From NCBI GenBank assembly GCA_027488845.1, contig JAIYBC010000011.1, forward strand, positions 1-62,232: a stretch of 62,232 nt of DNA, given 5' to 3'. The DNA is from Verrucomicrobiales bacterium. Lineage in GTDB: Bacteria > Verrucomicrobiota > Verrucomicrobiia > Limisphaerales > UBA9464. The notes below the pieces were generated by a model that did no database searches, had not been told where the DNA came from, and was given only the letters and a program-made list of their open reading frames with translations. Numbering within the stretch: the stretch's first letter is position 1; every line of letters begins with the position of its first letter. Of the stretch, positions 1 through 62,232 are shown one piece after another. Both the position numbers and the translations under genes were made by a program.

Positions 1-2
1 AG

Positions 3-110
3 TTACGTTGATTGCGAGCGACTTACGCCGAAATCGTTGAACAATGTAAACAGTTTGGTGACTGCCGCTTCATTGCAGCAAAACACCCCAATCGGTTGGG
101 GTCGGTTCTT
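3..110. repeat. Degenerate ~105-bp repeat, copy 1 (related to 18345-18447)
   Basis: This stretch aligns by eye, in the same orientation, with 18345-18447. Shared blocks include GATTGCG near the start, TGTAAAC near the middle and CAGCAAAAC near the end. The second copy adjoins an IS3-type transposase fragment, so this copy may be the edge of a related element extending left of the window. That is inference, because the window ends inside the repeat. Confidence 0.5.
76..102 (-). terminator. Rho-independent terminator after carB N-terminal half
   Basis: A perfect 7-bp stem, ACCCCAA / TTGGGGT at 85-91 and 96-102 with a TCGG loop, is followed on the minus strand by GTTTTG. It lies about 50 bases past the carB stop codon. 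It also falls inside the repeat shared with 18345-18447, so the terminator may have come with that element. Confidence 0.6.
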
Positions 111-150
111 TGCGTGAGGTCCGCCTTCGTCCCGTTCGGCCGATTTCGGC

Positions 151-1662
<1,512 letters not shown>

Positions 1663-1827
1663 GGTCGAAAGTGAGGCCGGATGGAACACGGTCCGGCGTC
1701 GCCGGGCGAAGGAATTCTCGCGGATCGTTTCCGGGTCCCTTGGGTGAAATCCATCCACCGATGTGGCCGGGCTTCGCAGATCCGCTGGGCTGGGACTTCG
1801 GGGCCGCCCCATTGCCTTCCCTTCAGG

Positions 1828-1851
1828 GTACGGAGTCCCGGCTTCAGCCGG
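1828..1851. repeat. REP-like palindromic repeat, copy A
   Basis: These 24 bases occur again, identical and inverted, at 62114-62137. The unit contains the near-palindrome CCGGCTTCAGCCGG, which can fold into a 6-bp hairpin with a two-base loop, preceded by GGAGTC. An exact 24-base match at the two ends of a 62-kb window is best explained by a dispersed extragenic palindromic repeat family. Confidence 0.75.
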
Positions 1852-1972
1852 TCGGGGCTTGGACCGGGCCGGGGCGCTTTGGAATCCCAAACCGTTGTCC
1901 GATCCCACAGGACTCCCGATCTCCGTGAAACCGTGGAATTTGCCGAGTCCTGCCGACCCGGTCCAAATCCCG

Positions 1973-2000
1973 GATCCAGAATCCGGAATCAAGAATCCAG
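1973..2000. repeat. Four tandem copies of a 7-base unit (AATCCRG)
   Basis: Units GATCCAG, AATCCGG, AATCAAG and AATCCAG follow one another without gaps, 50 bases upstream of valS. The same seven-base period, with other unit sequences, recurs at 21109, 46644 and 46804. Confidence 0.7.
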
Positions 2001-2049
2001 CCTCGGGTTGCCCCTCGGCTCGGGGTTCCGGTAGGCTCACCGGACGCAC

Positions 2050-4746
2050 ATGAGCGAGATTTCCAAGGCCTACGAGCCGCAGGCGGTTGAATCGAAGTGG
2101 TACGACTTCTGGGAGAAGGAAGGCTGTTTCACCGCCGATCCGTCCCGCGTGAGCGCTTCCCGCCCCGCCTATTCCATCGTCATCCCTCCCCCGAACGTCA
2201 CCGGCGTGCTGACCATGGGCCACGTCCTGAACAACACCATCCAGGACATCCTTGCCCGCAAGGCGCGGATGGATGGCAAGGAGGTCCTGTGGCTGCCCGG
2301 CACCGACCACGCCGGCATCGCCACCCAGAACGTCGTCGAGAAGACCCTGAAGAAGGCCGGCGAGATCAAGCACCGCGACGACCTCGGCCGCGAGGCCCTC
2401 GTCGCCCGCATCTGGGAGTGGAAGGAGAAGTACGGCGGGATCATCCTGAAGCAGCTCCGCGCGCTTGGTGCCTCCTGCGACTGGACCCGCACCCGCTTCA
2501 CCATGGACCCGGAGTATTCCCGGTGCGTCCAGAAGGTGTTCGTGGACCTCTACAAGAAGGGGCTGATCTACCGCGGCAAGCGCATGGTGAACTGGTGCCC
2601 GGCGTCCCTCACGGCGCTCTCCGACGAGGAGGTCGTGATGAAGGAGCAGAAGGGCTTCATGTACCACTTCAAGGTCGAGGTGGTGGAGCATCCCGGCACG
2701 TTCCTGACCATCGCCACGACGCGTCCGGAGACCATCCCGGCCGACACCGCGGTGGCGGTGAACCCGAACGACCCGCGCTACACCCATCTCGTGGGCAGGC
2801 ACGTGTACCGGGCCCTGCCGCTCGACGTGCCGAAGGAGCAGCGGATCATCCCGATCATCGCCGACGAGCATGTGGCCTTCGACTTCGGCACGGGCGTGCT
2901 GAAGGTGACCCCGGCCCACGACAAGGCGGACTTCGAGATCGGCCTGCGCCACCAGCTGCCGGTGCTGGACCTGCTCACCCCGGACGGAAAGCTCACCGCT
3001 CTGGCCGGCAGCGAACTCAACGGTTTGGACCGCTTCGTCGGACGGAAGAAGGCCGCGGAGCTGCTCGAGGCCGCCGGCGCCTTGGAGAAGGCCGAGACCT
3101 ACACCAACAACGTCGGCTTCAGCGAACGCGCCGACGTGCCCATCGAGCCGCGCCTGAGCGAGCAGTGGTTCCTGAAGTACCCGAGCGTGGAGGCCTCCAC
3201 GAAGTGTGTGGCCGACGGCCAGATGCGGTTCTTCCCGGACCGCTGGGCCAAGGTCTACGACCACTGGATGGGCGGCATCCAGGACTGGTGCATCAGCCGT
3301 CAGCTGTGGTGGGGACACCGGATCCCGGTGTGGTACCGCAACGGTGAGACCTACTGCGGACTCGAGACTCCGGCGGGTGAAGGTTGGACCCAGGACCCCG
3401 ACGTCCTCGACACCTGGTTCAGCTCCTGGCTCTGGCCGTTCGCCACGATGGGCTGGGTCGACGAGAAGGACGCCGACTCGAAGAACGCGACCCTGAAGGC
3501 GTTCTACCCCACGACCGACCTCGTCACCGGGCCGGACATCATCTTCTTCTGGGTCGCCCGCATGATCATGGCGGGCTACGAGTGGATGGGCGACCTGCCG
3601 TTCCGGAACGTCTATTTCACCGGCATCATCCGCGACAAGCAGGGTCGGAAGATGTCGAAGTCCCTCGGCAACTCGCCCGACCCGCTGGACCTGATCGCCA
3701 AGTACGGCGCCGACGCGCTCCGCTTCGGCGTGATGCGCGCCGCGCCGCTCGGTCAGGACGTGCTCTTCGACGAGCAGACCGTCGAACTGGGCCGCAACTT
3801 CTGCAACAAGCTGTGGAACGCCTGCCGCTTCCGCCAGATGCAGGGCGGCGTGACCGAGGCCGAGATCCTTCCGGACCTGCTCACCAGCGACGACCGCTGG
3901 ATCCTGATCCGCCTCGACCAGGCGATCCGCGAGGTCACCGGCGCGTTCGTCGAGTACAAGTTCAGCGACGCCACGGCGACGCTCTACCGCTTCTTCTGGA
4001 GCGAGTACTGCGACTGGTACGTGGAGGCGTCCAAGGCGGCGTTCTACGGCACCGACGAGGCCCTCAAGGCGAACAAGCTCGCGGTCATCGACTTCGTGCT
4101 CGGCAACCTCCTGCGGCTGTTCCACCCGTTCCTGCCGTTCATCACCGAGGAGCTGTGGCACGGCATGGGATACGCCGCCGACCTGCCGCAGGACCGCGGC
4201 GGTCGCACGCTGATGTTCGCCCTCTGGCCCAAGGCGCTGAACGACGACGAGAAGACCTACTTCGGCCTCGACGAGACCGCCGACGCGGTGGCGCAGGCGA
4301 AGTACGACCTGGTTTCGCTGGGACGCGGCCTGCGACGGGACTGCAAGATCGATCCCGCCAAGAAGGTGAAGTTCGTCCTGCGCCCGTCCGGCGAGCTGTC
4401 CACGGCGGATTCCGAGGTGCTGCGCCTGCTGTTGAACGCCGAGTCGCTGGAGGTTGTGAACGCCGCCTGGGCGCCGGAGCGGGGCACGCCGGTGGCCGCC
4501 AACGCGCTGGGCGAACTCTTCCTGCCGTTGGCCGGCCTGGTGGACTTCGCCGCGGAGCGCTCCCGCCTGGAGAAGGAACTCGAGAAGATCCGTGCCGAGG
4601 TCGGAAAGGTTCAGGAGAAGCTTTCCAATCCCGCCTTCGCCTCGAAGGTTCCCGCCAAGGTGCTCGAGGAGCATCAGACGCGTCTCAAGGATTGGCAGGC
4701 CAAGGAGGCCCAGGTCCTCGCCTCGCTCGCCAACCTTCCGGCCTGA
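2050..4746 (+). CDS. valS: Valine--tRNA ligase
   Basis: This class I aminoacyl-tRNA synthetase charges tRNA-Val in the cytoplasm. Its 898 residues are close to the family norm. The HIGH-type signature is TMGH (residues 55-58, within [17 protein letters not shown]) and the KMSKS loop is intact at 534-538 ([14 protein letters not shown]). The CP1 editing region with [15 protein letters not shown] lies between them. The C-terminal 60 residues form the usual ValRS coiled-coil arm ([22 protein letters not shown]). The start ATG gives the standard [21 protein letters not shown] opening. The aldehyde dehydrogenase gene follows after 28 bases, so the two may be cotranscribed. Confidence 0.97.
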
Positions 4747-4774
4747 ACCCACTCCGCTTCCGCACCGCACTCCC

Positions 4775-6232
4775 ATGATCTCCTACCAGAACCTCATCGG
4801 CGGCCAATGGGTCGCCGCCCAGGACGGCCGCACGTTCACCACCACCAATCCCGCCGACACGCGGGAGACGGTCGCGACCTATGCCCTCGGCGGCGCCGCC
4901 GACTACGCCGCGGCGACGCGCGCCGCGTCCGAGGCGCTTTCCAGGTGGTCCGCGCAGACCGCGGTGGCCCGGGGACGCATCCTCAGCAAGGCCGCCCAGA
5001 TCCTCGAGTCCCGCAAGGCCGAATTGGCGACGCTGCTGACCCGCGAGGAAGGCAAGACGCTGACCGAGGCGACCGGCGAGGTCGGCCGCGCGGTGGACAT
5101 CTTCCGATTCTACGGCGGACTCAGCTACACGGTCGGCGGCCAGACGATTCCGCACGACCTGCCCGGCAACCTGCTGCTGACCCGCCGCGAACCGGTGGGC
5201 GTGGTGGCGCTGATCACGCCGTGGAACTTCCCGATCGCCATCCCGGCCTGGAAGCTCGTCCCGGCGTTGCTCTGTGGGAACACCGTGGTGCTGAAGCCCG
5301 CCTCGCAGGCGCCTTCCATGGCGCTGGAGTTGGCCAAGGCCTTGCAGGAAGCCGGGCTCCCGCCGGGGGTGCTGAACGTCGTCGCCGGCGAAGGTCGCGC
5401 CTTCGGCTCGGAGATCGCCTCCAATGCCGCCGTCCAGGCGCTGAGCTTCACCGGATCCCATGGCGTCGGCACCGGCCTCTACAAGGCGCTTTCGCACCGG
5501 ATGATCCGGGTGCAGCTGGAGATGGGTTCCAAGAACCCCACGATCGTCCTCGCCGACGCCGACCTCGACCTGGCGGCGCGCCTCGTGGCCATCGCCGGCT
5601 TCGGCCTCACCGGGCAGGCCTGCACCGCCACCAGCCGCGTGATCGTGGAACGCCCGGTCCTCGCCGCCTTCACCGAGAAGCTCGTCGCCGCGGCCAAGGC
5701 CTGGAAGGTCGGTCCCGGACTCAGCCCGGGTGTCCAGATGGGTCCGGCGGTCAACGCGGACGAACTGGAGGGCAACTTCGCGGCGATCCGCAAGGCGCAG
5801 GCCGACGGTGCGGAACTGGTGTGGGGCGGAGCCCGCCTCACGGAAGGCGACCTGGCCCACGGCCTGTTCATGCAGCCGACGGTGCTGGGCGGCGTGACGC
5901 CGACCATGGAGATCGCCCAGGAAGAGGTCTTCGGACCGGTGGTCGGCATCATCGCGGTGGATTCCTTCGACGAGGCCATCCAGGTGGCCAACGGCGTGAA
6001 GTACGGCCTGAGCGCCAGCCTGGTGACCCGCGACTTCAAGAAGGCGATGGTGTACGCGGAGCGCATCGAGTGCGGCGTGGTGAAGGTGAACCAGATCAGC
6101 ACCGGCCTGGCGCTCCAGGCGCCGTTCGGCGGCGTGAAGAACAGCTCGACCGACTCGTTCCGCGAGCAGGGGACGGCGGCCCTCGACTTCTACAGCCGCA
6201 CGAAGACCATCTACCTCGACTACTCGGCCTGA
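4775..6232 (+). CDS. NAD(P)-dependent aldehyde dehydrogenase family protein
   Basis: A 485-residue protein of the aldehyde dehydrogenase superfamily that oxidises an aldehyde to its acid with NAD(P)+. Visible elements are [19 protein letters not shown] (cofactor fold), the general base in QLEMGSKNP (Glu249), the nucleophile in [12 protein letters not shown] (Cys283) and the C-terminal EEVFGPVV and PFGGVKNS motifs. The LEMGSKNP form, rather than LELGGKNP, is typical of 2,5-dioxovalerate (alpha-ketoglutarate semialdehyde) dehydrogenases of sugar-acid catabolism, so that is the best substrate guess. No sugar-acid genes flank it. ATG 4775 was chosen because [12 protein letters not shown] is the normal family N-terminus. 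Confidence 0.9.
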
Positions 6233-6299
6233 CCCGTCGCGGTCCGCGGAAGACGGCTTCCGCGAACCGCCTTTCGCCTCCCCCGGCGGACTCATGAAT

Positions 6300-6340
6300 G
6301 GAATTCTGGATTCCTTCCGGAATTCCGTTGTTTCGTTCCT
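6300..6340 (+). terminator. Probable terminator after the aldehyde dehydrogenase gene
   Basis: An inverted repeat GGAATTC (6300-6306) / GAATTCC (6320-6326) is followed by the T-rich GTTGTTTCGTT. It lies about 70 bases after the aldehyde dehydrogenase stop and just before the next gene. The 13-base loop makes it a moderate candidate. Confidence 0.4.
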
Positions 6341-6356
6341 GCGATGCCGGGTGTAA

Positions 6357-7805
6357 ATGGGAACCGTGCTAGGCGGATACGACCCAAACGGCTACTTCGA
6401 CGAAATGTCTCCGGCGCCGGGCAAGTTCCGGAAGAGCTACGAAGCCTTCGCCCAGCGATTCAGCCAGTTCACCGCCGAGGACTTCGAGGAGCGCCGCCAT
6501 GCGGTGGACCTGGCCTTCCTGCGGCAGGGCATCACCTTCAACGTCTACGGCGACTCGGCGGGCACGGAGAAGATCTTCCCGTTCGACCTGATGCCGCGGA
6601 TCATCTCCTCGGCGGAGTGGGAATACCTCGAGCGCGGCCTGGTCCAGCGGATCACCGCCCTCAACCTCTTCCTGCACGACGTCTACCATGAGCAGCGGAT
6701 CCTGAAGGACGGGGTGATCCCGTCGTTCTTCGTTCTCTCGGCCAAGCATTTCCGCCGCGAGTTCGTCAATTTCCAGGTCCCCAAGGACATCTACATCCAC
6801 ATCTGCGGCACCGACCTGATCCGCGGCGGCGACGGCCAGTGGATGGTGCTCGAGGACAACGGCCGCTGTCCTTCCGGCGTCAGCTACGTGCTGGAGAACC
6901 GGCGTGCGATGAAGCGCACGTTCCCGGCGATGTTCGAGTCCGTGGGCGTGCGTCCGGTCGACCAGTACCCGCAGGAGCTGCTCAAGACCCTGCAGTACAT
7001 CGCGCCGTCCGGCGTCGCGGATCCCACGGTCGTGGTGCTCACGCCGGGCGCCTACAATTCGGCCTACTTCGAGCACACCTACCTGGCCCGCCAGATGGGC
7101 ATCGAGATCGTCGAGGGACGCGACCTCGTCGTCCGTGACGCGCGGGTTTTCATGCGCACGACCAAGGGCCTGCAGCCCGTGCACGTGATCTACCGGCGCG
7201 TGGACGACGACTTCATCGACCCCACGGTGTTCCGCCGGGACTCGATGCTCGGCGTGCCCGGCCTGGTGAATGCCTACCGTTCCGGCAACGTGTCGTTGGC
7301 CAACTCCATCGGCACCGGCATCGCGGACGACAAGGTGATGTATTACTTCGTCCCACGGATGATCAAATACTACCTCGACCAGGACCCGATCATCCCGAAC
7401 GTGCCGACCTACCTCGCCAGCGAGGAGGCGGACAGGAAGTACATGCTCGAGAACCTCGACAAGCTGGTCATCAAGGCGGCCAACGAGTCCGGCGGCTACG
7501 GCATGCTGATGGGGCCGCAGGCGACGAAGGAGGAGCGGGAACGCTTCCGCGGCGCGATCGAGAAGGACCCGCGGAACTACATCGGCCAGCCGATGATCAA
7601 CCTCTCCACCCACCCTACCCACGTCGGCGACGGGAAGTTCGAGCCGCGGCACATCGACTTCCGTCCGTACATCCTCTACGGGGAGAAGACCGTCATCATC
7701 CCCGGCGGCCTGACCCGCGTGGCGCTCCGCAAGGGGTCCCTGGTGGTCAACTCCTCGCAGGGCGGTGGCAGCAAGGACTCCTGGGTCCTGTTCGGTGATG
7801 AGTGA
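6357..7805 (+). CDS. Circularly permuted ATP-grasp protein (DUF404/DUF407)
   Basis: This 482-residue protein belongs to the circularly permuted ATP-grasp type 2 family, seen in [18 protein letters not shown], the [23 protein letters not shown] segment near residue 165, and [17 protein letters not shown] (about 372-388). These enzymes are predicted ATP-dependent peptide ligases. In most genomes they sit with an alpha-E protein and a transglutaminase-like protease, and comparative genomics has proposed a peptide-synthesis or tagging role that is not biochemically settled. The alpha-E gene follows with a 4-base overlap (GTGA), giving translational coupling if that early start is used. The transglutaminase member is not adjacent. 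Confidence 0.9.
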
Positions 7806-7867
7806 CGAGTGAGTCCCGTCCGGTCCCGCGACCGGACGGGGTTCCCCAACGGAAATCGATTCAAGAC

Positions 7868-8884
7868 ATGCTCTCCCGCGTCGCCAATTCCCTCTACTGG
7901 ATGTCCCGCTACATCGAACGCTCCGACAACTCGGCGCGCATCGTGGACGTGAACCTCCAGCTGATCCTGGACCACCGGAACCTCAACTCGCAGCAGCTCG
8001 CCGCGCATTGGCTTCCCATCATCCAGGCCACGGGCGACGAGGCGGATTTCCACCGGCTGTACTCCGAGGCGAACGCCCAGTCGGTCACCGAGTACCTGGT
8101 GTTCGACACCAAGAACACGAACTCCATCGTCTCCTCCATCGCGCAGGCCCGGGAGAACGCCCGCATGGTCCGCGACCAGCTCACCACCGACATCTGGGAG
8201 GAGCTGAACCGCCTGTACCTGTTCCTGCATTCGCCCCAGGCGCGGGAGAGCTGGGACACCAACCCGTTCGACTTCCTCCAGCAGGTGAAGGCGGGCTCGC
8301 TGATGCTGCAGGGTCTGGCCGACGCCACCATCCCGCACAACGAGGGGTGGCTCTTCCTCCAGGCCGGCAAGTTCATCGAACGCGCGGACATGACGTCCCG
8401 CATCCTGGACGTCCGCTACCAGACGCTGCCGGAGAAGGGCGTTCCCCAGACCATCAGCCACACCGAGGCCCTGGAGTGGGCGGCCATCCTGCATTCCTGC
8501 AGCGCGTGGGACGCCTACAAGTCGATCCACGGCGCCGAGGTCCATCCGCGCCTGGTCGCCGAGTTCCTCATGCTCTCGGACGACTTCCCGCGTTCGATCC
8601 GCTTCTGCGTGGAACGCCTGAACCGAGCGTTGCGCCGCGTCTCCGGGGTTTCGGATGGCCGGTTCTGCAACGACGCCGAGAAGCTCGCCGGCCGTTTGGT
8701 CGCCCAGCTCCAGTTCGGCACCATCGACGAGATCTTCATCCTCTCGGGCCTGCACAAGTACATCGACGACCTCCAGATCGCCCTGATCGACGTCGGCAAC
8801 GCCCTGTTCAACGCCTACATCTTCCAGCCCTTCCACAATCTGGAGGCGGAGATCCTGGTGCAGCAGGAACAGCAGCAGCAGTGA
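7868..8884 (+). CDS. Alpha-E domain protein (DUF403)
   Basis: A mostly alpha-helical protein of the alpha-E (DUF403) family, recognised by its N-terminus MLSRVANSLYWMSRYIERSD and by SVTEYLVFDTKNTNSIVSSI. Members accompany circularly permuted ATP-grasp ligases and are thought to be their partners; the biochemical role is unknown. From ATG 7868 it is 338 residues, the family-typical start. A GTG at 7802 would extend it by 22 residues and overlap the upstream stop codon. The C-terminus ends in a glutamine run (QQEQQQQ). With the upstream gene it forms a two-gene operon. Confidence 0.88.
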   Translation: MLSRVANSLYWMSRYIERSDNSARIVDVNLQLILDHRNLNSQQLAAHWLPIIQATGDEADFHRLYSEANAQSVTEYLVFDTKNTNSIVSSIAQARENARMVRDQLTTDIWEELNRLYLFLHSPQARESWDTNPFDFLQQVKAGSLMLQGLADATIPHNEGWLFLQAGKFIERADMTSRILDVRYQTLPEKGVPQTISHTEALEWAAILHSCSAWDAYKSIHGAEVHPRLVAEFLMLSDDFPRSIRFCVERLNRALRRVSGVSDGRFCNDAEKLAGRLVAQLQFGTIDEIFILSGLHKYIDDLQIALIDVGNALFNAYIFQPFHNLEAEILVQQEQQQQ

Positions 8885-8908
8885 TCCCCGATTTCCGGTC
8901 CAGATAGG

Positions 8909-9075
8909 GTGCCTCACGCCAAGGCGCCAAGCCGCGGAGGCAACTCGGAAGTCCCAAGGGAGATTGCGCCGTGCTCGGTCGAACGAGCGTCCACTGCCGA
9001 TCTTGGCAGGGGCGGTGCCCGTTCCAATTCGATCCGAATCCTTTCGCGTCTTGGCGCGTTTGCGTGAGGCCACTT
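8909..9075. repeat. Inverted pair of CACGCAAAG-CGCCAAG type repeats
   Basis: Copies of a degenerate motif built from CTCACGC, CGCCAAG and CGCG lie at about 8911-8939 (plus sense) and 9044-9073 (reverse sense, CGCGTCTTGGCGCG followed by TTTGCGTGAGG). A third copy is at about 9375-9411. Further copies occur at about 35229, 41634, 48130 and 52082, always in or at the edge of intergenic DNA. Confidence 0.6.
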
Positions 9076-9341
9076 CAGGAGTTCCCGGGAAGTCCGTCTC
9101 CGGGGCAGGGTGTCTCGCGGCGGACGCGCCGCGTCGAAGGTGGGTTCCGCGCCAAGGCGGCCTGGGGACGGACGGGGCGCCGAACCAGTTCGCCGCCGCA
9201 GTTTGGGCAACGGCCGCCGAGGCGACGTTCCACGCAGTCGACGCAGAACGTGCACTCGAAGGAGCAGATCCGCGCGTCCTGCGATTCCGGTGGCAGATCC
9301 CGGTCGCAGCACTCGCAGTTGGGCCTGTCTTCCTCGGCCAT
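9075..9341 (-). CDS. DUF1272 family small cysteine-rich protein
   Basis: This 88-residue protein matches the DUF1272 family. The N-terminal RPNCECCDRDLPP is followed by ICSFECTFCVDCVE and CPNCGGELVRRPVRP, giving four CxxC-like pairs that form a predicted zinc-ribbon/treble-clef fold. Function is unknown. An upstream ATG five codons earlier (9356) is possible, but MAEEDRPN fits the family start better. It is a lone minus-strand gene with repeats of the CGCCAAG family on both sides, and its last residues run up to the inverted repeat at 9044-9073. Confidence 0.85.
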   Translation of the reverse strand: MAEEDRPNCECCDRDLPPESQDARICSFECTFCVDCVERRLGGRCPNCGGELVRRPVRPQAALARNPPSTRRVRRETPCPGDGLPGNS

Positions 9342-9991
9342 GACTGTCCCGCCCATGAACAGGAACCGAGATGGACCTCACGCAAGTTCCCAAGGGCGCC
9401 AAGAAACGGGAGTCCGGCCTCGGAGAGTCGGGCGCTAAAAGACAGTGTTGGCCTCGCTGTCCACCAACGGGATTCCTTGGTTTCGCCTCATCCGTATCCG
9501 CAGGGTTTTCGAGTTCCTCGAGCACCTTGGCGATCATCTGCCGGATGACGCACAGGAGGGCTGGCGCCTCCGTTTGTCTCCCTGTTTCCCACAGTGCCTC
9601 ACCGACGAAATGTGCCTGGACATCCTGGGCGCGGCACTGCAGGCCAATGAGGGCGATCTATGTACGGCGTTCATCGGGTGCTGGAGAGCGGTCCGTTCAA
9701 GCTCTCGACGACTCCCGTGGTCCGAGGCGGCCCGCGGGCTACCCAGCAATTCCGACCAACTTCGTAGGAGCCGGCTCGCCCACTTGCCGATCGCTTTTCG
9801 GCCAAGGTCCATCACGACGGAACGGTGGTCTGAAGTCCTCGCGGGGTCTGCTTGGTTGCAGCCGATAACGCTGTCGAATGCCTGCATGGGCAAGGTTCCG
9901 GGTCGACCATGGTCAGATATTCGCGGTCGACCCGCTCAAGATATTGAACATTTGGTGTCAGGGAGGATTCGGCGTGCGCGTTCCCTAGGGA
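9342..9991. other. 650-base region without an intact gene
   Basis: It contains one CGCCAAG-family repeat (about 9375-9411) and a decayed protein-coding remnant on the minus strand (9412-9657). Beyond 9660 several overlapping short open frames exist on both strands, but none has coherent protein-like sequence or a known family. The last 80 bases must carry the promoter of the RND operon; no promoter was recognised. Confidence 0.5.
9412..9657 (-). pseudogene. Decayed gene fragment, helical protein of unknown family
   Basis: On the minus strand, after an in-frame TAG at 9658-9660, about 70 codons read as well-formed protein: IALIGLQCRAQDVQAHFVG, then EALWETGRQTEAPALLCVIR and QMIAKVLEELENPADTDE. 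No start codon lies at its beginning. Reading runs directly into a CGCCAAG-family repeat at 9411, and other frames upstream look broken. It is probably a remnant of a small helical protein gene. The family was not recognised and decay is inferred. Confidence 0.3.
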
Positions 9992-11353
9992 GTGCTCCCG
10001 CGAAACGAGAACGTCCATTTGACAACCGAGTCGGCTAACCTGTTGCCCGACCCGTCACCTGACGGCCCCCCGGCGCCCCGCTGGACCATCGCGACTGCCG
10101 TGTTGGCCCTCGGGACTTTGGGCTTTGTCCTGCTGTCGCGGGAGCCGGCCCGGCCTAAACTGCCGCCGGCCAGGCCGCAGGCGGTGCGAACCCGGGTGCT
10201 GGCGGTCCATCCGCGGGAGTTCCAAGTGGCGTTGCGGGCGCAGGGGGTGGTCCGGGCCCGGGAAGAGATCACCCTCAGTGCGCAGGTGTCCGGCCGGGTG
10301 GCCCGGGTGAGTGAACGGTTCGAAGACGGTTCTTTCTTCGCGGCGAATGAGGTCCTGCTTGAACTCGAAGACGAGGATTATCGTACTGCCGTCGTCATGG
10401 CCGTGGCCCGTTTGCGGAGCGCGGAGGTGGCCCGGCAGCTGGCCCTGCTGAGCCACCGGCGCAACGAGGGCTTGCTGAAAGACCGATTGCTCCCCGAAGC
10501 CCAGGCCGAAGTGACGGAAGCGACGCTCGCCCAGGCACAGGCCGACGTGAATTCGGCGGCCGCCCAGCTTGAACGGGCCCGTCGCGATCATGAGCGCACC
10601 CGGGTCCGGGCGCCGTTCAACGGCTGCGTGCGGCGCCGCGCGGTGGGCCCCGGCCAGCTCGTCGGGCCGAGCACGGTCCTGGGCAGCATCTTTTCGGTGG
10701 ATGAGGCCGAAGTGCGCCTGCCGGTCGCGGTCCGGGATCTCCGGTTCATGGAGCTGCCAGCGCAGGCTCGGCGGGGGGCCACTTCTGGCGATCCAGGCCA
10801 CGGAGGAGCCGGATTGTCCCTGACCTCGCCTGCTGAACCGGCAGCCGAAGTCACCCTGACCGATCCGCTGGATCCGGCTTCGACCCTCGTTCGCGTGGGG
10901 TTCTTGGTCCGCACCGAGGGGGCGCTCGACGAGAATTCCCTGGATGCGCTACTCGTCGTGCGTGTGCCGGATCCGTTCGGCCTGGAATCCGGGAAGCCGC
11001 CCCTGCGCCCCGGTCATCCGGTCACCGGCCTGGTCCGCGGAAGAGTGCTGACCAATGTCGTCGTGCTGCCCCGGGCCGCGGTGCGTGAACTGGACCGGGT
11101 GAACTTCGTGCATCGTGAAGAGCTGACGCTCACTTCGCGGCGGATCACTCCCCTCTGGTCCGACGAGGAGCACATCCTGGTGCCGGCGGACGCCGTTCCA
11201 GCCGACCATCTGGTCGCAACGACCCAACTGGTTTACGCGCCCGAAGGGGCCAAGGTGGAAATCATCCCGGAGACTCCGGCCGCCGGAGCGTCTCCGACCA
11301 ATGCGGTTCCGGTCGGCACCAACCACCCCGTTGCCGCCAGGAGGACACCGTGA
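9992..11353 (+). CDS. RND efflux periplasmic adaptor subunit
   Basis: A 453-residue membrane-fusion (HlyD/AcrA-type) adaptor. A single N-terminal membrane anchor (about residues 30-48) is followed by the lipoyl/barrel-sandwich half-motif GRVARVSERFEDGSFFAANE, a coiled-coil hairpin (about 125-205, rich in Ala/Arg/Gln), the second half-motif (RAPFNGCVRRRAVGPGQLV) and beta-barrel domains. It would bridge the inner-membrane pump to an outer-membrane TolC-like channel, which is not encoded nearby. The start is uncertain: GTG 9992 has AGGG almost touching it, and an in-frame TTG at 10019 is an alternative. Its stop overlaps the pump start (GTGA). Confidence 0.9.
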   Translation: MLPRNENVHLTTESANLLPDPSPDGPPAPRWTIATAVLALGTLGFVLLSREPARPKLPPARPQAVRTRVLAVHPREFQVALRAQGVVRAREEITLSAQVSGRVARVSERFEDGSFFAANEVLLELEDEDYRTAVVMAVARLRSAEVARQLALLSHRRNEGLLKDRLLPEAQAEVTEATLAQAQADVNSAAAQLERARRDHERTRVRAPFNGCVRRRAVGPGQLVGPSTVLGSIFSVDEAEVRLPVAVRDLRFMELPAQARRGATSGDPGHGGAGLSLTSPAEPAAEVTLTDPLDPASTLVRVGFLVRTEGALDENSLDALLVVRVPDPFGLESGKPPLRPGHPVTGLVRGRVLTNVVVLPRAAVRELDRVNFVHREELTLTSRRITPLWSDEEHILVPADAVPADHLVATTQLVYAPEGAKVEIIPETPAAGASPTNAVPVGTNHPVAARRTP

Positions 11354-14300
11354 TCCGCTGGTTCGCCCGGAATGGCATCGCCGCGAATTTCCTGATGCTC
11401 GCGATTCTCGCGGGCGGCCTCTACATGGCCATCTTCCGCACGCCGCTGGAGATCGCGCCGGCGTTGAGCTGGCGCACGGTGATGATCGAGATGCCCTACC
11501 GCGGAGGCACGGCCAAGGATGTCGAGCGGGCGATCCTCATCCCGATCGAGGAAGCGCTGGAAGGCGTGCAGGGAATCAAGCAGTTGAACGCCGACGGCAT
11601 GCGGGGGATGGCGCGGTTCTATCTCCAGGCCGAGCCGGGGGCCGACCTGCGGGCGCTGATGGACGAGGTCAAGGCCCGGGTGGACACCATCACGACATTC
11701 CCCAACGAAACGGAACGTCCCCGCGTGTTCATCCCGGAATCGGGAAACTACTTCGCCGTGCTGAACGTCGCAGTGACCGGGGAACTCAGTCCGCAGGACC
11801 TTCGCAAGGCGGCCCGGCGCGTACAGGAGGACCTCCTCGAAATGCCCGGTATCAGCCGCGCCGAAGTGCAGGGTGGCCGGCGGGTGGAGATCGCCATCGA
11901 GGCGCGTTCCGACCGCCTGCAGGCCTATGGGCTGACCTTCCAGGAACTCGCGGATGCGGTCCGGCGCTTCTCGATTGATCTGCCCGCGGGCGCCATCGAC
12001 AGCGCGGGTGGCACGTTGATCATCCGCACCCGGGGCCAGGCGTTCACCGAGGCCGACTTCGCCCACATCCCCATCCGGGCCGGACGGGGAGCGGATGTGC
12101 TGCTGGGCGAGGTGGCGACGATCCGCGACGGCTTCGAGGAGGGCGAGAAGCGCGTGGAGTTCAACGGCCATCCGGCGCTCTTCGTGCAGGTGATGCGCAC
12201 CGGCCAGGAGAGCGCCATCGACATCTCGAACAAGGTCCGGGAATACGTGCGGACCGCCGGCGCGCGCTTCCCCGAAGGCTTGCGCCTCACGGTCTGGAAC
12301 GACGAGTCGCTGTCCATCCGGGCGCGGCTCGGTTCGCTGGCCTCGAACACGCTGCAGGGCGGACTGCTCGTGCTGCTCCTGCTCGGGCTCACGCTGCGGC
12401 CCAAGCTGGCGTTCTGGATCGCCGCAGGCATCCCGGTCGCCCTCGCCGGCGGGCTGCTGGTCATGCCGTGGCTCGGAATGACCGCCAACATGATGAGCCT
12501 CTTCGGCTTCTTCATCGTGATCGGCATCGTGGGAGATGACGCGATTGTCACGGGCGAAAACATCTTCGGGAAGCTCAAGTCCGGCACGTTGCCGCCACTG
12601 GACGCGGTGGTGGTGGGCACGCAGGAAGTCTCCACGCCGGTCACTTTCGGGGCGCTCACCACCATCGTCGCGTTTGTGCCGATGCTCTTTTTCCAGGGCA
12701 CCTGGGGTGACTACGCGAAGCAGATCCCGCCGGTCGTCACCGCGGTGCTGCTGTTCTCCCTGCTCGCCTGCAAGCTGTTCCTGCCGACACACCTAAAGGG
12801 CCTCGCGGTCGCGGAGCGCCAGAACGCCTTCGACCGATTCCAGGCCCGTATCACGGGGCGGCTGGACCGGTTCGTGGACGGCGTTTACCGGCCGGCCCTC
12901 GACGCGGCGCTGAAGCACCGGGCGGTCGTGCTGGCCGCCTTTGTCGCCGCCGGGCTTCTGATGAGCGGTTACTGCCTGGGCGGGCGAATGAAGTTCGTCT
13001 CGTTCCCCTCGGTGGATGCGCGGCGGATTACGGCCGTCCTGCGCCTGCCAGAGGACACGCCGGTCGAGGTCACCGCCCGCTATGTGGACCGCATCTCCGT
13101 GGCCCTTGAACAGATGCGGAAGGAATTCCAGGATCCCGGCACTGGAGAGTCCCTCATTCGGAATGTCACCCGTGTGATCGGCAGCACGGATGCTCGCGGA
13201 GGCTTCCGCAAGTCCGCCGGTCTTGTCTCCGTCGAGATCGCCGACCCGTCCGAGCGTTCGGAGCCCGGCCCGCGCAACGCGGTCATCGCCAACCGCTGGA
13301 CTGAACTGGTAGGGCCCATCCCCGAGGCAACCTTCTTCCGGATCTTCGCCGAACAGTCCTTCGAGGGCGGCCAAGAATACGCCGATGGCAACCTGCACTT
13401 CGAGCTGCGGGGGCCGACCTCGCCCAGGAAGGCCGAGATCGCCCAGCGGATGAAGGATCTGCTGGAATCGTTTGGCGGCATCCGCACCGCGTGGGCGCAG
13501 ATCAACTATGGCCAGGACGAACTCGAGCTGAGCCTCAAGCCGCGCGCCGCCGAACTCGGCCTCACCCAGGCCCTGCTGGCCCGGCAGGTGCGGCAGGCCT
13601 TCTACGGCGAGGAAGCCCAGCGCGTGCAGCGCGGCGTGGACGACATCCGGGTGATGGTCCGCCTGCCGCGCGCCGACCGCGAGACGCTCCACACCCTCGA
13701 CCAGCTCCGCATCCGAACGCCGCGCGGGGCGGAGGTGCCGCTGGCCACCGTCGCGGAGGTCCGCTTCGCCAAGGCACCCTCCTTTGTGGAGCGCAACGAC
13801 GGCGCGGAGGTCATCCGCATCGGCGCCCAGCCGGTAGACGATTCGGTAGACGTGCTGGGGATCGCCCGGGAACTGGAGCCGCAACTGCTCGCGCTGTGCC
13901 TTGAGGGCGAGAACCTGTCCTTCCAGTTCAAGGGTTACGTGGCCGAAGCCGCGGAATCACGCCAGCGCACCATCCTCGGGGCCGTCGGGCTCCTGTTGGC
14001 CATCTACGCGCTGCTGGCCATCCCGCTGCAGTCGCTGACGCAGCCGATCTTCGTCATGCTGATCATTCCCATGGGCACCATCGGCGCTCTGCTCGGCCAT
14101 CTGGCGCTCGGCATGACGCCATCGTTCCTGTCGGTGTTTGGCATGCTCGCCCTGGCGGGCATCTCCGTGAACAATTCGCTGGTGCTGGTGGATTACGTAA
14201 ACCAGCGCCGCGCCGCCGGGGTGCCGCTGCTGGAGGCCGCCCGCGAAGCCGGTCTGCGCCGTTTCCAGCCCATCCTGCTCACCTCGATCACGACCTTCGT

Positions 14301-14529
14301 CGGCCTCGCACCGATGATTTTCGACCGCTCGATCGAGGCGCAGTTCCTGATCCCGATGGCCGTTTCGATGGGTTTCGGCATCCTGTTCACCACCGTTATC
14401 ACGCTCTTCCTGGTGCCCTGCGCCCTGCTGTTCGCGCAGGACACCGGAAATGCTCTGCGGCGAATTGTGTCCGGCTCATCGGCCCTTGGGCGCCATCTTC
14501 CGCCCCCCCCTTCGCCCGAATCTCCGTGA
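11350..14529 (+). CDS. RND family efflux permease (AcrB/MdtF-like)
   Basis: This 1,059-residue inner-membrane proton-driven exporter shows the RND layout: TM1 at about residues 10-28, a large periplasmic loop, a TM2-TM6 bundle from about 340, a second periplasmic loop and TM8-TM12 at the end. The TM4 proton-relay motif reads GIVGDDAIVTGENIFGKL with the adjacent Asp pair, and TM10 has GISVNNSLVLVDYVNQRRAAG. Substrate cannot be read from sequence; the HAE1-type pattern suggests hydrophobic compounds. The gene overlaps both neighbours by 4 bases, so its synthesis is probably coupled to the adaptor upstream and the acyltransferase downstream. Confidence 0.93.
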   Translation: MIRWFARNGIAANFLMLAILAGGLYMAIFRTPLEIAPALSWRTVMIEMPYRGGTAKDVERAILIPIEEALEGVQGIKQLNADGMRGMARFYLQAEPGADLRALMDEVKARVDTITTFPNETERPRVFIPESGNYFAVLNVAVTGELSPQDLRKAARRVQEDLLEMPGISRAEVQGGRRVEIAIEARSDRLQAYGLTFQELADAVRRFSIDLPAGAIDSAGGTLIIRTRGQAFTEADFAHIPIRAGRGADVLLGEVATIRDGFEEGEKRVEFNGHPALFVQVMRTGQESAIDISNKVREYVRTAGARFPEGLRLTVWNDESLSIRARLGSLASNTLQGGLLVLLLLGLTLRPKLAFWIAAGIPVALAGGLLVMPWLGMTANMMSLFGFFIVIGIVGDDAIVTGENIFGKLKSGTLPPLDAVVVGTQEVSTPVTFGALTTIVAFVPMLFFQGTWGDYAKQIPPVVTAVLLFSLLACKLFLPTHLKGLAVAERQNAFDRFQARITGRLDRFVDGVYRPALDAALKHRAVVLAAFVAAGLLMSGYCLGGRMKFVSFPSVDARRITAVLRLPEDTPVEVTARYVDRISVALEQMRKEFQDPGTGESLIRNVTRVIGSTDARGGFRKSAGLVSVEIADPSERSEPGPRNAVIANRWTELVGPIPEATFFRIFAEQSFEGGQEYADGNLHFELRGPTSPRKAEIAQRMKDLLESFGGIRTAWAQINYGQDELELSLKPRAAELGLTQALLARQVRQAFYGEEAQRVQRGVDDIRVMVRLPRADRETLHTLDQLRIRTPRGAEVPLATVAEVRFAKAPSFVERNDGAEVIRIGAQPVDDSVDVLGIARELEPQLLALCLEGENLSFQFKGYVAEAAESRQRTILGAVGLLLAIYALLAIPLQSLTQPIFVMLIIPMGTIGALLGHLALGMTPSFLSVFGMLALAGISVNNSLVLVDYVNQRRAAGVPLLEAAREAGLRRFQPILLTSITTFVGLAPMIFDRSIEAQFLIPMAVSMGFGILFTTVITLFLVPCALLFAQDTGNALRRIVSGSSALGRHLPPPPSPESP

Positions 14530-16220
14530 ACCCGCCTGCATCCTCGCACCGACGCCTCCACGACCTCGACGCTCTCCGCGCCGCAGCGATGCTGATCGGC
14601 ATCGTCTATCATGTGGCCCTTTCGTTTGCCGCGGGCTTACCTTGGGTGGTCCAGGATGTCGCGCAGGCGAAGTGGCCCTTTGTCTTCCAGGCCTGGGTGC
14701 ATGGCTTCCGGATGCAGCTCTTCATGATCGTGAGCGGTTTCTTCACCGCGATGCTCTGGCGCAAGAAGGGCCTGAAGGCGGTGCTCTGGCAGCGCTGCCA
14801 GCGAGTGCTGTTCCCGTGCCTGCTGGGACTCATCACCGTGGTCCCGGCCATGAACTGGGCCGTCGGCTTCGCGTTTGGCCGCGCCGCCTCGGCCCCGCCG
14901 GCTTCGACTTCCGCCGTGGAGCCGGCTTCGGCAAGCCTCTGGGCGGCCTTGCAACTCGGCGACCTCAAGGCGGCCGCGGGCCATCTCGCAGTGGATGGCA
15001 GCCTGACGAATCTGCATCAGCTCTTCGGCCTGCCTCCGCTCCAATGGGCCGCCCTCAATGGACAGCGCGACGCGCTCGCCCTGCTGCTCGACCGCGGCGC
15101 TCCGGTCAACGGGCGCAGCCGCGATGGCCACACGGCGCTGCATGGTGCGGCCTTCATGGGGCACGCCGAGTCGGTGCGCCTGCTGCTGGAACGGGGCGCC
15201 GACGTGAACGCCGCCAGCAACAACGGCGAGACACCACTGCACAACGCCGGAGTGGACTTCGACGCGGTGCGCTACATCTCCGGCCTGCTCGGCCTCCAAG
15301 TGGATCAGGCACAGTGGGTGGAAGGCCGGAAGACGGTCCGGGCGCAGTTGGAAGCGGCGGGCGCGAGGGCATCCGTTGTGTCCGCCGGCCCGCCTGGTTC
15401 CAGGGGGCGGAATCTGTGGGATATCCTCGTGAACCAGCCCGTGTTCGTCCTCATCTGGTTCCTGTGGTTCCTTGTCTGGCTGATCGCGATCTTCGCCATC
15501 TATGCGCTGTTGGCCCAACGCTTCGGCTGGAAGGTCCGGTCGCACTGGTTGATCCTGACACCGGCGAACCTGCTCTGGCTGGTGCCGCTCACCCTCGCGC
15601 CGACTGCACTGATGGGAACCGGCGTGGGCATCGGCCCGGACACCTCGATGGGCATCATTCCCATGCCGCATGTCCTGCTCTACTACGTGCTCTTCTTCTT
15701 CTTCGGTGCGATCTACTACGACTGCGACGACCGGGAGGGCCGGCTGGGTGCCTCGTGGCGTTGGATGCTCCCGCTGACCTTGCTGGTCGTCTTCCCGCTC
15801 GCGCTCGAGTTTGCCACGGGCACCTTCGGTTTCCGCGACTTCCTGCTGCCGAAAGCTTGGCAACGGCCCTCGTCGGTGCTGTTCCAGTCGTTGTTCGCGT
15901 GGATGATGGCCTTCAGCAGCATTGGGCTGTCCCGTTCCCTGATCACCCGGGAGAGCTACTTGATCCGCTACCTCTCGGACTCCGCCTACTGGCTCTACCT
16001 CGCGCACCTGCCGCTGTGCATCGCCGGCCAGGCTGTCATCAGCCAATGGCGAGCGCCAGTCTGGGTGAAGCTGCCGGTGTTCTCGCTCGTGCTCACCGCA
16101 TTTCTCCTGCTGACGTATCACTTCCTGGTGCGCTACACGTGGGTTGGAAAACTGCTGAATGGCCCCCGCAAGCGCCCTCAGGCCCCCGCGGTGCCGGCCA
16201 ACGCCACCCCGTCATGCTGA
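14526..16220 (+). CDS. Membrane acyltransferase (OpgC/acyltransferase-3 type) with inserted ankyrin repeats
   Basis: A 564-residue protein. Residues 10-110 match the start of acyltransferase-3/OpgC-like enzymes (HDLDALRAAAMLIGIVYHV with the conserved His29, then a second and third membrane segment). Residues about 165-285 are soluble ankyrin repeats: PLQWAALNGQRDALALLLDRG, GHTALHGAAFMGHAESVRLL and LERGADVNAASNNGETPLHN. Membrane segments resume at about 303 and fill the rest. Such enzymes move acyl or succinyl groups onto glycans or lipids. An ankyrin block inside the membrane domain is unusual. GTG 14526 overlaps the pump stop, and the 3' end overlaps the sigma-factor gene by 7 bases. The acceptor is unknown. 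Confidence 0.85.
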   Translation: MNPPASSHRRLHDLDALRAAAMLIGIVYHVALSFAAGLPWVVQDVAQAKWPFVFQAWVHGFRMQLFMIVSGFFTAMLWRKKGLKAVLWQRCQRVLFPCLLGLITVVPAMNWAVGFAFGRAASAPPASTSAVEPASASLWAALQLGDLKAAAGHLAVDGSLTNLHQLFGLPPLQWAALNGQRDALALLLDRGAPVNGRSRDGHTALHGAAFMGHAESVRLLLERGADVNAASNNGETPLHNAGVDFDAVRYISGLLGLQVDQAQWVEGRKTVRAQLEAAGARASVVSAGPPGSRGRNLWDILVNQPVFVLIWFLWFLVWLIAIFAIYALLAQRFGWKVRSHWLILTPANLLWLVPLTLAPTALMGTGVGIGPDTSMGIIPMPHVLLYYVLFFFFGAIYYDCDDREGRLGASWRWMLPLTLLVVFPLALEFATGTFGFRDFLLPKAWQRPSSVLFQSLFAWMMAFSSIGLSRSLITRESYLIRYLSDSAYWLYLAHLPLCIAGQAVISQWRAPVWVKLPVFSLVLTAFLLLTYHFLVRYTWVGKLLNGPRKRPQAPAVPANATPSC

Positions 16221-16735
16221 CCGAAGAATCCATCCTCCAGACGCTGCTCCAGGCGCGGATGCGACTCTCCGCCGCCGTCTGGCTTATGGTGCGCGACACC
16301 CACGCGGCGGAGGACATCTTCCAGAACGTGACGCTCAAGGCCATGTCCAGTCGCGCAACCTTTGCCAGCGAGTCCTCGCTGCTTTCCTGGGCCTTCATCA
16401 CCGCCCGCCGCGAAGGCATCGACTGGCTGCGCCGTCATCGGCGCGAGACGATCGGCCTGGAGGACGGGGTGCTCGACCTTCTCGACCGCGAATGGCAGGC
16501 GGAGATCCCCGCCGGCAGCGCCCGGTCTGACGCGCTCGCCGATTGCCTGGCCGCCGTGCCCGAATCCGCCCGACGCCTGCTACGCCTCCGCTACTTCGAA
16601 GGGCACAACTGCGAGGAAGTCGCGGAACGGCTTGGGCTGGGACTGGACGCCGTTTATCAGCGGCTCTCGCGGCTGCACCGGCAATTGCGGCAATGCGTCG
16701 AAGGGAAACTGCCAGCGCCGGAAGAATCCCGATGA
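16214..16735 (+). CDS. ECF-like sigma-70 family RNA polymerase sigma factor
   Basis: A 173-residue sigma factor with region 2 (DTHAAEDIFQNVTLKAM, then SWAFITARREGIDWLRRHRR) and region 4 (LPAVPESARRLL-like helix, RYFEGHNCEEVAERLGLGLD, AVYQRLSRLHRQL). Regions 1 and 3 are absent, as in extracytoplasmic-function factors. It overlaps the upstream acyltransferase gene by 7 bases and the FecR-like gene downstream by 4 bases (ATGA). The FecR partner suggests signal-controlled activity, most simply autoregulation of this efflux/acyltransferase operon. No target promoter was identified. Confidence 0.92.
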   Translation: MLTEESILQTLLQARMRLSAAVWLMVRDTHAAEDIFQNVTLKAMSSRATFASESSLLSWAFITARREGIDWLRRHRRETIGLEDGVLDLLDREWQAEIPAGSARSDALADCLAAVPESARRLLRLRYFEGHNCEEVAERLGLGLDAVYQRLSRLHRQLRQCVEGKLPAPEESR

Positions 16736-18039
16736 GCGACGACGACTCCCTGACCTGGCGGCTCCTTCGACGGCTTGACGGCACCGCCAGCGCGCGGGAA
16801 CGCGCCGTCCTGGATGCCGAGCTGGCCGCGGGCCCCGCCGCGCGCGCGCAACTGCGCGAACTCGCCGAGCAGGCTGTCGCCGTCGGCGAGTTCGAGCGGA
16901 CCGCCGCCGCCCGGGCTGGAACGGCGGACGTCGTCCCTTTTCCCCCGCCTCCCACGCGCCGGGTTGCCCGGAAGTGGGCGGCAGCGACGGCAGCGGTTCT
17001 TCTGTTGGGCTTCGGTGCCTTCTGGCTGCGCTCCGGTGGACGTGAGCTCGCCCGAGTGACCAAGGTTACCGGGGCCAGCGGCTTCTTCGGCACTCGCGGT
17101 TCCGCGGAACGCCCGGTGCCGGTGGGCGTAGCGCTGCGTGCGGGCGACGTCGTGGAGACGCGTTCGTGCGATTCTTGGATTGAGCTGGAGCTGCCCGACG
17201 GCTCCAAGCTCACCGTGGCCGGACATTCAGTCCTCCGGTTCGGGGGCGCGTTCGCGGGTGCAGCCCAACTGAGTCTTGAACATGGCAACCTTTGGCGCAG
17301 CCCGGCCACCGACCGTCCCGCTGCCCCCCTGACCGTGCGAACGCCGACCGCCGTGCTCGAATCGGGCGACGCCCTTTTCAACCTCCAGGCGACCGACTCC
17401 GAGTCCATTGTGCGGGTCAACGCCGGTCTGGCCCATGTGACAGGGAATCCGGACGGAAGCAGAGTGGAGGTTCCGGCCGGCTCACAGGTCCGCCTGACGC
17501 TTGCCGCGGCTGCGCCGCGTCAAGCGGAACTGCAACCCACCCCGGTGACATCCTGGACCTGCGACATGGCCAGTTTCCCGGCCGTCGCCATCGGCCGCTG
17601 GCTGCCCACGGAGTACGACTCCGCTATCCGTCTCGGCGCGGAGCCATTGCTCTGGCCGGTTCCCGATCGGCCGCCGGTCATGCTGCATGTCGTAGGCATT
17701 TCCGCCTTCCGTACCACGGGCCGGCCGGTCGAGCTCCGGACGGAATCGCGGTTGCGGTTCGTTGGCCGCACGCAGCGGGAGCACACGGTGCGGTTCGGCT
17801 TCAGCACTCAGAAGATGCGCGGCGTGTTCGCCGGCAAGTTTGAGGTGGACGTGCCCGCCCGCTCGCTCGGTCCCGCCGGCCAGACGTGGACGGTGGACCT
17901 GCCCGTTTCCAAATTCCGTCCGCTTCACCCGGAACTCTCCGCCACCCCTGACGGACTCGAGATCACCGACATCTACGCGCTGACGGTGATCAAGGACGCG
18001 GGATTGAAACTTCAGCGGATCGAAGTGCTGCTTCCATGA
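16732..18039 (+). CDS. FecR domain protein, probable regulator of the adjacent sigma factor
   Basis: A 435-residue protein. The N-terminal cytoplasmic part (RLLRRLDGTASARERAVLDA) resembles the anti-sigma-like start of FecR proteins. One membrane helix lies at about 80-98 (AAATAAVLLLGFGAFWL), followed by the FecR beta-domain (about 110-260: GDVVETRSCDSWIELELPDG, SKLTVAGHSVLRFGGA, TPTAVLESGDALFNLQ). The C-terminal ~170 residues are a periplasmic beta-rich extension without a recognised family, possibly a carbohydrate-binding-like or sensing domain. It overlaps the sigma gene by ATGA. By analogy with FecIR pairs it should transmit an envelope signal; the ligand is unknown. It is the last gene of the operon. 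Confidence 0.87.
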   Translation: MSDDDSLTWRLLRRLDGTASARERAVLDAELAAGPAARAQLRELAEQAVAVGEFERTAAARAGTADVVPFPPPPTRRVARKWAAATAAVLLLGFGAFWLRSGGRELARVTKVTGASGFFGTRGSAERPVPVGVALRAGDVVETRSCDSWIELELPDGSKLTVAGHSVLRFGGAFAGAAQLSLEHGNLWRSPATDRPAAPLTVRTPTAVLESGDALFNLQATDSESIVRVNAGLAHVTGNPDGSRVEVPAGSQVRLTLAAAAPRQAELQPTPVTSWTCDMASFPAVAIGRWLPTEYDSAIRLGAEPLLWPVPDRPPVMLHVVGISAFRTTGRPVELRTESRLRFVGRTQREHTVRFGFSTQKMRGVFAGKFEVDVPARSLGPAGQTWTVDLPVSKFRPLHPELSATPDGLEITDIYALTVIKDAGLKLQRIEVLLP

Positions 18040-18149
18040 ATCCTATCGAGACTCGCATGGCAGGGTGACATTGCTTGTCGACGTCGTATGACCTGCATGC
18101 AGGGTGTTGTCGCGAGACCATGCCAGGATGGAAAAACCGCGAGTCCAAG

Positions 18150-18246
18150 ATGCTGCGATGTTCCGCTCCTGGCACAGTTCCAAGATAGGCTTCACGCCCT
18201 CCGCCTCCCTCAATACCCGGATCTTCTCCTCGGTCGTGTGTCCATT
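18150..18246 (-). mobile_element. IS3-family transposase OrfA remnant
   Basis: On the minus strand this segment reads HTTEEKIRVLREAEG followed by VKPILELCQERNIA, which matches the helix-turn-helix N-terminus of IS3-family OrfA proteins (TTEEKIRILREA...V.E.CRE..IS). The homology stops where FYRW normally follows, and there is no OrfB. The surrounding frame (18043-18414) is otherwise not transposase-like. It is a dead fragment. Confidence 0.55.
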
Positions 18247-18344
18247 TCCCTTAATCGTCTGGTCCCTTTCTTGGTCGCCCACACTCTCACTCACTCCGGC
18301 CCAGTTTGGCGAGGTCACTTCGTTGTCGATGAACTGAAGATTGT

Positions 18345-18447
18345 TTCGCTGATTGCGGGCCACGCAGACGAAGGATGTTTGAGATTGTAAACGATCTGAA
18401 TGCTGCGGTTTCAATACAGCAAAACATCCGATTGGTCGGGGTCGGGA
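18345..18447. repeat. Degenerate ~105-bp repeat, copy 2
   Basis: It aligns with 3-110 in the same orientation, sharing GATTGCG, TGTAAAC, CAGCAAAAC and GGGGTCGG in the same order and spacing. It lies just upstream, in transposase sense, of the OrfA remnant, so it may be the terminal region of that IS type. The TIR sequence was not proven. Confidence 0.5.
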
Positions 18448-18480
18448 CTCGGTGGGATGACTGATTCCGAATCGTTTCGG

Positions 18481-19140
18481 CTACACCAACCCCAGCTTCT
18501 CCAACGCTTCCTTCGGAGGTTCGGGGAACTTCGCCAAGGCGACGTTGCCGATGAAGCCGATGTCCTTCATCCCTGCGGGCGTCGTGTAGAAACCGGTGAG
18601 CACGAGGTTGCGGAAGGCGGCGAAGAACACCGCGGCCTGCTCGAAGCCGGCCTTGGCCCGCTTCGGATGCACGATGTCGTCGGCGATCGCCGATTGCTCG
18701 GCGACGGAGAGTTCCACGAAGCCCCTCTGGAAACGCTTCCGGGACTCCGCCTCGAGCCAGGTCAGCCCGGCGAGGACCGTCTCGCGGTCCTTCCGCTGGA
18801 CCGGGTAGGGCGCGCTGATCCATTCGTCGATGAACTCGGGCACGCCGACCGCGGAGGCGGCCGGTGAGCGGTCGTCGGCGGGCAGGATCAGGTCGCAGAG
18901 CGCGGCCACGGTGCGGCGTTGGCCGGGGGCCAGCGTCAGCGGCCAGAGGTCGCCGGGCTTGTAGACCTTGTTGAGGACCGGGTCGGTCCCGTACGGCTTG
19001 CCGGTGACCGGCGCGGCCTCCTCGGCGAAGAGGTCGAGGGAGGATAGGGGGATCGCGGCACCGGCGGCGACGACCCACTGGAGGGCGGCGCGACGGGAGA
19101 GCGTCCGGGTTTCGGAGGAGGGCGTGGAGTCGGTGTTCAT
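18481..19140 (-). CDS. Gluconate 2-dehydrogenase subunit 3 family protein
   Basis: A 219-residue exported protein of the gluconate 2-dehydrogenase subunit 3 family. It has a Tat-like leader (TRTLSRRAALQWVVAAGAAIPL), then RTVAALCDLILPADDRSPAA, VPEFIDEWIS and a C-terminal NLVLTGFYTTPAGMKDIGFIG. The family provides a small partner to membrane or periplasmic GMC/FAD sugar dehydrogenases. The cognate large subunit gene lies immediately upstream, 17 bases away on the same strand, supporting a two-subunit enzyme. A longer open frame running through the GMC gene in another frame is not real. Substrate is unknown. Confidence 0.9.
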   Translation of the reverse strand: MNTDSTPSSETRTLSRRAALQWVVAAGAAIPLSSLDLFAEEAAPVTGKPYGTDPVLNKVYKPGDLWPLTLAPGQRRTVAALCDLILPADDRSPAASAVGVPEFIDEWISAPYPVQRKDRETVLAGLTWLEAESRKRFQRGFVELSVAEQSAIADDIVHPKRAKAGFEQAAVFFAAFRNLVLTGFYTTPAGMKDIGFIGNVALAKFPEPPKEALEKLGLV

Positions 19141-19157
19141 GGGGCCTCGTTCGGGGT

Positions 19158-21011
19158 TCAGATGTTGCCCTTCTTCATCTCGGACAGGATGTGGTCGCAG
19201 GTCCGCCAGGCGAGGGCCATGATGGACAGCGTGGGGTTCTTGTCGGCGTTGCTGACGAACGGTCCGCCGTCGTTCACGAAGAGGTTCTTCACGTCCCACG
19301 CCTGGCACCAGGGGTTGAGCACCGTGTTCTTGGGATCCGCGCCCATGCAGGTGGTGCCGACCTCGTGGATGATGCCGCCGCCCGGGTAGATCGCCTTGTT
19401 GCCGTCGGCCTGGGGCGTGCCGAGGACCTTGCCGCCCATGTTCTCGATCATCTCCTTGAACGTGGCGTGCATGTGCGCGGCCTGCTTGATCTCGTGTTCG
19501 CTCCACTTGAAGCGGAAGCGCAGGACCGGGATGCCCCAGGCGTCCTTCCGGTCCGGATCCACGTCGCAGTAGCTGTCGTCGTTCGGGATCATCTCGCCGC
19601 GCCCGGCGAGGTGGATCGTGGAACCGTAGTAGCGGCGCGCGTCCTCCTTGAGCTTCCGGCCGTAGGAACCGTCGGTGACGGTGTCGAGGAAGCCCAGGGT
19701 GCCGGTGCCCGGCATCTGGCGTCCGGAGCTGATCTCGATGTGGTAGCCGCGGGCGAAGCCGAGCTTCCCGGCGAGCTGTTCCTTGTAGAGCCACCAGGGG
19801 ACGTAGCTGTGCATGCCGCCGCCGGCGCCCTCGTCGTTGAAGACCGGCAAGCCCTCCAACGCCGGGATCTGGCCGGTGAGGCCGGCGCCCACGGTGTCCA
19901 TGAGGTAGCGGCCGACCTTGCCGCTGGAGTTGGCGACGCCGTTGGGGAAGCGGGGCGTTCGGGAGTTCAGGAGGATGCGCGCCGACTCGCAGCCGCTCGC
20001 CGCGAGGACCACCACGCGTCCCTTCACGTGCATGTCCTTCTTCGTCTTCTTGTCGACGTAGTACACGCCGGTCGCCTTGCCCGTGTCGTCCATGCTGACC
20101 TCGCGGACCATGGCGTCGGTGATGATGTCCAGGTTGCCGCTGGCGAGCGCCGCGGGCAGGTGGACGGTCGTGGACTGGTAATTGGCCTTGATCGAGCAGC
20201 CGCGTCCGCAGGGCGTCGACCAGAAGCAGGCCTGGCGGGCGTTGATCGAGTCGGCGCTCCACTTCTGCGCCTGCGGATCGTCCGGATGCAGCGTCTTGGC
20301 GATGCGGTTCCCGTTCATCTTCCGCGAGACGATCGCCATGTGCGACGGGATGACCGGGATGCCGAGCCTGGCCGCGTGCTTCTTCAGGAACATTTCCGGC
20401 ACGCGGGGGCGCGGCGGCGGCAGCAGCGTGCCGTTCGGGGAGTCGGGCGTGTTCTCGAGGCCCTCGTTGGAGCCCCAGACGCCGATGAGCGACTCGACCT
20501 TGTCGTAGTAGGGAGCCAGTTCGTCGTAGTTGAACGGCCAGTCGAGTCCGAGGCCGTCGCGGCTCTTCGGCTTGAAGTCGTACGGCCCCATGCGCAGCGA
20601 GATGCGTCCCCAGTGGTTGGTGCGTCCGCCGAGCATGCGGGGACGCCACCAGATCCATTCCTGCTTCGAGCCGAAGGCGACGTAGTCCTGGGCCTCGTGG
20701 AACGTTCCGGCCGGCTTGTCCGCGCGCTGCGTCAGGTAGGGTTCGCCGGGATTCGTCCAGCCGCCGTCGACGGTCGCGTCGTGGAAGCCGAAGTGCTTGT
20801 CCGGCGTGGCGCCGGCCCGCAGCGGCGCCTGGCCCGCCGTCTGGAACATCGCCGGTTCCTTCACCGGGTCGTAGTTCCGTCCGGCCTCGAGCATCAGGAC
20901 CTTCACGCCGGCCAAGGCCAGCACGTAGGCGCTCATGCCGCCCCCGGCGCCGGATCCGACGATGATGACGTCATATTCGGGACGGGTCTTGGAACTGGTG
21001 ACGAAGGGCAT
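19158..21011 (-). CDS. GMC family FAD-dependent oxidoreductase (large subunit)
   Basis: A 617-residue oxidoreductase with an N-terminal FAD-binding fold (YDVIIVGSGAGGGMSAYVLA, then LMLEAGRNYD), MLGGRTNHWGRISLRM at about 140-155, CGRGCSIKANYQSTTVHLPA, and the C-terminal GMC domain (GGGIIHEVGTTCMGADPKN and NPTLSIMALAWRTCDHI). It resembles the large subunit of gluconate/2-keto-sugar dehydrogenases and probably oxidises a sugar or polyol with electrons passed to a membrane acceptor. ATG 21011 (MPFVTSSKTRPEYDV) is preferred to a start 13 codons earlier. No signal peptide is evident, so export may depend on the Tat-signal partner encoded 17 bases downstream. Confidence 0.92.
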   Translation of the reverse strand: MPFVTSSKTRPEYDVIIVGSGAGGGMSAYVLALAGVKVLMLEAGRNYDPVKEPAMFQTAGQAPLRAGATPDKHFGFHDATVDGGWTNPGEPYLTQRADKPAGTFHEAQDYVAFGSKQEWIWWRPRMLGGRTNHWGRISLRMGPYDFKPKSRDGLGLDWPFNYDELAPYYDKVESLIGVWGSNEGLENTPDSPNGTLLPPPRPRVPEMFLKKHAARLGIPVIPSHMAIVSRKMNGNRIAKTLHPDDPQAQKWSADSINARQACFWSTPCGRGCSIKANYQSTTVHLPAALASGNLDIITDAMVREVSMDDTGKATGVYYVDKKTKKDMHVKGRVVVLAASGCESARILLNSRTPRFPNGVANSSGKVGRYLMDTVGAGLTGQIPALEGLPVFNDEGAGGGMHSYVPWWLYKEQLAGKLGFARGYHIEISSGRQMPGTGTLGFLDTVTDGSYGRKLKEDARRYYGSTIHLAGRGEMIPNDDSYCDVDPDRKDAWGIPVLRFRFKWSEHEIKQAAHMHATFKEMIENMGGKVLGTPQADGNKAIYPGGGIIHEVGTTCMGADPKNTVLNPWCQAWDVKNLFVNDGGPFVSNADKNPTLSIMALAWRTCDHILSEMKKGNI

Positions 21012-21060
21012 GCCCAAGGCTGTCCGGCAATCGCGGCGGGCTTCAAGCACGTAGCGGGGG

Positions 21061-21087
21061 ACGGATGGGACGGATGGGACGGATGGG
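21061..21087. repeat. Three tandem copies of a 9-base unit (ACGGATGGG)
   Basis: Three perfect consecutive copies of ACGGATGGG lie between the GMC gene and the nuclease-ligase gene. A tract of seven-base period follows at 21109-21136. Confidence 0.85.
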
Positions 21088-21108
21088 ATGTTCCGCGACC
21101 GGATCTGG

Positions 21109-21136
21109 AATCACGAATCGCGAATCACGAACGGCC
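21109..21136. repeat. Tandem 7-base repeats (AATCRCG)
   Basis: AATCACG, AATCGCG, AATCACG and a degenerate AACGGCC follow one another and end two bases before the stop codon of the nuclease-ligase gene. Confidence 0.7.
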
Positions 21137-21137
21137 A

Positions 21138-23903
21138 TCACTGGGCGGCCAGCTTGCGGGCTGTGGCGAGGGTGTCGATGTCGGCTGGGCCCTTGTCGTT
21201 CCGGATGCGCACGATCCGGGGGAACCGCATGGCCAGGCCGCTGTCGTGGCGGGCCGAGGGACGCAGGCTGTCGAAGGCGATCTCGAGGACGATCTCCGGA
21301 CGGACTTCGCGTCGCCGTCCGACGGTCCGTTCCGTGGCCGCAACCAGCCGCCGGGTCAGTTCCCGGATCTCCGCGTCGGTCAGTCCGGTGTAGGCCTTCC
21401 CGATGGTCAGGAGGCGTCCGCCCGGGGATTCCTGGATCGCGAAGGTGTAGTCGCTCAGGACCTCGCGTCGGCGGCCGTGCCCGAGTTCGGCGGCGACGAT
21501 GACGCAGTCGAGCGTGGCCTGGGCCTTCTTCAGCTTGATCCACGCGCCGCCGCGTCGCCCCGGCGTGTAGGGCGACTCCGGGTCCTTGAGCATCAATCCC
21601 TCGTTGCCCGCGGACCGGGCCGCCTCGAACGCTGCGTCCACGGCGTCCGCCGAATCGAGGAAGCGGACCGGGGCCATCCGCAGTCCCCGCGGGAAGGCCA
21701 ACCCCTCCAACCCGGCCCGGCGTTCCTGGAGCGGTTGGTCGATGCCGGTGACGGCGTCCTTCCACAGCAGGTCGAACGCGACGAATTCGACCGGGATTTC
21801 CGAACCGAGGAACAGGTCCTCGGAACGGCGTCCGAGCCGCCGTTGGAGCAGTGCGAAAGGGGCGGGGCGGCCCTCGTCCATCGCGACGAGTTCGCCGTCG
21901 AGGATCACATCAGAGGCAAGGAGCCGCGCCGCGTCGACGATCTCGGGAAAGGTGGCCGTGAGGTCCTGGAGATCGCGGCTGAACAGGCTGACCCGGTCGC
22001 CAACCTTGTGGAGTTGGCAGCGGATGCCGTCGTACTTGTCCTCGACGTGCAGCCGCGTCGGAACGCCTTCCGGCCGGGCCCAGCCATCGGCATGGCGCAT
22101 CACCGACGCGGCATCGGGCTCGGGGACGGCGAGCATCAGCCGGATCGGCCGGCATGGGACCAGGCCGGCGCCTTGGAGTCGGCCTTCGCGGGCGAGGACC
22201 GCCGCCTCGCCGAGGTCGCCGAGCAGCATGGAGGCGCGTCGGACCGCTTCCGCCGGGGCACCGGAAGCCGCGGCGACGGCCTCCTCCACCAGTCCTTCCT
22301 TCAGGCCGATGCGGAGGTTGCCGGTGAGGATCTTCACCAGGTAGCGGATCTCCTCGGCGTCGGCGCGGCGGAAGGTCCCGGTGAGCAACGTCGTGCGTTC
22401 CTTCTGCGAACCGAGCGCGGGGAATTCGTCCAAGCGCGCCTTCAGTCCGGCCAGGGACCATCCGTCATCGCCGTCGGTCCGGCGTCCTTCGAAGAGCGCG
22501 GCCGCCGTCTCGCCGGTGTCGCTGTGCACGAGGTAGAGCTGGTGGAACCGGGCGCTGTCGGCACAGGCGGCCCCGCACAGCGCCTCCTGGAGAGCCTTCC
22601 AGCCGATCTTCAGTTCGGGCGCCCCGACTCCGGTCGAGGCCGAGCCGCACATCCAACGCACGACCGTCGGCAGGACGTCCGCGGGAAGGCCGCCGAGGAA
22701 CCGGGCCAGTTCCTCGACCTTCGCATGCTTGGACGCCACGGCGCGGATTGCGGCGCAGACCCGGGCGAATGCCCGGAGGGACGCCGAGGCGGCCAGTGGT
22801 GTCGGAGCGCTCGTGGGCGATGCCGTATCGATCCGGGCTGGACCGTCTTGAACCGCAGATTCCGACGTGGGGAAGGCGGGCGGTTCGGCCAGGCGGAGTT
22901 CGAGCTGTTCCTCCATGCCGAGCGGGCGGGCATCCCAGCCGAGACCGCGGAGGTGCGCGGCGAACTCGGCGGCGAACCCGTGCAGCGTGTGGATGCGTTT
23001 CGGCGCGACCCGACGGACCAGTTCGACGAGGTCCGGGAAGTCGGCGTGGTCGCTCAAGGGAAACGTGGCGTCGGTGCCGGAGCGGAACCGCGAACCGGAA
23101 TCCAGCGCCCAACCGGTGAGCGTGGCGGTGCGCGCGTGGGGAAGCCGGCGACGGAGGTCCTGGGCGGTGCCGCCGGGCGGGGCGACGAGGACGTGTCCGG
23201 CAGCCTTGCGGAGGTTCCAATCGCTCCACGCAGGGAAGGCGAACCCGAGGTCGGCGTAGACCCGGGTCAGCGTCGCGACGGCGGAGTGCAACATCACGGG
23301 CAAGCCGGCCCGGGCGAGGCTGCAGAGGATCTCCTGGCTCTTGCCGAGCGAGTAGCCGAGGAGGACCGGGATTTCGTCGTTGTCGAGCGCCTCCCGGCAG
23401 AAGCGGAGCACCGAGGCCACCACCTCGTCGGTTGAGGGAAACCGGTAGTGCGGACGTCCGTAGGTGGTCTCCATCACGAGGACGTCGGCCGGCAGCGGCT
23501 CACACGGCTCGGCGCTGAGTCCGCGGCGGAGCTTGAAGTCGCCGGTGTAGAGCAGCGAACCGCCGCCGGCCACGATCCTTGCCATGGCGCTCCCGAGGAT
23601 GTGTCCGGCGGGCGTGAGTTGGATCCGGAAGGCGCCGGGCGGACGTCCAAACCGGCCGGAATCCGCCTCGTCGCCGAACGCGAGGACGTGTTCGACACGT
23701 TCCCCGGAAACCCGCGAACGCATCAGCCGGCGTGTGGGCTCGGTGAAGAGGACCTCGGAGTGCTGGCCCGTATGGTCGCTGTGCGCGTGGCTGACGAAGC
23801 TGAGGCTGCCGTCGCGGACCGGTTCGTGGGGATCCATCCACAGCCCGAGGGCCGGGAAGTGGAGCCCTCCGCGGTGGTATCGGAACTGGAGCGGATCCGG
23901 CAC
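21138..23903 (-). CDS. Fused metallo-beta-lactamase exonuclease and ATP-dependent DNA ligase
   Basis: One 921-residue frame joins two proteins normally encoded separately. Residues 1-340 are the ligase-associated MBL/beta-CASP-like exonuclease (SHAHSDH at 38-44, TPAGHILGSAM, YTGDFKLR, METTYGRPHY, SDHADF at 284-289). Residues about 370-600 are the ligase DNA-binding domain. The catalytic core follows: nucleophile Lys623 in EDKYDGIRCQ, motif III ILDGELVAM, IIIa VEFVAFDLLW, IV EGLMLKD and V WIKLKK; the OB domain ends ARHDSGLAMRFPRIVRIR. All key residues are present, so both activities look intact. Such pairs belong to a DNA-repair operon usually including Lhr-type helicase and PdeM-like phosphoesterase genes, which are absent here. 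Confidence 0.93.
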   Translation of the reverse strand: MPDPLQFRYHRGGLHFPALGLWMDPHEPVRDGSLSFVSHAHSDHTGQHSEVLFTEPTRRLMRSRVSGERVEHVLAFGDEADSGRFGRPPGAFRIQLTPAGHILGSAMARIVAGGGSLLYTGDFKLRRGLSAEPCEPLPADVLVMETTYGRPHYRFPSTDEVVASVLRFCREALDNDEIPVLLGYSLGKSQEILCSLARAGLPVMLHSAVATLTRVYADLGFAFPAWSDWNLRKAAGHVLVAPPGGTAQDLRRRLPHARTATLTGWALDSGSRFRSGTDATFPLSDHADFPDLVELVRRVAPKRIHTLHGFAAEFAAHLRGLGWDARPLGMEEQLELRLAEPPAFPTSESAVQDGPARIDTASPTSAPTPLAASASLRAFARVCAAIRAVASKHAKVEELARFLGGLPADVLPTVVRWMCGSASTGVGAPELKIGWKALQEALCGAACADSARFHQLYLVHSDTGETAAALFEGRRTDGDDGWSLAGLKARLDEFPALGSQKERTTLLTGTFRRADAEEIRYLVKILTGNLRIGLKEGLVEEAVAAASGAPAEAVRRASMLLGDLGEAAVLAREGRLQGAGLVPCRPIRLMLAVPEPDAASVMRHADGWARPEGVPTRLHVEDKYDGIRCQLHKVGDRVSLFSRDLQDLTATFPEIVDAARLLASDVILDGELVAMDEGRPAPFALLQRRLGRRSEDLFLGSEIPVEFVAFDLLWKDAVTGIDQPLQERRAGLEGLAFPRGLRMAPVRFLDSADAVDAAFEAARSAGNEGLMLKDPESPYTPGRRGGAWIKLKKAQATLDCVIVAAELGHGRRREVLSDYTFAIQESPGGRLLTIGKAYTGLTDAEIRELTRRLVAATERTVGRRREVRPEIVLEIAFDSLRPSARHDSGLAMRFPRIVRIRNDKGPADIDTLATARKLAAQ

Positions 23904-23923
23904 GACGACGTCGCGGGCGCGGG

Positions 23924-25156
23924 TCAGGAGACGCCGCCGGCGGCCTTGACGTCGAGGCAGAGCAGGTCGCCCTTCCAGGTGCGCACGAAGAGACGTCCGT
24001 TGGAGAGCACCGGAGTCGACCAGACCTTGCCGCCGGTGACCTGCGAGCGGGCGAGTTCGTCGTACTTGGCCGGATCCATCCGGACCACGATCAGCTCACC
24101 GCGGCCGGTCACCCAGATCAGCTTGCCGTCGGCGGCGGTCAGCACGCCGGTCTCGGCCTTGGGGGACTCCCAGACCACCTTGCCGGTGGCCATCTCGATG
24201 CACTTCAGCCGGGAGTCCCCGCTGCCGCCGTCGCCGTCGATGCCATAGGCGAATCCACCCGAGGCGACGGGCGCCTGCATGTGGGCCCGGAGCGTCTCGT
24301 TCTTCCAGACCTGCCGTGCCGAGTTGGCATCGAAACGGATCACCGTGGCGCCGGTTCCGTAGCCGGAGGAAAGCATCATCAGGTCGCCCGAGACGACGGG
24401 GTCCGCGGCGTTGACGTCGTACTTGGTCTTCCACGGGTGGCGCCAGAGCTCCCTGCCCGTGTCGGGATCGACCGCGATGACATGGCGCAGGCTGAAGAGG
24501 GCGAGGGCGGTCTTCCCGCCGGGGGCGAACGGCACCGGCGTGCCGTAGCCCGCCGAGCCCTTGCCGCTGCTCCAGACGGTCTTGCCGTCGGCCTTGGACA
24601 GCGCCACTCCGGCCTCACCGGCGTTGAAGACCACCTTTTCGCCATGGACGTGCGGTGCCCCGGCGAAGCCCCACTCGGGGACCTTCAGGCCGAGTTCCTT
24701 GGCGAGATCCCGCTGCCACAGCACCTTGCCCGTGGCGAGTTCAAGGCAGTGGACGATCCCGGACTTGGCGATCGTGTAGACCTTGCCGCCGTCGATCGTC
24801 GGCGTCGCGGAGGTGCCGCCTTCGTAGTAGTGGTCCGCCAAGGCCTGCGGGTAGGTGTGCTTCCACACGGTGGCGCCGGTGTCGGCGTCCAGGCAGGTGA
24901 TGGTGTCCTCGCCGCCGTCCTTCATGCCGTTGTGTCCCACGGTGACCACCCGTCCCGAGGAAACCGCCATCGATGAGAAACCGACGCCGACCGCCTGCTT
25001 CCAGACCCGCTTCGGCTGGCCGCCGGGCCAGGCTCCGAGCCACTCCTTCTCGTCGGAGATGCCGTCGCCACGGAGTCCGCGGAAGCGCGGCCAGTCGCCG
25101 GCATGGAGCCAGGGTTGAAGTCCGAGGATCAGGAGGGGAAGGGTCCGGGTCAGCAT
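23924..25156 (-). CDS. Secreted PQQ-like beta-propeller protein
   Basis: A 410-residue protein with a signal peptide (MLTRTLPLLILGLQPWLHAG) and a chain of PQQ/BamB-type propeller blades: TCLDADTGATVWKHTYPQA, HCLELATGKVLWQRDL, ALSKADGKTVWSSGKGSAG, IAVDPDTGRELWRHPWKTK and KCIEMATGKVVWESPKAE. The opening WPRFRGLRGDGISDE is the usual start of planctomycete/verrucomicrobial WD-like PQQ proteins. Cofactor residues of true quinoprotein dehydrogenases are not evident, so a structural or binding role is likely. The fused nuclease-ligase gene begins 20 bases downstream, so they may share a transcript without an obvious functional link. Confidence 0.88.
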   Translation of the reverse strand: MLTRTLPLLILGLQPWLHAGDWPRFRGLRGDGISDEKEWLGAWPGGQPKRVWKQAVGVGFSSMAVSSGRVVTVGHNGMKDGGEDTITCLDADTGATVWKHTYPQALADHYYEGGTSATPTIDGGKVYTIAKSGIVHCLELATGKVLWQRDLAKELGLKVPEWGFAGAPHVHGEKVVFNAGEAGVALSKADGKTVWSSGKGSAGYGTPVPFAPGGKTALALFSLRHVIAVDPDTGRELWRHPWKTKYDVNAADPVVSGDLMMLSSGYGTGATVIRFDANSARQVWKNETLRAHMQAPVASGGFAYGIDGDGGSGDSRLKCIEMATGKVVWESPKAETGVLTAADGKLIWVTGRGELIVVRMDPAKYDELARSQVTGGKVWSTPVLSNGRLFVRTWKGDLLCLDVKAAGGVS

Positions 25157-25324
25157 GCCCACGACCCTACGATCCCGGCGTGCTGCGTCAACGCGGGGAA
25201 CCCCGCGGCGTATTGCCCGCTTCCGGGACCGGATAATCTGGTTGCCGCCCGGCGGTTCCCATGGACACGGTCTGTCACATCTTTTGTGGCCGCGTGCGTT
25301 TCGCGCATCACCCCTATTCCTCCC

Positions 25325-28300
25325 ATGAACGGTCCTGACTCCGTCACTTCGCGTCGGTCGAACCTCGTCGGCCGGCTCCGCGGGGCCGCCCTTTGGATCC
25401 TGCTCGGCCTTTTCGTTCCGACGTCGCTGTTCGCGGCCCGGACCGACATGCCGTCGCGGGTCAAGGAATCGGCGGATCCGGTGAAGGCCGTGCCGACGCC
25501 GAAGGCCAGCCTGCATGGCTTGCGCCCCGCCCGCCATCTTGGTCTGCCCGCGCCGGATCTCGCCCCGGTGCGGGAGGAGGATGAGAAGGTTTCGATGAAG
25601 CAGGACGGGAAGGCGCCGCGGCGGATCGGCATCAAGCGACCGATCGCGAACCTGTCGCCAGCGGCCCCGGAGTGGAACCGGCTGCCGGACGGCACGCGCG
25701 TCTGGGTCGGTCGCGTCGACTCGGCCGGCGCCCTCGGCGTCCGGCTTCACTTCACGGGCGTCCGCCTTCCGAAGGGCGCCTACTTCCTGGTCTACGACGC
25801 GGCGAATCCGGCCATGGTGGAGGGGCCCTTCGACGCCGCGTACCTCGGCGGACGCGACAGCTTCTGGTCGTCGACCGTCTTCGCGTCCGAGGTGGTGGTC
25901 GAGGCCGTCGTTCCCGCGGAGGAACCGGACGCCGCGTTCGGGATCGGCGAACTGACCCACAACTACCGTTCGCCGGGTGAGGATCAGGCGAAGAACGCGG
26001 GCTCCTGCGAGATCAACTTCGCCTGCGAATTCGCCCAGTGGGGCACGACCGGCAACGCGGTGTCCGGCATCGGGGCCGTCGGCGCCGCCGGCTCCCTTTT
26101 CTGCACCGGTTGCCTGCTCAACGACGAGAACCCCGCGGCGGGCACGGACTACTACCTGACCGCCAACCATTGCATCAGCGGCCAGTCGGAAGCGGACACC
26201 CTCGAGTTCTATTGGCTGTACCAGACCGCGACGTGCACCAGCTCCGAGCCGAATCCGGCCACGGTGCCGAGGACGCGAGGTGGCGCAGACATCCTTTCCC
26301 GGCGGGTGCGTGGAACCGGCACCGACCAGAACGACCATTCCTTCCTGCGCCTGCGCGGCACGATTCCCGCCGGCGTCACCTACGCGGGCTGGACGATCGA
26401 CAGCCCTGCCGCCGGCGAGGACATCACCTGCATCCACCACCCGGACGGCGACTACAAGCGGATCAGCCACGGGACCGTGAACGCCGGGCGGTCCACGGCC
26501 AACTTCTGGAACATCCTCTGGACCCCGGGGCGTGGCGTGACGGAGCCGGGCAGCTCGGGCGGCCCGATCTTCAACGCGCGCAAGCAGGTGATCGGACAGC
26601 TGTTCGGGGGGCCGTCGGCCTGTGCCAACACCGATCCGGCCCAGCAGAACGACGATTTCGGTCGGTTCTCGATCACGTTTGGCCATGTGCGGGCCTGGCT
26701 GTTGAACGAGACCCCGCCGCCCCCTCCGGCGGCACCGACCAACGACCTGTTCGCGACGCCGCGTCTCCTGGCGGGCGCCGCGGGAACCGTCACCGACGAC
26801 AGCTCCGACGCCGGCCGTCAGTCGGGCGAACCGACGATCACCGGCAACGGTGGTGGTGCGATGCTCTGGTATTCCTGGACCGCGCCGGCCAACGGCACGG
26901 CGACGTTCACGACCGCGGGCAGCTCCTTCGACACCTTGCTCGGGGTCTATCGGGGGACGGCGTTGGGTTCGCTGACCGTGGTCGGGGAAAACGACGACGC
27001 GGCCAACGGCAACCTCAGCAGCCGCGTGCAGTTCACGGCGACGGCGGGTGTCACCTACCGCATCGCCGTGGACGGGTACGGCGGCGAGGCGGGGACGGTG
27101 GTGCTCAACTGGACCTCGACCGGTGTGCCGACCAACAACGACCGCTTCGCCGACGCGACCTTGTTGCGTGGGGCCCGGGGGCAGGCCAACGGCACCAACG
27201 TCGGATACACCCGGGAAACCGGAGAGCCGACCCACCAGCCCACCGGCATCCCGGCCGCGAACGTCGGCCAGCGGTCGGCCTGGTGGTATTGGATCGCGCC
27301 GGCCTCGGGTGCGGTGACGATCGACACCGCCGGCAGCGCCTTCGACACCGTTCTCGCGGTGTACACCGGTACCTCGGTGACCGCTCTGACGTCGGTGGCC
27401 CAGAACGACGACGTCGGCTCCCAGTTGCTGACCAGCCGTGTGGAGTTCGTGGCGGTGGCCGGCACGACCTATCGCATCGCGGTGGACGGTTACCGCAGCA
27501 CCGCCGGGACGCAGTCCGAAGGAGCGATCGTCCTGAACTGGGTGGGGCAGGAGTCGGTGGTCGGCAACGACAGCTTCGCCAACGCGGTGCTAATCACCGG
27601 GGCCTCCGGAACCGCGGTGGGTTCCAATACGAACTACACCCATGAGGTCGGGGAGCCGGGCCATGCCGGCAACGCCAACCAGGCCTCGGCCTGGTGGCGC
27701 TGGACCGCGACTGCGGGTGGGCCGGTCCGCTTCTTCACCGCCGGCAGCTCTTTCGACACGGTGTTGGCCGTGTACACGGGCACTGCGGTGAATGCCCTGG
27801 TCCCTGTGGCTTCCAACGACGATGTCGGCAACGACGACCTCACGAGCTCCGTGACCTTCACGGCGGTCGCCGGAACGGTGTACCACATTGCGGTCGACGG
27901 TTACCGTTCGCAAACCAGCGGCGTGCAGTCGACCGGTGCGATCCAACTCGCTTGGGCCGGAACCTCGGTGCCCACCAACAACGACCGCTTCGCCGACGCC
28001 AGAGTGCTGTCCGGGAACTCGGGGCAGGTCCTCGGATCCAACGTCGGATACAGCCGGGAGAACGGAGAGCCCAACCACGCGGCGGGAGCGGGGGTCCGGT
28101 CGGCGTGGTGGACCTGGACGGCCCCGACCAACGGCGCGGTCATCCTCGACACCGAGGGCTCCGGATTCGACACCCTCCTCGCCGCCTACGTCGGTGCCGA
28201 TGTCGCCGCCCTGTCGCTGGTGACCGAGAACGACGACTCCGGCGGAAGCGCGGTCCGGACGAGCCGGATCACCTTCGACGCCACCGCGGGAACCGTCTAC

Positions 28301-29596
28301 CGCATCGCGGTGGACGGATATGACGCCGCCTCGGGCGCGATCACCTTGAACTGGGTGTTCACGCCGTCCGGCGGCGGTGGCGGTGGCGGCGGCGGTGGCG
28401 GGACCGGCCAGCCGGACCTGGCCGTCTGGGTTCCGTCCCTCAATCCCCGCGTCGAGCTCCGAACCTTCGCCGCGGGCGACTGCTCGGTGAACGAGGGATG
28501 CGGCGTCGTCGGGCGCCGTCGCCTGCTGACCTTCGACACCGAGGTCCGCAACCAGGGCACCGCCGACGTCCGCCTCGGCGTGGCCGGCCCCGGCAACACC
28601 AACTTCGTCTGGGATCCCTGCCACGGCCACTACCACTGGCTGAACTACGCCAACTACCGCCTGGTCGGCACCAACGGCGTCCTGGCCACGGGTCGGAAGG
28701 TCGGCTTCTGCCTCCTGGACAGCATCCATTGGAGCACCACCAACGGACCTTCCACCTCGCGTTACGACTGCCAGAACCAGGGCATCTCGGCGGGTTGGGG
28801 CGACGTGTACGGCCGCAACCTCTCCTGCCAATGGATCGACATCACCGACGTCCCGGACGGCGACTACTGGCTGGAGGTCGAGGTCGATCCCGCAAACCAG
28901 TTCGCCGAATCCGACGAATCGAACAACGTCGGCCGGATCGCGGTGCAGATCCGGCCGGTGGTCGTCCCGGCGAACGACACCATCGCCGCGGCGCGCGAGA
29001 TCCACGGGGTGAGCGGCTATGTGCACGGGAACAACTCCGGGGCCACGGCCGATCCGGGCGACCCGGAGGTCGGATCCGGGGCCACCGTCTGGTTCCGCTG
29101 GATCGCCCCCTGCACGGGCACGGCGGTCTTCGACACCGAGGGAACCTTCTTCGACACGGTCCTCGGCGTCTACCGGGGAACCAACAACGCCGCGCTCACT
29201 CGGATCGCCCTGAACGACGACGCCCCGGGAGGCACCTGGAGCCGTGTCAGCTTCGCCGCGACCGAAGGCGTCGCCTACCTCATGGCGTTCGACAGCTATT
29301 CCCCGTCGGAGACCGGCCGTCACCGGCTTCATTGGGTCCTCCAAGGTGGCGCGTGTCCGCCTGCGCCCCGGCCGCTGCCCATCGAACGCCCCTTGGCCAA
29401 TGGTCCCTTCACGGTCGGCTTCTTCGGCGAGACCGGCGAGACCTACGCGATGGACGTCTCGGAGGACATCTCCAACCCCGCGGGCTGGGTGCGTCTGTTG
29501 ACGACCACGGGCGAGGGGAGATCGATGACCTTCACCGACAACAGCGCCAACCAGCACGTGCTGCGCTACTACCGCATCGTCCAGGTGGTGCCGTAA
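25325..29596 (+). CDS. Giant secreted serine protease with PPC repeats and an intact lysyl-oxidase-like domain
   Basis: A 1,423-residue exported protein with signal peptide at about 15-38. The trypsin-like domain (about 225-462), akin to lysyl endopeptidases, has His282 in LTANHC, Asp337 in NDHSFL and Ser411 in EPGSSGGP. Four PPC-type beta repeats (about 471-1011) share SFDTLL..Y.G and YRIAVDGY. After an 11-glycine linker comes a lysyl-oxidase-like domain (about 1030-1212) with WDPCHGHYH (copper ligands His1100, 1102, 1104), Lys1125 in GRKVGFC, Tyr1162 in WGDVY, and CQWIDITDV. A fifth PPC repeat and a C-terminal beta-domain follow. The next gene is a tandem paralogue. It is probably a cell-surface or secreted degradative enzyme; oxidase activity is inferred from residues. 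Confidence 0.9.
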   Translation: MNGPDSVTSRRSNLVGRLRGAALWILLGLFVPTSLFAARTDMPSRVKESADPVKAVPTPKASLHGLRPARHLGLPAPDLAPVREEDEKVSMKQDGKAPRRIGIKRPIANLSPAAPEWNRLPDGTRVWVGRVDSAGALGVRLHFTGVRLPKGAYFLVYDAANPAMVEGPFDAAYLGGRDSFWSSTVFASEVVVEAVVPAEEPDAAFGIGELTHNYRSPGEDQAKNAGSCEINFACEFAQWGTTGNAVSGIGAVGAAGSLFCTGCLLNDENPAAGTDYYLTANHCISGQSEADTLEFYWLYQTATCTSSEPNPATVPRTRGGADILSRRVRGTGTDQNDHSFLRLRGTIPAGVTYAGWTIDSPAAGEDITCIHHPDGDYKRISHGTVNAGRSTANFWNILWTPGRGVTEPGSSGGPIFNARKQVIGQLFGGPSACANTDPAQQNDDFGRFSITFGHVRAWLLNETPPPPPAAPTNDLFATPRLLAGAAGTVTDDSSDAGRQSGEPTITGNGGGAMLWYSWTAPANGTATFTTAGSSFDTLLGVYRGTALGSLTVVGENDDAANGNLSSRVQFTATAGVTYRIAVDGYGGEAGTVVLNWTSTGVPTNNDRFADATLLRGARGQANGTNVGYTRETGEPTHQPTGIPAANVGQRSAWWYWIAPASGAVTIDTAGSAFDTVLAVYTGTSVTALTSVAQNDDVGSQLLTSRVEFVAVAGTTYRIAVDGYRSTAGTQSEGAIVLNWVGQESVVGNDSFANAVLITGASGTAVGSNTNYTHEVGEPGHAGNANQASAWWRWTATAGGPVRFFTAGSSFDTVLAVYTGTAVNALVPVASNDDVGNDDLTSSVTFTAVAGTVYHIAVDGYRSQTSGVQSTGAIQLAWAGTSVPTNNDRFADARVLSGNSGQVLGSNVGYSRENGEPNHAAGAGVRSAWWTWTAPTNGAVILDTEGSGFDTLLAAYVGADVAALSLVTENDDSGGSAVRTSRITFDATAGTVYRIAVDGYDAASGAITLNWVFTPSGGGGGGGGGGGTGQPDLAVWVPSLNPRVELRTFAAGDCSVNEGCGVVGRRRLLTFDTEVRNQGTADVRLGVAGPGNTNFVWDPCHGHYHWLNYANYRLVGTNGVLATGRKVGFCLLDSIHWSTTNGPSTSRYDCQNQGISAGWGDVYGRNLSCQWIDITDVPDGDYWLEVEVDPANQFAESDESNNVGRIAVQIRPVVVPANDTIAAAREIHGVSGYVHGNNSGATADPGDPEVGSGATVWFRWIAPCTGTAVFDTEGTFFDTVLGVYRGTNNAALTRIALNDDAPGGTWSRVSFAATEGVAYLMAFDSYSPSETGRHRLHWVLQGGACPPAPRPLPIERPLANGPFTVGFFGETGETYAMDVSEDISNPAGWVRLLTTTGEGRSMTFTDNSANQHVLRYYRIVQVVP

Positions 29597-29685
29597 TCCA
29601 GGGACTTCGGCCCCGGTGGAAGCCTCCCTGGGCTTCCCGGGTTTTCCTGTCCTTTTGTGGGTTTCCGGGGCCATTGTTGTGGACG

Positions 29686-32600
29686 ATGAAGCTCGTCCCG
29701 TTTCCGGCGTCGCTGGCTTGGGTTTTGTGTCTTTGGATCTCGGTGGCTCAGGGGGCTTCCCCCCAGATGCCCGAATGGGTGAAACGGGAGGCGGCCCCGG
29801 CCAAGGTCCGCAAGGCGCCGGTGTCGCCGGCCGCGGGAATCCGTCCGTCCTCCGAGGTCCGGCTGGAAGCGCCGGATCTGCGGGAGGTGTTCGCCGAGGA
29901 CGCCGCGGCACGGGCGAACTCGGTACAGTCCAAGGGACCCGCACGCGTCGGCATCCGACGTCCGCTTGGCGCGGGACTCGCGGTGGCCGGTTCCAAGGCG
30001 CCATGGACATCCCTGGCTTCCGGTGAGCGGGTCTGGACCGGTCGGATCCAATCGGAAGGCGCCCACGGACTTCGGGTCCGCTTTGAGGAGGTGTCGTTGC
30101 CGACGGGTGCCGAGATCCTGGTCTACGACACCCTGAACCCGGAACGGTTCGAGGGCCCCTTCGACCTGGAATACCTCGCGGGCCGGGGTGGGTTCTGGTC
30201 GCCGAGCGTCTTTTCCTCCGACGTGACCGTGGAGTGCCGGGTTCCGGCCGGCGGGGCTTCGGCGGCGTTCCGGATCACCGAAGTGACCCACCGCTACGTG
30301 GCGCTGGGGAGCGAAGGCAAGTCGGACGAGTCCAAGGCCGCCGGCGCCTGCAACATCAACCTCGCCTGCGAAACGGCCTGGGTCGAGACGTCCAAGGCCG
30401 TGGCCGGCATCGGCAGCGTCGGGGCTTCCGGGGAGATCTTCTGCACCGGCTGCCTCCTGAACGACTCCAATCCCGCGGCGGGGACGGACTACTTCCTCAC
30501 CGCGGAACACTGCCTCACCAGCCAGTCCGAGGCCGACACCACGGAGTTCTACTGGAACTACCAGTCGGCCAGTTGCGCGGCGGCACCGCCGAATCCGGCG
30601 ACCGTTCCGAGGACGACCGGCGGCGCCGTGATCCTGTCCGCCCGCAGCCTTGAGAGCCTGAACGACCACTGCTTCCTCCGGCTCCGCGGGACCGTTCCGG
30701 CGGGCGTGACCTATGCCGGCTGGACCTCGGATCCGCCGGCGGCCGGGGAGGTGATCACCGGCATCCACCATCCGGACGGCGACTACAAGCGGATCAGCTT
30801 CGGCACGGCCACCGCGTTGGACGCCAACTACTGGAAGATCTCCTGGACCCGCGGCGTGACGGAGCCGGGCAGCTCGGGCTCCCCGATCTTCAACGCCCAG
30901 CGCCAGGTGATCGGACAGCTCTACGGCGGTTCCTCCAGCTGCTCCAACACCGACCCGGCGTTGCAGAACGACCAATACGGGCGCTTCAACATCACCTTCC
31001 CGTTGATCCGCCGCTGGCTGTTGAACGAGGCGGGGAATCCGCCGGCCAACGACAACCTCGCGGCGGCGACGGTCCTCACCGGCACTTCCGGCACCTCCGC
31101 CGAGGTGAACACCCAGGATGCGGGCAGCGAGACCGGCGAGCCGAACCATGGATCCTTCGGCGGCCGCAACTCGGTTTGGTACCGCTGGACCGCCCCGGCC
31201 ACGACCAACGTCACCTTCGAGGTCGTCGGGAACAACTTCGACAGCGTGCTCGCGGTGTACACGGGCACCAACATCGCCAGTCTCAAGCTGGTCATCGCCA
31301 ACAACGACGGCGATCTCGGCGTCACGGCGTCCCGGGTCGGCTTCGCGGTGGTCGCCGGACGGGAGTACCTCTTGGCCGTGGACGGCGCCGGCGGCGAGTA
31401 CGGCACCTTCCGCCTATCTTGGAGACCGGGCGGGGAGATCACCCGGCCGCCGAACAACAACTTCGCCGACGCGGCCCAGGTGGTTGGGTTCGGCGGGATC
31501 TACCATTCCAGCAACCGTGGATTCACCCGTGAGACCGGTGAACCGGTGCATGCGGGCACCGCGGGCGCACGGTCGGCGTGGTGGGTCTGGACCGCGCCCA
31601 TCACCGCCACGGTGAACGTCAACACGATCAACAGCTCCTTCGACACGCTGCTCGCGGTGTACCGCGGCAACTCGGTGTCCGCCCTGACCACGGTGGCCTT
31701 CAACGACGACATCAGCGCCGCCAACCAGATATACCAGAGCTCTCTCGACTTCTCGGCGGTCGCCGGCCAGACCTACCGGATCGCCGTGGACGGCTACGTG
31801 GACGCCTTCGGACAGGAGGAGGGGGAGATCCGCCTGGAGGTCTCCCAAGGCGGTGGAACCCCGGGCCCGAACAACGCCTTCGCCTCGGCCGCCGCCATCA
31901 CGGGCGCGACGGGCAGCGCGACCGGAAACAACGTCAACTTCAGCCGCGAAGCCGGTGAACCCAGCCACGCCGGGATCGCCGGCCAGCGCTCGGCCTGGTG
32001 GAGGTGGACCGCACCCGCGACCGGCGTTTACGTCTTCGAGACGGTCGGTTCCGCCTTCGACACGGTCCTCGCCGTCTACACCGGTTCGGCGGTGAACGGC
32101 CTCACAGAGGTCGCCTCCAACGACGACATCCTCCTCGGCGACGTCTGGCAGAGCCGCGTGAGCTTCAACGCCACACAGGGGCAGGTCTACCGGATCGCCG
32201 TGGACGGCTTCTTCGAGACGGGGACGACGCAGGAGCAGGGCAACATCCGGCTCGCCTGGCGCCAGTCCTCGACGCTGGTGGAGCAGGGTGACCTCATGCC
32301 GGTGGCGGGTTCCGCCGCTCCCCGTGTGGAGTCCCGCACCTTCCTCGCGTCGGATTGCGAGGTCGCCGCCGGCTGCGGGATCGTCGGTGCCCGTCGCCTG
32401 CTGCTCGCCGACCTGGAGATCCGCAACATCGGGACCGTCCCGATCGTCCTCGGTTCCCCGTCGGTGGCCAACGGCTTCGTGACCAACGCTTGCCGCACCG
32501 GTTGGGAGTGGCCCGGGTTCGTGACGCTGCGTCTGTTGTCCACCAACGGCGCTTCGATCCTGTCGCGAGACGTCTCCATGTGCGTCTCGGACAACCTGCG

Positions 32601-33471
32601 TTGGAACACGTCGGCGGGTCCGGCGACCGCGCAGTTCAACTGCGACTCCCAGGGTCTGTCCGCAGGTTGGGCCGCGACGTCCACGGCCGGGGCGGCCTGC
32701 CGTTGGCTGGATGTGACGGACGTCGCTGCGGGTTCCTATCTGCTCGAGGTCGTGGTGGATGCCGCCGGACGCATCACCGAGGCGTCCGAGACCAACAACG
32801 TCGTCCGGATCCCCGTGGTGATCGAGGCCCCGGTCACGGTGCCGAACGACGCCTTCGCGACGCCGTTCCTCCTTTCCGGGAACTCGGGGGCGACCAACGG
32901 GACCACCCTGGGCGCCACCCTCGAGGCCGGCGAACCCACGGCCACCGGGCGTTCCACGGTCTGGTTCTCCTGGACCGCGACCTGCGACGGCACGGTGGTG
33001 TTCGACACCCTGGGCAGCGCGTTCGACACCTACATCTCCGCATACTCCGGCTCGGCCTTGGGTGGACTGACGCTGGTCGCGGAGAACGACGACATCGGGG
33101 AAGTGACCCAGAGCGAGATCCGAATCCTGGCCTCGGTCGGCCAGGGCTACCGCATCCGGGTCGACGGCTACGATCCCTCGGCGTCCGGTTCCTACACGTT
33201 GAATTGGCGGGTTGAGAACCCGACCGGCTGCGGCGGCGCGATCGCGATCAGCGGAGCGGTGATGACGGCCGGCGGACTCGAGGTGTCGTTCACCGCGGCC
33301 AACGGGACACGCTATGCGCTCCAATCCACCGAGAACCTGGGTGTCCTCCCGGTGGTTTGGACCCAGGTGACCACGGCGACGGGAACCGGCGCGGTGATCC
33401 GCCTGGTCGATCCCGCCTCGGCGCCGGGCCAGAGGCCGTCCCGCTTCTACCGGATCGTGACGGTTCCCTGA
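29686..33471 (+). CDS. Paralogous secreted serine protease with PPC repeats and a degenerate lysyl-oxidase-like domain
   Basis: A 1,261-residue tandem paralogue of the preceding gene. Signal peptide is 1-23; the triad is His275 (LTAEHC), Asp327 (NDHCFL) and Ser397 (EPGSSGSP). Three PPC repeats (about 453-860), a lysyl-oxidase-like domain (about 868-1047), one more PPC repeat and a C-terminal beta-domain ending RFYRIVTVP follow. In the oxidase-like domain the cysteines and CRWLDVTDV are kept, but the copper motif reads CRTGWEW. The Lys position is Asp962 (SRDVSMC) and the Tyr position falls in TSTAG, so copper and quinone chemistry should be lost. It has one PPC repeat fewer than its paralogue. 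The membrane-protein gene starts 4 bases after its stop. Confidence 0.9.
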   Translation: MKLVPFPASLAWVLCLWISVAQGASPQMPEWVKREAAPAKVRKAPVSPAAGIRPSSEVRLEAPDLREVFAEDAAARANSVQSKGPARVGIRRPLGAGLAVAGSKAPWTSLASGERVWTGRIQSEGAHGLRVRFEEVSLPTGAEILVYDTLNPERFEGPFDLEYLAGRGGFWSPSVFSSDVTVECRVPAGGASAAFRITEVTHRYVALGSEGKSDESKAAGACNINLACETAWVETSKAVAGIGSVGASGEIFCTGCLLNDSNPAAGTDYFLTAEHCLTSQSEADTTEFYWNYQSASCAAAPPNPATVPRTTGGAVILSARSLESLNDHCFLRLRGTVPAGVTYAGWTSDPPAAGEVITGIHHPDGDYKRISFGTATALDANYWKISWTRGVTEPGSSGSPIFNAQRQVIGQLYGGSSSCSNTDPALQNDQYGRFNITFPLIRRWLLNEAGNPPANDNLAAATVLTGTSGTSAEVNTQDAGSETGEPNHGSFGGRNSVWYRWTAPATTNVTFEVVGNNFDSVLAVYTGTNIASLKLVIANNDGDLGVTASRVGFAVVAGREYLLAVDGAGGEYGTFRLSWRPGGEITRPPNNNFADAAQVVGFGGIYHSSNRGFTRETGEPVHAGTAGARSAWWVWTAPITATVNVNTINSSFDTLLAVYRGNSVSALTTVAFNDDISAANQIYQSSLDFSAVAGQTYRIAVDGYVDAFGQEEGEIRLEVSQGGGTPGPNNAFASAAAITGATGSATGNNVNFSREAGEPSHAGIAGQRSAWWRWTAPATGVYVFETVGSAFDTVLAVYTGSAVNGLTEVASNDDILLGDVWQSRVSFNATQGQVYRIAVDGFFETGTTQEQGNIRLAWRQSSTLVEQGDLMPVAGSAAPRVESRTFLASDCEVAAGCGIVGARRLLLADLEIRNIGTVPIVLGSPSVANGFVTNACRTGWEWPGFVTLRLLSTNGASILSRDVSMCVSDNLRWNTSAGPATAQFNCDSQGLSAGWAATSTAGAACRWLDVTDVAAGSYLLEVVVDAAGRITEASETNNVVRIPVVIEAPVTVPNDAFATPFLLSGNSGATNGTTLGATLEAGEPTATGRSTVWFSWTATCDGTVVFDTLGSAFDTYISAYSGSALGGLTLVAENDDIGEVTQSEIRILASVGQGYRIRVDGYDPSASGSYTLNWRVENPTGCGGAIAISGAVMTAGGLEVSFTAANGTRYALQSTENLGVLPVVWTQVTTATGTGAVIRLVDPASAPGQRPSRFYRIVTVP

Positions 33472-33474
33472 GCG

Positions 33475-35208
33475 ATGCCTCCGTCCGACGCGAACCACTT
33501 CCGCCTGCTGCTCGGGGTCAACCTCGTCTCGGCCTGGCGGAGGATTCTGTCCCTCCGTGAGAAGTCCATGTTCCTCATGGGGGTCATCGGGCTTTTCCTC
33601 GTCGGCTACGCGGGATTGGCGTACGGCCTCTTCTACAGCGGCCTGCGTTTCATCTCGCGGTTCCCGGGGCTCGGCGGGCTGCTGGTGGAACGGCTCCTGT
33701 TCCTCCTGTTCGCCTGCCTCTTCGCGCTGCTGCTCATCAGCAACCTGGTGATCAGCTACTCGAACCTGTTCCGGAACCGTGAGGCGTCGTTCCTCCTCAC
33801 GCTCCCGATCCCCAACGACGTGGTGTTCCGGTGGAAGTTCATCGAGTCGGCGGTGCTCGCCTCCTGGGCGTTCGTGTTCCTCATCGCCCCGCTCCTCCTC
33901 GCCTACGGACGCATCCACCACGTCCCCTGGCACTTCTATCCGGCCACCCTCGGCCTCGTCGCGATGTTCGTCCTCCTGCCGGGGATCGCCGGGGCGGCGC
34001 TTTCGGTGGCCTTGGCCCGGCACCTCGACCGGAAGGCCTTCCAGATCCTGCTGCTGCTCGGCATCGGGCTGCTCGTCGGCCTGGTCTTCTTCCGCTCCCA
34101 ACCCAAGGCCGTCACCGAGGAGATGCTGCTGGAGTCGCGCGTGCTGGTGGTCATCGACCGCCTGCTCGACAACACGCGGGTGGTGCAGTTCCCCTTCCTG
34201 CCCAGCTACTGGCTCAGTTCGGCGGTGCAGAACTGGATGGAAGGGGCCCTGGCCGCGGCGTGGTTCCATGCCGGCGTCCTGGCCAGCTACACCCTCTTCT
34301 TCGGCGTGCTCGCCATGACCCGTCTCGGCGATCCCTTCCGCGAGGCCGCCGGGGTGGTCCAGTCGCGGGGTTCCGTCTTCTCCCGGTGGAAGTGGTTCCA
34401 GCGCCGCGAACAGGCCCTCGCGTCGAGGCCGGTCCGGCGGGATCTCCTGGAGGAATGGTTCGCCCGCATCCCCGGGCTGCCCTGCGACGTCGGCGCGATG
34501 ATGCTCAAGGATCTCCGGGTCTTCTGGCGGGACACCACGCAGTGGGGGCAGACGCTGATGCTCTTCGGACTGCTGGCGGTGTACCTGCTGAACCTCCGGC
34601 AGTTCACCCGCCAGATGGACCAGGCGTTCTGGATCTCGTTGACCAGCTTCCTCAACCTCGGCGCCTGCTCGCTGAACCTGGCCACACTGACGACGCGGTT
34701 CGTCTTCCCCCAGTTCTCGCTCGAGGGCCGCAGGGTCTGGGTGATCGGCATGGCCCCGCTGGGAATGGCCCGCGTGGTGTGGTGGAAGTTCGCCACCGCC
34801 ACCGCCGCCACCCTGGTGCTGACCCTCGGGCTGACGCTCCTCAGCTGCCGGATGCTCCGCCTCGACCTCGCGCACACCGTCTACTTCGCGATGGCGATCA
34901 CCGTCATGACGGTGGTCTTGAACTCGATCGCGGTCGGGCTCGGGACGCTGTACCCCAACTTCCGGGAAACGAACCCCAGCAAGATCGTCAGCGGCTTCGG
35001 AGGCACGTTCTGCCTCGTCCTCAGCTTCACCTACATCGTCGTCTCGGTCGTGGTGCTCGCGGTGGGAAGCCCCTGGGGATGGCGCGGGGACGAAGACCAG
35101 CCCAGCCGCGCCGCGTTCGTGTGGACCGTGTTCGTGCTCGGATCGGCGTTGGCGGCGTGGTTTCCGGTGCGGCTCGGGATGCGGCGCGCGGCGGTGATGG
35201 AGCTCTGA
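33475..35208 (+). CDS. ABC-2-type membrane protein (putative ABC exporter permease)
   Basis: A 577-residue polytopic protein with about 12 hydrophobic segments, for example FLMGVIGLFLVGYAGLAYGL, LLFACLFALLLISNLVI, and a terminal block of four to five helices from about 380. NREASFLLTLPIPNDVVFRWKF at about 100-120 is typical of ABC-2 permeases of the putative ABC exporter class. No ATPase subunit gene is adjacent, so it would need one encoded elsewhere. It begins 4 bases after the second protease gene and is probably cotranscribed with it, which makes a link to protease export or envelope processing conceivable but unproven. Confidence 0.8.
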   Translation: MPPSDANHFRLLLGVNLVSAWRRILSLREKSMFLMGVIGLFLVGYAGLAYGLFYSGLRFISRFPGLGGLLVERLLFLLFACLFALLLISNLVISYSNLFRNREASFLLTLPIPNDVVFRWKFIESAVLASWAFVFLIAPLLLAYGRIHHVPWHFYPATLGLVAMFVLLPGIAGAALSVALARHLDRKAFQILLLLGIGLLVGLVFFRSQPKAVTEEMLLESRVLVVIDRLLDNTRVVQFPFLPSYWLSSAVQNWMEGALAAAWFHAGVLASYTLFFGVLAMTRLGDPFREAAGVVQSRGSVFSRWKWFQRREQALASRPVRRDLLEEWFARIPGLPCDVGAMMLKDLRVFWRDTTQWGQTLMLFGLLAVYLLNLRQFTRQMDQAFWISLTSFLNLGACSLNLATLTTRFVFPQFSLEGRRVWVIGMAPLGMARVVWWKFATATAATLVLTLGLTLLSCRMLRLDLAHTVYFAMAITVMTVVLNSIAVGLGTLYPNFRETNPSKIVSGFGGTFCLVLSFTYIVVSVVVLAVGSPWGWRGDEDQPSRAAFVWTVFVLGSALAAWFPVRLGMRRAAVMEL

Positions 35209-35467
35209 GTGGGATGGGGTGGAAGGGATTGGCACGCAGAGCCGCAAGGCCGGTGGAGCGGGGAGGGGGAAACCGTCGGTTTCCCAAGGCAGGACCGGTT
35301 GCCGAAGGGGGATCGCCGGTTGGGACCAGTTCGGTTGTCCCGTTGGCGTCTTGTCCCGTTCGCGTGGGCCCGGTCCATCGGATTTCTTCGCTGCATCACG
35401 GACGGAACGCCCGCATTCCGCGGCTCCGGGGTTGAATCGGTGGCGGTCGGGGGCACTCTCTCCTCAA
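35209..35467. other. Intergenic region with hairpin and repeat copy
   Basis: No gene was seen in this 259-base gap. It holds a CGCCAAG-family repeat remnant (about 35229-35252) and a perfect 8-bp hairpin, GGGAAACC / GGTTTCCC with a 3-base loop at 35267-35285. The hairpin could end transcription of the protease-permease operon although no T-run follows. A promoter for the cytochrome-domain gene must lie here but was not identified. Confidence 0.5.
35267..35285. terminator. Hairpin, possible terminator without T-run
   Basis: GGGAAACC (35267-35274), loop GTC, GGTTTCCC (35278-35285). It lies about 60 bases after the ABC-2-type gene. There is no U-tract, so termination activity is uncertain. Confidence 0.4.
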
Positions 35468-38400
35468 ATGTTCTCCCGCAGGCACATCAGTCTCCCTGGA
35501 CTGGCTTTGGCGTTCCTGTTCTCCGTGGCGGCTTCCGGCGCCGCGCCGGGAACCCCCGCCGGTCCGGTCCGCTTCAACCGGGACATCCGCCCGATCCTCT
35601 CCGACCAGTGCTTCGCCTGCCACGGCTTCGACTCGAAGAAGCGCAAGGCCGGCCTGCGACTCGATGTCGCCGAGGGCGCGTTCGCCGCGAACAAGGATGG
35701 CCGCGTCGCCGTGAAGCCCGGCAAGCCGGAGGAGAGCGAGCTTTGGAAGCGTCTGCTGACCACCGATCCCGACGACGTCATGCCGCCCCCGGACACGCAC
35801 AAGTCGGTGTCCGCCGAGCAGCGGGCCCTGATCCGGCGTTGGATCGAGCAGGGTGCCCCGTACGAGCGGCATTGGGCCTTCGAGGCGCCCCAGGCCGGAT
35901 CGCTGCCGGCGGTGGCCGACGGTTCGGTCCATCCCATCGACGTCTTCGTCCGCGAACGTCTCAAGGCCGAGGGCCTGAAGCCGGCGGCGGAGGCGGACCG
36001 TTCCACGCTGATCCGCCGGCTCAGCTTCGACCTCCGCGGACTTCCGCCGACCCCGGCCGAGACCGCGCGTTTCCTCTCCGACAAGCTCCCCGGCGCCTAT
36101 GAGCGGCTGGTGGACCGGTTCCTCGCCTCGGCCCAGTACGGCGAGCAGATGGCGCGGCACTGGCTCGACGTCGCGCGGTACGCCGACACCCACGGGCTGC
36201 ACCTCGACAACGAACGCCAGATCTGGCCCTACCGCGATTGGGTGGTCCGCGCGTTCAACCGGAACCTTCCCTTCGACCAGTTCACCGTCGAGCAGCTCGC
36301 CGGCGACCTCCTTCCGAATCCGACCCAGGAGCAGCTGGTCGCCACCGGGTTCAACCGGAACAACGTGACCACCAGCGAGGGCGGTGCCATCGACGCCGAG
36401 TTCGTGTTCCGCTACGCGGTCGACCGCACCTCCACCACCGTCCAGGCGTGGATGGGGCTCACCGCCGGCTGCGCCGTCTGCCACGACCACAAGTTCGACC
36501 CGATCTCGCAGAAGGAGTTCTACTCGATGTACTCCTTCTTCCACAGCGCCGCGGATCCCGCGATGGACGGCAACGCGCTGCGCACGCCGCCGCTGGTGCA
36601 GCTCAAGACGCCGGAGGAGGAGCGCAAGCTGGCCGGCATGGAGGCCGCCATCCGCGAGGCCGAGGAGAAGATCACCCAGTCGGCCAAGGACGTGGCCTAC
36701 ACCGACCCGGCGTCGCTGAATCCGCCGCCGGAGCCGCGCGAGGTGGAGAGCGTCTGGGTCGAGGACGACCTGCCGCCCGGGGCGAAGCCGCAGATGAAGC
36801 CCCAGTGGTCCCGCGCCGCGGAGGGTCCCGTCCTTTCGGGTTCGGTCTCGTTGCGCCAGAAGTCGGCGGCCCTCTGGCAGGACGTCTTCGAGAGCGTCTC
36901 CCTCGATGTGCCGCGGGGCTCGAAGGTGTTCGCCCATGTGTTCGTGGATCCGGCGAATCCGCCGTCCCTGGTCATGCTCCAGTTCTTCCAGGGCAGCTGG
37001 GAGCACCGGGTGGTGTGGGGCGACGCCGACGCCACGACCTGGGGTGAGAAGGGGACCGCGAGCCGGCAGGTGGGGGGGCCGTTGCCCAAGGCCGGGGAAT
37101 GGGTCCGGGTCGAGTTCGACGCCGAGAAGCTCGGATTGAAGCCGGGCGAGAAGGTCACCGGGCTCGCCTACACCCAGGTCGGCGGGACGGTCCATTGGGA
37201 CAAGGCGGGCGTGAAGGCGCGCGTGGACCCGGCGAACGATCCGTTGACCTCCTTCGCCGCCTGGAGCCGCCAGTACGAGGGCCGCGAGGCCAAGGAACTG
37301 CCGGAGAACGTCCGGAAGCTCTTCAAGGACACCAAGCCGACGGAGAGGACTCCGGAGCAGGCGAAGGTCCTGCGGGACCACTACGTCTCCCGCGTCTGTT
37401 CCGAGACACGGGCGACCTTCGAGCCGCTGTTCGCCTCGGTGGCCGAGCTGAGGAAGCGGCGCGACCAGTTCAACGACGCCATCCCGCAGACGTTCATCTG
37501 GCGGGACCTCGACAAGCCGCGGGAAAGCTTCGTGATGGTGCGTGGCCAGTACGACAAGCCCGGCGAGAAGGTCCCCCGGGCCACGCCCGCGGCTTTGCCG
37601 GCGCTGAAGCCCGCCGGCGAGGTGCCCAACCGCCTCGACCTCGCCCGTTGGCTGATGGCCGAGGACCATCCGCTCACCGCGCGCGTCACCGTGAACCGCC
37701 TGTGGCAGCAGTTCTTCGGGATCGGGCTCGTCAAGACCTCCGACGACTTCGGTTCCCAGGGCGAGCCGCCCAGCCATCCGGAACTGCTCGACTGGCTGGC
37801 CATCGACTTCCGCAGCTCCGGCTGGGATGTGAAGCGCTTCGTCCGCCTGATGGTGACCTCGGCCGCCTACCGGCAGGATTCCAAGGCGGATGCGGAGCTC
37901 GTCCAGCGGGATCCCGAGAACCGGCTGCTCGCCCGCGGACCGCGGTTCCGCCTCGATGCGGAACAGCTCCGGGACAACGCGCTCTTCGTCTCCGGACTCC
38001 TGGACGCAACCATGGGCGGGAAGGGCGTCCGGCCCTACCAGCCGCCGAACATCTGGGAGCCCGTCGGATACGGCGGTTCGAACACCCGCTTCTACAAGGC
38101 GGACGCCGGTTCGGGACTCTACCGCAGGAGCCTCTACACCTTCTTCAAGCGGACGGCCCCGGCGCCGTTCATGTCGACCTTCGACGCGCCGAACCGGGAG
38201 CAGATCTGCACCCGGCGCGAGCGCAGCAACACGCCGTTGCAGGCGCTGCAGCTGCTGAACGACGTCCAGCATTTCGAGGCCGCCCGGTGGTTGGCCACGC
38301 GCATGATCCTCGAAGGCGGTCGCGGCGCGCCCGAGCGCATCCGCTTCGCCTACCAGACCGTGTTGGCCCGCAACCCGGATGCCGAGGAGCTGTCCGTGGT

Positions 38401-38578
38401 CCAAGGCGCCCTCGACCGGTTCGTGGCGCGGTACCGTTCCGATCCCGAGTCGGCCGGCAAACTGGTCGGGTTCGGCGAGGCGAAGGCCCCGAAGTCGGTC
38501 GCGTCGGAGGAGATCGCCGCCTATGCGCACATCGCCAACCTGATCCTCAACCTCGACGAGACCATCAGCCGCAACTGA
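35468..38578 (+). CDS. PSCyt1/DUF1549/DUF1553 (PSD1) secreted cytochrome-domain protein
   Basis: A 1,036-residue exported protein. A signal peptide ([19 protein letters not shown]) precedes a planctomycete-type cytochrome C domain with haem motif CFACH ([19 protein letters not shown]) and [14 protein letters not shown]1549 follows (about 165-375: [39 protein letters not shown]), then a middle beta-region, then DUF1553 (about 715-1000: [40 protein letters not shown]). The CxxCHDH in DUF1549 may be a second haem or metal site. These proteins are abundant in Planctomycetes and Verrucomicrobia and are thought to act in degradation of complex polysaccharides or other electron-linked periplasmic chemistry; the exact role is unproven. 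A DUF1501 partner follows after 4 bases. Confidence 0.93.
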
Positions 38579-38582
38579 CCCC

Positions 38583-40052
38583 ATGAATCCCCTCTTCGAA
38601 TACAACCTCGCGCAGACCCGCCGTCAGTTCTTCGGCAACACCGGGATACGGCTGGGCGGACTCGCCCTCGCGGCCCTCGGTGCCGGTCCCGCCGGCCGGT
38701 TGATCGGCGCCCCTGCGGATCGCGTCCATCCGCCGCTGCCCGGATTCCCCCACTTCGCCCCGAAGGCGAAGAGCATCATCTACCTGCACATGAACGGGGC
38801 GCCGTCCCAGCTCGATCTCTGGGACCACAAGCCCGGTCTCCGCGAGTACTTCGACAAGGACCTCCCGGACTCGGTGAAGAACGGCCAGCGGATCACCACC
38901 ATGACCTCCGGGCAGACCCGGTTCCCGGTGGCGCCTTCGATGTTCCAGTTCGCCCAGCACGGCCAGAGCCGCCGGTGGGTCAGCGAACTCCTGCCCCACA
39001 CCGCGCGCATCGTGGACGAGATCGCCCTGGTGAAGTCCGTCCAGACGAACGCCATCAACCACGACCCGGCCTGCACCTTCGTGATGACCGGGGCGGAGAT
39101 CCCGGGCAAGGCGAGCCTCGGTTCGTGGCTGGCCTACGGACTGGGCAGCGAGAACAACGACCTCCCGGCGTTCGTCGTCCTGACGCCGAACTGGTCCTCG
39201 AAGGCGGATGCCCAGGCGCTCTTCACCCGCATGTGGAGCAGCGGCTTCCTCCCGACCAAGTACACCGGCGTCGCGCTCCGCGCGGTCGGCGATCCGGTGC
39301 TGTACATCGACAACCCGCCCGGCGTCGACCGCTCCGACCGGCGCGTCCTGCTCGACGCCCTGAACCGGCTGAACCAGCGGACCCACGACCGCCTCGGGGA
39401 TCCCGAGACCCTCACCCGCATCGCGCAGTACGAGATGGCCTTCCGGATGCAGAGCAGCGTGCCGGACCTCGTCGACTTCAAGAAGGAGTCGAAGTCCACC
39501 ATCGACCTCTACGGCGAGGAGGTGAACAAGGCCGGTTCCTACGCGGCCAGCGCGCTGCTGGCGCGGCGGTTGGTCGAGCGGGGTGTGCGCTGCGTCCAGG
39601 TCCTCCACCGGGGCTGGGACCAGCACGGAAGCCTGCCGTCCGAGATCCGGGCCCAGTGCAAGGACATCGACCAGGCCACGGCGGGACTCGTCATGGATCT
39701 CAAGGCGCGTGGCCTGCTCGACGAGACCCTGGTGGTCTGGGGCGGGGAATTCGGCCGCACGGTCTACTCCCAGGGCAAGCTCACCGCGACCGACTACGGC
39801 CGCGACCATCACCCGAGGAACTTCTGCATGTGGATGGCCGGCGGTGGGATCAAGCCCGGCATCGTCTACGGCGAGACCGACGACTTCAGCTACAACGTCG
39901 TGGAGAACCCGGTGCACATCAACGAGCTCAACGCCACGATCCTGCAGTGCATGGGCATCGACCACCGGCGCTTCACCTTCAAGAGCCAGGGCCTCGACCA
40001 GCGCCTCACCGGCGTCGAGGAAGTGCACCCGGTCAAGGCGCTGCTCGCCTGA
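38583..40052 (+). CDS. DUF1501 protein (Tat-exported, sulfatase-like fold)
   Basis: A 489-residue protein of the DUF1501 family, the regular partner of DUF1549/DUF1553 proteins. The N-terminus has a Tat-type signal ([20 protein letters not shown]). Core motifs include [52 protein letters not shown] and [11 protein letters not shown], which recall the alkaline phosphatase/sulfatase superfamily. The enzymatic activity is not established. The start lies 4 bases after the cytochrome-domain gene, so the two form an operon that ends at a clear terminator (40095-40116). Confidence 0.93.
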
Positions 40053-40094
40053 GCCGGCGGGCGGTTGGGAGAGGGCGCGCGAGCGTCGTGGAGG

Positions 40095-40116
40095 GCGCGA
40101 GTCCGCTCGCGCTTTT
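40095..40116 (+). terminator. Rho-independent terminator after DUF1501 gene
   Basis: A perfect 7-bp stem GCGCGAG (40095-40101) / CTCGCGC (40106-40112) with TCCG loop is followed by TTTT. It ends the DUF1549/DUF1553-DUF1501 operon, 42 bases after the stop, in a convergent gap with the LysR gene. Confidence 0.75.
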
Positions 40117-40216
40117 CACCACGTGGACCCGTTCGACACCGTTCCCGCGGCCGTGGCCGGGACGCGGGATCCAGACGCATTCCAAGGTGAACCCCGGCCC
40201 ACGCTGTCGGGCGGGC

Positions 40217-41134
40217 TCAGAACAGGATGTTGCCGATGAACCCCGAGAGGTGTTCGGGCATCCGTGTCCGGCGCCGTGTGACGACCACCAGTTCGCGCTC
40301 GAACCGTTGCTTCAAGGAGACCCGGCGTATCGACCTTTTGTTCGGGTAGAGAGCCAAGGCGCGAACCGGCACGAAGCTGACGCCCATTCCCAGGGAAACC
40401 AGGTTGATGATCAGGTCGAAGCTGTCCAACTCCATGGCCGGCTCGGCAGACCACCGCTGCTTACGGAACCATCCGCGGAGACGTTGACCGGTGGTGGTGG
40501 TGTCGCTGATCAGCAGCCACGACTGTTCGGAGACCCATTTGGCCAATGCATCGCCGCGGGTCGGCACGACCCCGTTTCCGTCGGCGGGGACGATCAACGC
40601 GAAGGCGTCGGTGAAGCGGTGCGTCACCTGGAGCGACTTCGCCAGCTTGGCCCTGCCGCACATCACACCGAGATCGAGCTCGTTCGCGAGAAGCGCGGCG
40701 AGGATGTCGTCGCTGTCCAGGCACCCGACCCGGCAACCCACCTCCGGCCGGCGCCTCAGGTTCGCGTGGAAGAAGCCCGGCAGATGCGCCAGTCCGATGG
40801 ATCGCGAAACGCCGACCCGGACCACCGGCCGTGCGCCGGTGAAGGCCTCCCGAAGGCCCTGCAACGTTGAATCCACATCGCCCAGGAGCTGGATCGATTC
40901 GGCGTACAGGAACTGGCCGGCCGGGGACAGGTCAACGGAGCGGGTCGTACGCTCCAGGAGCCCGACCCCAAGGCCCGTTTCCATCGCCTGGATCTGACGC
41001 GTGATGGCGCTTTGGGTCAGTCCGGCCAACTCGGCCGCACGCGTGAAGCTCCGGTGCCGTGCGACCAGGTGGAACAGGTGCAGCTGGTAGAGGTCGAACG
41101 GGACGGTGGCCAGGAACTCATTCACGGAACGCAT
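40217..41134 (-). CDS. LysR-type transcriptional regulator
   Basis: A 305-residue LysR-family regulator. The N-terminal winged helix-turn-helix reads FHLVARHRSFTRAAELAGL, TQSAITRQIQAMETGLGVGL and LERTTRSVDLSPAG (about residues 20-75). A linker helix and a periplasmic-binding-like effector domain follow (about 100-300). The family binds DNA as a tetramer at sites near its own promoter and responds to a small metabolite. It is divergent from a ferredoxin gene with a 73-base gap, so that gene is the most likely target. No metabolic partner identifies the effector. Confidence 0.93.
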   Translation of the reverse strand: MRSVNEFLATVPFDLYQLHLFHLVARHRSFTRAAELAGLTQSAITRQIQAMETGLGVGLLERTTRSVDLSPAGQFLYAESIQLLGDVDSTLQGLREAFTGARPVVRVGVSRSIGLAHLPGFFHANLRRRPEVGCRVGCLDSDDILAALLANELDLGVMCGRAKLAKSLQVTHRFTDAFALIVPADGNGVVPTRGDALAKWVSEQSWLLISDTTTTGQRLRGWFRKQRWSAEPAMELDSFDLIINLVSLGMGVSFVPVRALALYPNKRSIRRVSLKQRFERELVVVTRRRTRMPEHLSGFIGNILF

Positions 41135-41160
41135 CAGTCGATGTGTTTTATGAAGTTATT

Positions 41161-41178
41161 GCGACATGGCAAGGTCGC
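41161..41178. promoter_or_regulatory. Candidate LysR operator between LysR gene and ferredoxin gene
   Basis: An interrupted inverted repeat GCGAC (41161-41165) N8 GTCGC (41174-41178) is flanked by AT on each side. This resembles the dyad around the T-N11-A core of LysR boxes. It is centred about 40 bases upstream of the ferredoxin ATG and 35 bases from the LysR start. An AG-rich ribosome site (GGAAAGGA) precedes the ferredoxin start at 41208. Confidence 0.45.
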
Positions 41179-41207
41179 TATGTTGGCCGTGAAGGAAAGG
41201 AACACCC

Positions 41208-41438
41208 ATGGCCGAAAGAACGAGAAGAACGCCGGAGAACGTCCCCGGCACCTGGTATGTGGACGACACCTGCATCGACTGCGACCTGTGCCGCAGCACC
41301 GCACCGAGGATCTTCGGCCGGCAGGACGACGGAGGTTACAGCTACGTCCTCCGGCAGCCGGAGACGCCCATCGAGCTGGCCCTCGCCGAGGAGGCGAGGC
41401 TCGCATGCCCGACGGAGACCATCGGAAACGACGGTTGA
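41208..41438 (+). CDS. Small [4Fe-4S] ferredoxin
   Basis: A 76-residue acidic ferredoxin. The cluster ligands are CIDCDLC (a CxxCxxC triple at residues 23-29) and a single later Cys in ARLACPTETIG, consistent with one [4Fe-4S] cluster. The WYVDDTCIDCDLCRSTAP pattern is typical of single-cluster soluble ferredoxins. It would carry electrons in the cytoplasm. It is transcribed away from the LysR regulator across a short shared promoter. No oxidoreductase partner lies nearby. Confidence 0.9.
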   Translation: MAERTRRTPENVPGTWYVDDTCIDCDLCRSTAPRIFGRQDDGGYSYVLRQPETPIELALAEEARLACPTETIGNDG

Positions 41439-41445
41439 ACCCCGA

Positions 41446-41474
41446 CCGGTGCCGACGTCACGACGCGGCACCGG
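41446..41474 (+). terminator. Strong hairpin after ferredoxin gene
   Basis: A perfect 9-bp inverted repeat CCGGTGCCG (41446-41454) / CGGCACCGG (41466-41474) begins 7 bases after the ferredoxin stop. No T-run follows, so it is either a U-less terminator or a 3'-end stabiliser. Confidence 0.45.
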
Positions 41475-41629
41475 CCGGATCCTCCATGGGATCGCGCACC
41501 TCGCTTGGGGCGTAAGGAGTCCATCCCGCTACCCCGATACGCCAGACTGGCTGGGGATCCTGGACTGAGACCGCGATACCCCTGGTCCACGGCTCTGCCA
41601 CGCCGAACCCGCGTTTCCCTCGCCCTGCC

Positions 41630-42475
41630 TCAGCGGCTTGGCGGCTTTGCGCGCCGATCCCCTCGGCTCCGTTCCGCCTGTGAGGGGTGAACCCCAAGGA
41701 TCCAACCTTCTGTCCGGGCCGCCTGAATGAGGTCTCCGTTGAGTTCGGGTTGGAGGTGGCGGAGAAGGGAATCGTCGGTGTCGGCGGCCGCCAGCCAACG
41801 GGCCACGCGGCGTGCATCTCGCCGGTGTTCGTCCAAGCCGTCCTCGAGCGCGGTTTCCTTCGGATCGCCTGGATAGATCGCCGGGTAGGCTTCCGCGATC
41901 ACCGAGGCGCCAATGGGCGGGTTCCAGCCGTCGTAGGGCCAGCAGTGGAACCGGGTCCCAAGGGTCCGACGCAGGCGGAGGATCCACGGAAGGCCGGTGT
42001 GGGTGGAGGCGGCGACGCTTCCGGGGACGCCGAAGTGGAACACCGACTTGGCCCGGCACAACCGGTCGGCTTCGCGGCGCCATCGCGTCTCGCCGGTCCT
42101 CGCACGGGTTGTCGAACCGACCTCGCTCCGTAGGTCCCGGATGCGGCATCCATCGACGTCCGTGGGCCAGTGCCGCTGGAAGTCCACGAGGAAGGCGTCC
42201 CAATCCCGGGCGAGGCCGTGGCGTTCGAAGTAGGCCAGCGGAAAGGACAGGGCGTGGTCGATGCCCACGATCGTGGGCGTTTCCTCTCGGAGGAGGGCTT
42301 CGAGCCATCCGGCCAGGTCCCGGCGCGACCATCGGCGGTCCTTGCCATGGGGGCCGGGGACCTCCACCGGAAGCTTGCCCGACTCGGACACGGACACCCT
42401 CAGTCCGGGAATCGGTGTCTCGGGGGCTTCGGCGCCGGAGTAGTCGATGCCGACATGGCGTTGGAAGCGCTGCAT
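41630..42475 (-). CDS. DUF429-like protein of unknown function
   Basis: A 281-residue protein with RHVGIDYSGAEAPETPIPGL at the N-terminus, TIVGIDHALSFPLAYFERHG at about 90-110, and KSVFHFGVPGSVAASTHTGL and RFHCWPYDGWNPPIG further on. The paired Asp motifs (VGIDYSG, VGIDHALSF) suggest the RNase H-like/DUF429 fold, with nuclease-like or nucleotide chemistry possible; function is unknown. ATG 42475 gives the family-like start; the longer frame upstream is antisense to mtnB. The last six codons (AKPPSR) are translated from a CGCCAAG-family intergenic repeat, so the native C-terminus may have been replaced. It is divergent from mtnB with 93 bases between. Confidence 0.75.
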   Translation of the reverse strand: MQRFQRHVGIDYSGAEAPETPIPGLRVSVSESGKLPVEVPGPHGKDRRWSRRDLAGWLEALLREETPTIVGIDHALSFPLAYFERHGLARDWDAFLVDFQRHWPTDVDGCRIRDLRSEVGSTTRARTGETRWRREADRLCRAKSVFHFGVPGSVAASTHTGLPWILRLRRTLGTRFHCWPYDGWNPPIGASVIAEAYPAIYPGDPKETALEDGLDEHRRDARRVARWLAAADTDDSLLRHLQPELNGDLIQAARTEGWILGVHPSQAERSRGDRRAKPPSR

Positions 42476-42568
42476 GGCGGGGGATCCATCGTCCGCGAAG
42501 GCGCAGGCCGCAACCGCTCCCGGAACGGACTCGACCCGTGGGGCCGGGACTCGGACCATGACCGGCAC

Positions 42569-43210
42569 ATGAGCGTGGACGCAGAAGGAGTGGAGGAACT
42601 GATCGCCGCCGGGGTGGATTTCCATCGCCGCGGCTGGTCGTTGGGCACCAGCAGCAACTACAGCGTGGTGATCGGGAGGGATCCGGTTCGGCTCTGCATC
42701 ACCGGCTCGGGATTCGACAAGGGCCGCCTGCGTCCGGGTCAGTTCGTCGTCGTGGACGGGGAGGGGAACCGGTTGGACGAACGTCATCCGAAGCCGTCCG
42801 CCGAGACCTTGCTGCACACGTTGTTGGTGCGTGAGGCGGCGGCGGGGGCGGTGCTCCACACCCATTCCGCCTGGGGCACGGTGCTGTCCGCGGCGGCGGT
42901 GCGGCGCGGGTTCCTGGAGATCTCCGGCTACGAGATGCTGAAGGGGCTCGCCGGGATCACGACCCACGAGTCGACGGCCCGGATCGCGGTCGTGCCGAAC
43001 ACCCAGGACATCCGCGGGCTCGCCGCCGAGTTGCGCCCGCGACTCCAGTCGGGCGATCCCGCCCTGCGCCACGGTTTCCTGATGGCCGGACACGGACTCT
43101 ACACCTGGGGCAAGGACGTCGCGGAAGCCCGGCGCCACATCGAGGTGCTCGAGTTCCTGTTCGACGTGACCGGAAAGACGCTTTCTACCCCGGCGCTCTC
43201 GACGCTATAA
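42569..43210 (+). CDS. mtnB: Methylthioribulose-1-phosphate dehydratase
   Basis: A 213-residue class II aldolase-fold enzyme that dehydrates 5-methylthioribulose-1-phosphate in the methionine salvage pathway. Zinc ligands are visible in VLHTHSAWGTVLSA (His-x-His), and the family segments GYEMLKGLAGITTHEST and GFLMAGHGLYTWGKD follow. The start ATG 42569 (MSVDAEGVEELIAAG) fits family length; the longer frame is unsupported. It is the first gene of mtnB-mtnD-mtnC (10-base gap, then a 4-base overlap), giving three consecutive salvage activities. mtnA and the MTA nucleosidase/phosphorylase are not in this window. Confidence 0.94.
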   Translation: MSVDAEGVEELIAAGVDFHRRGWSLGTSSNYSVVIGRDPVRLCITGSGFDKGRLRPGQFVVVDGEGNRLDERHPKPSAETLLHTLLVREAAAGAVLHTHSAWGTVLSAAAVRRGFLEISGYEMLKGLAGITTHESTARIAVVPNTQDIRGLAAELRPRLQSGDPALRHGFLMAGHGLYTWGKDVAEARRHIEVLEFLFDVTGKTLSTPALSTL

Positions 43211-43220
43211 GACGGACACC

Positions 43221-43811
43221 ATGGCGCTGCTTCGAATCGCTGAAGAGAACCGCCTCCTCAAGGAGGTTTCCGAGATCCGTGGGCACCTCGCCCAACACGG
43301 CATCTGGTACGAGTCCTGGCCGGTCGAGGGCCGGATCGGGCCGTCGGCCACGAGCGAGGAGATCCTCACGGCCTACGAACCGGAGATCGAGGCGCTGAAG
43401 CGTCGGGGCGGCTACGTCACGGCGGATGTCATCGACGTCACCGCGGACATCCCCGGCCTGCAGGCCATGCTCGACAAGTTCAACAAGGAGCACACCCACG
43501 CGGAGGACGAGGTCCGCTTCATCGTCCGCGGCCACGGCATCTTCCACATCCATCCGCCGACCGGCCCTGTGTTCTCCATCGAGGTCTCCGCCGGCGACCT
43601 GATCAACGTGCCCGCCGGCACCCCCCACTGGTTCGACCTCTGCGCCGACCGGAACATCCGGGCGATCCGCCTGTTCCGCGAGAAGGCCGGCTGGTCGCCG
43701 CTCTACACGGGCAGCGACATCGCCACGCGCTTCGAGCCGCTGTGCTTCGGCCCGAGCCACCTGCCTCCGGGCACGCGGGTGACGCCTTCACTCCCCGTCC
43801 TGCCGGCATGA
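43221..43811 (+). CDS. mtnD: Acireductone dioxygenase
   Basis: A 196-residue cupin enzyme that oxidises 1,2-dihydroxy-5-methylthiopent-1-en-3-one with O2; with iron it yields the methionine precursor 4-methylthio-2-oxobutanoate. Metal ligands are in KEHTHAEDEVRFIVRG (His-x-His-x3-Glu) and the later His in VPAGTPHWFDL. FREKAGWSPLYTG is close to the family C-terminus. It overlaps mtnC by 4 bases (ATGA), so the last two genes are probably translationally coupled. Confidence 0.96.
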   Translation: MALLRIAEENRLLKEVSEIRGHLAQHGIWYESWPVEGRIGPSATSEEILTAYEPEIEALKRRGGYVTADVIDVTADIPGLQAMLDKFNKEHTHAEDEVRFIVRGHGIFHIHPPTGPVFSIEVSAGDLINVPAGTPHWFDLCADRNIRAIRLFREKAGWSPLYTGSDIATRFEPLCFGPSHLPPGTRVTPSLPVLPA

Positions 43812-44539
43812 TCCGGTTCAACGGCCGCGTCCTGCTCCTCGACATCGAGGGGACGGTTTCCAAGCTCTCCTTCGTCCACGAGGTGCTCTTCCCGTACGCG
43901 CGGGAGCGGGTCGGCGGCTTCCTGGCCGATCACGGTTCCGACGCTCCGGTGAAGGCGGTCCTGGAACAGATGGCGCGCGACGACGGGGCGGCCTCGTTCG
44001 CGGAGTGGTGTCCCGGGGCGGCATCCGGCCGTGGTGCGGCGGAGTGGGTGACGCGGAAGGTCCATGCGTGGATGGACGTCGACGCCAAGCTGACCGGCCT
44101 CAAGCAGCTCCAGGGAAGGGTCTGGGAGGGCGGCTTCCGCGACGGTGTCCTGAAGTCGCATCTGTTCGAAGACGTCCCGCCCGCACTCGAAGCCTGCGCC
44201 GGAAAGGGGATCTCGAACCGGATCTACTCCTCCGGAAGCGCCGCGGCGCAGCGGCTGTTCTTTCGATACAGCGATTTCGGGGACCTGAGCCGTTGGATCG
44301 ACGGCTACTACGACACGACCTTCGGACCGAAGCGTTCCGCGGACAGCTACCGGGCCATCGCGGCCGAGTGTCGCGTCGCGGCCGGGGAGATCCTCTTCCT
44401 GAGCGACGTGCCGGAGGAGCTCGACGCGGCCTCGGCGGCCGGGTGCCAGGTCGGGCTGATGCTCCGTCCCGGGAACCGACCCGTCTCGGGTACGCCCCAT
44501 CCGGAGATCCGTTCCCTGGCCGAACTGGAACTTCCCTGA
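43808..44539 (+). CDS. mtnC: Enolase-phosphatase E1 of methionine salvage
   Basis: A 243-residue HAD-superfamily enzyme that enolises and dephosphorylates 2,3-diketo-5-methylthiopentyl-1-phosphate. The HAD nucleophile is in LLLDIEGTVSKLSFVHEVLF (DxEGT), motif II in IYSSGSAAAQRLFF, and the distal Asp in EILFLSDVPEELDAA. YDTTFGPKRSADSYRAIA is family-typical. It is the last gene of mtnBDC. No terminator was recognised in the 160 bases that follow. Confidence 0.95.
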   Translation: MIRFNGRVLLLDIEGTVSKLSFVHEVLFPYARERVGGFLADHGSDAPVKAVLEQMARDDGAASFAEWCPGAASGRGAAEWVTRKVHAWMDVDAKLTGLKQLQGRVWEGGFRDGVLKSHLFEDVPPALEACAGKGISNRIYSSGSAAAQRLFFRYSDFGDLSRWIDGYYDTTFGPKRSADSYRAIAAECRVAAGEILFLSDVPEELDAASAAGCQVGLMLRPGNRPVSGTPHPEIRSLAELELP

Positions 44540-44702
44540 CGCCAGGCGGCTGCGGACGCCGGGGTTTCGGGGCGGTGGACGATGGGAAGAGCCCGCGGCG
44601 CAGGCCGCGACCGTTTTGGATTCCCTCCGTTCAAAATCCGAAATGGCAATTTACACCCACGGGGACCGCGATACTTTTCCCCCGGCGTCACCCCGCCGTC
44701 AC

Positions 44703-44921
44703 ATGGCGCAATCCACCGAAACCTCTGGCGATTCGCGGCTTCTCCAAGGCTCCACCCTCTACCGGGAATTCCTCGCCGAGAAGGAGGAGATCCTGAAGCA
44801 CAAGTGGATCGAGTCGGAGAAGCAGGGTCACGACATCGGCTTCGAGGCGGCCTTGGTGGATTGGATCACGAAGCACCGGGCCGGTTGGCGGCGGGCCCGG
44901 CAGGCCTACCCGAGTCGGTAG
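44703..44921 (+). CDS. Small conserved helical protein
   Basis: A 72-residue charged, mostly helical protein with LYREFLAEKEEILKHKWIES and GHDIGFEAALVDWITKHRAG. The segment REFLAEKEEILKHKWIESEK is the kind of sequence recurring in small cytosolic proteins of Planctomycetes and Verrucomicrobia (possibly the DUF4032-like group; the name is uncertain). Function is unknown. ATG 44703 is chosen; an in-frame ATG at 44643 or 44616 would add a low-complexity N-terminus. The pyr leader starts about 30 bases after its stop. Confidence 0.65.
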   Translation: MAQSTETSGDSRLLQGSTLYREFLAEKEEILKHKWIESEKQGHDIGFEAALVDWITKHRAGWRRARQAYPSR

Positions 44922-44951
44922 CCGCCAACGCCCGCTGCCCCGTCCGCGCGA

Positions 44952-44979
44952 CTTGAAGGCGGTCCTGTGAGACCCCAAG
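44952..44979 (+). promoter_or_regulatory. PyrR-type mRNA binding hairpin
   Basis: The upper stem GGTC (44961-44964) / GACC (44971-44974) closes a hexaloop CTGTGA, matching the CNGNGA loop of Bacillus PyrR binding sites (consensus ARUCCNGNGAGGYU), with compensated stem changes. A lower stem CTTG (44952-44955) / CAAG (44976-44979) and an asymmetric purine-rich bulge AAGGC complete the usual architecture. It lies 101 bases upstream of the pyrR start. UMP-liganded PyrR would be expected to bind it; this is inferred from sequence only. Confidence 0.6.
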
Positions 44980-45021
44980 ACGCCCATGCCACAGCCCACA
45001 ACCCGATCCCCGCACCCGTCC

Positions 45022-45048
45022 CGACGGAACCGTCGTCGTGGCGGTTCC
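45022..45048 (+). promoter_or_regulatory. Mutually exclusive hairpins in the pyrR leader
   Basis: CGACGG (45022-45027) / CCGTCG (45030-45035) and GGAACCG (45026-45032) / CGGTTCC (45042-45048) share bases and cannot form together. They lie between the PyrR-type hairpin and the pyrR start, where an attenuator or translation switch would be expected. No T-run follows, so control may act on translation or be Rho-dependent. Confidence 0.35.
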
Positions 45049-45079
45049 CCGCGCGGATCCATCTCCCTTGAGGTCCGCC

Positions 45080-45619
45080 ATGCGTGAACCCGTGCTCGAC
45101 GCCGCCACCCTGCAACGGTCGTTGCAACGCATCGCCCATGAGATCGTGGAGCGGAACCCGGACGACGGACGCCTCGTGCTCGTGGGCATCCAGAAGGGTG
45201 GGGTGCCCGTGGCGCGGCGGTTGGCGGGCATCCTCGCCGGCATCCTCGGCCGCGAGGTGCCGTGCGGCGCGATCGACGTCACCTTCCACCGCGACGACCT
45301 CGACCGTCGCGCGGCCCCGGTGATCTATCCGACCGAGATCCCCGGCGAAATCAACGGCTGCACGGTGGTGCTGGTGGACGACGTCCTCTTCACCGGCCGG
45401 ACGATCCGCGCGGCGCTCGACGCGTTGCACGAGTTCGGACGTCCCCGCCGGGTCCAGCTGGCCGTCGTGGTCGACCGCGGGCATCGCGAGCTGCCCATCA
45501 AGGCCGACTTCGTCGGGAAGAACATCCCCACCCGGAACAACCAGACCGTCGATGTCTGCCTTTCCGAGGCGGATGGCGTGGACGGCGTCTTCCTCTCCGG
45601 CAATCCCGTCGCGGCCTGA
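45080..45619 (+). CDS. pyrR: PyrR: pyr operon RNA-binding regulator / uracil phosphoribosyltransferase
   Basis: A 179-residue type I phosphoribosyltransferase. The PRPP-binding motif is [20 protein letters not shown] (about 93-112). [30 protein letters not shown] and [20 protein letters not shown], with a C-terminal [12 protein letters not shown], are PyrR signatures. In Gram-positive bacteria PyrR binds pyr leader RNA in response to UMP. The candidate hairpin at 44952-44979 suggests the same use here. pyrB follows after 17 bases. ATG 45080 gives the normal family start; a start 14 codons upstream would overlap the leader hairpins. Confidence 0.95.
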
Positions 45620-45636
45620 ACCCTTCCCGAACGAAC

Positions 45637-46581
45637 ATGACCTGGAACCGAAAGCACCTGCTCGACCTGGAAAGCCTCACCGCGGAGGAGATCACCCATG
45701 TTTTGGACACCGCCCGGGAGTTCAAGGCGGTCGGCGAGCGTTCCATCAAGAAGGTGCCGGCGCTGCGAGGGAAGACCGTGGTCAACTTCTTCGTCGAGCC
45801 CAGCACCCGGACGCGGATCAGCTTCGAGCTGGCCGCGCTGCGCCTGAGCGCGGACGTCATCAACTTCTCGGCGGAGGCGAGTTCGCTGAAGAAGGGGGAG
45901 ACCCTCCGCGACACGGCGCGGAACCTCGAGGCGCTCAACGCCGACGTCATCATCATCCGCCACAGCGCCAGCGGCGCGCCCCACTTCCTCGCACGGTTCC
46001 TCAACGCCCACGTGCTCAACGCCGGCGACGGCTCCCACGAGCATCCCACCCAGGGATTGCTGGACCTCTTCACCATCCGCGAGAAGAAGGGCCGGATCCA
46101 GGGGCTGAACGTCACCATCCTCGGCGACATCCTCTACAGCCGGGTCGCCCGGTCGAACATCTGGGCGCTCAGCAAGCTCGGCGCGAAGGTGACGCTGTGC
46201 GGTCCGCCGACACTGGTCCCGAAGATCTTCGAATCCTTCGCTCCGAACGTGCGGGTGACGTGGAACATCGACGACGCCCTCAAGGGAGCCGACGTGGTCA
46301 ACCTGCTGCGCATCCAGCATGAGCGGCAGAAGGCCTCGATGTTCCCGAGCACGTCCGAGTACGCGGCGCTCTTCGGTCTGAACGAGGCCCGGATGGCGAA
46401 GGTGGGACCCGACGTCCTGATCATGCATCCGGGGCCGATCAACCGCGGTGTCGAGATCGACAGCAGCGTGGCCGACGGCCCGCAGTCGGTGATCCTCGAG
46501 CAGGTGACCAACGGACTCGCCGTGCGCATGGCCAGCCTGTTCCTCGTGAACGGCGGCCGCGGTATCAGCGTGGCCGGCTAG
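45637..46581 (+). CDS. pyrB: Aspartate carbamoyltransferase catalytic subunit
   Basis: A 314-residue enzyme joining carbamoyl phosphate and aspartate in pyrimidine synthesis. The carbamoyl-phosphate signature [20 protein letters not shown] is complete (STRTR), with [53 protein letters not shown] and the C-terminal [11 protein letters not shown]. Length is normal. It sits directly behind pyrR, and no pyrC follows; the next gene encodes a ThuA protein after repeat-rich DNA. Its substrate is made by CarB, whose N-terminal half is encoded at the left end of the window. Confidence 0.97.
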
Positions 46582-46643
46582 GATCCGGGATCCGTGGGAC
46601 GCCGTCTTGGATGCCGGACGACGAGGGCAGGGAGATGGTGTCT

Positions 46644-46678
46644 TTGTTCGTGGTCCGTGGTCCGTGGTCCGTTGGCCG
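46644..46678. repeat. Tandem 7-base repeats (TGGTCCG)
   Basis: TTGTTCG, three perfect TGGTCCG units (46651-46671) and TTGGCCG follow without gaps, giving five units of seven-base period, partly degenerate at the ends. Confidence 0.8.
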
Positions 46679-46803
46679 GCCGTGACCCATCATCCCGGCG
46701 GTTCGATGCCTCGAGGCTGAGACTCCTCACGTCGACTCCTACCTGTGTGGACCCCAAGGAGGGTTTGAACTGCGGAATCCGGCCTGGGCGCGGCTCCGTC
46801 GGC

Positions 46804-46845
46804 AACAACCAACGGACAACGGACAACGGACAACGGACAACGGAC
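46804..46845. repeat. Tandem 7-base repeats (AACGGAC)
   Basis: AACAACC and then five perfect AACGGAC units (46811-46845). The reverse complement GTCCGTT is close to the TGGTCCG units at 46644-46678, so the two tracts form an imperfect inverted pair about 125 bases apart. Confidence 0.85.
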
Positions 46846-46955
46846 AAATTCGCCACCTCCGTGTTCTCCGCGCCTCAGTGGCCAATCCGTTGAACTTGTC
46901 TGTTGGGCGACAAACTTCTCTTGGACGTCCGTGTGTGGCTGTCCATCCTCGGCCC

Positions 46956-48101
46956 ATGAAACTCCGTCTGCTGGTCCTCGCGACCCTTCTCATGACGCGG
47001 CTCTGCGCCGCACTGACCCCGGCGAGCCTGGATGGCACGTGGCTCTTCGCCGAGGGCGCCACCGCGGACGGATCCATTCCGGACGACCAGCGGGAATCGC
47101 TCGTCCTCATCCTCGCCGGCGGACGATACACCCTGGAAGCCGGCGGAGTCGTCGCCGCCAAGGGCCGCTTCACGGTCGACGCGTCGGTGATGCCGGCGCG
47201 GATGGACCTGGTGGAGGAGGAAGGACAGAACGTCGGCCGCAAGGTCGAGGCGTTGGTCGAGGAGACGGCGGACGGCTGGAAGGCCGCGTATGCCCTGGAC
47301 GGCGGCGAACGTCCCGCCTCGCTCAAGGCGGATGCCTCGGGCCAGTTCCTGGCCCGCTACGTCCGCAAGCCCGGCACCGCCGTGGCCCGTTCGCTCAAGG
47401 CCCTTTTGGTGACCGGCGGCTGCTGCCATGAGTACGACCGCCAGGCCATCACGCTGATGGAGGGCATGTCCAAGCGGGCCAACATCGCCTTCACGCTTGT
47501 GCGTGACGCCGGCGCGGACGGCACCCAACACCGGGTGAGTGCGTATGCGAAGGATTCCTGGGCCGACGGCTACGACGTGGTGATCCACAACGAGTGCTAC
47601 GCCGACGAGAAGGACCCGGCCTGGCTGGAGCGCATCGTCGCGCCGCACCGTGCGGGCGTGCCGGCGGTGGTCATCCACTGCGCGATGCACTGCTACCGGG
47701 CCCCGACCAACGAGTGGTTCCGCTTCGTGGGCGTGACCAGCCACCGGCACGGTTCGCACTTCGCCTATCCGATGACCAACGTGAAGCCGGCGCATCCGGT
47801 GATGATCGGGTTCCCGGCGGTGTGGCAGACTCCCAACGAGGAGCTGTACATCATCGAGAAGGTTGAGAAGGAAGCGACTCCCCTGGCGGTCGGCTACAGC
47901 CATGAGACCAAGCGGGGCGAGGCGAACGTTTGGGTCCACCAGTATGGCAAGGCCCGCGTCTTCGGCACCACGATCGGCCACTACGACAAGACCATGGCCG
48001 ATCCCGTCTATCTCGACCTCGTCACCCGCGGGACGCTTTGGGCGGCCGGGAAGCTCGGCGACGACGGCAAGCCCGTCTCGGGCTACGGTGCCGGGCGCTG
48101 A
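46956..48101 (+). CDS. ThuA domain protein, secreted
   Basis: A 381-residue protein with a signal peptide (KLRLLVLATLLMTRLCAAL), a short beta-domain (about 25-130) and a ThuA/trehalose-utilisation type glutamine-amidotransferase-like domain (about 145-375: KALLVTGGCCHEYDRQAI, YDVVIHNECYADEKDPAWL, GVPAVVIHCAMHCYRA, GHYDKTMADPVYLDLVTRG). ThuA domains are common in Planctomycetes/Verrucomicrobia periplasmic carbohydrate pathways, but their activity is not firmly established. It stands alone between repeat-rich intergenic regions. Confidence 0.88.
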   Translation: MKLRLLVLATLLMTRLCAALTPASLDGTWLFAEGATADGSIPDDQRESLVLILAGGRYTLEAGGVVAAKGRFTVDASVMPARMDLVEEEGQNVGRKVEALVEETADGWKAAYALDGGERPASLKADASGQFLARYVRKPGTAVARSLKALLVTGGCCHEYDRQAITLMEGMSKRANIAFTLVRDAGADGTQHRVSAYAKDSWADGYDVVIHNECYADEKDPAWLERIVAPHRAGVPAVVIHCAMHCYRAPTNEWFRFVGVTSHRHGSHFAYPMTNVKPAHPVMIGFPAVWQTPNEELYIIEKVEKEATPLAVGYSHETKRGEANVWVHQYGKARVFGTTIGHYDKTMADPVYLDLVTRGTLWAAGKLGDDGKPVSGYGAGR

Positions 48102-48266
48102 ACGTCTCGGCGGTGTGGGAGAGACCCGATCTCACGCAGATCCGCAAAGGCGCCAAGGTGAAGAGGGAGCGGGACTTCCCGGTCCTTCGCTACGTTGAAG
48201 GGTTGAAGCGCTGCAGGGTTGAAACGCTGAAGCGGGACGGGAAGGTGCCTTCTGAGTGGGGTCGCC
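48102..48266. repeat. Convergent gap with two repeat families
   Basis: It contains a CGCCAAG-family copy (about 48130-48154) and a tract of GTTGAAG/GAAGCG-type units. The 20 bases at 48194-48213 recur exactly in inverted form at 52211-52230, starting CAGCGCTTCAACCC there. No gene and no clear terminator was seen. Confidence 0.6.
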
Positions 48267-49796
48267 TCAGCGGACCGGACGGTCGGTGGGCACCGGGGAC
48301 TGCGAAGGCGGATGCCCTGTCCAACGGCCGTTCCGCTCGATTTGGGTCAGGCGTTCCTTGGCCTCGCGGACGAGTTCCAGGCGTCGGCTGTTTTCGGCGA
48401 CGACGCGCAGTTCGACGGCGGCCGCTTCCCTGCGTCCCTGGCGCTCGAGCACGGATCCGGCGAGAAGCCGGGAGCCGAAGTCGCGGGGATCCAACTCGAT
48501 GGCCTTCGTGAGGGCTTCCACGGCGGCGTCGGGGCGGCCGCTGTGGTTCTCGACGATCCCCAATGTCGCGTAGGCGGGCTGGAGGGCGGGATACAGCCCC
48601 ACTGCCTGCCGGAGAGCCGTCCGGGCTTCGTCCAGCTTGGCGTCGGGTGGCACCAGGCCCAGTTCGAGTTCCGATTCCACGAGGCTGCGGGCCAGATATG
48701 CCTGGGCCAGCGGCGCGTCCGGCCGTGCCAGGACGGCCTTGCGGAAATGCTCCGTTGCGCGGTCACGGTCGCCGGTCTCGAAGGCGAGGAAACCGGCGGC
48801 GAGGTTCGGGTAGTAGCCGGGCAGCTGCCCCAGACGCCCGGCTTCGCGACGGGCCTCTTCGGTACGGCCGACCGCCACCTGCCACAGCGCAATCCAGGCG
48901 TCGCCTTCACCTTCCTCCGCGGCTTCGACCACGATGTGTGCCGGCGTCGCGTTGCGGAACGGTGAGAAGCGGACGGGCAGGTGTGGGTTGGCCGCGTGAC
49001 GCCGGACACGGGCGTCGAGGTCCTTCATGCTCCATCCGAACGCGGATTCGAACGCCGCCGGCGAGTTCGTGCCCTTCTCGATCAGGGCCAGCAGCTTGGG
49101 AAATCGCGCGGCCTCGGCCGGCTTCAGTCCGAAGAGCAGGTAGTGGCAAAGGATCCACGACTGAGGATAGACCATGTCCGCCGAGGTCCGGGGCAGGGAA
49201 TACAGCTCCCGTCGATCCATCGAGAGCAGGGCCGCCCAGTCGAAGAGCATCTTCTGTCGGAGCGACTCGAGGAACTGGATCGGAGGCACGCCGAACTCGA
49301 TCCTGTCCTCGACCGGCCGAACGGTTTCCAGGCAGCAGGCCACGCCCTCCGAAAGCCAGAGCGGCCAACGACGCTGGTCGTCGCGACACAGCAGGTGCGC
49401 CATCTCGTGTTGGGTGATCTGGCCGGCCAACCGGTCGTCGGCGTCGATGTTGACCGCGATCTGGTTCTCGTACGGCGTGTGGGTGTAGAGGCCGTCCACC
49501 TGCGCGGGACCGTTCGTGTCCGAGGGACGGAGCCGTGCGAATCCGGCGCCGCCTTCGAGGAAAAGGACCCGGGTCGGACGCGGCGTCGCGCGGCTCGCGA
49601 GGAAGTGTCGTCCGAGGTTGGACCGGAGGTGTTCCAGACGCTGGAGACGATTCGACGCCGCCACGATTCCGCCGTCGGTGATCGCCTCGAAGTTCGGGCT
49701 CCGAAGCCGATGCCACGTCGTCCCCGCGTGCAGCGTTCCGGTCGCCAGGAAGCCGGCGAGGAACAGGGCCACGTGGGGTTTCCAACTCCGGGGCAT
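48267..49796 (-). CDS. Secreted HExxH metallopeptidase-like protein with TPR repeats
   Basis: A 509-residue exported protein with signal peptide 1-25 (HVALFLAGFLATGTLHAG). A gluzincin-like domain of the peptidase-MA/DUF1570 kind has HEMAHLL at about 130 and the downstream Glu in WLSEGVACCLE. TPR repeats occupy about 325-490 (YYPNLAAGFLAFETGDRDRA, PAYATLGIVENHSGRPDAAV, EALTKAIELDPRDFGSRLLA). Zinc-binding residues are present, so peptidase activity is possible. The TPR part probably docks partners. ATG 49796 is chosen, 32 codons inside a longer frame, because it starts the signal peptide. It is divergent from the TPR/pseudopilin genes. Confidence 0.85.
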   Translation of the reverse strand: MPRSWKPHVALFLAGFLATGTLHAGTTWHRLRSPNFEAITDGGIVAASNRLQRLEHLRSNLGRHFLASRATPRPTRVLFLEGGAGFARLRPSDTNGPAQVDGLYTHTPYENQIAVNIDADDRLAGQITQHEMAHLLCRDDQRRWPLWLSEGVACCLETVRPVEDRIEFGVPPIQFLESLRQKMLFDWAALLSMDRRELYSLPRTSADMVYPQSWILCHYLLFGLKPAEAARFPKLLALIEKGTNSPAAFESAFGWSMKDLDARVRRHAANPHLPVRFSPFRNATPAHIVVEAAEEGEGDAWIALWQVAVGRTEEARREAGRLGQLPGYYPNLAAGFLAFETGDRDRATEHFRKAVLARPDAPLAQAYLARSLVESELELGLVPPDAKLDEARTALRQAVGLYPALQPAYATLGIVENHSGRPDAAVEALTKAIELDPRDFGSRLLAGSVLERQGRREAAAVELRVVAENSRRLELVREAKERLTQIERNGRWTGHPPSQSPVPTDRPVR

Positions 49797-50169
49797 GGAT
49801 GGGATCCTGCCCGGACCTGGAGCCGGATTCAACCCAGGCGCCAGTCCGCAACGGCTTGGTCCGCAGTCGCCTCGGGTGTGAACCGCACGCATCTCCGCGT
49901 GGAAGGACCGCCTGAGGCGCGCGCCATGAACTTGGTCCGTCGGTATGCCGGCCGTTCGGAACCGTTTTGTGACGCCGGAGCGGCAATTCGCCCCTCGAAT
50001 CGCCCGCGATCGCCGGCTGGCATCGCACTGGCTACGGGAAGCTTAGGCCGAGTTGGGTAACTCGGTATGGTTAGGGTCGTTTGGGTGAAAGGCCTTCCGG
50101 GACGTGTGTTCCGGAGGGCCTTTCTTTTGCCTCGCTGCGGGTTTGCCACCTCGGGAGTCGGAGTCTGTA
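49797..50169. other. Divergent intergenic region with candidate small RNA
   Basis: This 373-base region holds no recognisable protein gene. At 50048-50127 there is a short hairpin followed by a strong T-rich terminator in plus sense, which sits before, not after, the next plus-strand gene. It could end a small RNA or an attenuated leader of the TPR gene. Nothing else was recognised. Confidence 0.5.
50048..50127 (+). ncRNA. Candidate small RNA or attenuator with Rho-independent terminator
   Basis: Hairpin 1 is CCGAGTT (50048-50054), loop GGGT, AACTCGG (50059-50065). The terminator has a long arm AAAGGCCTTCCGG (50088-50100) pairing with CCGGAGGGCCTTT (50111-50123) across a 10-base loop, followed by CTTTTG. 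No coding gene ends just upstream on the plus strand; the upstream neighbour is transcribed the other way from 49796. A short transcript or an attenuator of the gene at 50170 is therefore implied. The promoter was not identified and no known RNA family was recognised. Confidence 0.45.
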
Positions 50170-50499
50170 ATGGGTGGGATGAACGATCCGTTGGCCCGCC
50201 AGCGCAACCTCGTGGAGCAGCATCCGCGGAACGAGTTGGCGCGATTCTCCCTCGGCAAGGCGCTCTACGACGCCGGCGACATCCCGGGCGCCCGCGAGCA
50301 CCTCGAGGTCGCCCTCGCGATCCGTCCCGACTGGATGGTCGTCCAGATCCTCCTGGGCCGATGCCATCTGGCCGAGGGCCGCGGTGCGGAGGCGGTCGCC
50401 GCCTTCGAGCGCGCACTGGACCTCGCGGTGGCGCAACACCACGAAGGACCCCAGGCCGAGTTGGAGCAGCTGCTTTCCGAATTGAAGTCGGGGGCCTGA
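50170..50499 (+). CDS. Small TPR protein
   Basis: A 109-residue protein made of about two and a half tetratricopeptide repeats ([60 protein letters not shown]). Repeats of this kind mediate protein contacts; no catalytic domain is present. ATG 50170 or the ATG three codons later (50179) is the start; upstream in-frame codons lie in the terminator hairpin. The pseudopilin gene begins 17 bases after its stop, so the two may be cotranscribed with thiE. Confidence 0.75.
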
Positions 50500-50516
50500 A
50501 CCCTAGCGTCATCCCA

Positions 50517-51392
50517 ATGGTTCCCTTCGCAGTCCAACCGGCCCCCTCGCGCCGTTCACACGGGTTCACGCTGATCGAACTCCTGGTCGTCATCGCCATC
50601 ATCGCGATCCTCGCCGGGATGCTCCTGCCGGCGTTGGGCAGGGCGAAGCAGAAGGCGACCTCCATCGCGTGCGTCAACAACGAGAAGCAGATGCTCACGG
50701 CGTCGCTCGTGTATGCGTCCGACTTCCGGGACTTCTGGCCTCCGAACGGCCAGGGGGACGCCGCGGTGAACCTCGCGAATCCGCCGGCGAACTACGTGCC
50801 CAAGTACTGGGTCGAGGGACGCGACGGCAACAACCTGATGGACGCCACCGCGGCGAGCCTGGTGGATCCCCGCGTTTCGCTGCTCGGCCCGTTCCTCGCC
50901 GCGAAGGGGTCCCTCAAGTGCCCCGGCGACCGCTTCAGCGAGATGGTCAACGGCCGTCGCCAGACCAACCCGCGCAGCTACGGTCAGAACCCTTGGATCG
51001 GCTGGTCCGACGCCACGCCCTACGCCTCCGGCAACCTCGGCGACGACGTCAACTACGTCGTCTATCGCAAGACCTCCGACGTGACGGCGCCCACCGAGAT
51101 CTTCGTCCACGGCGAGATCCATCCGCGCGGCGTCTGCCGGCCGTTCTTCGGGGTGCTCATGAGCGCGAACGCGGCCGGCGCCTATCACGTCCCCGGCAAC
51201 TACCACGGCCGCTCCTCCAACTTCTCCTTCGCGGACGGACACGTGGAATCCCACCGCTGGATCGACGCCCGCTTCAACAACCCGGCCTCCACCGCGGATC
51301 ATCACAACAGCCACGCCGGCGGTTTCCCCGGCACCGGCAGCCGGCCGGACCTCCAATGGCTGAGGGACCACGCGACCGTCCGTCGTCGCTGA
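50517..51392 (+). CDS. Type II pseudopilin-like protein (prepilin N-terminal domain)
   Basis: A 291-residue protein with a prepilin peptidase site ([19 protein letters not shown]: cleavage before FTLIE, Glu at mature position 5) and a single N-terminal helix, followed by the verrucomicrobial/planctomycetal pattern [14 protein letters not shown] and CVNNEKQM. Near the end is the H-X9-DG type motif ([16 protein letters not shown]). Dozens of such proteins occur per genome in these phyla. They are thought to be exported via a type II-like system, and the role of individual members is unknown. It is flanked by the TPR gene and thiE, with short gaps. Confidence 0.92.
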
Positions 51393-51411
51393 TCCCCGAT
51401 CTCCTTCAGGC

Positions 51412-52062
51412 ATGAGTCTCCGACCCCTGGCGGATTGCCGCCTCTACACCTTCGTCGACACGGCATACCTCGACGGCCGCGATCCGTCGGAGATCGCGCG
51501 CCAGCTCTGCGGCGGCGGAAGCGACCTGGTCCAGTTCCGTGCGAAGGACTGGCCGCGCGAACGGGTCCTGCCGGTGGCCGAGGCTTTGGCCGCGGTGCTC
51601 GACCGGGCCGGCGTTCGGCTCGTGGTGAACGACCACCTGGACGTGGCCGTCGCCGTGGGGGCGCCCTGTGTCCACCTCGGGCAGGAGGACTTCTTCGACG
51701 CCGGCCACTCGCACGTCTCCGGACTTCCCGGGAAGCCGCCGGGACTGGAGGTCGGCCTTTCCACCCATGCGCCCGACCAATGCCGTCGGGCCGTGGACGC
51801 CGGAGCGGACTACGTCGCCATCGGCCCCGTCTTCGCCACGGGCACGAAGCCGACGGCGCGGCCGGTCACGTTGGACTACGTGCGCTGGGCCGCTTCCTCG
51901 GTTTCCGTGCCGTGGTTCGCGATCGGAGGCATCAACGAGGCCACCTTGCCGGCCGTGCTCGAAGCGGGTGCCCGACGCGTCTGCATCGTCAGCGCCATCC
52001 TGCGCTCCTCCGACATCGCGGCCGCGTGCCGTCGCGTCCGTGCCATGATGGACGCCGCGTAG
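51412..52062 (+). CDS. thiE: Thiamine-phosphate synthase
   Basis: A 216-residue TIM-barrel enzyme coupling HMP-pyrophosphate with the thiazole phosphate. Family features are LVQFRAKDWPRERV (the R.K substrate segment), LVVNDHLDVAVAVGAPCVHL, GQEDF, VGLSTHAPDQC, DYVAIGPVFATGTKP and WFAIGGINEATLPAV. It starts 19 bases after the pseudopilin gene, leaving no room for a TPP riboswitch, and none was seen further upstream. No other thi gene is nearby. Confidence 0.94.
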   Translation: MSLRPLADCRLYTFVDTAYLDGRDPSEIARQLCGGGSDLVQFRAKDWPRERVLPVAEALAAVLDRAGVRLVVNDHLDVAVAVGAPCVHLGQEDFFDAGHSHVSGLPGKPPGLEVGLSTHAPDQCRRAVDAGADYVAIGPVFATGTKPTARPVTLDYVRWAASSVSVPWFAIGGINEATLPAVLEAGARRVCIVSAILRSSDIAAACRRVRAMMDAA

Positions 52063-52333
52063 GGGGGCGAGGCCCTGGGGCGCGCACGCAAGGCCGCCAA
52101 GCCGCCAAGCTGCTTTGCAAGGCGAGGAAACCCGCCAATTCCCCGCCTCGAATCCGACCCTAAAGACTGCTCGCGGTTTCGCCATCGGCTCCGGCGCTCC
52201 CTTTGCAATTCAGCGCTTCAACCCTTCAACGCTCCAACGAGAGCTCCGTCTCCGCGCGAGCCCGCATTCGTTCCGCGCAGATCCCCGCGTGGCAACTTGC
52301 CCCTCGGCGGAACTCTCCGTAGTTTCGGCCATC
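52063..52333. other. Intergenic region thiE/sppA with repeats
   Basis: This 271-base gap has no gene. It contains a CGCCAAG-family copy (about 52082-52110) and the 20-base inverted copy (52211-52230) of the repeat at 48194-48213, continued as CGCTCCAACG. No promoter motif was recognised. Confidence 0.6.
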
Positions 52334-53545
52334 ATGGGTCCAATCGATCCGAACAACCCTCCCGCGTCCGAGATTCCTCCGGTCCCGCCGCAGGTTCCCC
52401 CGCCGCTCCCGTCGGCTCCCCCTGCAGCACCGCCTGCCGCCCCGACCTACGCCGGACCGGTTCCGCAGGCGGCCCCGAAACGTTCCGGTGGCGGTGGCTG
52501 GATGTGGTTCGCGATCGTGCTGTCCCTGGTCCTGGTCGCCGGACTCGGCGTGCTCGTCCTCTTCTCCGTTTCGCAGTTCTCCCTGCCGGACAGCTTCGCC
52601 CACGGACGTTCCCACACCGCATCCGACCTGCATGAGGTCGTCGTTAGGGACGCCGATTCCCAGGACCGGATCGCGGTGATCAGCCTCGAGGGGGTGATCA
52701 CCGGCGAATACATCGAGTCGATCGACCGCACACTGGTGGACCTGGTGCGCGACCAGTTGGACCGCGCGGCGGAGGACGAGGTGAAGGCGGTGATCCTCAA
52801 GGTCGATTCACCGGGCGGCGAGGTGTTGGCCAGCGACGAGATCTACCTGCTCATCGAACGCTTCCAGAAGGAGAACAAGGACATCCCCGTGATCGCCTCC
52901 ATGGGCTCGCTCGCGGCCTCGGGCGGCTACTACGTCAGCGCACCTTGCCGCTGGATCGTCGCCAACGAACTCACCATGACCGGCAGCATCGGGGTGATCT
53001 TCCACAGCTACAACTACCGCGGCCTGATGGACAAGGTCGGCATCCGGCCGGAGATCACCAAGAGCGGCAAGCTGAAGGACATGATGAGCGGCGAGAAGCT
53101 GCCGGAGGAGGAACTGCCCGAGGAGAAGAAGATCATGCAGGGCCTCATCAACGAGAGCTACGCCCGGTTCAAGGCCGTGGTCCGCAACGGCCGCCGCAAC
53201 GCCGCGGACCTCAACGAGAAGGAAAACGTCGAGGGCGGCCGCGTGCTCTCCGCCAACTGGCAGGAGTTCGCGGACGGCCGGATCCTCTCGGGCAACCAAG
53301 CCCTGGAAATCGGGCTGGTCGACGAGTTGGGCAACTTCGACGTGGCGGTCGAGCGCGCGAAGACGCTGGCCGGCATCGAACAGGCCCGCCTCGTGAGCTA
53401 CATGCCTCCGATGCGTTTCCCAGGACTCTTCTCGCTGCTGGGGCAGTCCGGGTCGAAGACCGTGAAGGTCGACCTCGGATTCCCCCTGCAGTCGCCGCTG
53501 CCGCAGGGACGCCTCTACTTCATCTCGCCCCTCCACCTCCACTAG
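52334..53545 (+). CDS. sppA: Signal peptide peptidase SppA, 36K type
   Basis: A 403-residue membrane serine protease that degrades cleaved signal peptides. A Pro/Ala-rich cytoplasmic head (1-50) precedes one membrane helix (about 57-80). The S49 catalytic domain shows VDSPGGEVLASDEIY, the nucleophile Ser196 in GSLAASGGYYVSAP, TGSIGVI and the catalytic Lys region ITKSGKLKDM (about 241-250). Length and single S49 domain match the short SppA form. ATG 52334 begins the proline-rich head; an earlier in-frame start at 52115 would cross repeat DNA. upp follows after 16 bases. Confidence 0.92.
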   Translation: MGPIDPNNPPASEIPPVPPQVPPPLPSAPPAAPPAAPTYAGPVPQAAPKRSGGGGWMWFAIVLSLVLVAGLGVLVLFSVSQFSLPDSFAHGRSHTASDLHEVVVRDADSQDRIAVISLEGVITGEYIESIDRTLVDLVRDQLDRAAEDEVKAVILKVDSPGGEVLASDEIYLLIERFQKENKDIPVIASMGSLAASGGYYVSAPCRWIVANELTMTGSIGVIFHSYNYRGLMDKVGIRPEITKSGKLKDMMSGEKLPEEELPEEKKIMQGLINESYARFKAVVRNGRRNAADLNEKENVEGGRVLSANWQEFADGRILSGNQALEIGLVDELGNFDVAVERAKTLAGIEQARLVSYMPPMRFPGLFSLLGQSGSKTVKVDLGFPLQSPLPQGRLYFISPLHLH

Positions 53546-53561
53546 CCACGGAATCGCCGCC

Positions 53562-54185
53562 ATGGACGGAATCACCCTCGTACAACATCCGCTCCTGGCG
53601 GCGGCACTCACGCGGATCCGCGACCAGTCCACCGACACGACCGGGTTCCGCCGGGCGGTGACCGAGGCCTCAAGGCTGATGGCCTACGAGGCCACCCGGC
53701 ATCTGGAGTGCCGTTCGATCGCCATCCGGACGCCCGTGAGCGCTGCGCGCGGCGTCGTGCTGCGGCGTCCGGTGGTGCTGGTCCCGGTGCTCCGGGCCGG
53801 GATCTCGATGCTCTCCGCGTTCCTCGAAGCGGTGGCCGACGCCACGGTCGGGTTCGTCGGACAGAAGCGCGACGAGACCACGCTCGAGCCCCACAGCTAC
53901 CTGTTCAACGTGCCCGCCGGACTGGAGAAGGCGGAAGTGCTGGTGCTGGATCCGATGCTGGCCACGGGCGGCAGCGTGGCTGCCACGGTCTCCGGCCTGA
54001 AGGAACGAGGCGCGAAGCGGATCCGGTGCGTGCACCTGCTGGCCGCTCCGGAAGGCGTCCGTCGCTTCCAGGAGGTCCACCCGGACGTGCCCCTGTTCGC
54101 GGCGGCCTTGGATCGCCGGATCAACCGCTCGGGCTACATCGTCCCCGGCCTCGGCGACGCCGGCGACCGCTGCTTCGGCACCTGA
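53562..54185 (+). CDS. upp: Uracil phosphoribosyltransferase
   Basis: A 207-residue pyrimidine salvage enzyme converting uracil and PRPP to UMP. It shows VPVLRAGISMLSAFLEAV, the PRPP motif LVLDPMLATGGSVAATVSGL (DPMLATGGS), the flexible-loop region VGFVGQKRDETTLEPHSYL, and the uracil-binding C-terminus NRSGYIVPGLGDAGDRCFGT. All expected residues are present and the length is normal. With pyrR (also a possible weak UPRTase) the genome has both regulatory and salvage PRTases within 9 kb. Confidence 0.96.
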   Translation: MDGITLVQHPLLAAALTRIRDQSTDTTGFRRAVTEASRLMAYEATRHLECRSIAIRTPVSAARGVVLRRPVVLVPVLRAGISMLSAFLEAVADATVGFVGQKRDETTLEPHSYLFNVPAGLEKAEVLVLDPMLATGGSVAATVSGLKERGAKRIRCVHLLAAPEGVRRFQEVHPDVPLFAAALDRRINRSGYIVPGLGDAGDRCFGT

Positions 54186-54515
54186 GTCCCGCGGTCGGGC
54201 ATCCATCGCCGGCCGCACCGCCCGTGAACAGGCGGCCCATTCAGGGGACATGCTCGGAAGGTTCAGGTCGACCAGCCAAGCCGGCGATCCCCAAGCCGGG
54301 AAGCCCGCCGACCTTTTCGCGTTTCCGCCCCTACCAACTCGACTCGTTTGCCGAATCCGCAGAAAGAGAGACCGCCCGCTCTCGATTCCATCTGAGAATG
54401 TGGATGCAGAAATGGAACGATGACCTGATTCTTTCTGTGGAATTGGAGTCTCCGAGTCTCCAGACAAGAGCCAAACCCGTTTTGGACTGACCGTTTTCCG
54501 AACCTGTAGGTCGCC
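54186..54515. other. Intergenic region at base-composition boundary
   Basis: The 330 bases after upp hold no recognisable gene. The first half is as GC-rich as the genes to the left. From roughly 54340 the sequence becomes clearly less GC-rich, and this lower composition continues through all genes to the right end. No integrase, tRNA or direct repeat marking an attachment site was found. Confidence 0.6.
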
Positions 54516-56309
54516 ATGAATATCCAGCAAGTTCTAGCCGCAGCACTGCTGTGTGTCTCTTCTCTGACCTCTTTTGCCAAGCCGCTCAAGGTGTTCATCC
54601 TTGCAGGTCAGTCCAATATGGAAGGACACGCCATGGTCAGCACGTTTGACTACATCGGCAAGGACCCGCTGACGGCGCCCATACTCAAGGAGATGCGGAA
54701 TCCTGACGGAACTCCCCGTGTCTGTGAAAAGGTTTGGATGTCTTATCTGACAGGCCCTTACGATGGCAGTGCCAATGGCGAAGGTCTGGGAAAGTTGACA
54801 ACCGGCTTCGGAGCACGTGGCGAACAACCCACCAAGGACGGCGGCAAAATCGGCCCCGAGTTCACATTCGGAATCTACATGGAGAAGGAGCTCAATGAGC
54901 CGATCCTGATCATCAAGACAGCTTGGGGTGGTAGGTCACTCAACACTGAATTCCGTCCGCCCAGTGCTGGCCAATACCAGTTGCCCAAGGAAATCCAAGA
55001 GCTGTGGGAAAAACATCCACAAGGTGCTCATGGAATTCCGAATGCCAACGAGCGGAAGAAGTGGCGGGAGGACAAGGATGCCGCCTCAGGGGTGTTCTAC
55101 AGAATGATGATTGATCATGTCAAAAAGGTGCTCGCGGATCCCAAAAGGGTCTGCCCCGAATACAATGACAAAGAGGGGTATGAGCTGTCTGGATTTGTTT
55201 GGCTCCAAGGTTTCAACGATCTGGTCGATGGGACCACTTATCCTGGTCCTGAAAAGCCCGGGAAATTCGACGAATACTCCCGACTTTTGGCACACTTCAT
55301 CCGCGATGTGCGCAAGGATCTCTCGTCCCCGAAATTGCCCTTCGTGATTGGCGTTCTGGGAGTGGGCGGCGAAAGCGAAAACGAAGTGTTTCGCAAAGCC
55401 ATGGCCGCACCCGCCGACCTGCCTGAGTTCAAAGGTAATGTCATCGCTGTGGAAACGGCTCCCTTCTGGGATCAGGATATTGCTGCCGCAGAGCCCAAAC
55501 AGGAGAAGTACAATGAAATCGTGGGCACCTCGCACATACTGAAGCGAGATGGTAGTCTCGACAATGAATGGAAATGGGGGAACTACTGGAAACCGGTCGG
55601 AAAGCCCCTGCCAGAGGAACGGGTTTGGCGCTTCACAACGGTGGATGCGACCGAGAAGGCAGACAAGTTGGAAGAATACACCGATCGGAGATTCCGCGAC
55701 ATCACCTTGCCTGCGGGTATGGAGAAGTGGTTCATGCCGGACTTCGATGACAGTGGTTGGGAGCAAGGCAAGGCACCCATTGGAAAGGGCGTCTGGAAAC
55801 ACAGCGGAATCACCTTGGACAAGTTTCCCTCCCAGTGGGGAGCTCACGAATTCTTGTTGATGCGCACCACGTTTGAAATTGATGACCTGAGCTTCGATTC
55901 CTATCGCATTTCGAATCTGGCGAGACAGGGGTTTCACGTTTACCTGAACGGCGTCAAACTGCACACCTACATCTGGTGGCAAGACAAGCCGGTTTATGGC
56001 TCCATCGTCCTCGAGAAGGATCAGATCCGTATTCTGAAGAAGGGGAAGAACGTGTTGGCCGTCTATGCAAACGATCAATATGATCAAAACTCTCCAATGC
56101 GCTATGCTGCGATCGACATGCGGATCGAGGGCATTTCCAAAGCGGATCAAGAGAAGCTCGACCGCGCTCTGGAGGAAGTCCTCCCGGTCAAGGACAGAGA
56201 GGCACTCAAGGGTGCTTCGAATGGCGGCTACCACTATTTTGGAAGCGCGAAGATCTTTGCCCAGATGGGTAAGGCATTCGCGGCAGCGAACTTGAAAATG
56301 ATCAGGTGA
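54516..56309 (+). CDS. Sialate O-acetylesterase-like (SASA/SGNH) exported protein
   Basis: A 597-residue exported protein. Signal peptide 1-21 is followed by the SASA domain (about 24-330): block I nucleophile in VFILAGQSNMEGHAM, IIKTAWGGRSLNTEF, GFVWLQGFNDLVDG and a late block with NVIAVETAPFWD. A galactose-binding/jelly-roll domain follows (about 390-545: WFMPDFDDSGWEQGKAPIG, FHVYLNGVKLH). Such enzymes remove acetyl groups from sugars or polysaccharides. It is the first gene of a lower-GC block and precedes a DUF1592/DUF1552 pair on the same strand, fitting a carbohydrate-degrading module. Confidence 0.88.
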   Translation: MNIQQVLAAALLCVSSLTSFAKPLKVFILAGQSNMEGHAMVSTFDYIGKDPLTAPILKEMRNPDGTPRVCEKVWMSYLTGPYDGSANGEGLGKLTTGFGARGEQPTKDGGKIGPEFTFGIYMEKELNEPILIIKTAWGGRSLNTEFRPPSAGQYQLPKEIQELWEKHPQGAHGIPNANERKKWREDKDAASGVFYRMMIDHVKKVLADPKRVCPEYNDKEGYELSGFVWLQGFNDLVDGTTYPGPEKPGKFDEYSRLLAHFIRDVRKDLSSPKLPFVIGVLGVGGESENEVFRKAMAAPADLPEFKGNVIAVETAPFWDQDIAAAEPKQEKYNEIVGTSHILKRDGSLDNEWKWGNYWKPVGKPLPEERVWRFTTVDATEKADKLEEYTDRRFRDITLPAGMEKWFMPDFDDSGWEQGKAPIGKGVWKHSGITLDKFPSQWGAHEFLLMRTTFEIDDLSFDSYRISNLARQGFHVYLNGVKLHTYIWWQDKPVYGSIVLEKDQIRILKKGKNVLAVYANDQYDQNSPMRYAAIDMRIEGISKADQEKLDRALEEVLPVKDREALKGASNGGYHYFGSAKIFAQMGKAFAAANLKMIR

Positions 56310-56408
56310 AATCCAAAGTCGTTGCGAGATTGGGTTGGGGGTTGTCAATTCTCCTGAATCTAGTCTCCGGGACGAAGTAGTCATTTTCACGAAGAAGTGT
56401 TGCCCAGA

Positions 56409-59087
56409 ATGACCTGCTCAAGGAGGCTAATCCGGAAATGGAGAGCGTCAGGTGCTCGAAGTGGCTGTCTTTCTGCGACCCCATCTCATTATTGGTGTGA
56501 AAGGTGGCGTCCATTTTCCAGTGTTCTGTTAGTCATTGCACTCGTCCGCTGGTCCATTCTGGTCTGCGCCGCGGGGCCTGTTCCGACGGCCAATCTTGAA
56601 GACTATCAGAAGATCGTCGCGCCGCTCTTCGTCAAGTCCTGTGTCCACTGCCATGGTCCGAAAAAGTCCAAGGCTGGACTCCGGGTCGACGAACTGGATC
56701 CCAATCTCCTTTCCGGTCGTGATCTCAACCGATGGAGCAAGATCTATGATGTCCTCAGCCGAAGTGAGATGCCTCCAGGTGACGAACCGGACTACCATCT
56801 CAATGACGATGATCGCGCCCGGGTTATCGAGTGGTTGGGGAATGAAATGCAGAAGGCCGGCCAAGTTGGGAAAAGTGTCGGGGCATATAGTTCCTTTCGC
56901 CGCTTGGCGAACTATGAATACAACCATGCCCTGCAGGACCTGCTGGATCTCAACTTTCAGTTTACGAAGGCACTTCCCCCCGAAAACACATCTGAGGACG
57001 GCTTCAAGAACAGTTCGAAGTATCTCCAGATGTCGGCGACGCAGCTCGAGACCTATAGGGAGATTGCCATCGATGCGTTGCAGAAAGCCACCGTGGAGGG
57101 AGATCGTCCGAAGGTTGTGAGGTGGCAGATCCCGATGCAAGAGGCGATGGACAAGGCTGCCGCATTGAAGCAAAAGCCCATCCAGCGCGAAAAGTCTGCC
57201 GACGCCCGGGAATTCGGGAACACCCACATCGTCAATAAAGAAGATGGTAAGGGTTTCTCTTATCAATGGACTTACTATGTCGTCATAGACGATGAGGCTC
57301 GGTACGGAATCTGGAATCTCAAACCAGACGAAACCAGTTCAGCCACCCCGCCGGTTGGCAGCGTCGTCGCGGTCATTCCGCCATCCCGACAATTCCACCT
57401 CGATCTGGGCAATTCGGTTCCTGATGAAGGTATCTTGCGAGTTCGGATTCGCGTGGGTGCAACCGGACGTCAACCGGGCCAGTCCGCAAATCTCAGGCTG
57501 GTTTTTGGCTTTCAATCCAACAATGAGGGAAAAATGTCGGTCAAGATCAGTGACCGCGACGTGGAGGTGACGGCCTCCAGCAAGGATCCCCAGTTTGTCA
57601 CCTTTGATGTTCCTCTCGACGAGTTGCCACGGAACCCTTTCCGAAAGGCGCATGAGGTCGGAGGTTCCCCCAATTGCACTGAGTTTCTTGAAATCCACAA
57701 CATTTCCAGTGCCGGCAAAGCGGTAAATAGCGAGCCGGTGAATCTGGAGATTGATTATGTCGAAATCGAAGCCGGACTGTACGAAACGTGGCCGCCAAAG
57801 TCTCATGTCACCGTCTTTTTTGAGAGCCCGAACAGGAATGATGAAGAAAAGTACTGTCGGGAGATCTTAAAGGGCTTCATGACGCGGGCTTGGCGGCGCC
57901 CGATTGGCGATGAAGAAATCGCTCCTTACCAAAAGCTCTTCTCTGAATATCGGCCAAGCTTCTCTGGATTCCAAGGAGCCATGATCGAAGTCCTCGCCAC
58001 CGTGCTGACTTCTCCCGAATTCTTGTATTTGGTTCAAACCGAATCCGATTCGTCTTCGGCGTCGCATGCCATCAGCAATCTGGAGATGGCCAGTCGACTG
58101 TCCTTCTTTTTGTGGTCCAGCATACCGGACACCGCGCTTCGAGAGCTTGCCATTGCTGGTAAACTGAATTCGCCAGACATACTGGACTCCCAGATCGAAA
58201 GAATGTTGGCGGATCCGAAGTCGCGTCGGTTTTCCCGGCACTTTGTCCAGCAATGGTTGGGCTTGGAAGCCTTGGACAATATTGTCTTCGACCCAAAGAA
58301 GTTCGCGGACTACGACGAAGCCTTCAAAGAGAACCTGCTCGGGGAACCGCTGGCCCTTTTTGAGCATATGTTGCGGAACAACCGCAGCATCATGGAGTTA
58401 CTCGATTCGGACTATCTCGTCATCAACGAACCCTTGGCGCGGCACTACGGAATCCCGGGTGTCTCAGGGCAGGAATTTCGAAGGGTCTCCATCGGTCGAG
58501 GAAGCCAGCGCGGCGGCATCATCACCACCGCGGCTGTTCTCACCATGAATTCTACCGGCGTTGATTCCAATCCTCTCAAGCGGGGCGTTTGGCTCTTGGA
58601 AAGGATTCTCCACGATCCGCCACCGCCACCGCCACCCAATGTTCCCACGGTGGATCTGACCGATCCCAAAATCCTCAAGATGACCCCGAAGGAACGCATG
58701 GCGGATCATCGCAACCAAGCCGCCTGCCGTTCTTGTCACGCCAAGATTGATCCTTGGGGGATTTCCTTGGAAAACTTCGATGCCATCGGTCGCTTCCGCA
58801 CCTCGATCAATGATCAACCGGTTGACGCCACCGCCGTTCTTTACAACAAGCAACCCCTGGACGGAGTGGGGGGATTGAAGAGTTACCTGATCGCCGACCG
58901 AAAAGATCAGTTCGCGAAGGCCATGATTCACAAATTGAGTTCGTATGCCTTGGGTCGACCTATGTCTTTCGCTGACCGGGGGCAGATCGACAAGATGGCG
59001 GGTGAGCTCAAGGAACGCGGTTACGGACTTCGTGACCTTGTTTCCATTCTTGTTCACAGCAGATTGTTCAGTGAGAAGATCCAGTAG
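56409..59087 (+). CDS. DUF1592-type secreted cytochrome-domain protein (PSCyt1/DUF1587/DUF1592/DUF1588/DUF1585)
   Basis: An exported protein of about 892 residues. A PSCyt1-like haem domain (VAPLFVKSCVHCHGPKKSKA, then SEMPPGDEPDYHL) is followed by DUF1587 (SFRRLANYEYNHALQDLLDL), DUF1592 (about 540-670: FLYLVQTESD, MASRLSFFLWSSIPDTALRE), DUF1588 (RGSQRGGIITTAAVLTMNST, ACRSCHAKIDPWGISLENFD, a second CxxCH) and DUF1585 (KDQFAKAMIHKLSSYALGRP). Function is unproven, but these pairs are linked to polysaccharide or extracellular redox chemistry. The start is uncertain: ATG 56409 leaves a long N-region before the hydrophobic segment SVLLVIALVRWSILVCAAG, and GTG 56397 is an alternative. Confidence 0.9.
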   Translation: MTCSRRLIRKWRASGARSGCLSATPSHYWCERWRPFSSVLLVIALVRWSILVCAAGPVPTANLEDYQKIVAPLFVKSCVHCHGPKKSKAGLRVDELDPNLLSGRDLNRWSKIYDVLSRSEMPPGDEPDYHLNDDDRARVIEWLGNEMQKAGQVGKSVGAYSSFRRLANYEYNHALQDLLDLNFQFTKALPPENTSEDGFKNSSKYLQMSATQLETYREIAIDALQKATVEGDRPKVVRWQIPMQEAMDKAAALKQKPIQREKSADAREFGNTHIVNKEDGKGFSYQWTYYVVIDDEARYGIWNLKPDETSSATPPVGSVVAVIPPSRQFHLDLGNSVPDEGILRVRIRVGATGRQPGQSANLRLVFGFQSNNEGKMSVKISDRDVEVTASSKDPQFVTFDVPLDELPRNPFRKAHEVGGSPNCTEFLEIHNISSAGKAVNSEPVNLEIDYVEIEAGLYETWPPKSHVTVFFESPNRNDEEKYCREILKGFMTRAWRRPIGDEEIAPYQKLFSEYRPSFSGFQGAMIEVLATVLTSPEFLYLVQTESDSSSASHAISNLEMASRLSFFLWSSIPDTALRELAIAGKLNSPDILDSQIERMLADPKSRRFSRHFVQQWLGLEALDNIVFDPKKFADYDEAFKENLLGEPLALFEHMLRNNRSIMELLDSDYLVINEPLARHYGIPGVSGQEFRRVSIGRGSQRGGIITTAAVLTMNSTGVDSNPLKRGVWLLERILHDPPPPPPPNVPTVDLTDPKILKMTPKERMADHRNQAACRSCHAKIDPWGISLENFDAIGRFRTSINDQPVDATAVLYNKQPLDGVGGLKSYLIADRKDQFAKAMIHKLSSYALGRPMSFADRGQIDKMAGELKERGYGLRDLVSILVHSRLFSEKIQ

Positions 59088-59097
59088 GAAATAGACC

Positions 59098-60492
59098 ATG
59101 ACCCATATCCGACCGCTGCTGAACCGAAGGAACTTCCTTCAATGTGCTGGAATCGGCCTGGCCCTACCGTGGATGGAGACCTTTGCCGCCACGAAAGAGC
59201 CCAGCAGGGGAATAGCTCGGTTTGTGAGCGTCTATCATCCGGACGGAGTGGGCCTGCCCCGGCGGGATGACCCGGCTTGGAAGGATTGGAGCTGGTTCCC
59301 CCAAGGAGGCGAACGCGATTTTCGACTGACCAAGGTCCTCGATGTCCTGGAACCGCTGCGCAACGACATCACGATCTATTCCGGACTTTCCCACCCCGCC
59401 GCCCGCAAGGTCCATGGCCACGCCAATGCCGACCAATACCTGACCGGCGCCGAGACCGGAAGCGAAGGGCCTTACAAGAACTCGATCTCGCTCGACCAGG
59501 TCATCGCCGCCCATGTCGGCCGCTACACCCGCCACTCCTCCCTCGTCCTTTCCACCAATGCGGGAACCGGCGCGCCCCGGGCCACCCACACTTCTTCCTT
59601 CAACCAACAAGGTCGCCCAATCCCATCGATCAACCGACCCAAGGAAGTCTTTGATCTCCTCTTCGTCACCCAAGGGAGGGAAACCCGGGACAAGCTTGCC
59701 CGCAGCAAAAGTGCCCTCGACCTCCTCATTGCCAACGTCAACTCGCTCAACCGAAAGCTCTCGAGCCACGATCGCCAAACGCTCGAGCAATACCTCGACG
59801 CCATCCGCGATACCGAGATCAAGCTGCACAAGGCCGAACAGTGGATCGATACGGCCTTACCTGAAGTCGATGCCGATCGCTTGAATCTCGAGGTGACGGT
59901 TCGCGACAGCAGGGCCTATATCCAGACCATCTATGAACTGATCTTTCTCGCTTTCCTCAGCGATTCCACCCGAGTCGCCACCTACATGATGGGGCGGGAA
60001 AACACCGGGGGACCTCAGGATCTCTTGGCCCGGGCCGTCGGTCTGAACAACGCCCACGGCCTGACGCATGACGTCAAGGAACCCAATGGCTGGCGCAACC
60101 TCGGAACCTACAACCGCTTCCAGGCTGAGGAATTTGGTCGCTTCCTCCAAAAGCTGAAGGAAACCCGCGAGCCCAACGGAAGCGGTACCCTTCTAGACAA
60201 CACCTTTGCCATGCACGGGTCCGCTTCGAGTAGTTTCCATCTTTCCCGGAACTACCCGATCATTTCGGCAGGTGGCAAGAATCTGGGCTTCCGAAATGGC
60301 CGCTACCTCAAGTTTGGAAAAGGAAACGAAGACAACCAGGCCAATGCCGGAATCTCGGATGATTCAGGATGGCAAAGCGATCCAGAAGGTCACGAGCTTC
60401 CCCTCGCTCACCTCTTCGTCACGATCCTGAACAGGATGGGTGTCGAAACCAACGAGTTCGCCGGATACAAAGGCGGTGCCGACCGAGTTTAA
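59098..60492 (+). CDS. DUF1552 protein, Tat-exported
   Basis: A 464-residue protein of the DUF1552 family, the usual partner of DUF1592-type proteins. The N-terminus has a Tat-type signal (NRRNFLQCAGIGLALPWMET). Core segments are RFVSVYHPDGVGLPRRDDP, VHGHANADQYLTGAETGSEG, SISLDQVIAAHVGRYTRHSS and NNAHGLTHDVKEPNGWRNLG. The fold is thought to be related to the DUF1501/sulfatase-like group; the activity is unknown. It starts 10 bases after the DUF1592-type gene. Its composition is intermediate, between the GC-rich left part and the AT-richer right end. Confidence 0.92.
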   Translation: MTHIRPLLNRRNFLQCAGIGLALPWMETFAATKEPSRGIARFVSVYHPDGVGLPRRDDPAWKDWSWFPQGGERDFRLTKVLDVLEPLRNDITIYSGLSHPAARKVHGHANADQYLTGAETGSEGPYKNSISLDQVIAAHVGRYTRHSSLVLSTNAGTGAPRATHTSSFNQQGRPIPSINRPKEVFDLLFVTQGRETRDKLARSKSALDLLIANVNSLNRKLSSHDRQTLEQYLDAIRDTEIKLHKAEQWIDTALPEVDADRLNLEVTVRDSRAYIQTIYELIFLAFLSDSTRVATYMMGRENTGGPQDLLARAVGLNNAHGLTHDVKEPNGWRNLGTYNRFQAEEFGRFLQKLKETREPNGSGTLLDNTFAMHGSASSSFHLSRNYPIISAGGKNLGFRNGRYLKFGKGNEDNQANAGISDDSGWQSDPEGHELPLAHLFVTILNRMGVETNEFAGYKGGADRV

Positions 60493-60620
60493 GCGGGTGA
60501 GGGGGGCTTGGAGATAATGCCCCAAATTGGCGACAGAATCTGAGGTCAGGGTACAAGGGACGTGTCCCTTAGAGGTCCCGCGGTCAAACAGTCCAGTCAG
60601 TTGCCCGCCGAGAATAAGTT
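60493..60620. other. Short gap with palindrome P1
   Basis: After the DUF1552 stop there is a 128-base gap. It contains a 16-base palindrome AAGGGACGTGTCCCTT (60555-60570) and then about 50 bases of leader before the first small gene. Similar palindromes recur at 60928, 61502 and 61994. Confidence 0.7.
60555..60570. repeat. GGGACRTGTCCC palindrome, copy P1
   Basis: AAGGGAC / GTCCCTT with a GT centre: a 7-bp inverted repeat located 51 bases before the start codon of the small gene at 60621. Confidence 0.75.
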
Positions 60621-60884
60621 ATGAAAAGCAGAAAATCAGCGTTGTCAATTGTGTACGGAATGTTCTGGTTTGGTATCCTATGTTTATTGACTTCGCTGAT
60701 TGGGTTGATTTCTTGTGGGATATTCTTTGTAATCAACGTTACTCCTGAAACAGCAATCCAGCAGTTTCAAAACACGAGACAAGCCATGGTTGGGTTTGCC
60801 ACCATGTCTACAGGCGTGTCGTTCACTATGGTCTGTTTTGCGCGATGCTTGAAGAAGACTCTCATGAGCCTTCCGGAAACCTAA
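60621..60884 (+). CDS. Small membrane protein of unknown function
   Basis: An 87-residue hydrophobic protein with two or three predicted membrane segments (MFWFGILCLLTSLIGLISCG around 14-33, then FFVINV and a second span VGFATMSTGVSFTMVCFARC around 57-76). No family was recognised. Codon use is much more AT-rich than in genes to the left. It is the first of three small genes that each follow a GGGACRTGTCCC palindrome. An overlapping alternative frame at 60527-60748 looks spurious. Confidence 0.55.
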   Translation: MKSRKSALSIVYGMFWFGILCLLTSLIGLISCGIFFVINVTPETAIQQFQNTRQAMVGFATMSTGVSFTMVCFARCLKKTLMSLPET

Positions 60885-60926
60885 AGGAGATCGTGATTTC
60901 AGAAGAGAAGTCACGGGATCCCGCTG

Positions 60927-60938
60927 GGGACATGTCCT
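60927..60938. repeat. GGGACRTGTCCC palindrome, copy P2
   Basis: GGACATGTCC (60928-60937) within TGGGGACATGTCCTTTGG, located 43 bases after the stop of the preceding small gene and about 66 bases before the next start (61004). Confidence 0.65.
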
Positions 60939-61003
60939 TTGGACTTGGCTTTATAGAGAAGGGATGCCTCGTTTCACGCCATCAAGGTTATGGAGCGTTA
61001 TGT

Positions 61004-61401
61004 ATGAAAGCTGCTTTTCGTAAAGCTGTTCTCGTCTTGTTTCTCGGTCTCGCTGGATGTGGGGTTGATGATAACAGTCGTCGGGAGGGTTTTATTAGGC
61101 AATTCACAAACAATGTTTCACTGTTGTCTCTGAATGATTGGGCGAAACCTCAGATAAAGAGCTGCTTGACTGGTGACTCGAAAGTGCCATCGGGATTTGA
61201 GTTTGTATTGCGAAATCAAATGCCTATCTCCTGCAGCTTTTCCAGGATCAGAACAATCGGTGTTGTATTTTAATTGTGTATAGATTCGGTCTTGTGCGAG
61301 AAGGGTTCGCTGTAGGTACGACAAATCTTCCTCCCATAGTAGGTAGGCGCTTTAGGGAGTATCTTGGAAATGAGGTTTGGTATGTTTATGATACGCAGTA
61401 A
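61004..61401 (+). pseudogene. Small lipoprotein gene with frameshift
   Basis: ATG 61004 opens a lipoprotein signal (KAAFRKAVLVLFLGLAGCG, lipobox LAGC). The frame stops at 61273 after 89 residues. A shifted frame across the same point continues with well-formed sequence, IVYRFGLVREGFAVGTTN, then LPPIVGRRFREYLGNEVWYV and YDTQ, to a stop at 61401. The original product was probably about 130 residues, anchored to a membrane. The frameshift lies around 61225-61270; it could be a true mutation, a programmed shift or a sequencing error. The family was not recognised. Palindrome P2 lies upstream and P3 downstream. Confidence 0.5.
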
Positions 61402-61501
61402 GTTTGTTTTTCTGCTGCGACAAGGCCGAAGCCTAAGCGACGATACCGTGTTCCACGGAAAATCTTGAAGTCGTCGATGGTGTCCTGATGGTGTCCTGCT
61501 T

Positions 61502-61513
61502 GGGACATGTCCC
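61502..61513. repeat. GGGACRTGTCCC palindrome, copy P3
   Basis: A perfect 12-base palindrome GGGACATGTCCC (61502-61513), 100 bases after the frameshifted gene and 65 bases before ATG 61579. Its downstream flank resembles that of P1 (CCTT...GGTCAA...AAGAATA). Confidence 0.8.
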
Positions 61514-61578
61514 TTGGGCCTCGATTTCGGAGGCTCGGTCAAGGCTTTTCAGATTCTGCAGCTAAGAATATACGACTC

Positions 61579-61965
61579 ATGAAGATCAATGCGCCGCTAT
61601 CAAAAAGGATTGCTTGCCTGGTCTTGGTGATTGGAGTTGTTGTAATCGTATTATATAGAGTGCCAATTCTGAATCTGCGTGAGTCAGGAGAATACCTTGA
61701 TCCGAGAGGCTTAGTCTTGACAAACTCAACCATCGCGGTTGGTAAACAGAAAATTGATGAGCAGGATGCAAAAGAAGTTGTGAAATGGGCTCTAAGCAAA
61801 TTTGATCTAGCAAAAGAGTGTGAGATGGGGTTATATTTTTCGGATGAAAAATGGCGGGCGGTAGTATTTCCACTCGATACAAATTCGAAACCCGTTTACC
61901 GTCGTGTGTTGTACGTAACAATATCAAAAGACGGTAGAGAGCTAAGCATTTTGGGAGGGTATTGA
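61579..61965 (+). CDS. Small membrane-anchored protein of unknown function
   Basis: A 128-residue protein with one N-terminal membrane anchor (RIACLVLVIGVVVIVLYRV, about 10-28) and a periplasmic/extracellular domain (IAVGKQKIDEQDAKEVVKWA, then GLYFSDEKWRAVVFPLDTNS, ending ISKDGRELSILGGY). No known family was recognised. It is strongly AT-rich compared with the left part of the window. It is preceded by palindrome P3 and followed 28 bases later by the degenerate palindrome P4, like the other small genes here. Confidence 0.6.
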   Translation: MKINAPLSKRIACLVLVIGVVVIVLYRVPILNLRESGEYLDPRGLVLTNSTIAVGKQKIDEQDAKEVVKWALSKFDLAKECEMGLYFSDEKWRAVVFPLDTNSKPVYRRVLYVTISKDGRELSILGGY

Positions 61966-61993
61966 TCGCAATTGTGGGATGTTTCTGGCCACT

Positions 61994-62007
61994 GGGGACA
62001 CGTCGCT
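61994..62007. repeat. Degenerate palindrome, copy P4
   Basis: GGGGACACGTCGCT (61994-62007) retains the left arm and centre of the GGGACRTGTCCC palindrome but has a mutated right arm. It follows the last small gene by 28 bases; the DNA after it holds no recognised gene before the REP-like repeat at 62114. Confidence 0.45.
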
Positions 62008-62113
62008 GGGGCAATATGCTGGTCTATGCACTCGAGTGCGTGAGTCTCCTGACGTTGTCTTCTACAGGCTTCTTTTGGTGGATTCCGAGGTGGTCAGATT
62101 AGGACGATTTCCG

Positions 62114-62137
62114 CCGGCTGAAGCCGGGACTCCGTAC
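62114..62137. repeat. REP-like palindromic repeat, copy B
   Basis: An exact inverted copy of 1828-1851 (24 of 24 bases). The hairpin core is CCGGCTGAAGCCGG. After it the sequence returns towards higher GC, ending in a CTCTGCGTCTC-type repeat (about 62163-62205) at the window edge, where no gene is seen. Confidence 0.75.
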
Positions 62138-62232
62138 CTCAGAGGGGCTTCGTACCCTTGGCACCCTTGGTTGTAAGCCTCTCTGCGTCTCGGCGTCTCT
62201 GCGGGAGATGTTTCTCAGCGGGAACTGAGAGG
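62138..62232. other. Right edge of window
   Basis: No gene is seen. The stretch has a repeat-like segment with CTCTCTGCGTCTCGGCGTCTC and TGCGGGAG at about 62165-62196, of the same general kind as other short dispersed repeats of this window. The next gene lies beyond the window. Confidence 0.45.

Follow-up and report, generated by a model that had tools for sequence, protein, structure and literature searches.

Lysyl oxidases (LOX) of the PF01186 family, such as LOX itself, LOXL2 (5ze3) and the archaeal HTU-LOX (PMC6452851), carry a catalytic domain homologous to the one found in both members of the gene pair described here. Most prokaryotic LOX have simple architectures, "except three" according to Grau-Bove et al. 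2015, whose main text nowhere contains the term verrucomicrobi, and the function of bacterial lysyl oxidases is called open or cryptic in PMC4448552 and PMC6452851. The intact copy of the pair has the three essential histidines, the Lys and the Tyr, and it resembles the bacterial LOX of PMC4448552 in missing the first histidine of the animal motif. The second copy, in contrast to the PF01186 enzymes, lacks all five catalytic residues, and both copies sit in protease-PPC proteins. The LOX-like proteins of the red algae Cyanidioschyzon and Cyanidium are also LOX homologues without the copper histidines (PMC4448552, PMC6508830), but these retain both LTQ residues, Lys and Tyr, and have little beyond the LOX domain (PMC6508830), whereas the copy in our window (the whole 62,232-nucleotide stretch analysed) has lost all five residues. 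Nearer to this algal pattern is the LOX of locus L070 (genome G332), with S, R, R, K and Y at the five catalytic positions. Judged by title, the literature searched contained no bacterial lysyl endopeptidase-lysyl oxidase fusion, and the search on Verrucomicrobia returned nothing related; no bacterial lysyl-oxidase pseudoenzyme appeared in the literature searched on inactive LOX or copper-binding His homologues. The dead copy would be such a case, with the copper and LTQ residues lost together.

As read from sequence, both members of the pair are modular proteases that are secreted and belong to the lysyl-endopeptidase type, and both carry a LOX-PPC cassette towards the C-terminus. Both genes lie on the forward strand, adjacent and with open frames. 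The intact-LOX gene (25103..29596, with a probable start at ATG 25325 chosen by eye from the signal peptide) encodes a signal peptide (by eye), a propeptide-like region, a lysyl-endopeptidase-like protease (25997..26710), four PPC repeats, the intact LOX domain (28412..28954), a further PPC repeat (28958..29347) and a C-terminal domain. The second gene (29686..33471) follows the same plan, with a signal peptide (by eye), a propeptide-like region, a protease domain (30340..31029), three PPC repeats (31039..32268), the dead LOX domain, another PPC repeat (32827..33216) and a C-terminal domain (33217..33468). The dead domain spans 32278..32826, close to the limits 32300-32830 of the initial annotation. 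The second protein is 70% identical to the first, and the PPC repeats of the two are homologous to one another, with PPC scores (PF04151, cut-off 25.9) of 44.4 bits for the intact protein and 25.4 bits, just below the cut-off, for the second. The NCBIfam search gave no family name for either protein.

The protease of the second protein, the only one submitted to the similarity search, matches Achromobacter protease I (1arb) with an E value of 1.2e-27. The His-Asp-Ser triad and the equivalent of Asp225 are present in 23/23 protease rows, both proteins of the pair included, so that the triad is retained in the second paralogue, as initially annotated, and in its neighbour. Asp225 is the lysine-specificity position of Achromobacter protease I. 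The position equivalent to His210 of the same enzyme is Phe or Tyr; in a further difference from Achromobacter protease I, the pair proteases are followed by PPC repeats and LOX. Both are lysyl-endopeptidase-like and are predicted to cleave after lysine, which makes the protease and LOX modules both look lysine-directed. A conserved intact/dead couple fused to such a protease points to extracellular protein lysine, and offers a natural active/inactive control for substrate finding.

The LOX domain of the second copy scores 39.6 bits against PF01186 (Pfam, cut-off 20.4) and that of the first 108 bits, so both are members of the family. Catalytic positions were mapped by alignment with human LOXL2 (5ze3), which matches the first-copy LOX at E 1.2e-27, and with the 33 intact LOX rows among 39. 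The intact copy has the motif CHGHYH with all three copper histidines, as well as the LTQ Lys and Tyr. In the dead copy the motif reads CRTGWEW (copper site at 32494..32508), with Arg (32494-32496), Gly (32500-32502) and Glu (32506-32508) in place of the histidines, Asp at the LTQ Lys position (32569..32571) and Ser at the LTQ Tyr position (32680..32682). The alignment therefore bears out every replacement reported in the initial annotation, including its central claim that all the catalytic residues are gone. The fold residues, said to remain, largely do: the six cysteines that the intact domain has are all present, and 25/35 other near-invariant positions are retained against 0/5 catalytic ones (hypergeometric P 0.0046). 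The second-copy domain is a genuine PF01186 member without its five catalytic residues and, having no copper or LTQ residue left, it should not function as a copper/LTQ amine oxidase. A phmmer search of solved structures with the dead domain alone came back empty at an E limit of 10, and AlphaFold models of the LOX domains from five-row alignments were poor (mean pLDDT 45.5 and 42.8).

Three genomes carry the pair (G000, G025 and G032), and in 3/3 the replacements are R, G, E, Asp or Glu, and Ser, next to an intact neighbour copy; the LTQ Lys position, Asp in the window, is Glu in both other genomes. The proposed active/inactive pairing across genomes thus holds, and no orthologous pair with an intact second copper site was found among these three. 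All three are close relatives, which makes this conservation real but shallow. The order intact, dead, ABC lies on one contig in G032 and on overlapping contig ends in G025. An artefact of assembly or gene calling is hardly conceivable: loci related to the pair (L007, L008) do come from named records that are metagenome assemblies, but the agreement of three assemblies rules out assembly error, the frames are open and synonymous changes prevail in the pair comparisons.

The same replacements could in principle form a different metal or chemical site, and their identity in the three genomes, apart from the one Asp/Glu exchange, is what such a site would display. We consider this highly improbable, as no new His/Cys cluster was seen in the alignment and the dead LOX of a second family, f55, where one intact and one dead LOX also form a couple (G239, G241), carry the unrelated replacements SNVPS and EWRPV.

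A survey of 320 genomes of the order yielded 39 LOX domains that cover the motif, 34 of them intact, which makes the loss in the dead copy a derived state. Within the genus, 16/19 genomes show no LOX, and the LOX system is therefore dispensable.

The dead domain is not decaying. Its dN/dS was 0.077 (bootstrap 0.017-0.179) and 0.116 (0.040-0.256), so the constraint on the inactive copy that the initial annotation had suggested looking for is seen, at 0.08-0.12. Values for the protease of the same protein were similar (0.083 and 0.108), and those of the intact LOX domain were 0.035 and 0. Since the three genomes are closely related (LOX domains 95-100% identical), this constraint rests on few substitutions: nonsynonymous differences between the dead domains number just 4 and 9. 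In relative-rate tests the dead LOX was the more changed with 8/8 outgroups, with P<0.05 in 6/8 (0.085 and 0.079 in the others), while the propeptide and protease showed no difference (38 changes in the intact copy against 31, and 45 against 36). The faster evolution of the dead copy relative to its partner is confined to the LOX domain and spares the protease.

The constraint could stem from folding alone, and the dead LOX would then be an inert remnant, kept since misfolding between PPC repeats harms a secreted protease, with only foldability under selection. The retained positions do resemble fold positions (cysteines, G, W and N-N), and the module is dispensable in the genus. The LOX domain and the model of CARDB (PF07705, cut-off 22.7), an Ig-like adhesion family, are alike at their ends; the dead domains of L058 and L060 score 43.3 and 27.5 bits on it, above the cut-off, but the window copies (20.7 and, for the dead one, 20.5 bits) fall under the CARDB cut-off and over that of LOX. 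Against such a remnant, dN/dS is roughly equally low in the dead domain and in the protease; a useless domain could also be deleted, and in the LOX-less relatives the protease architecture manages without it. We regard a passive remnant as somewhat unlikely, albeit deserving real weight. With all five catalytic residues gone and selection still keeping the domain, it has probably turned into a non-catalytic part.

Taken together, these observations lead us to favour, as reasonably probable, a division of labour in which the intact LOX is catalytic and its partner is a selected non-catalytic module whose oxidase residues had already disappeared in the ancestor that the three genomes share. Mechanistically, the intact protein would cleave after lysine and oxidise lysine side chains of an extracellular substrate, while the partner would still cleave after lysine and its LOX fold would be a beta-sandwich module devoid of catalysis, most likely one that contacts substrate or partner. 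The loss would have followed the sharing of the LOX-PPC cassette by both proteins, as a burst of change in the dead LOX domain, not the protease, with constraint afterwards. The proposal of one catalytic copy and one structural or binding copy fits the data; the dead domain may bind and not just serve as a prop. A more specific version, which we think quite unlikely, is a "cut, oxidise and read" system for lysine, in which both proteins would cut at lysine, one would oxidise its side chains and the dead LOX would be a lysine-binding module of lysyl-oxidase origin, with an analogue in f55 arisen separately. Here, Asp/Glu at the LTQ Lys position and Glu at the last copper histidine would have converted the former amine-oxidising pocket into an acidic one that may hold lysine or amine groups without reacting.

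The two genes were first described as tandem paralogues, and they are indeed adjacent and homologous. A simple recent tandem duplication was dropped, since the protease tree and synteny speak against it: the proteases belong to two older lineages with other members that have no LOX (one of the two groupings being only moderately supported, 82/83). PPC repeats 1-3 of the second paralogue match PPC1-3 of LOX-less ABC-linked relatives in the same order, and its C-terminal domain resembles that of LOX-less relatives from both lineages. An ABC_tran_2 gene (PF16949, 33475..35208, forward strand) begins 3 bases 3' of the dead-LOX gene, and in 11 genomes of the genus such a gene sits next to a protease gene without LOX. 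In the LOX+PPC tree the intact and dead members are joined at 96/98 (93/98 without L060), and in the LOX-only tree the grouping is weak (71/63). No intermediate with partial catalytic loss was found in the pair's lineage, so loss "at once", as first worded, is not demonstrable.

The dead copies of the pair's family (f1) and of f55 might alternatively go back to a single inactive ancestor. A clade uniting the dead rows survives the AU tests (p 0.29 for LOX only; 0.15 and 0.19 for LOX+PPC), and long branches make the placement of these rows uncertain; the best trees nevertheless set them apart, and the 96/98 clade of f1 intact and dead rows shuts out the f55 dead rows. A common inactive ancestor is thus doubtful, and the f55 loss is probably independent of that in the pair. 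The f55 dead domains are 34% identical to one another, so constraint looks weak in that lineage, and the intact ones are 78% identical. A single dead lineage is a question of history, compatible with a non-catalytic, selected module.

Upstream, forward-strand ORFs in 19191-24976 were considered as partner proteins and dropped, as neither Pfam nor NCBIfam assigned them to a family. Genes for a DNA ligase and a PQQ/BamB-like propeller lie on the opposite strand, and the similarity of two upstream ORFs in L154/L155 is best read as conservation of this propeller gene.

The window carries two adjacent plus-strand genes, 89 bases apart, each encoding a modular lysyl oxidase (LOX) protein. In the first (25103-29596), domain maps show a propeptide-like region followed by a protease, four PPC repeats (PF04151), the LOX domain (PF01186; 28412-28954), a further PPC and a C-terminal domain, while the second (29686-33471) follows the same order with three PPC ahead of its LOX domain (32278-32826). 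An ABC_tran_2 gene (PF16949) lies 3 bases past the second gene, and the pair accounts for the only two PF01186 matches in this 95% complete genome.

Aligned with human LOXL2 (144 residues, E 1.2e-27), the first LOX domain shows CHGHYH and the Lys and Tyr of the LTQ cofactor all in place. In the second, the three copper His are replaced by Arg, Gly and Glu, the Lys by Asp and the Tyr by Ser. As the initial annotation had proposed, every catalytic LOX residue is thus lost in the second paralogue, in a domain that remains homologous to PF01186 (39.6 bits, cut-off 20.4). Taking a catalytic set fixed from the literature and not derived from the data, this dead LOX retains 0/5 catalytic against 25/35 non-catalytic columns (P 0.0046) among the 40 near-invariant columns defined from 24 thinned intact rows of the common type; when the full set of 30 thinned intact rows serves as reference, it retains 11/15 non-catalytic against 0/5 catalytic (P 0.008).

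PF01186 was found in 3/50 genomes of the family and 22/320 of the order. A custom profile gave 39 motif-covering matches in these 320 genomes, one at a contig end (G109), and all were read: 36 in an alignment in which one row stands for a pair of identical sequences, and three by eye, G109 being one of these. Thirty-four are intact and five are dead at all five positions, namely the second copies of the window's genome and of two others of its genus, G025 and G032 (RGE, D or E, S), and one copy each in G241 (SNVPS) and G239 (EWRPV), which belong to a second family, f55. An intact LOX is also present in each of these five genomes. Counts omit matches short of the motif, that is, weak ones on a CARDB-like end (CARDB, PF07705) and two covering only the start, G242:C5 (at a contig end) and G118:C95. 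Beyond the order, 13 motif-covering domains were read from a phylum sample (387 genomes) and a class sample (384 genomes), which overlap one another as well as the order sample; 12 are intact (three by alignment, nine by eye) and one, in G332, shows a partial loss, with SRR replacing the His and the Lys and Tyr retained. This gene (L070:1144-3132, plus strand) is the sole LOX match of its genome, and its pattern is that described for red algal LOX-like proteins, which retain Lys and Tyr according to PMC6508830. Grau-Bove et al. 2015 (PMC4448552) present the LOX homologues studied as predicted active, with a red alga lacking the His core as the one named exception; expression of red algal LOX is treated in PMC13353863. 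According to PMC6452851, an archaeal LOX was active once truncated and refolded with copper, and its native function is perhaps cryptic.

The active/inactive pairing noted initially holds in 3/3 LOX-bearing genomes of the genus, in intact then dead order. In G032 the intact, dead and ABC genes lie on one contig, ordered as in the window; in G025 the same order was deduced from three contigs whose ends overlap inside the genes. LOX was not found in 16/19 genomes of the genus, several of these 16 being incomplete.

A similar couple occurs in f55, where G241 and G239 each encode, on separate contigs, two proteins that share a PPC-LOX-PPC-PPC core, the LOX being intact in one and dead in the other. 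The dead copies (L058:8822-10945 and L060:1634-3754, both minus strand; SNVPS and EWRPV) score above the CARDB cut-off. In the intact protein of G241 (L059:6958-9831, minus strand), the PPC repeats are followed by an Ig domain (I-set), which Pfam did not find in L058 or L060. Two places ahead of the LTQ Tyr, intact rows have a near-invariant Asp, which is gone from the dead copies of both families. The best trees place the f55 loss apart from that of the window's lineage, suggesting separate events; a single clade of all dead rows, however, was not rejected by the AU test (p 0.29, 0.15, 0.19). Since between-genome identity is 34% for the dead f55 LOX against 78% for the intact one, the dead domain seems less constrained there than in the window's lineage.

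Selection was assessed by dN/dS (Nei-Gojobori, own script, 300 codon bootstraps). The dead LOX of the window gave 0.077 (0.017-0.179) against G032 and 0.116 (0.040-0.256) against G025, from few nonsynonymous changes (4 and 9); the respective values were 0.083 and 0.108 for the protease of the same gene, and 0.035 and 0 for the intact LOX. The dead LOX is therefore under constraint, somewhat weaker than that on the intact LOX. In Tajima-type tests, it carried more changes than the intact LOX with 8/8 outgroups (e.g. 43 v 9, P 2e-6), two outgroups giving P 0.085 and 0.079. No such difference was seen for propeptide plus protease (38 changes in the intact protein v 31 in the other, P 0.47; 45 v 36, P 0.37). 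Together with the low dN/dS, these results indicate a burst of change in the dead-LOX protein, confined to LOX among the two parts tested (LOX, and propeptide plus protease) and followed by constraint.

Mechanistically, the protease of the dead-LOX protein gives matches to lysyl endopeptidases, Achromobacter protease I among them (E about 1e-27), and that of the intact-LOX protein is 70% identical to it. The triad, which the initial annotation reported as kept in the second paralogue, is present in 23/23 rows (some being one gene under two loci), together with the equivalent of Asp225, the residue setting lysine specificity in Achromobacter protease I. The fusion thus joins a lysine-directed oxidase to a protease that is probably lysine-specific. 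Among the LOX proteins mapped, this protease occurs only in the window-type pair, the starts of some others (L105, L177, L178, fragments) lying outside the available sequence. Judging from the N-termini, both proteins would be secreted; their proteases would cut after lysine, the first protein would carry out oxidation, and the LOX of the second would play a non-catalytic role. A structural or contact module is preferred to new chemistry on three grounds: the dead LOX retains its cysteines and fold residues, no new metal-binding residue set was seen in it, and CARDB is matched above cut-off by the dead copies of f55. Of the proposed division into one catalytic and one structural or binding copy, the residue contrast and the preserved fold residues stand; the non-catalytic role is predicted and ligand contact putative.

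Turning to origin, the protease was found in 16/19 genomes of the genus. In 11 of them (domain maps of L009-L019) it belongs to a single gene without LOX, near the ABC_tran_2 gene on the same contig in 11/11 and immediately ahead of it in all 7 regions mapped for order, the position held in the window by the dead-LOX gene. G035 and G020 each carry a single complete LOX-less gene, and neither has a match to the ABC gene. A tree of the proteases clusters the intact protein with G035 and G020 (100/99); the dead-LOX protein joins the ABC-linked genes at moderate support (82/83), and its PPC 1-3 find their best matches, in order, in PPC 1-3 of the five ABC-linked proteins examined. The C-terminal domain, near-equally close to both lineages, is uninformative. 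By tree, synteny and PPC order, the two genes are probably older paralogues, so the tandem arrangement described initially stands as adjacency and homology, but not as a simple recent copy. The LOX-PPC parts of the pair are nevertheless mutual closest relatives (96/98 for LOX and PPC; only 71/63 for LOX alone). Two histories would fit: an ancient LOX in both proteins that disappeared from the LOX-less relatives, or gain of a LOX-PPC cassette by one protein followed by its copying to the other.

Opposite the intact-LOX gene lies a PQQ/BamB-like propeller gene (23924-27235, minus strand; matched part about 24166-24910), apparently conserved beside LOX-less relatives of that gene in L154 and L155. 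Also on the minus strand, a single ORF (21138-23903) combines ATP-dependent DNA ligase domains with an RMMBL metallo-hydrolase domain and may represent a nuclease-ligase fusion, and a GMC oxidoreductase adjoins gluconate 2-dehydrogenase subunit 3 (18481-21050). Downstream of the ABC gene, a PSCyt1-PSCyt2-PSD1 protein (35219-38578, plus strand) is followed by a DUF1501 protein (38583-40052, plus strand). Two records, L007 and L013, are titled Akkermansia muciniphila and have the genes discussed here in common with MAGs whose titles give just Verrucomicrobia or Verrucomicrobiota; these species titles look doubtful. Several of those MAGs come from lakes or ponds, according to their isolate names.
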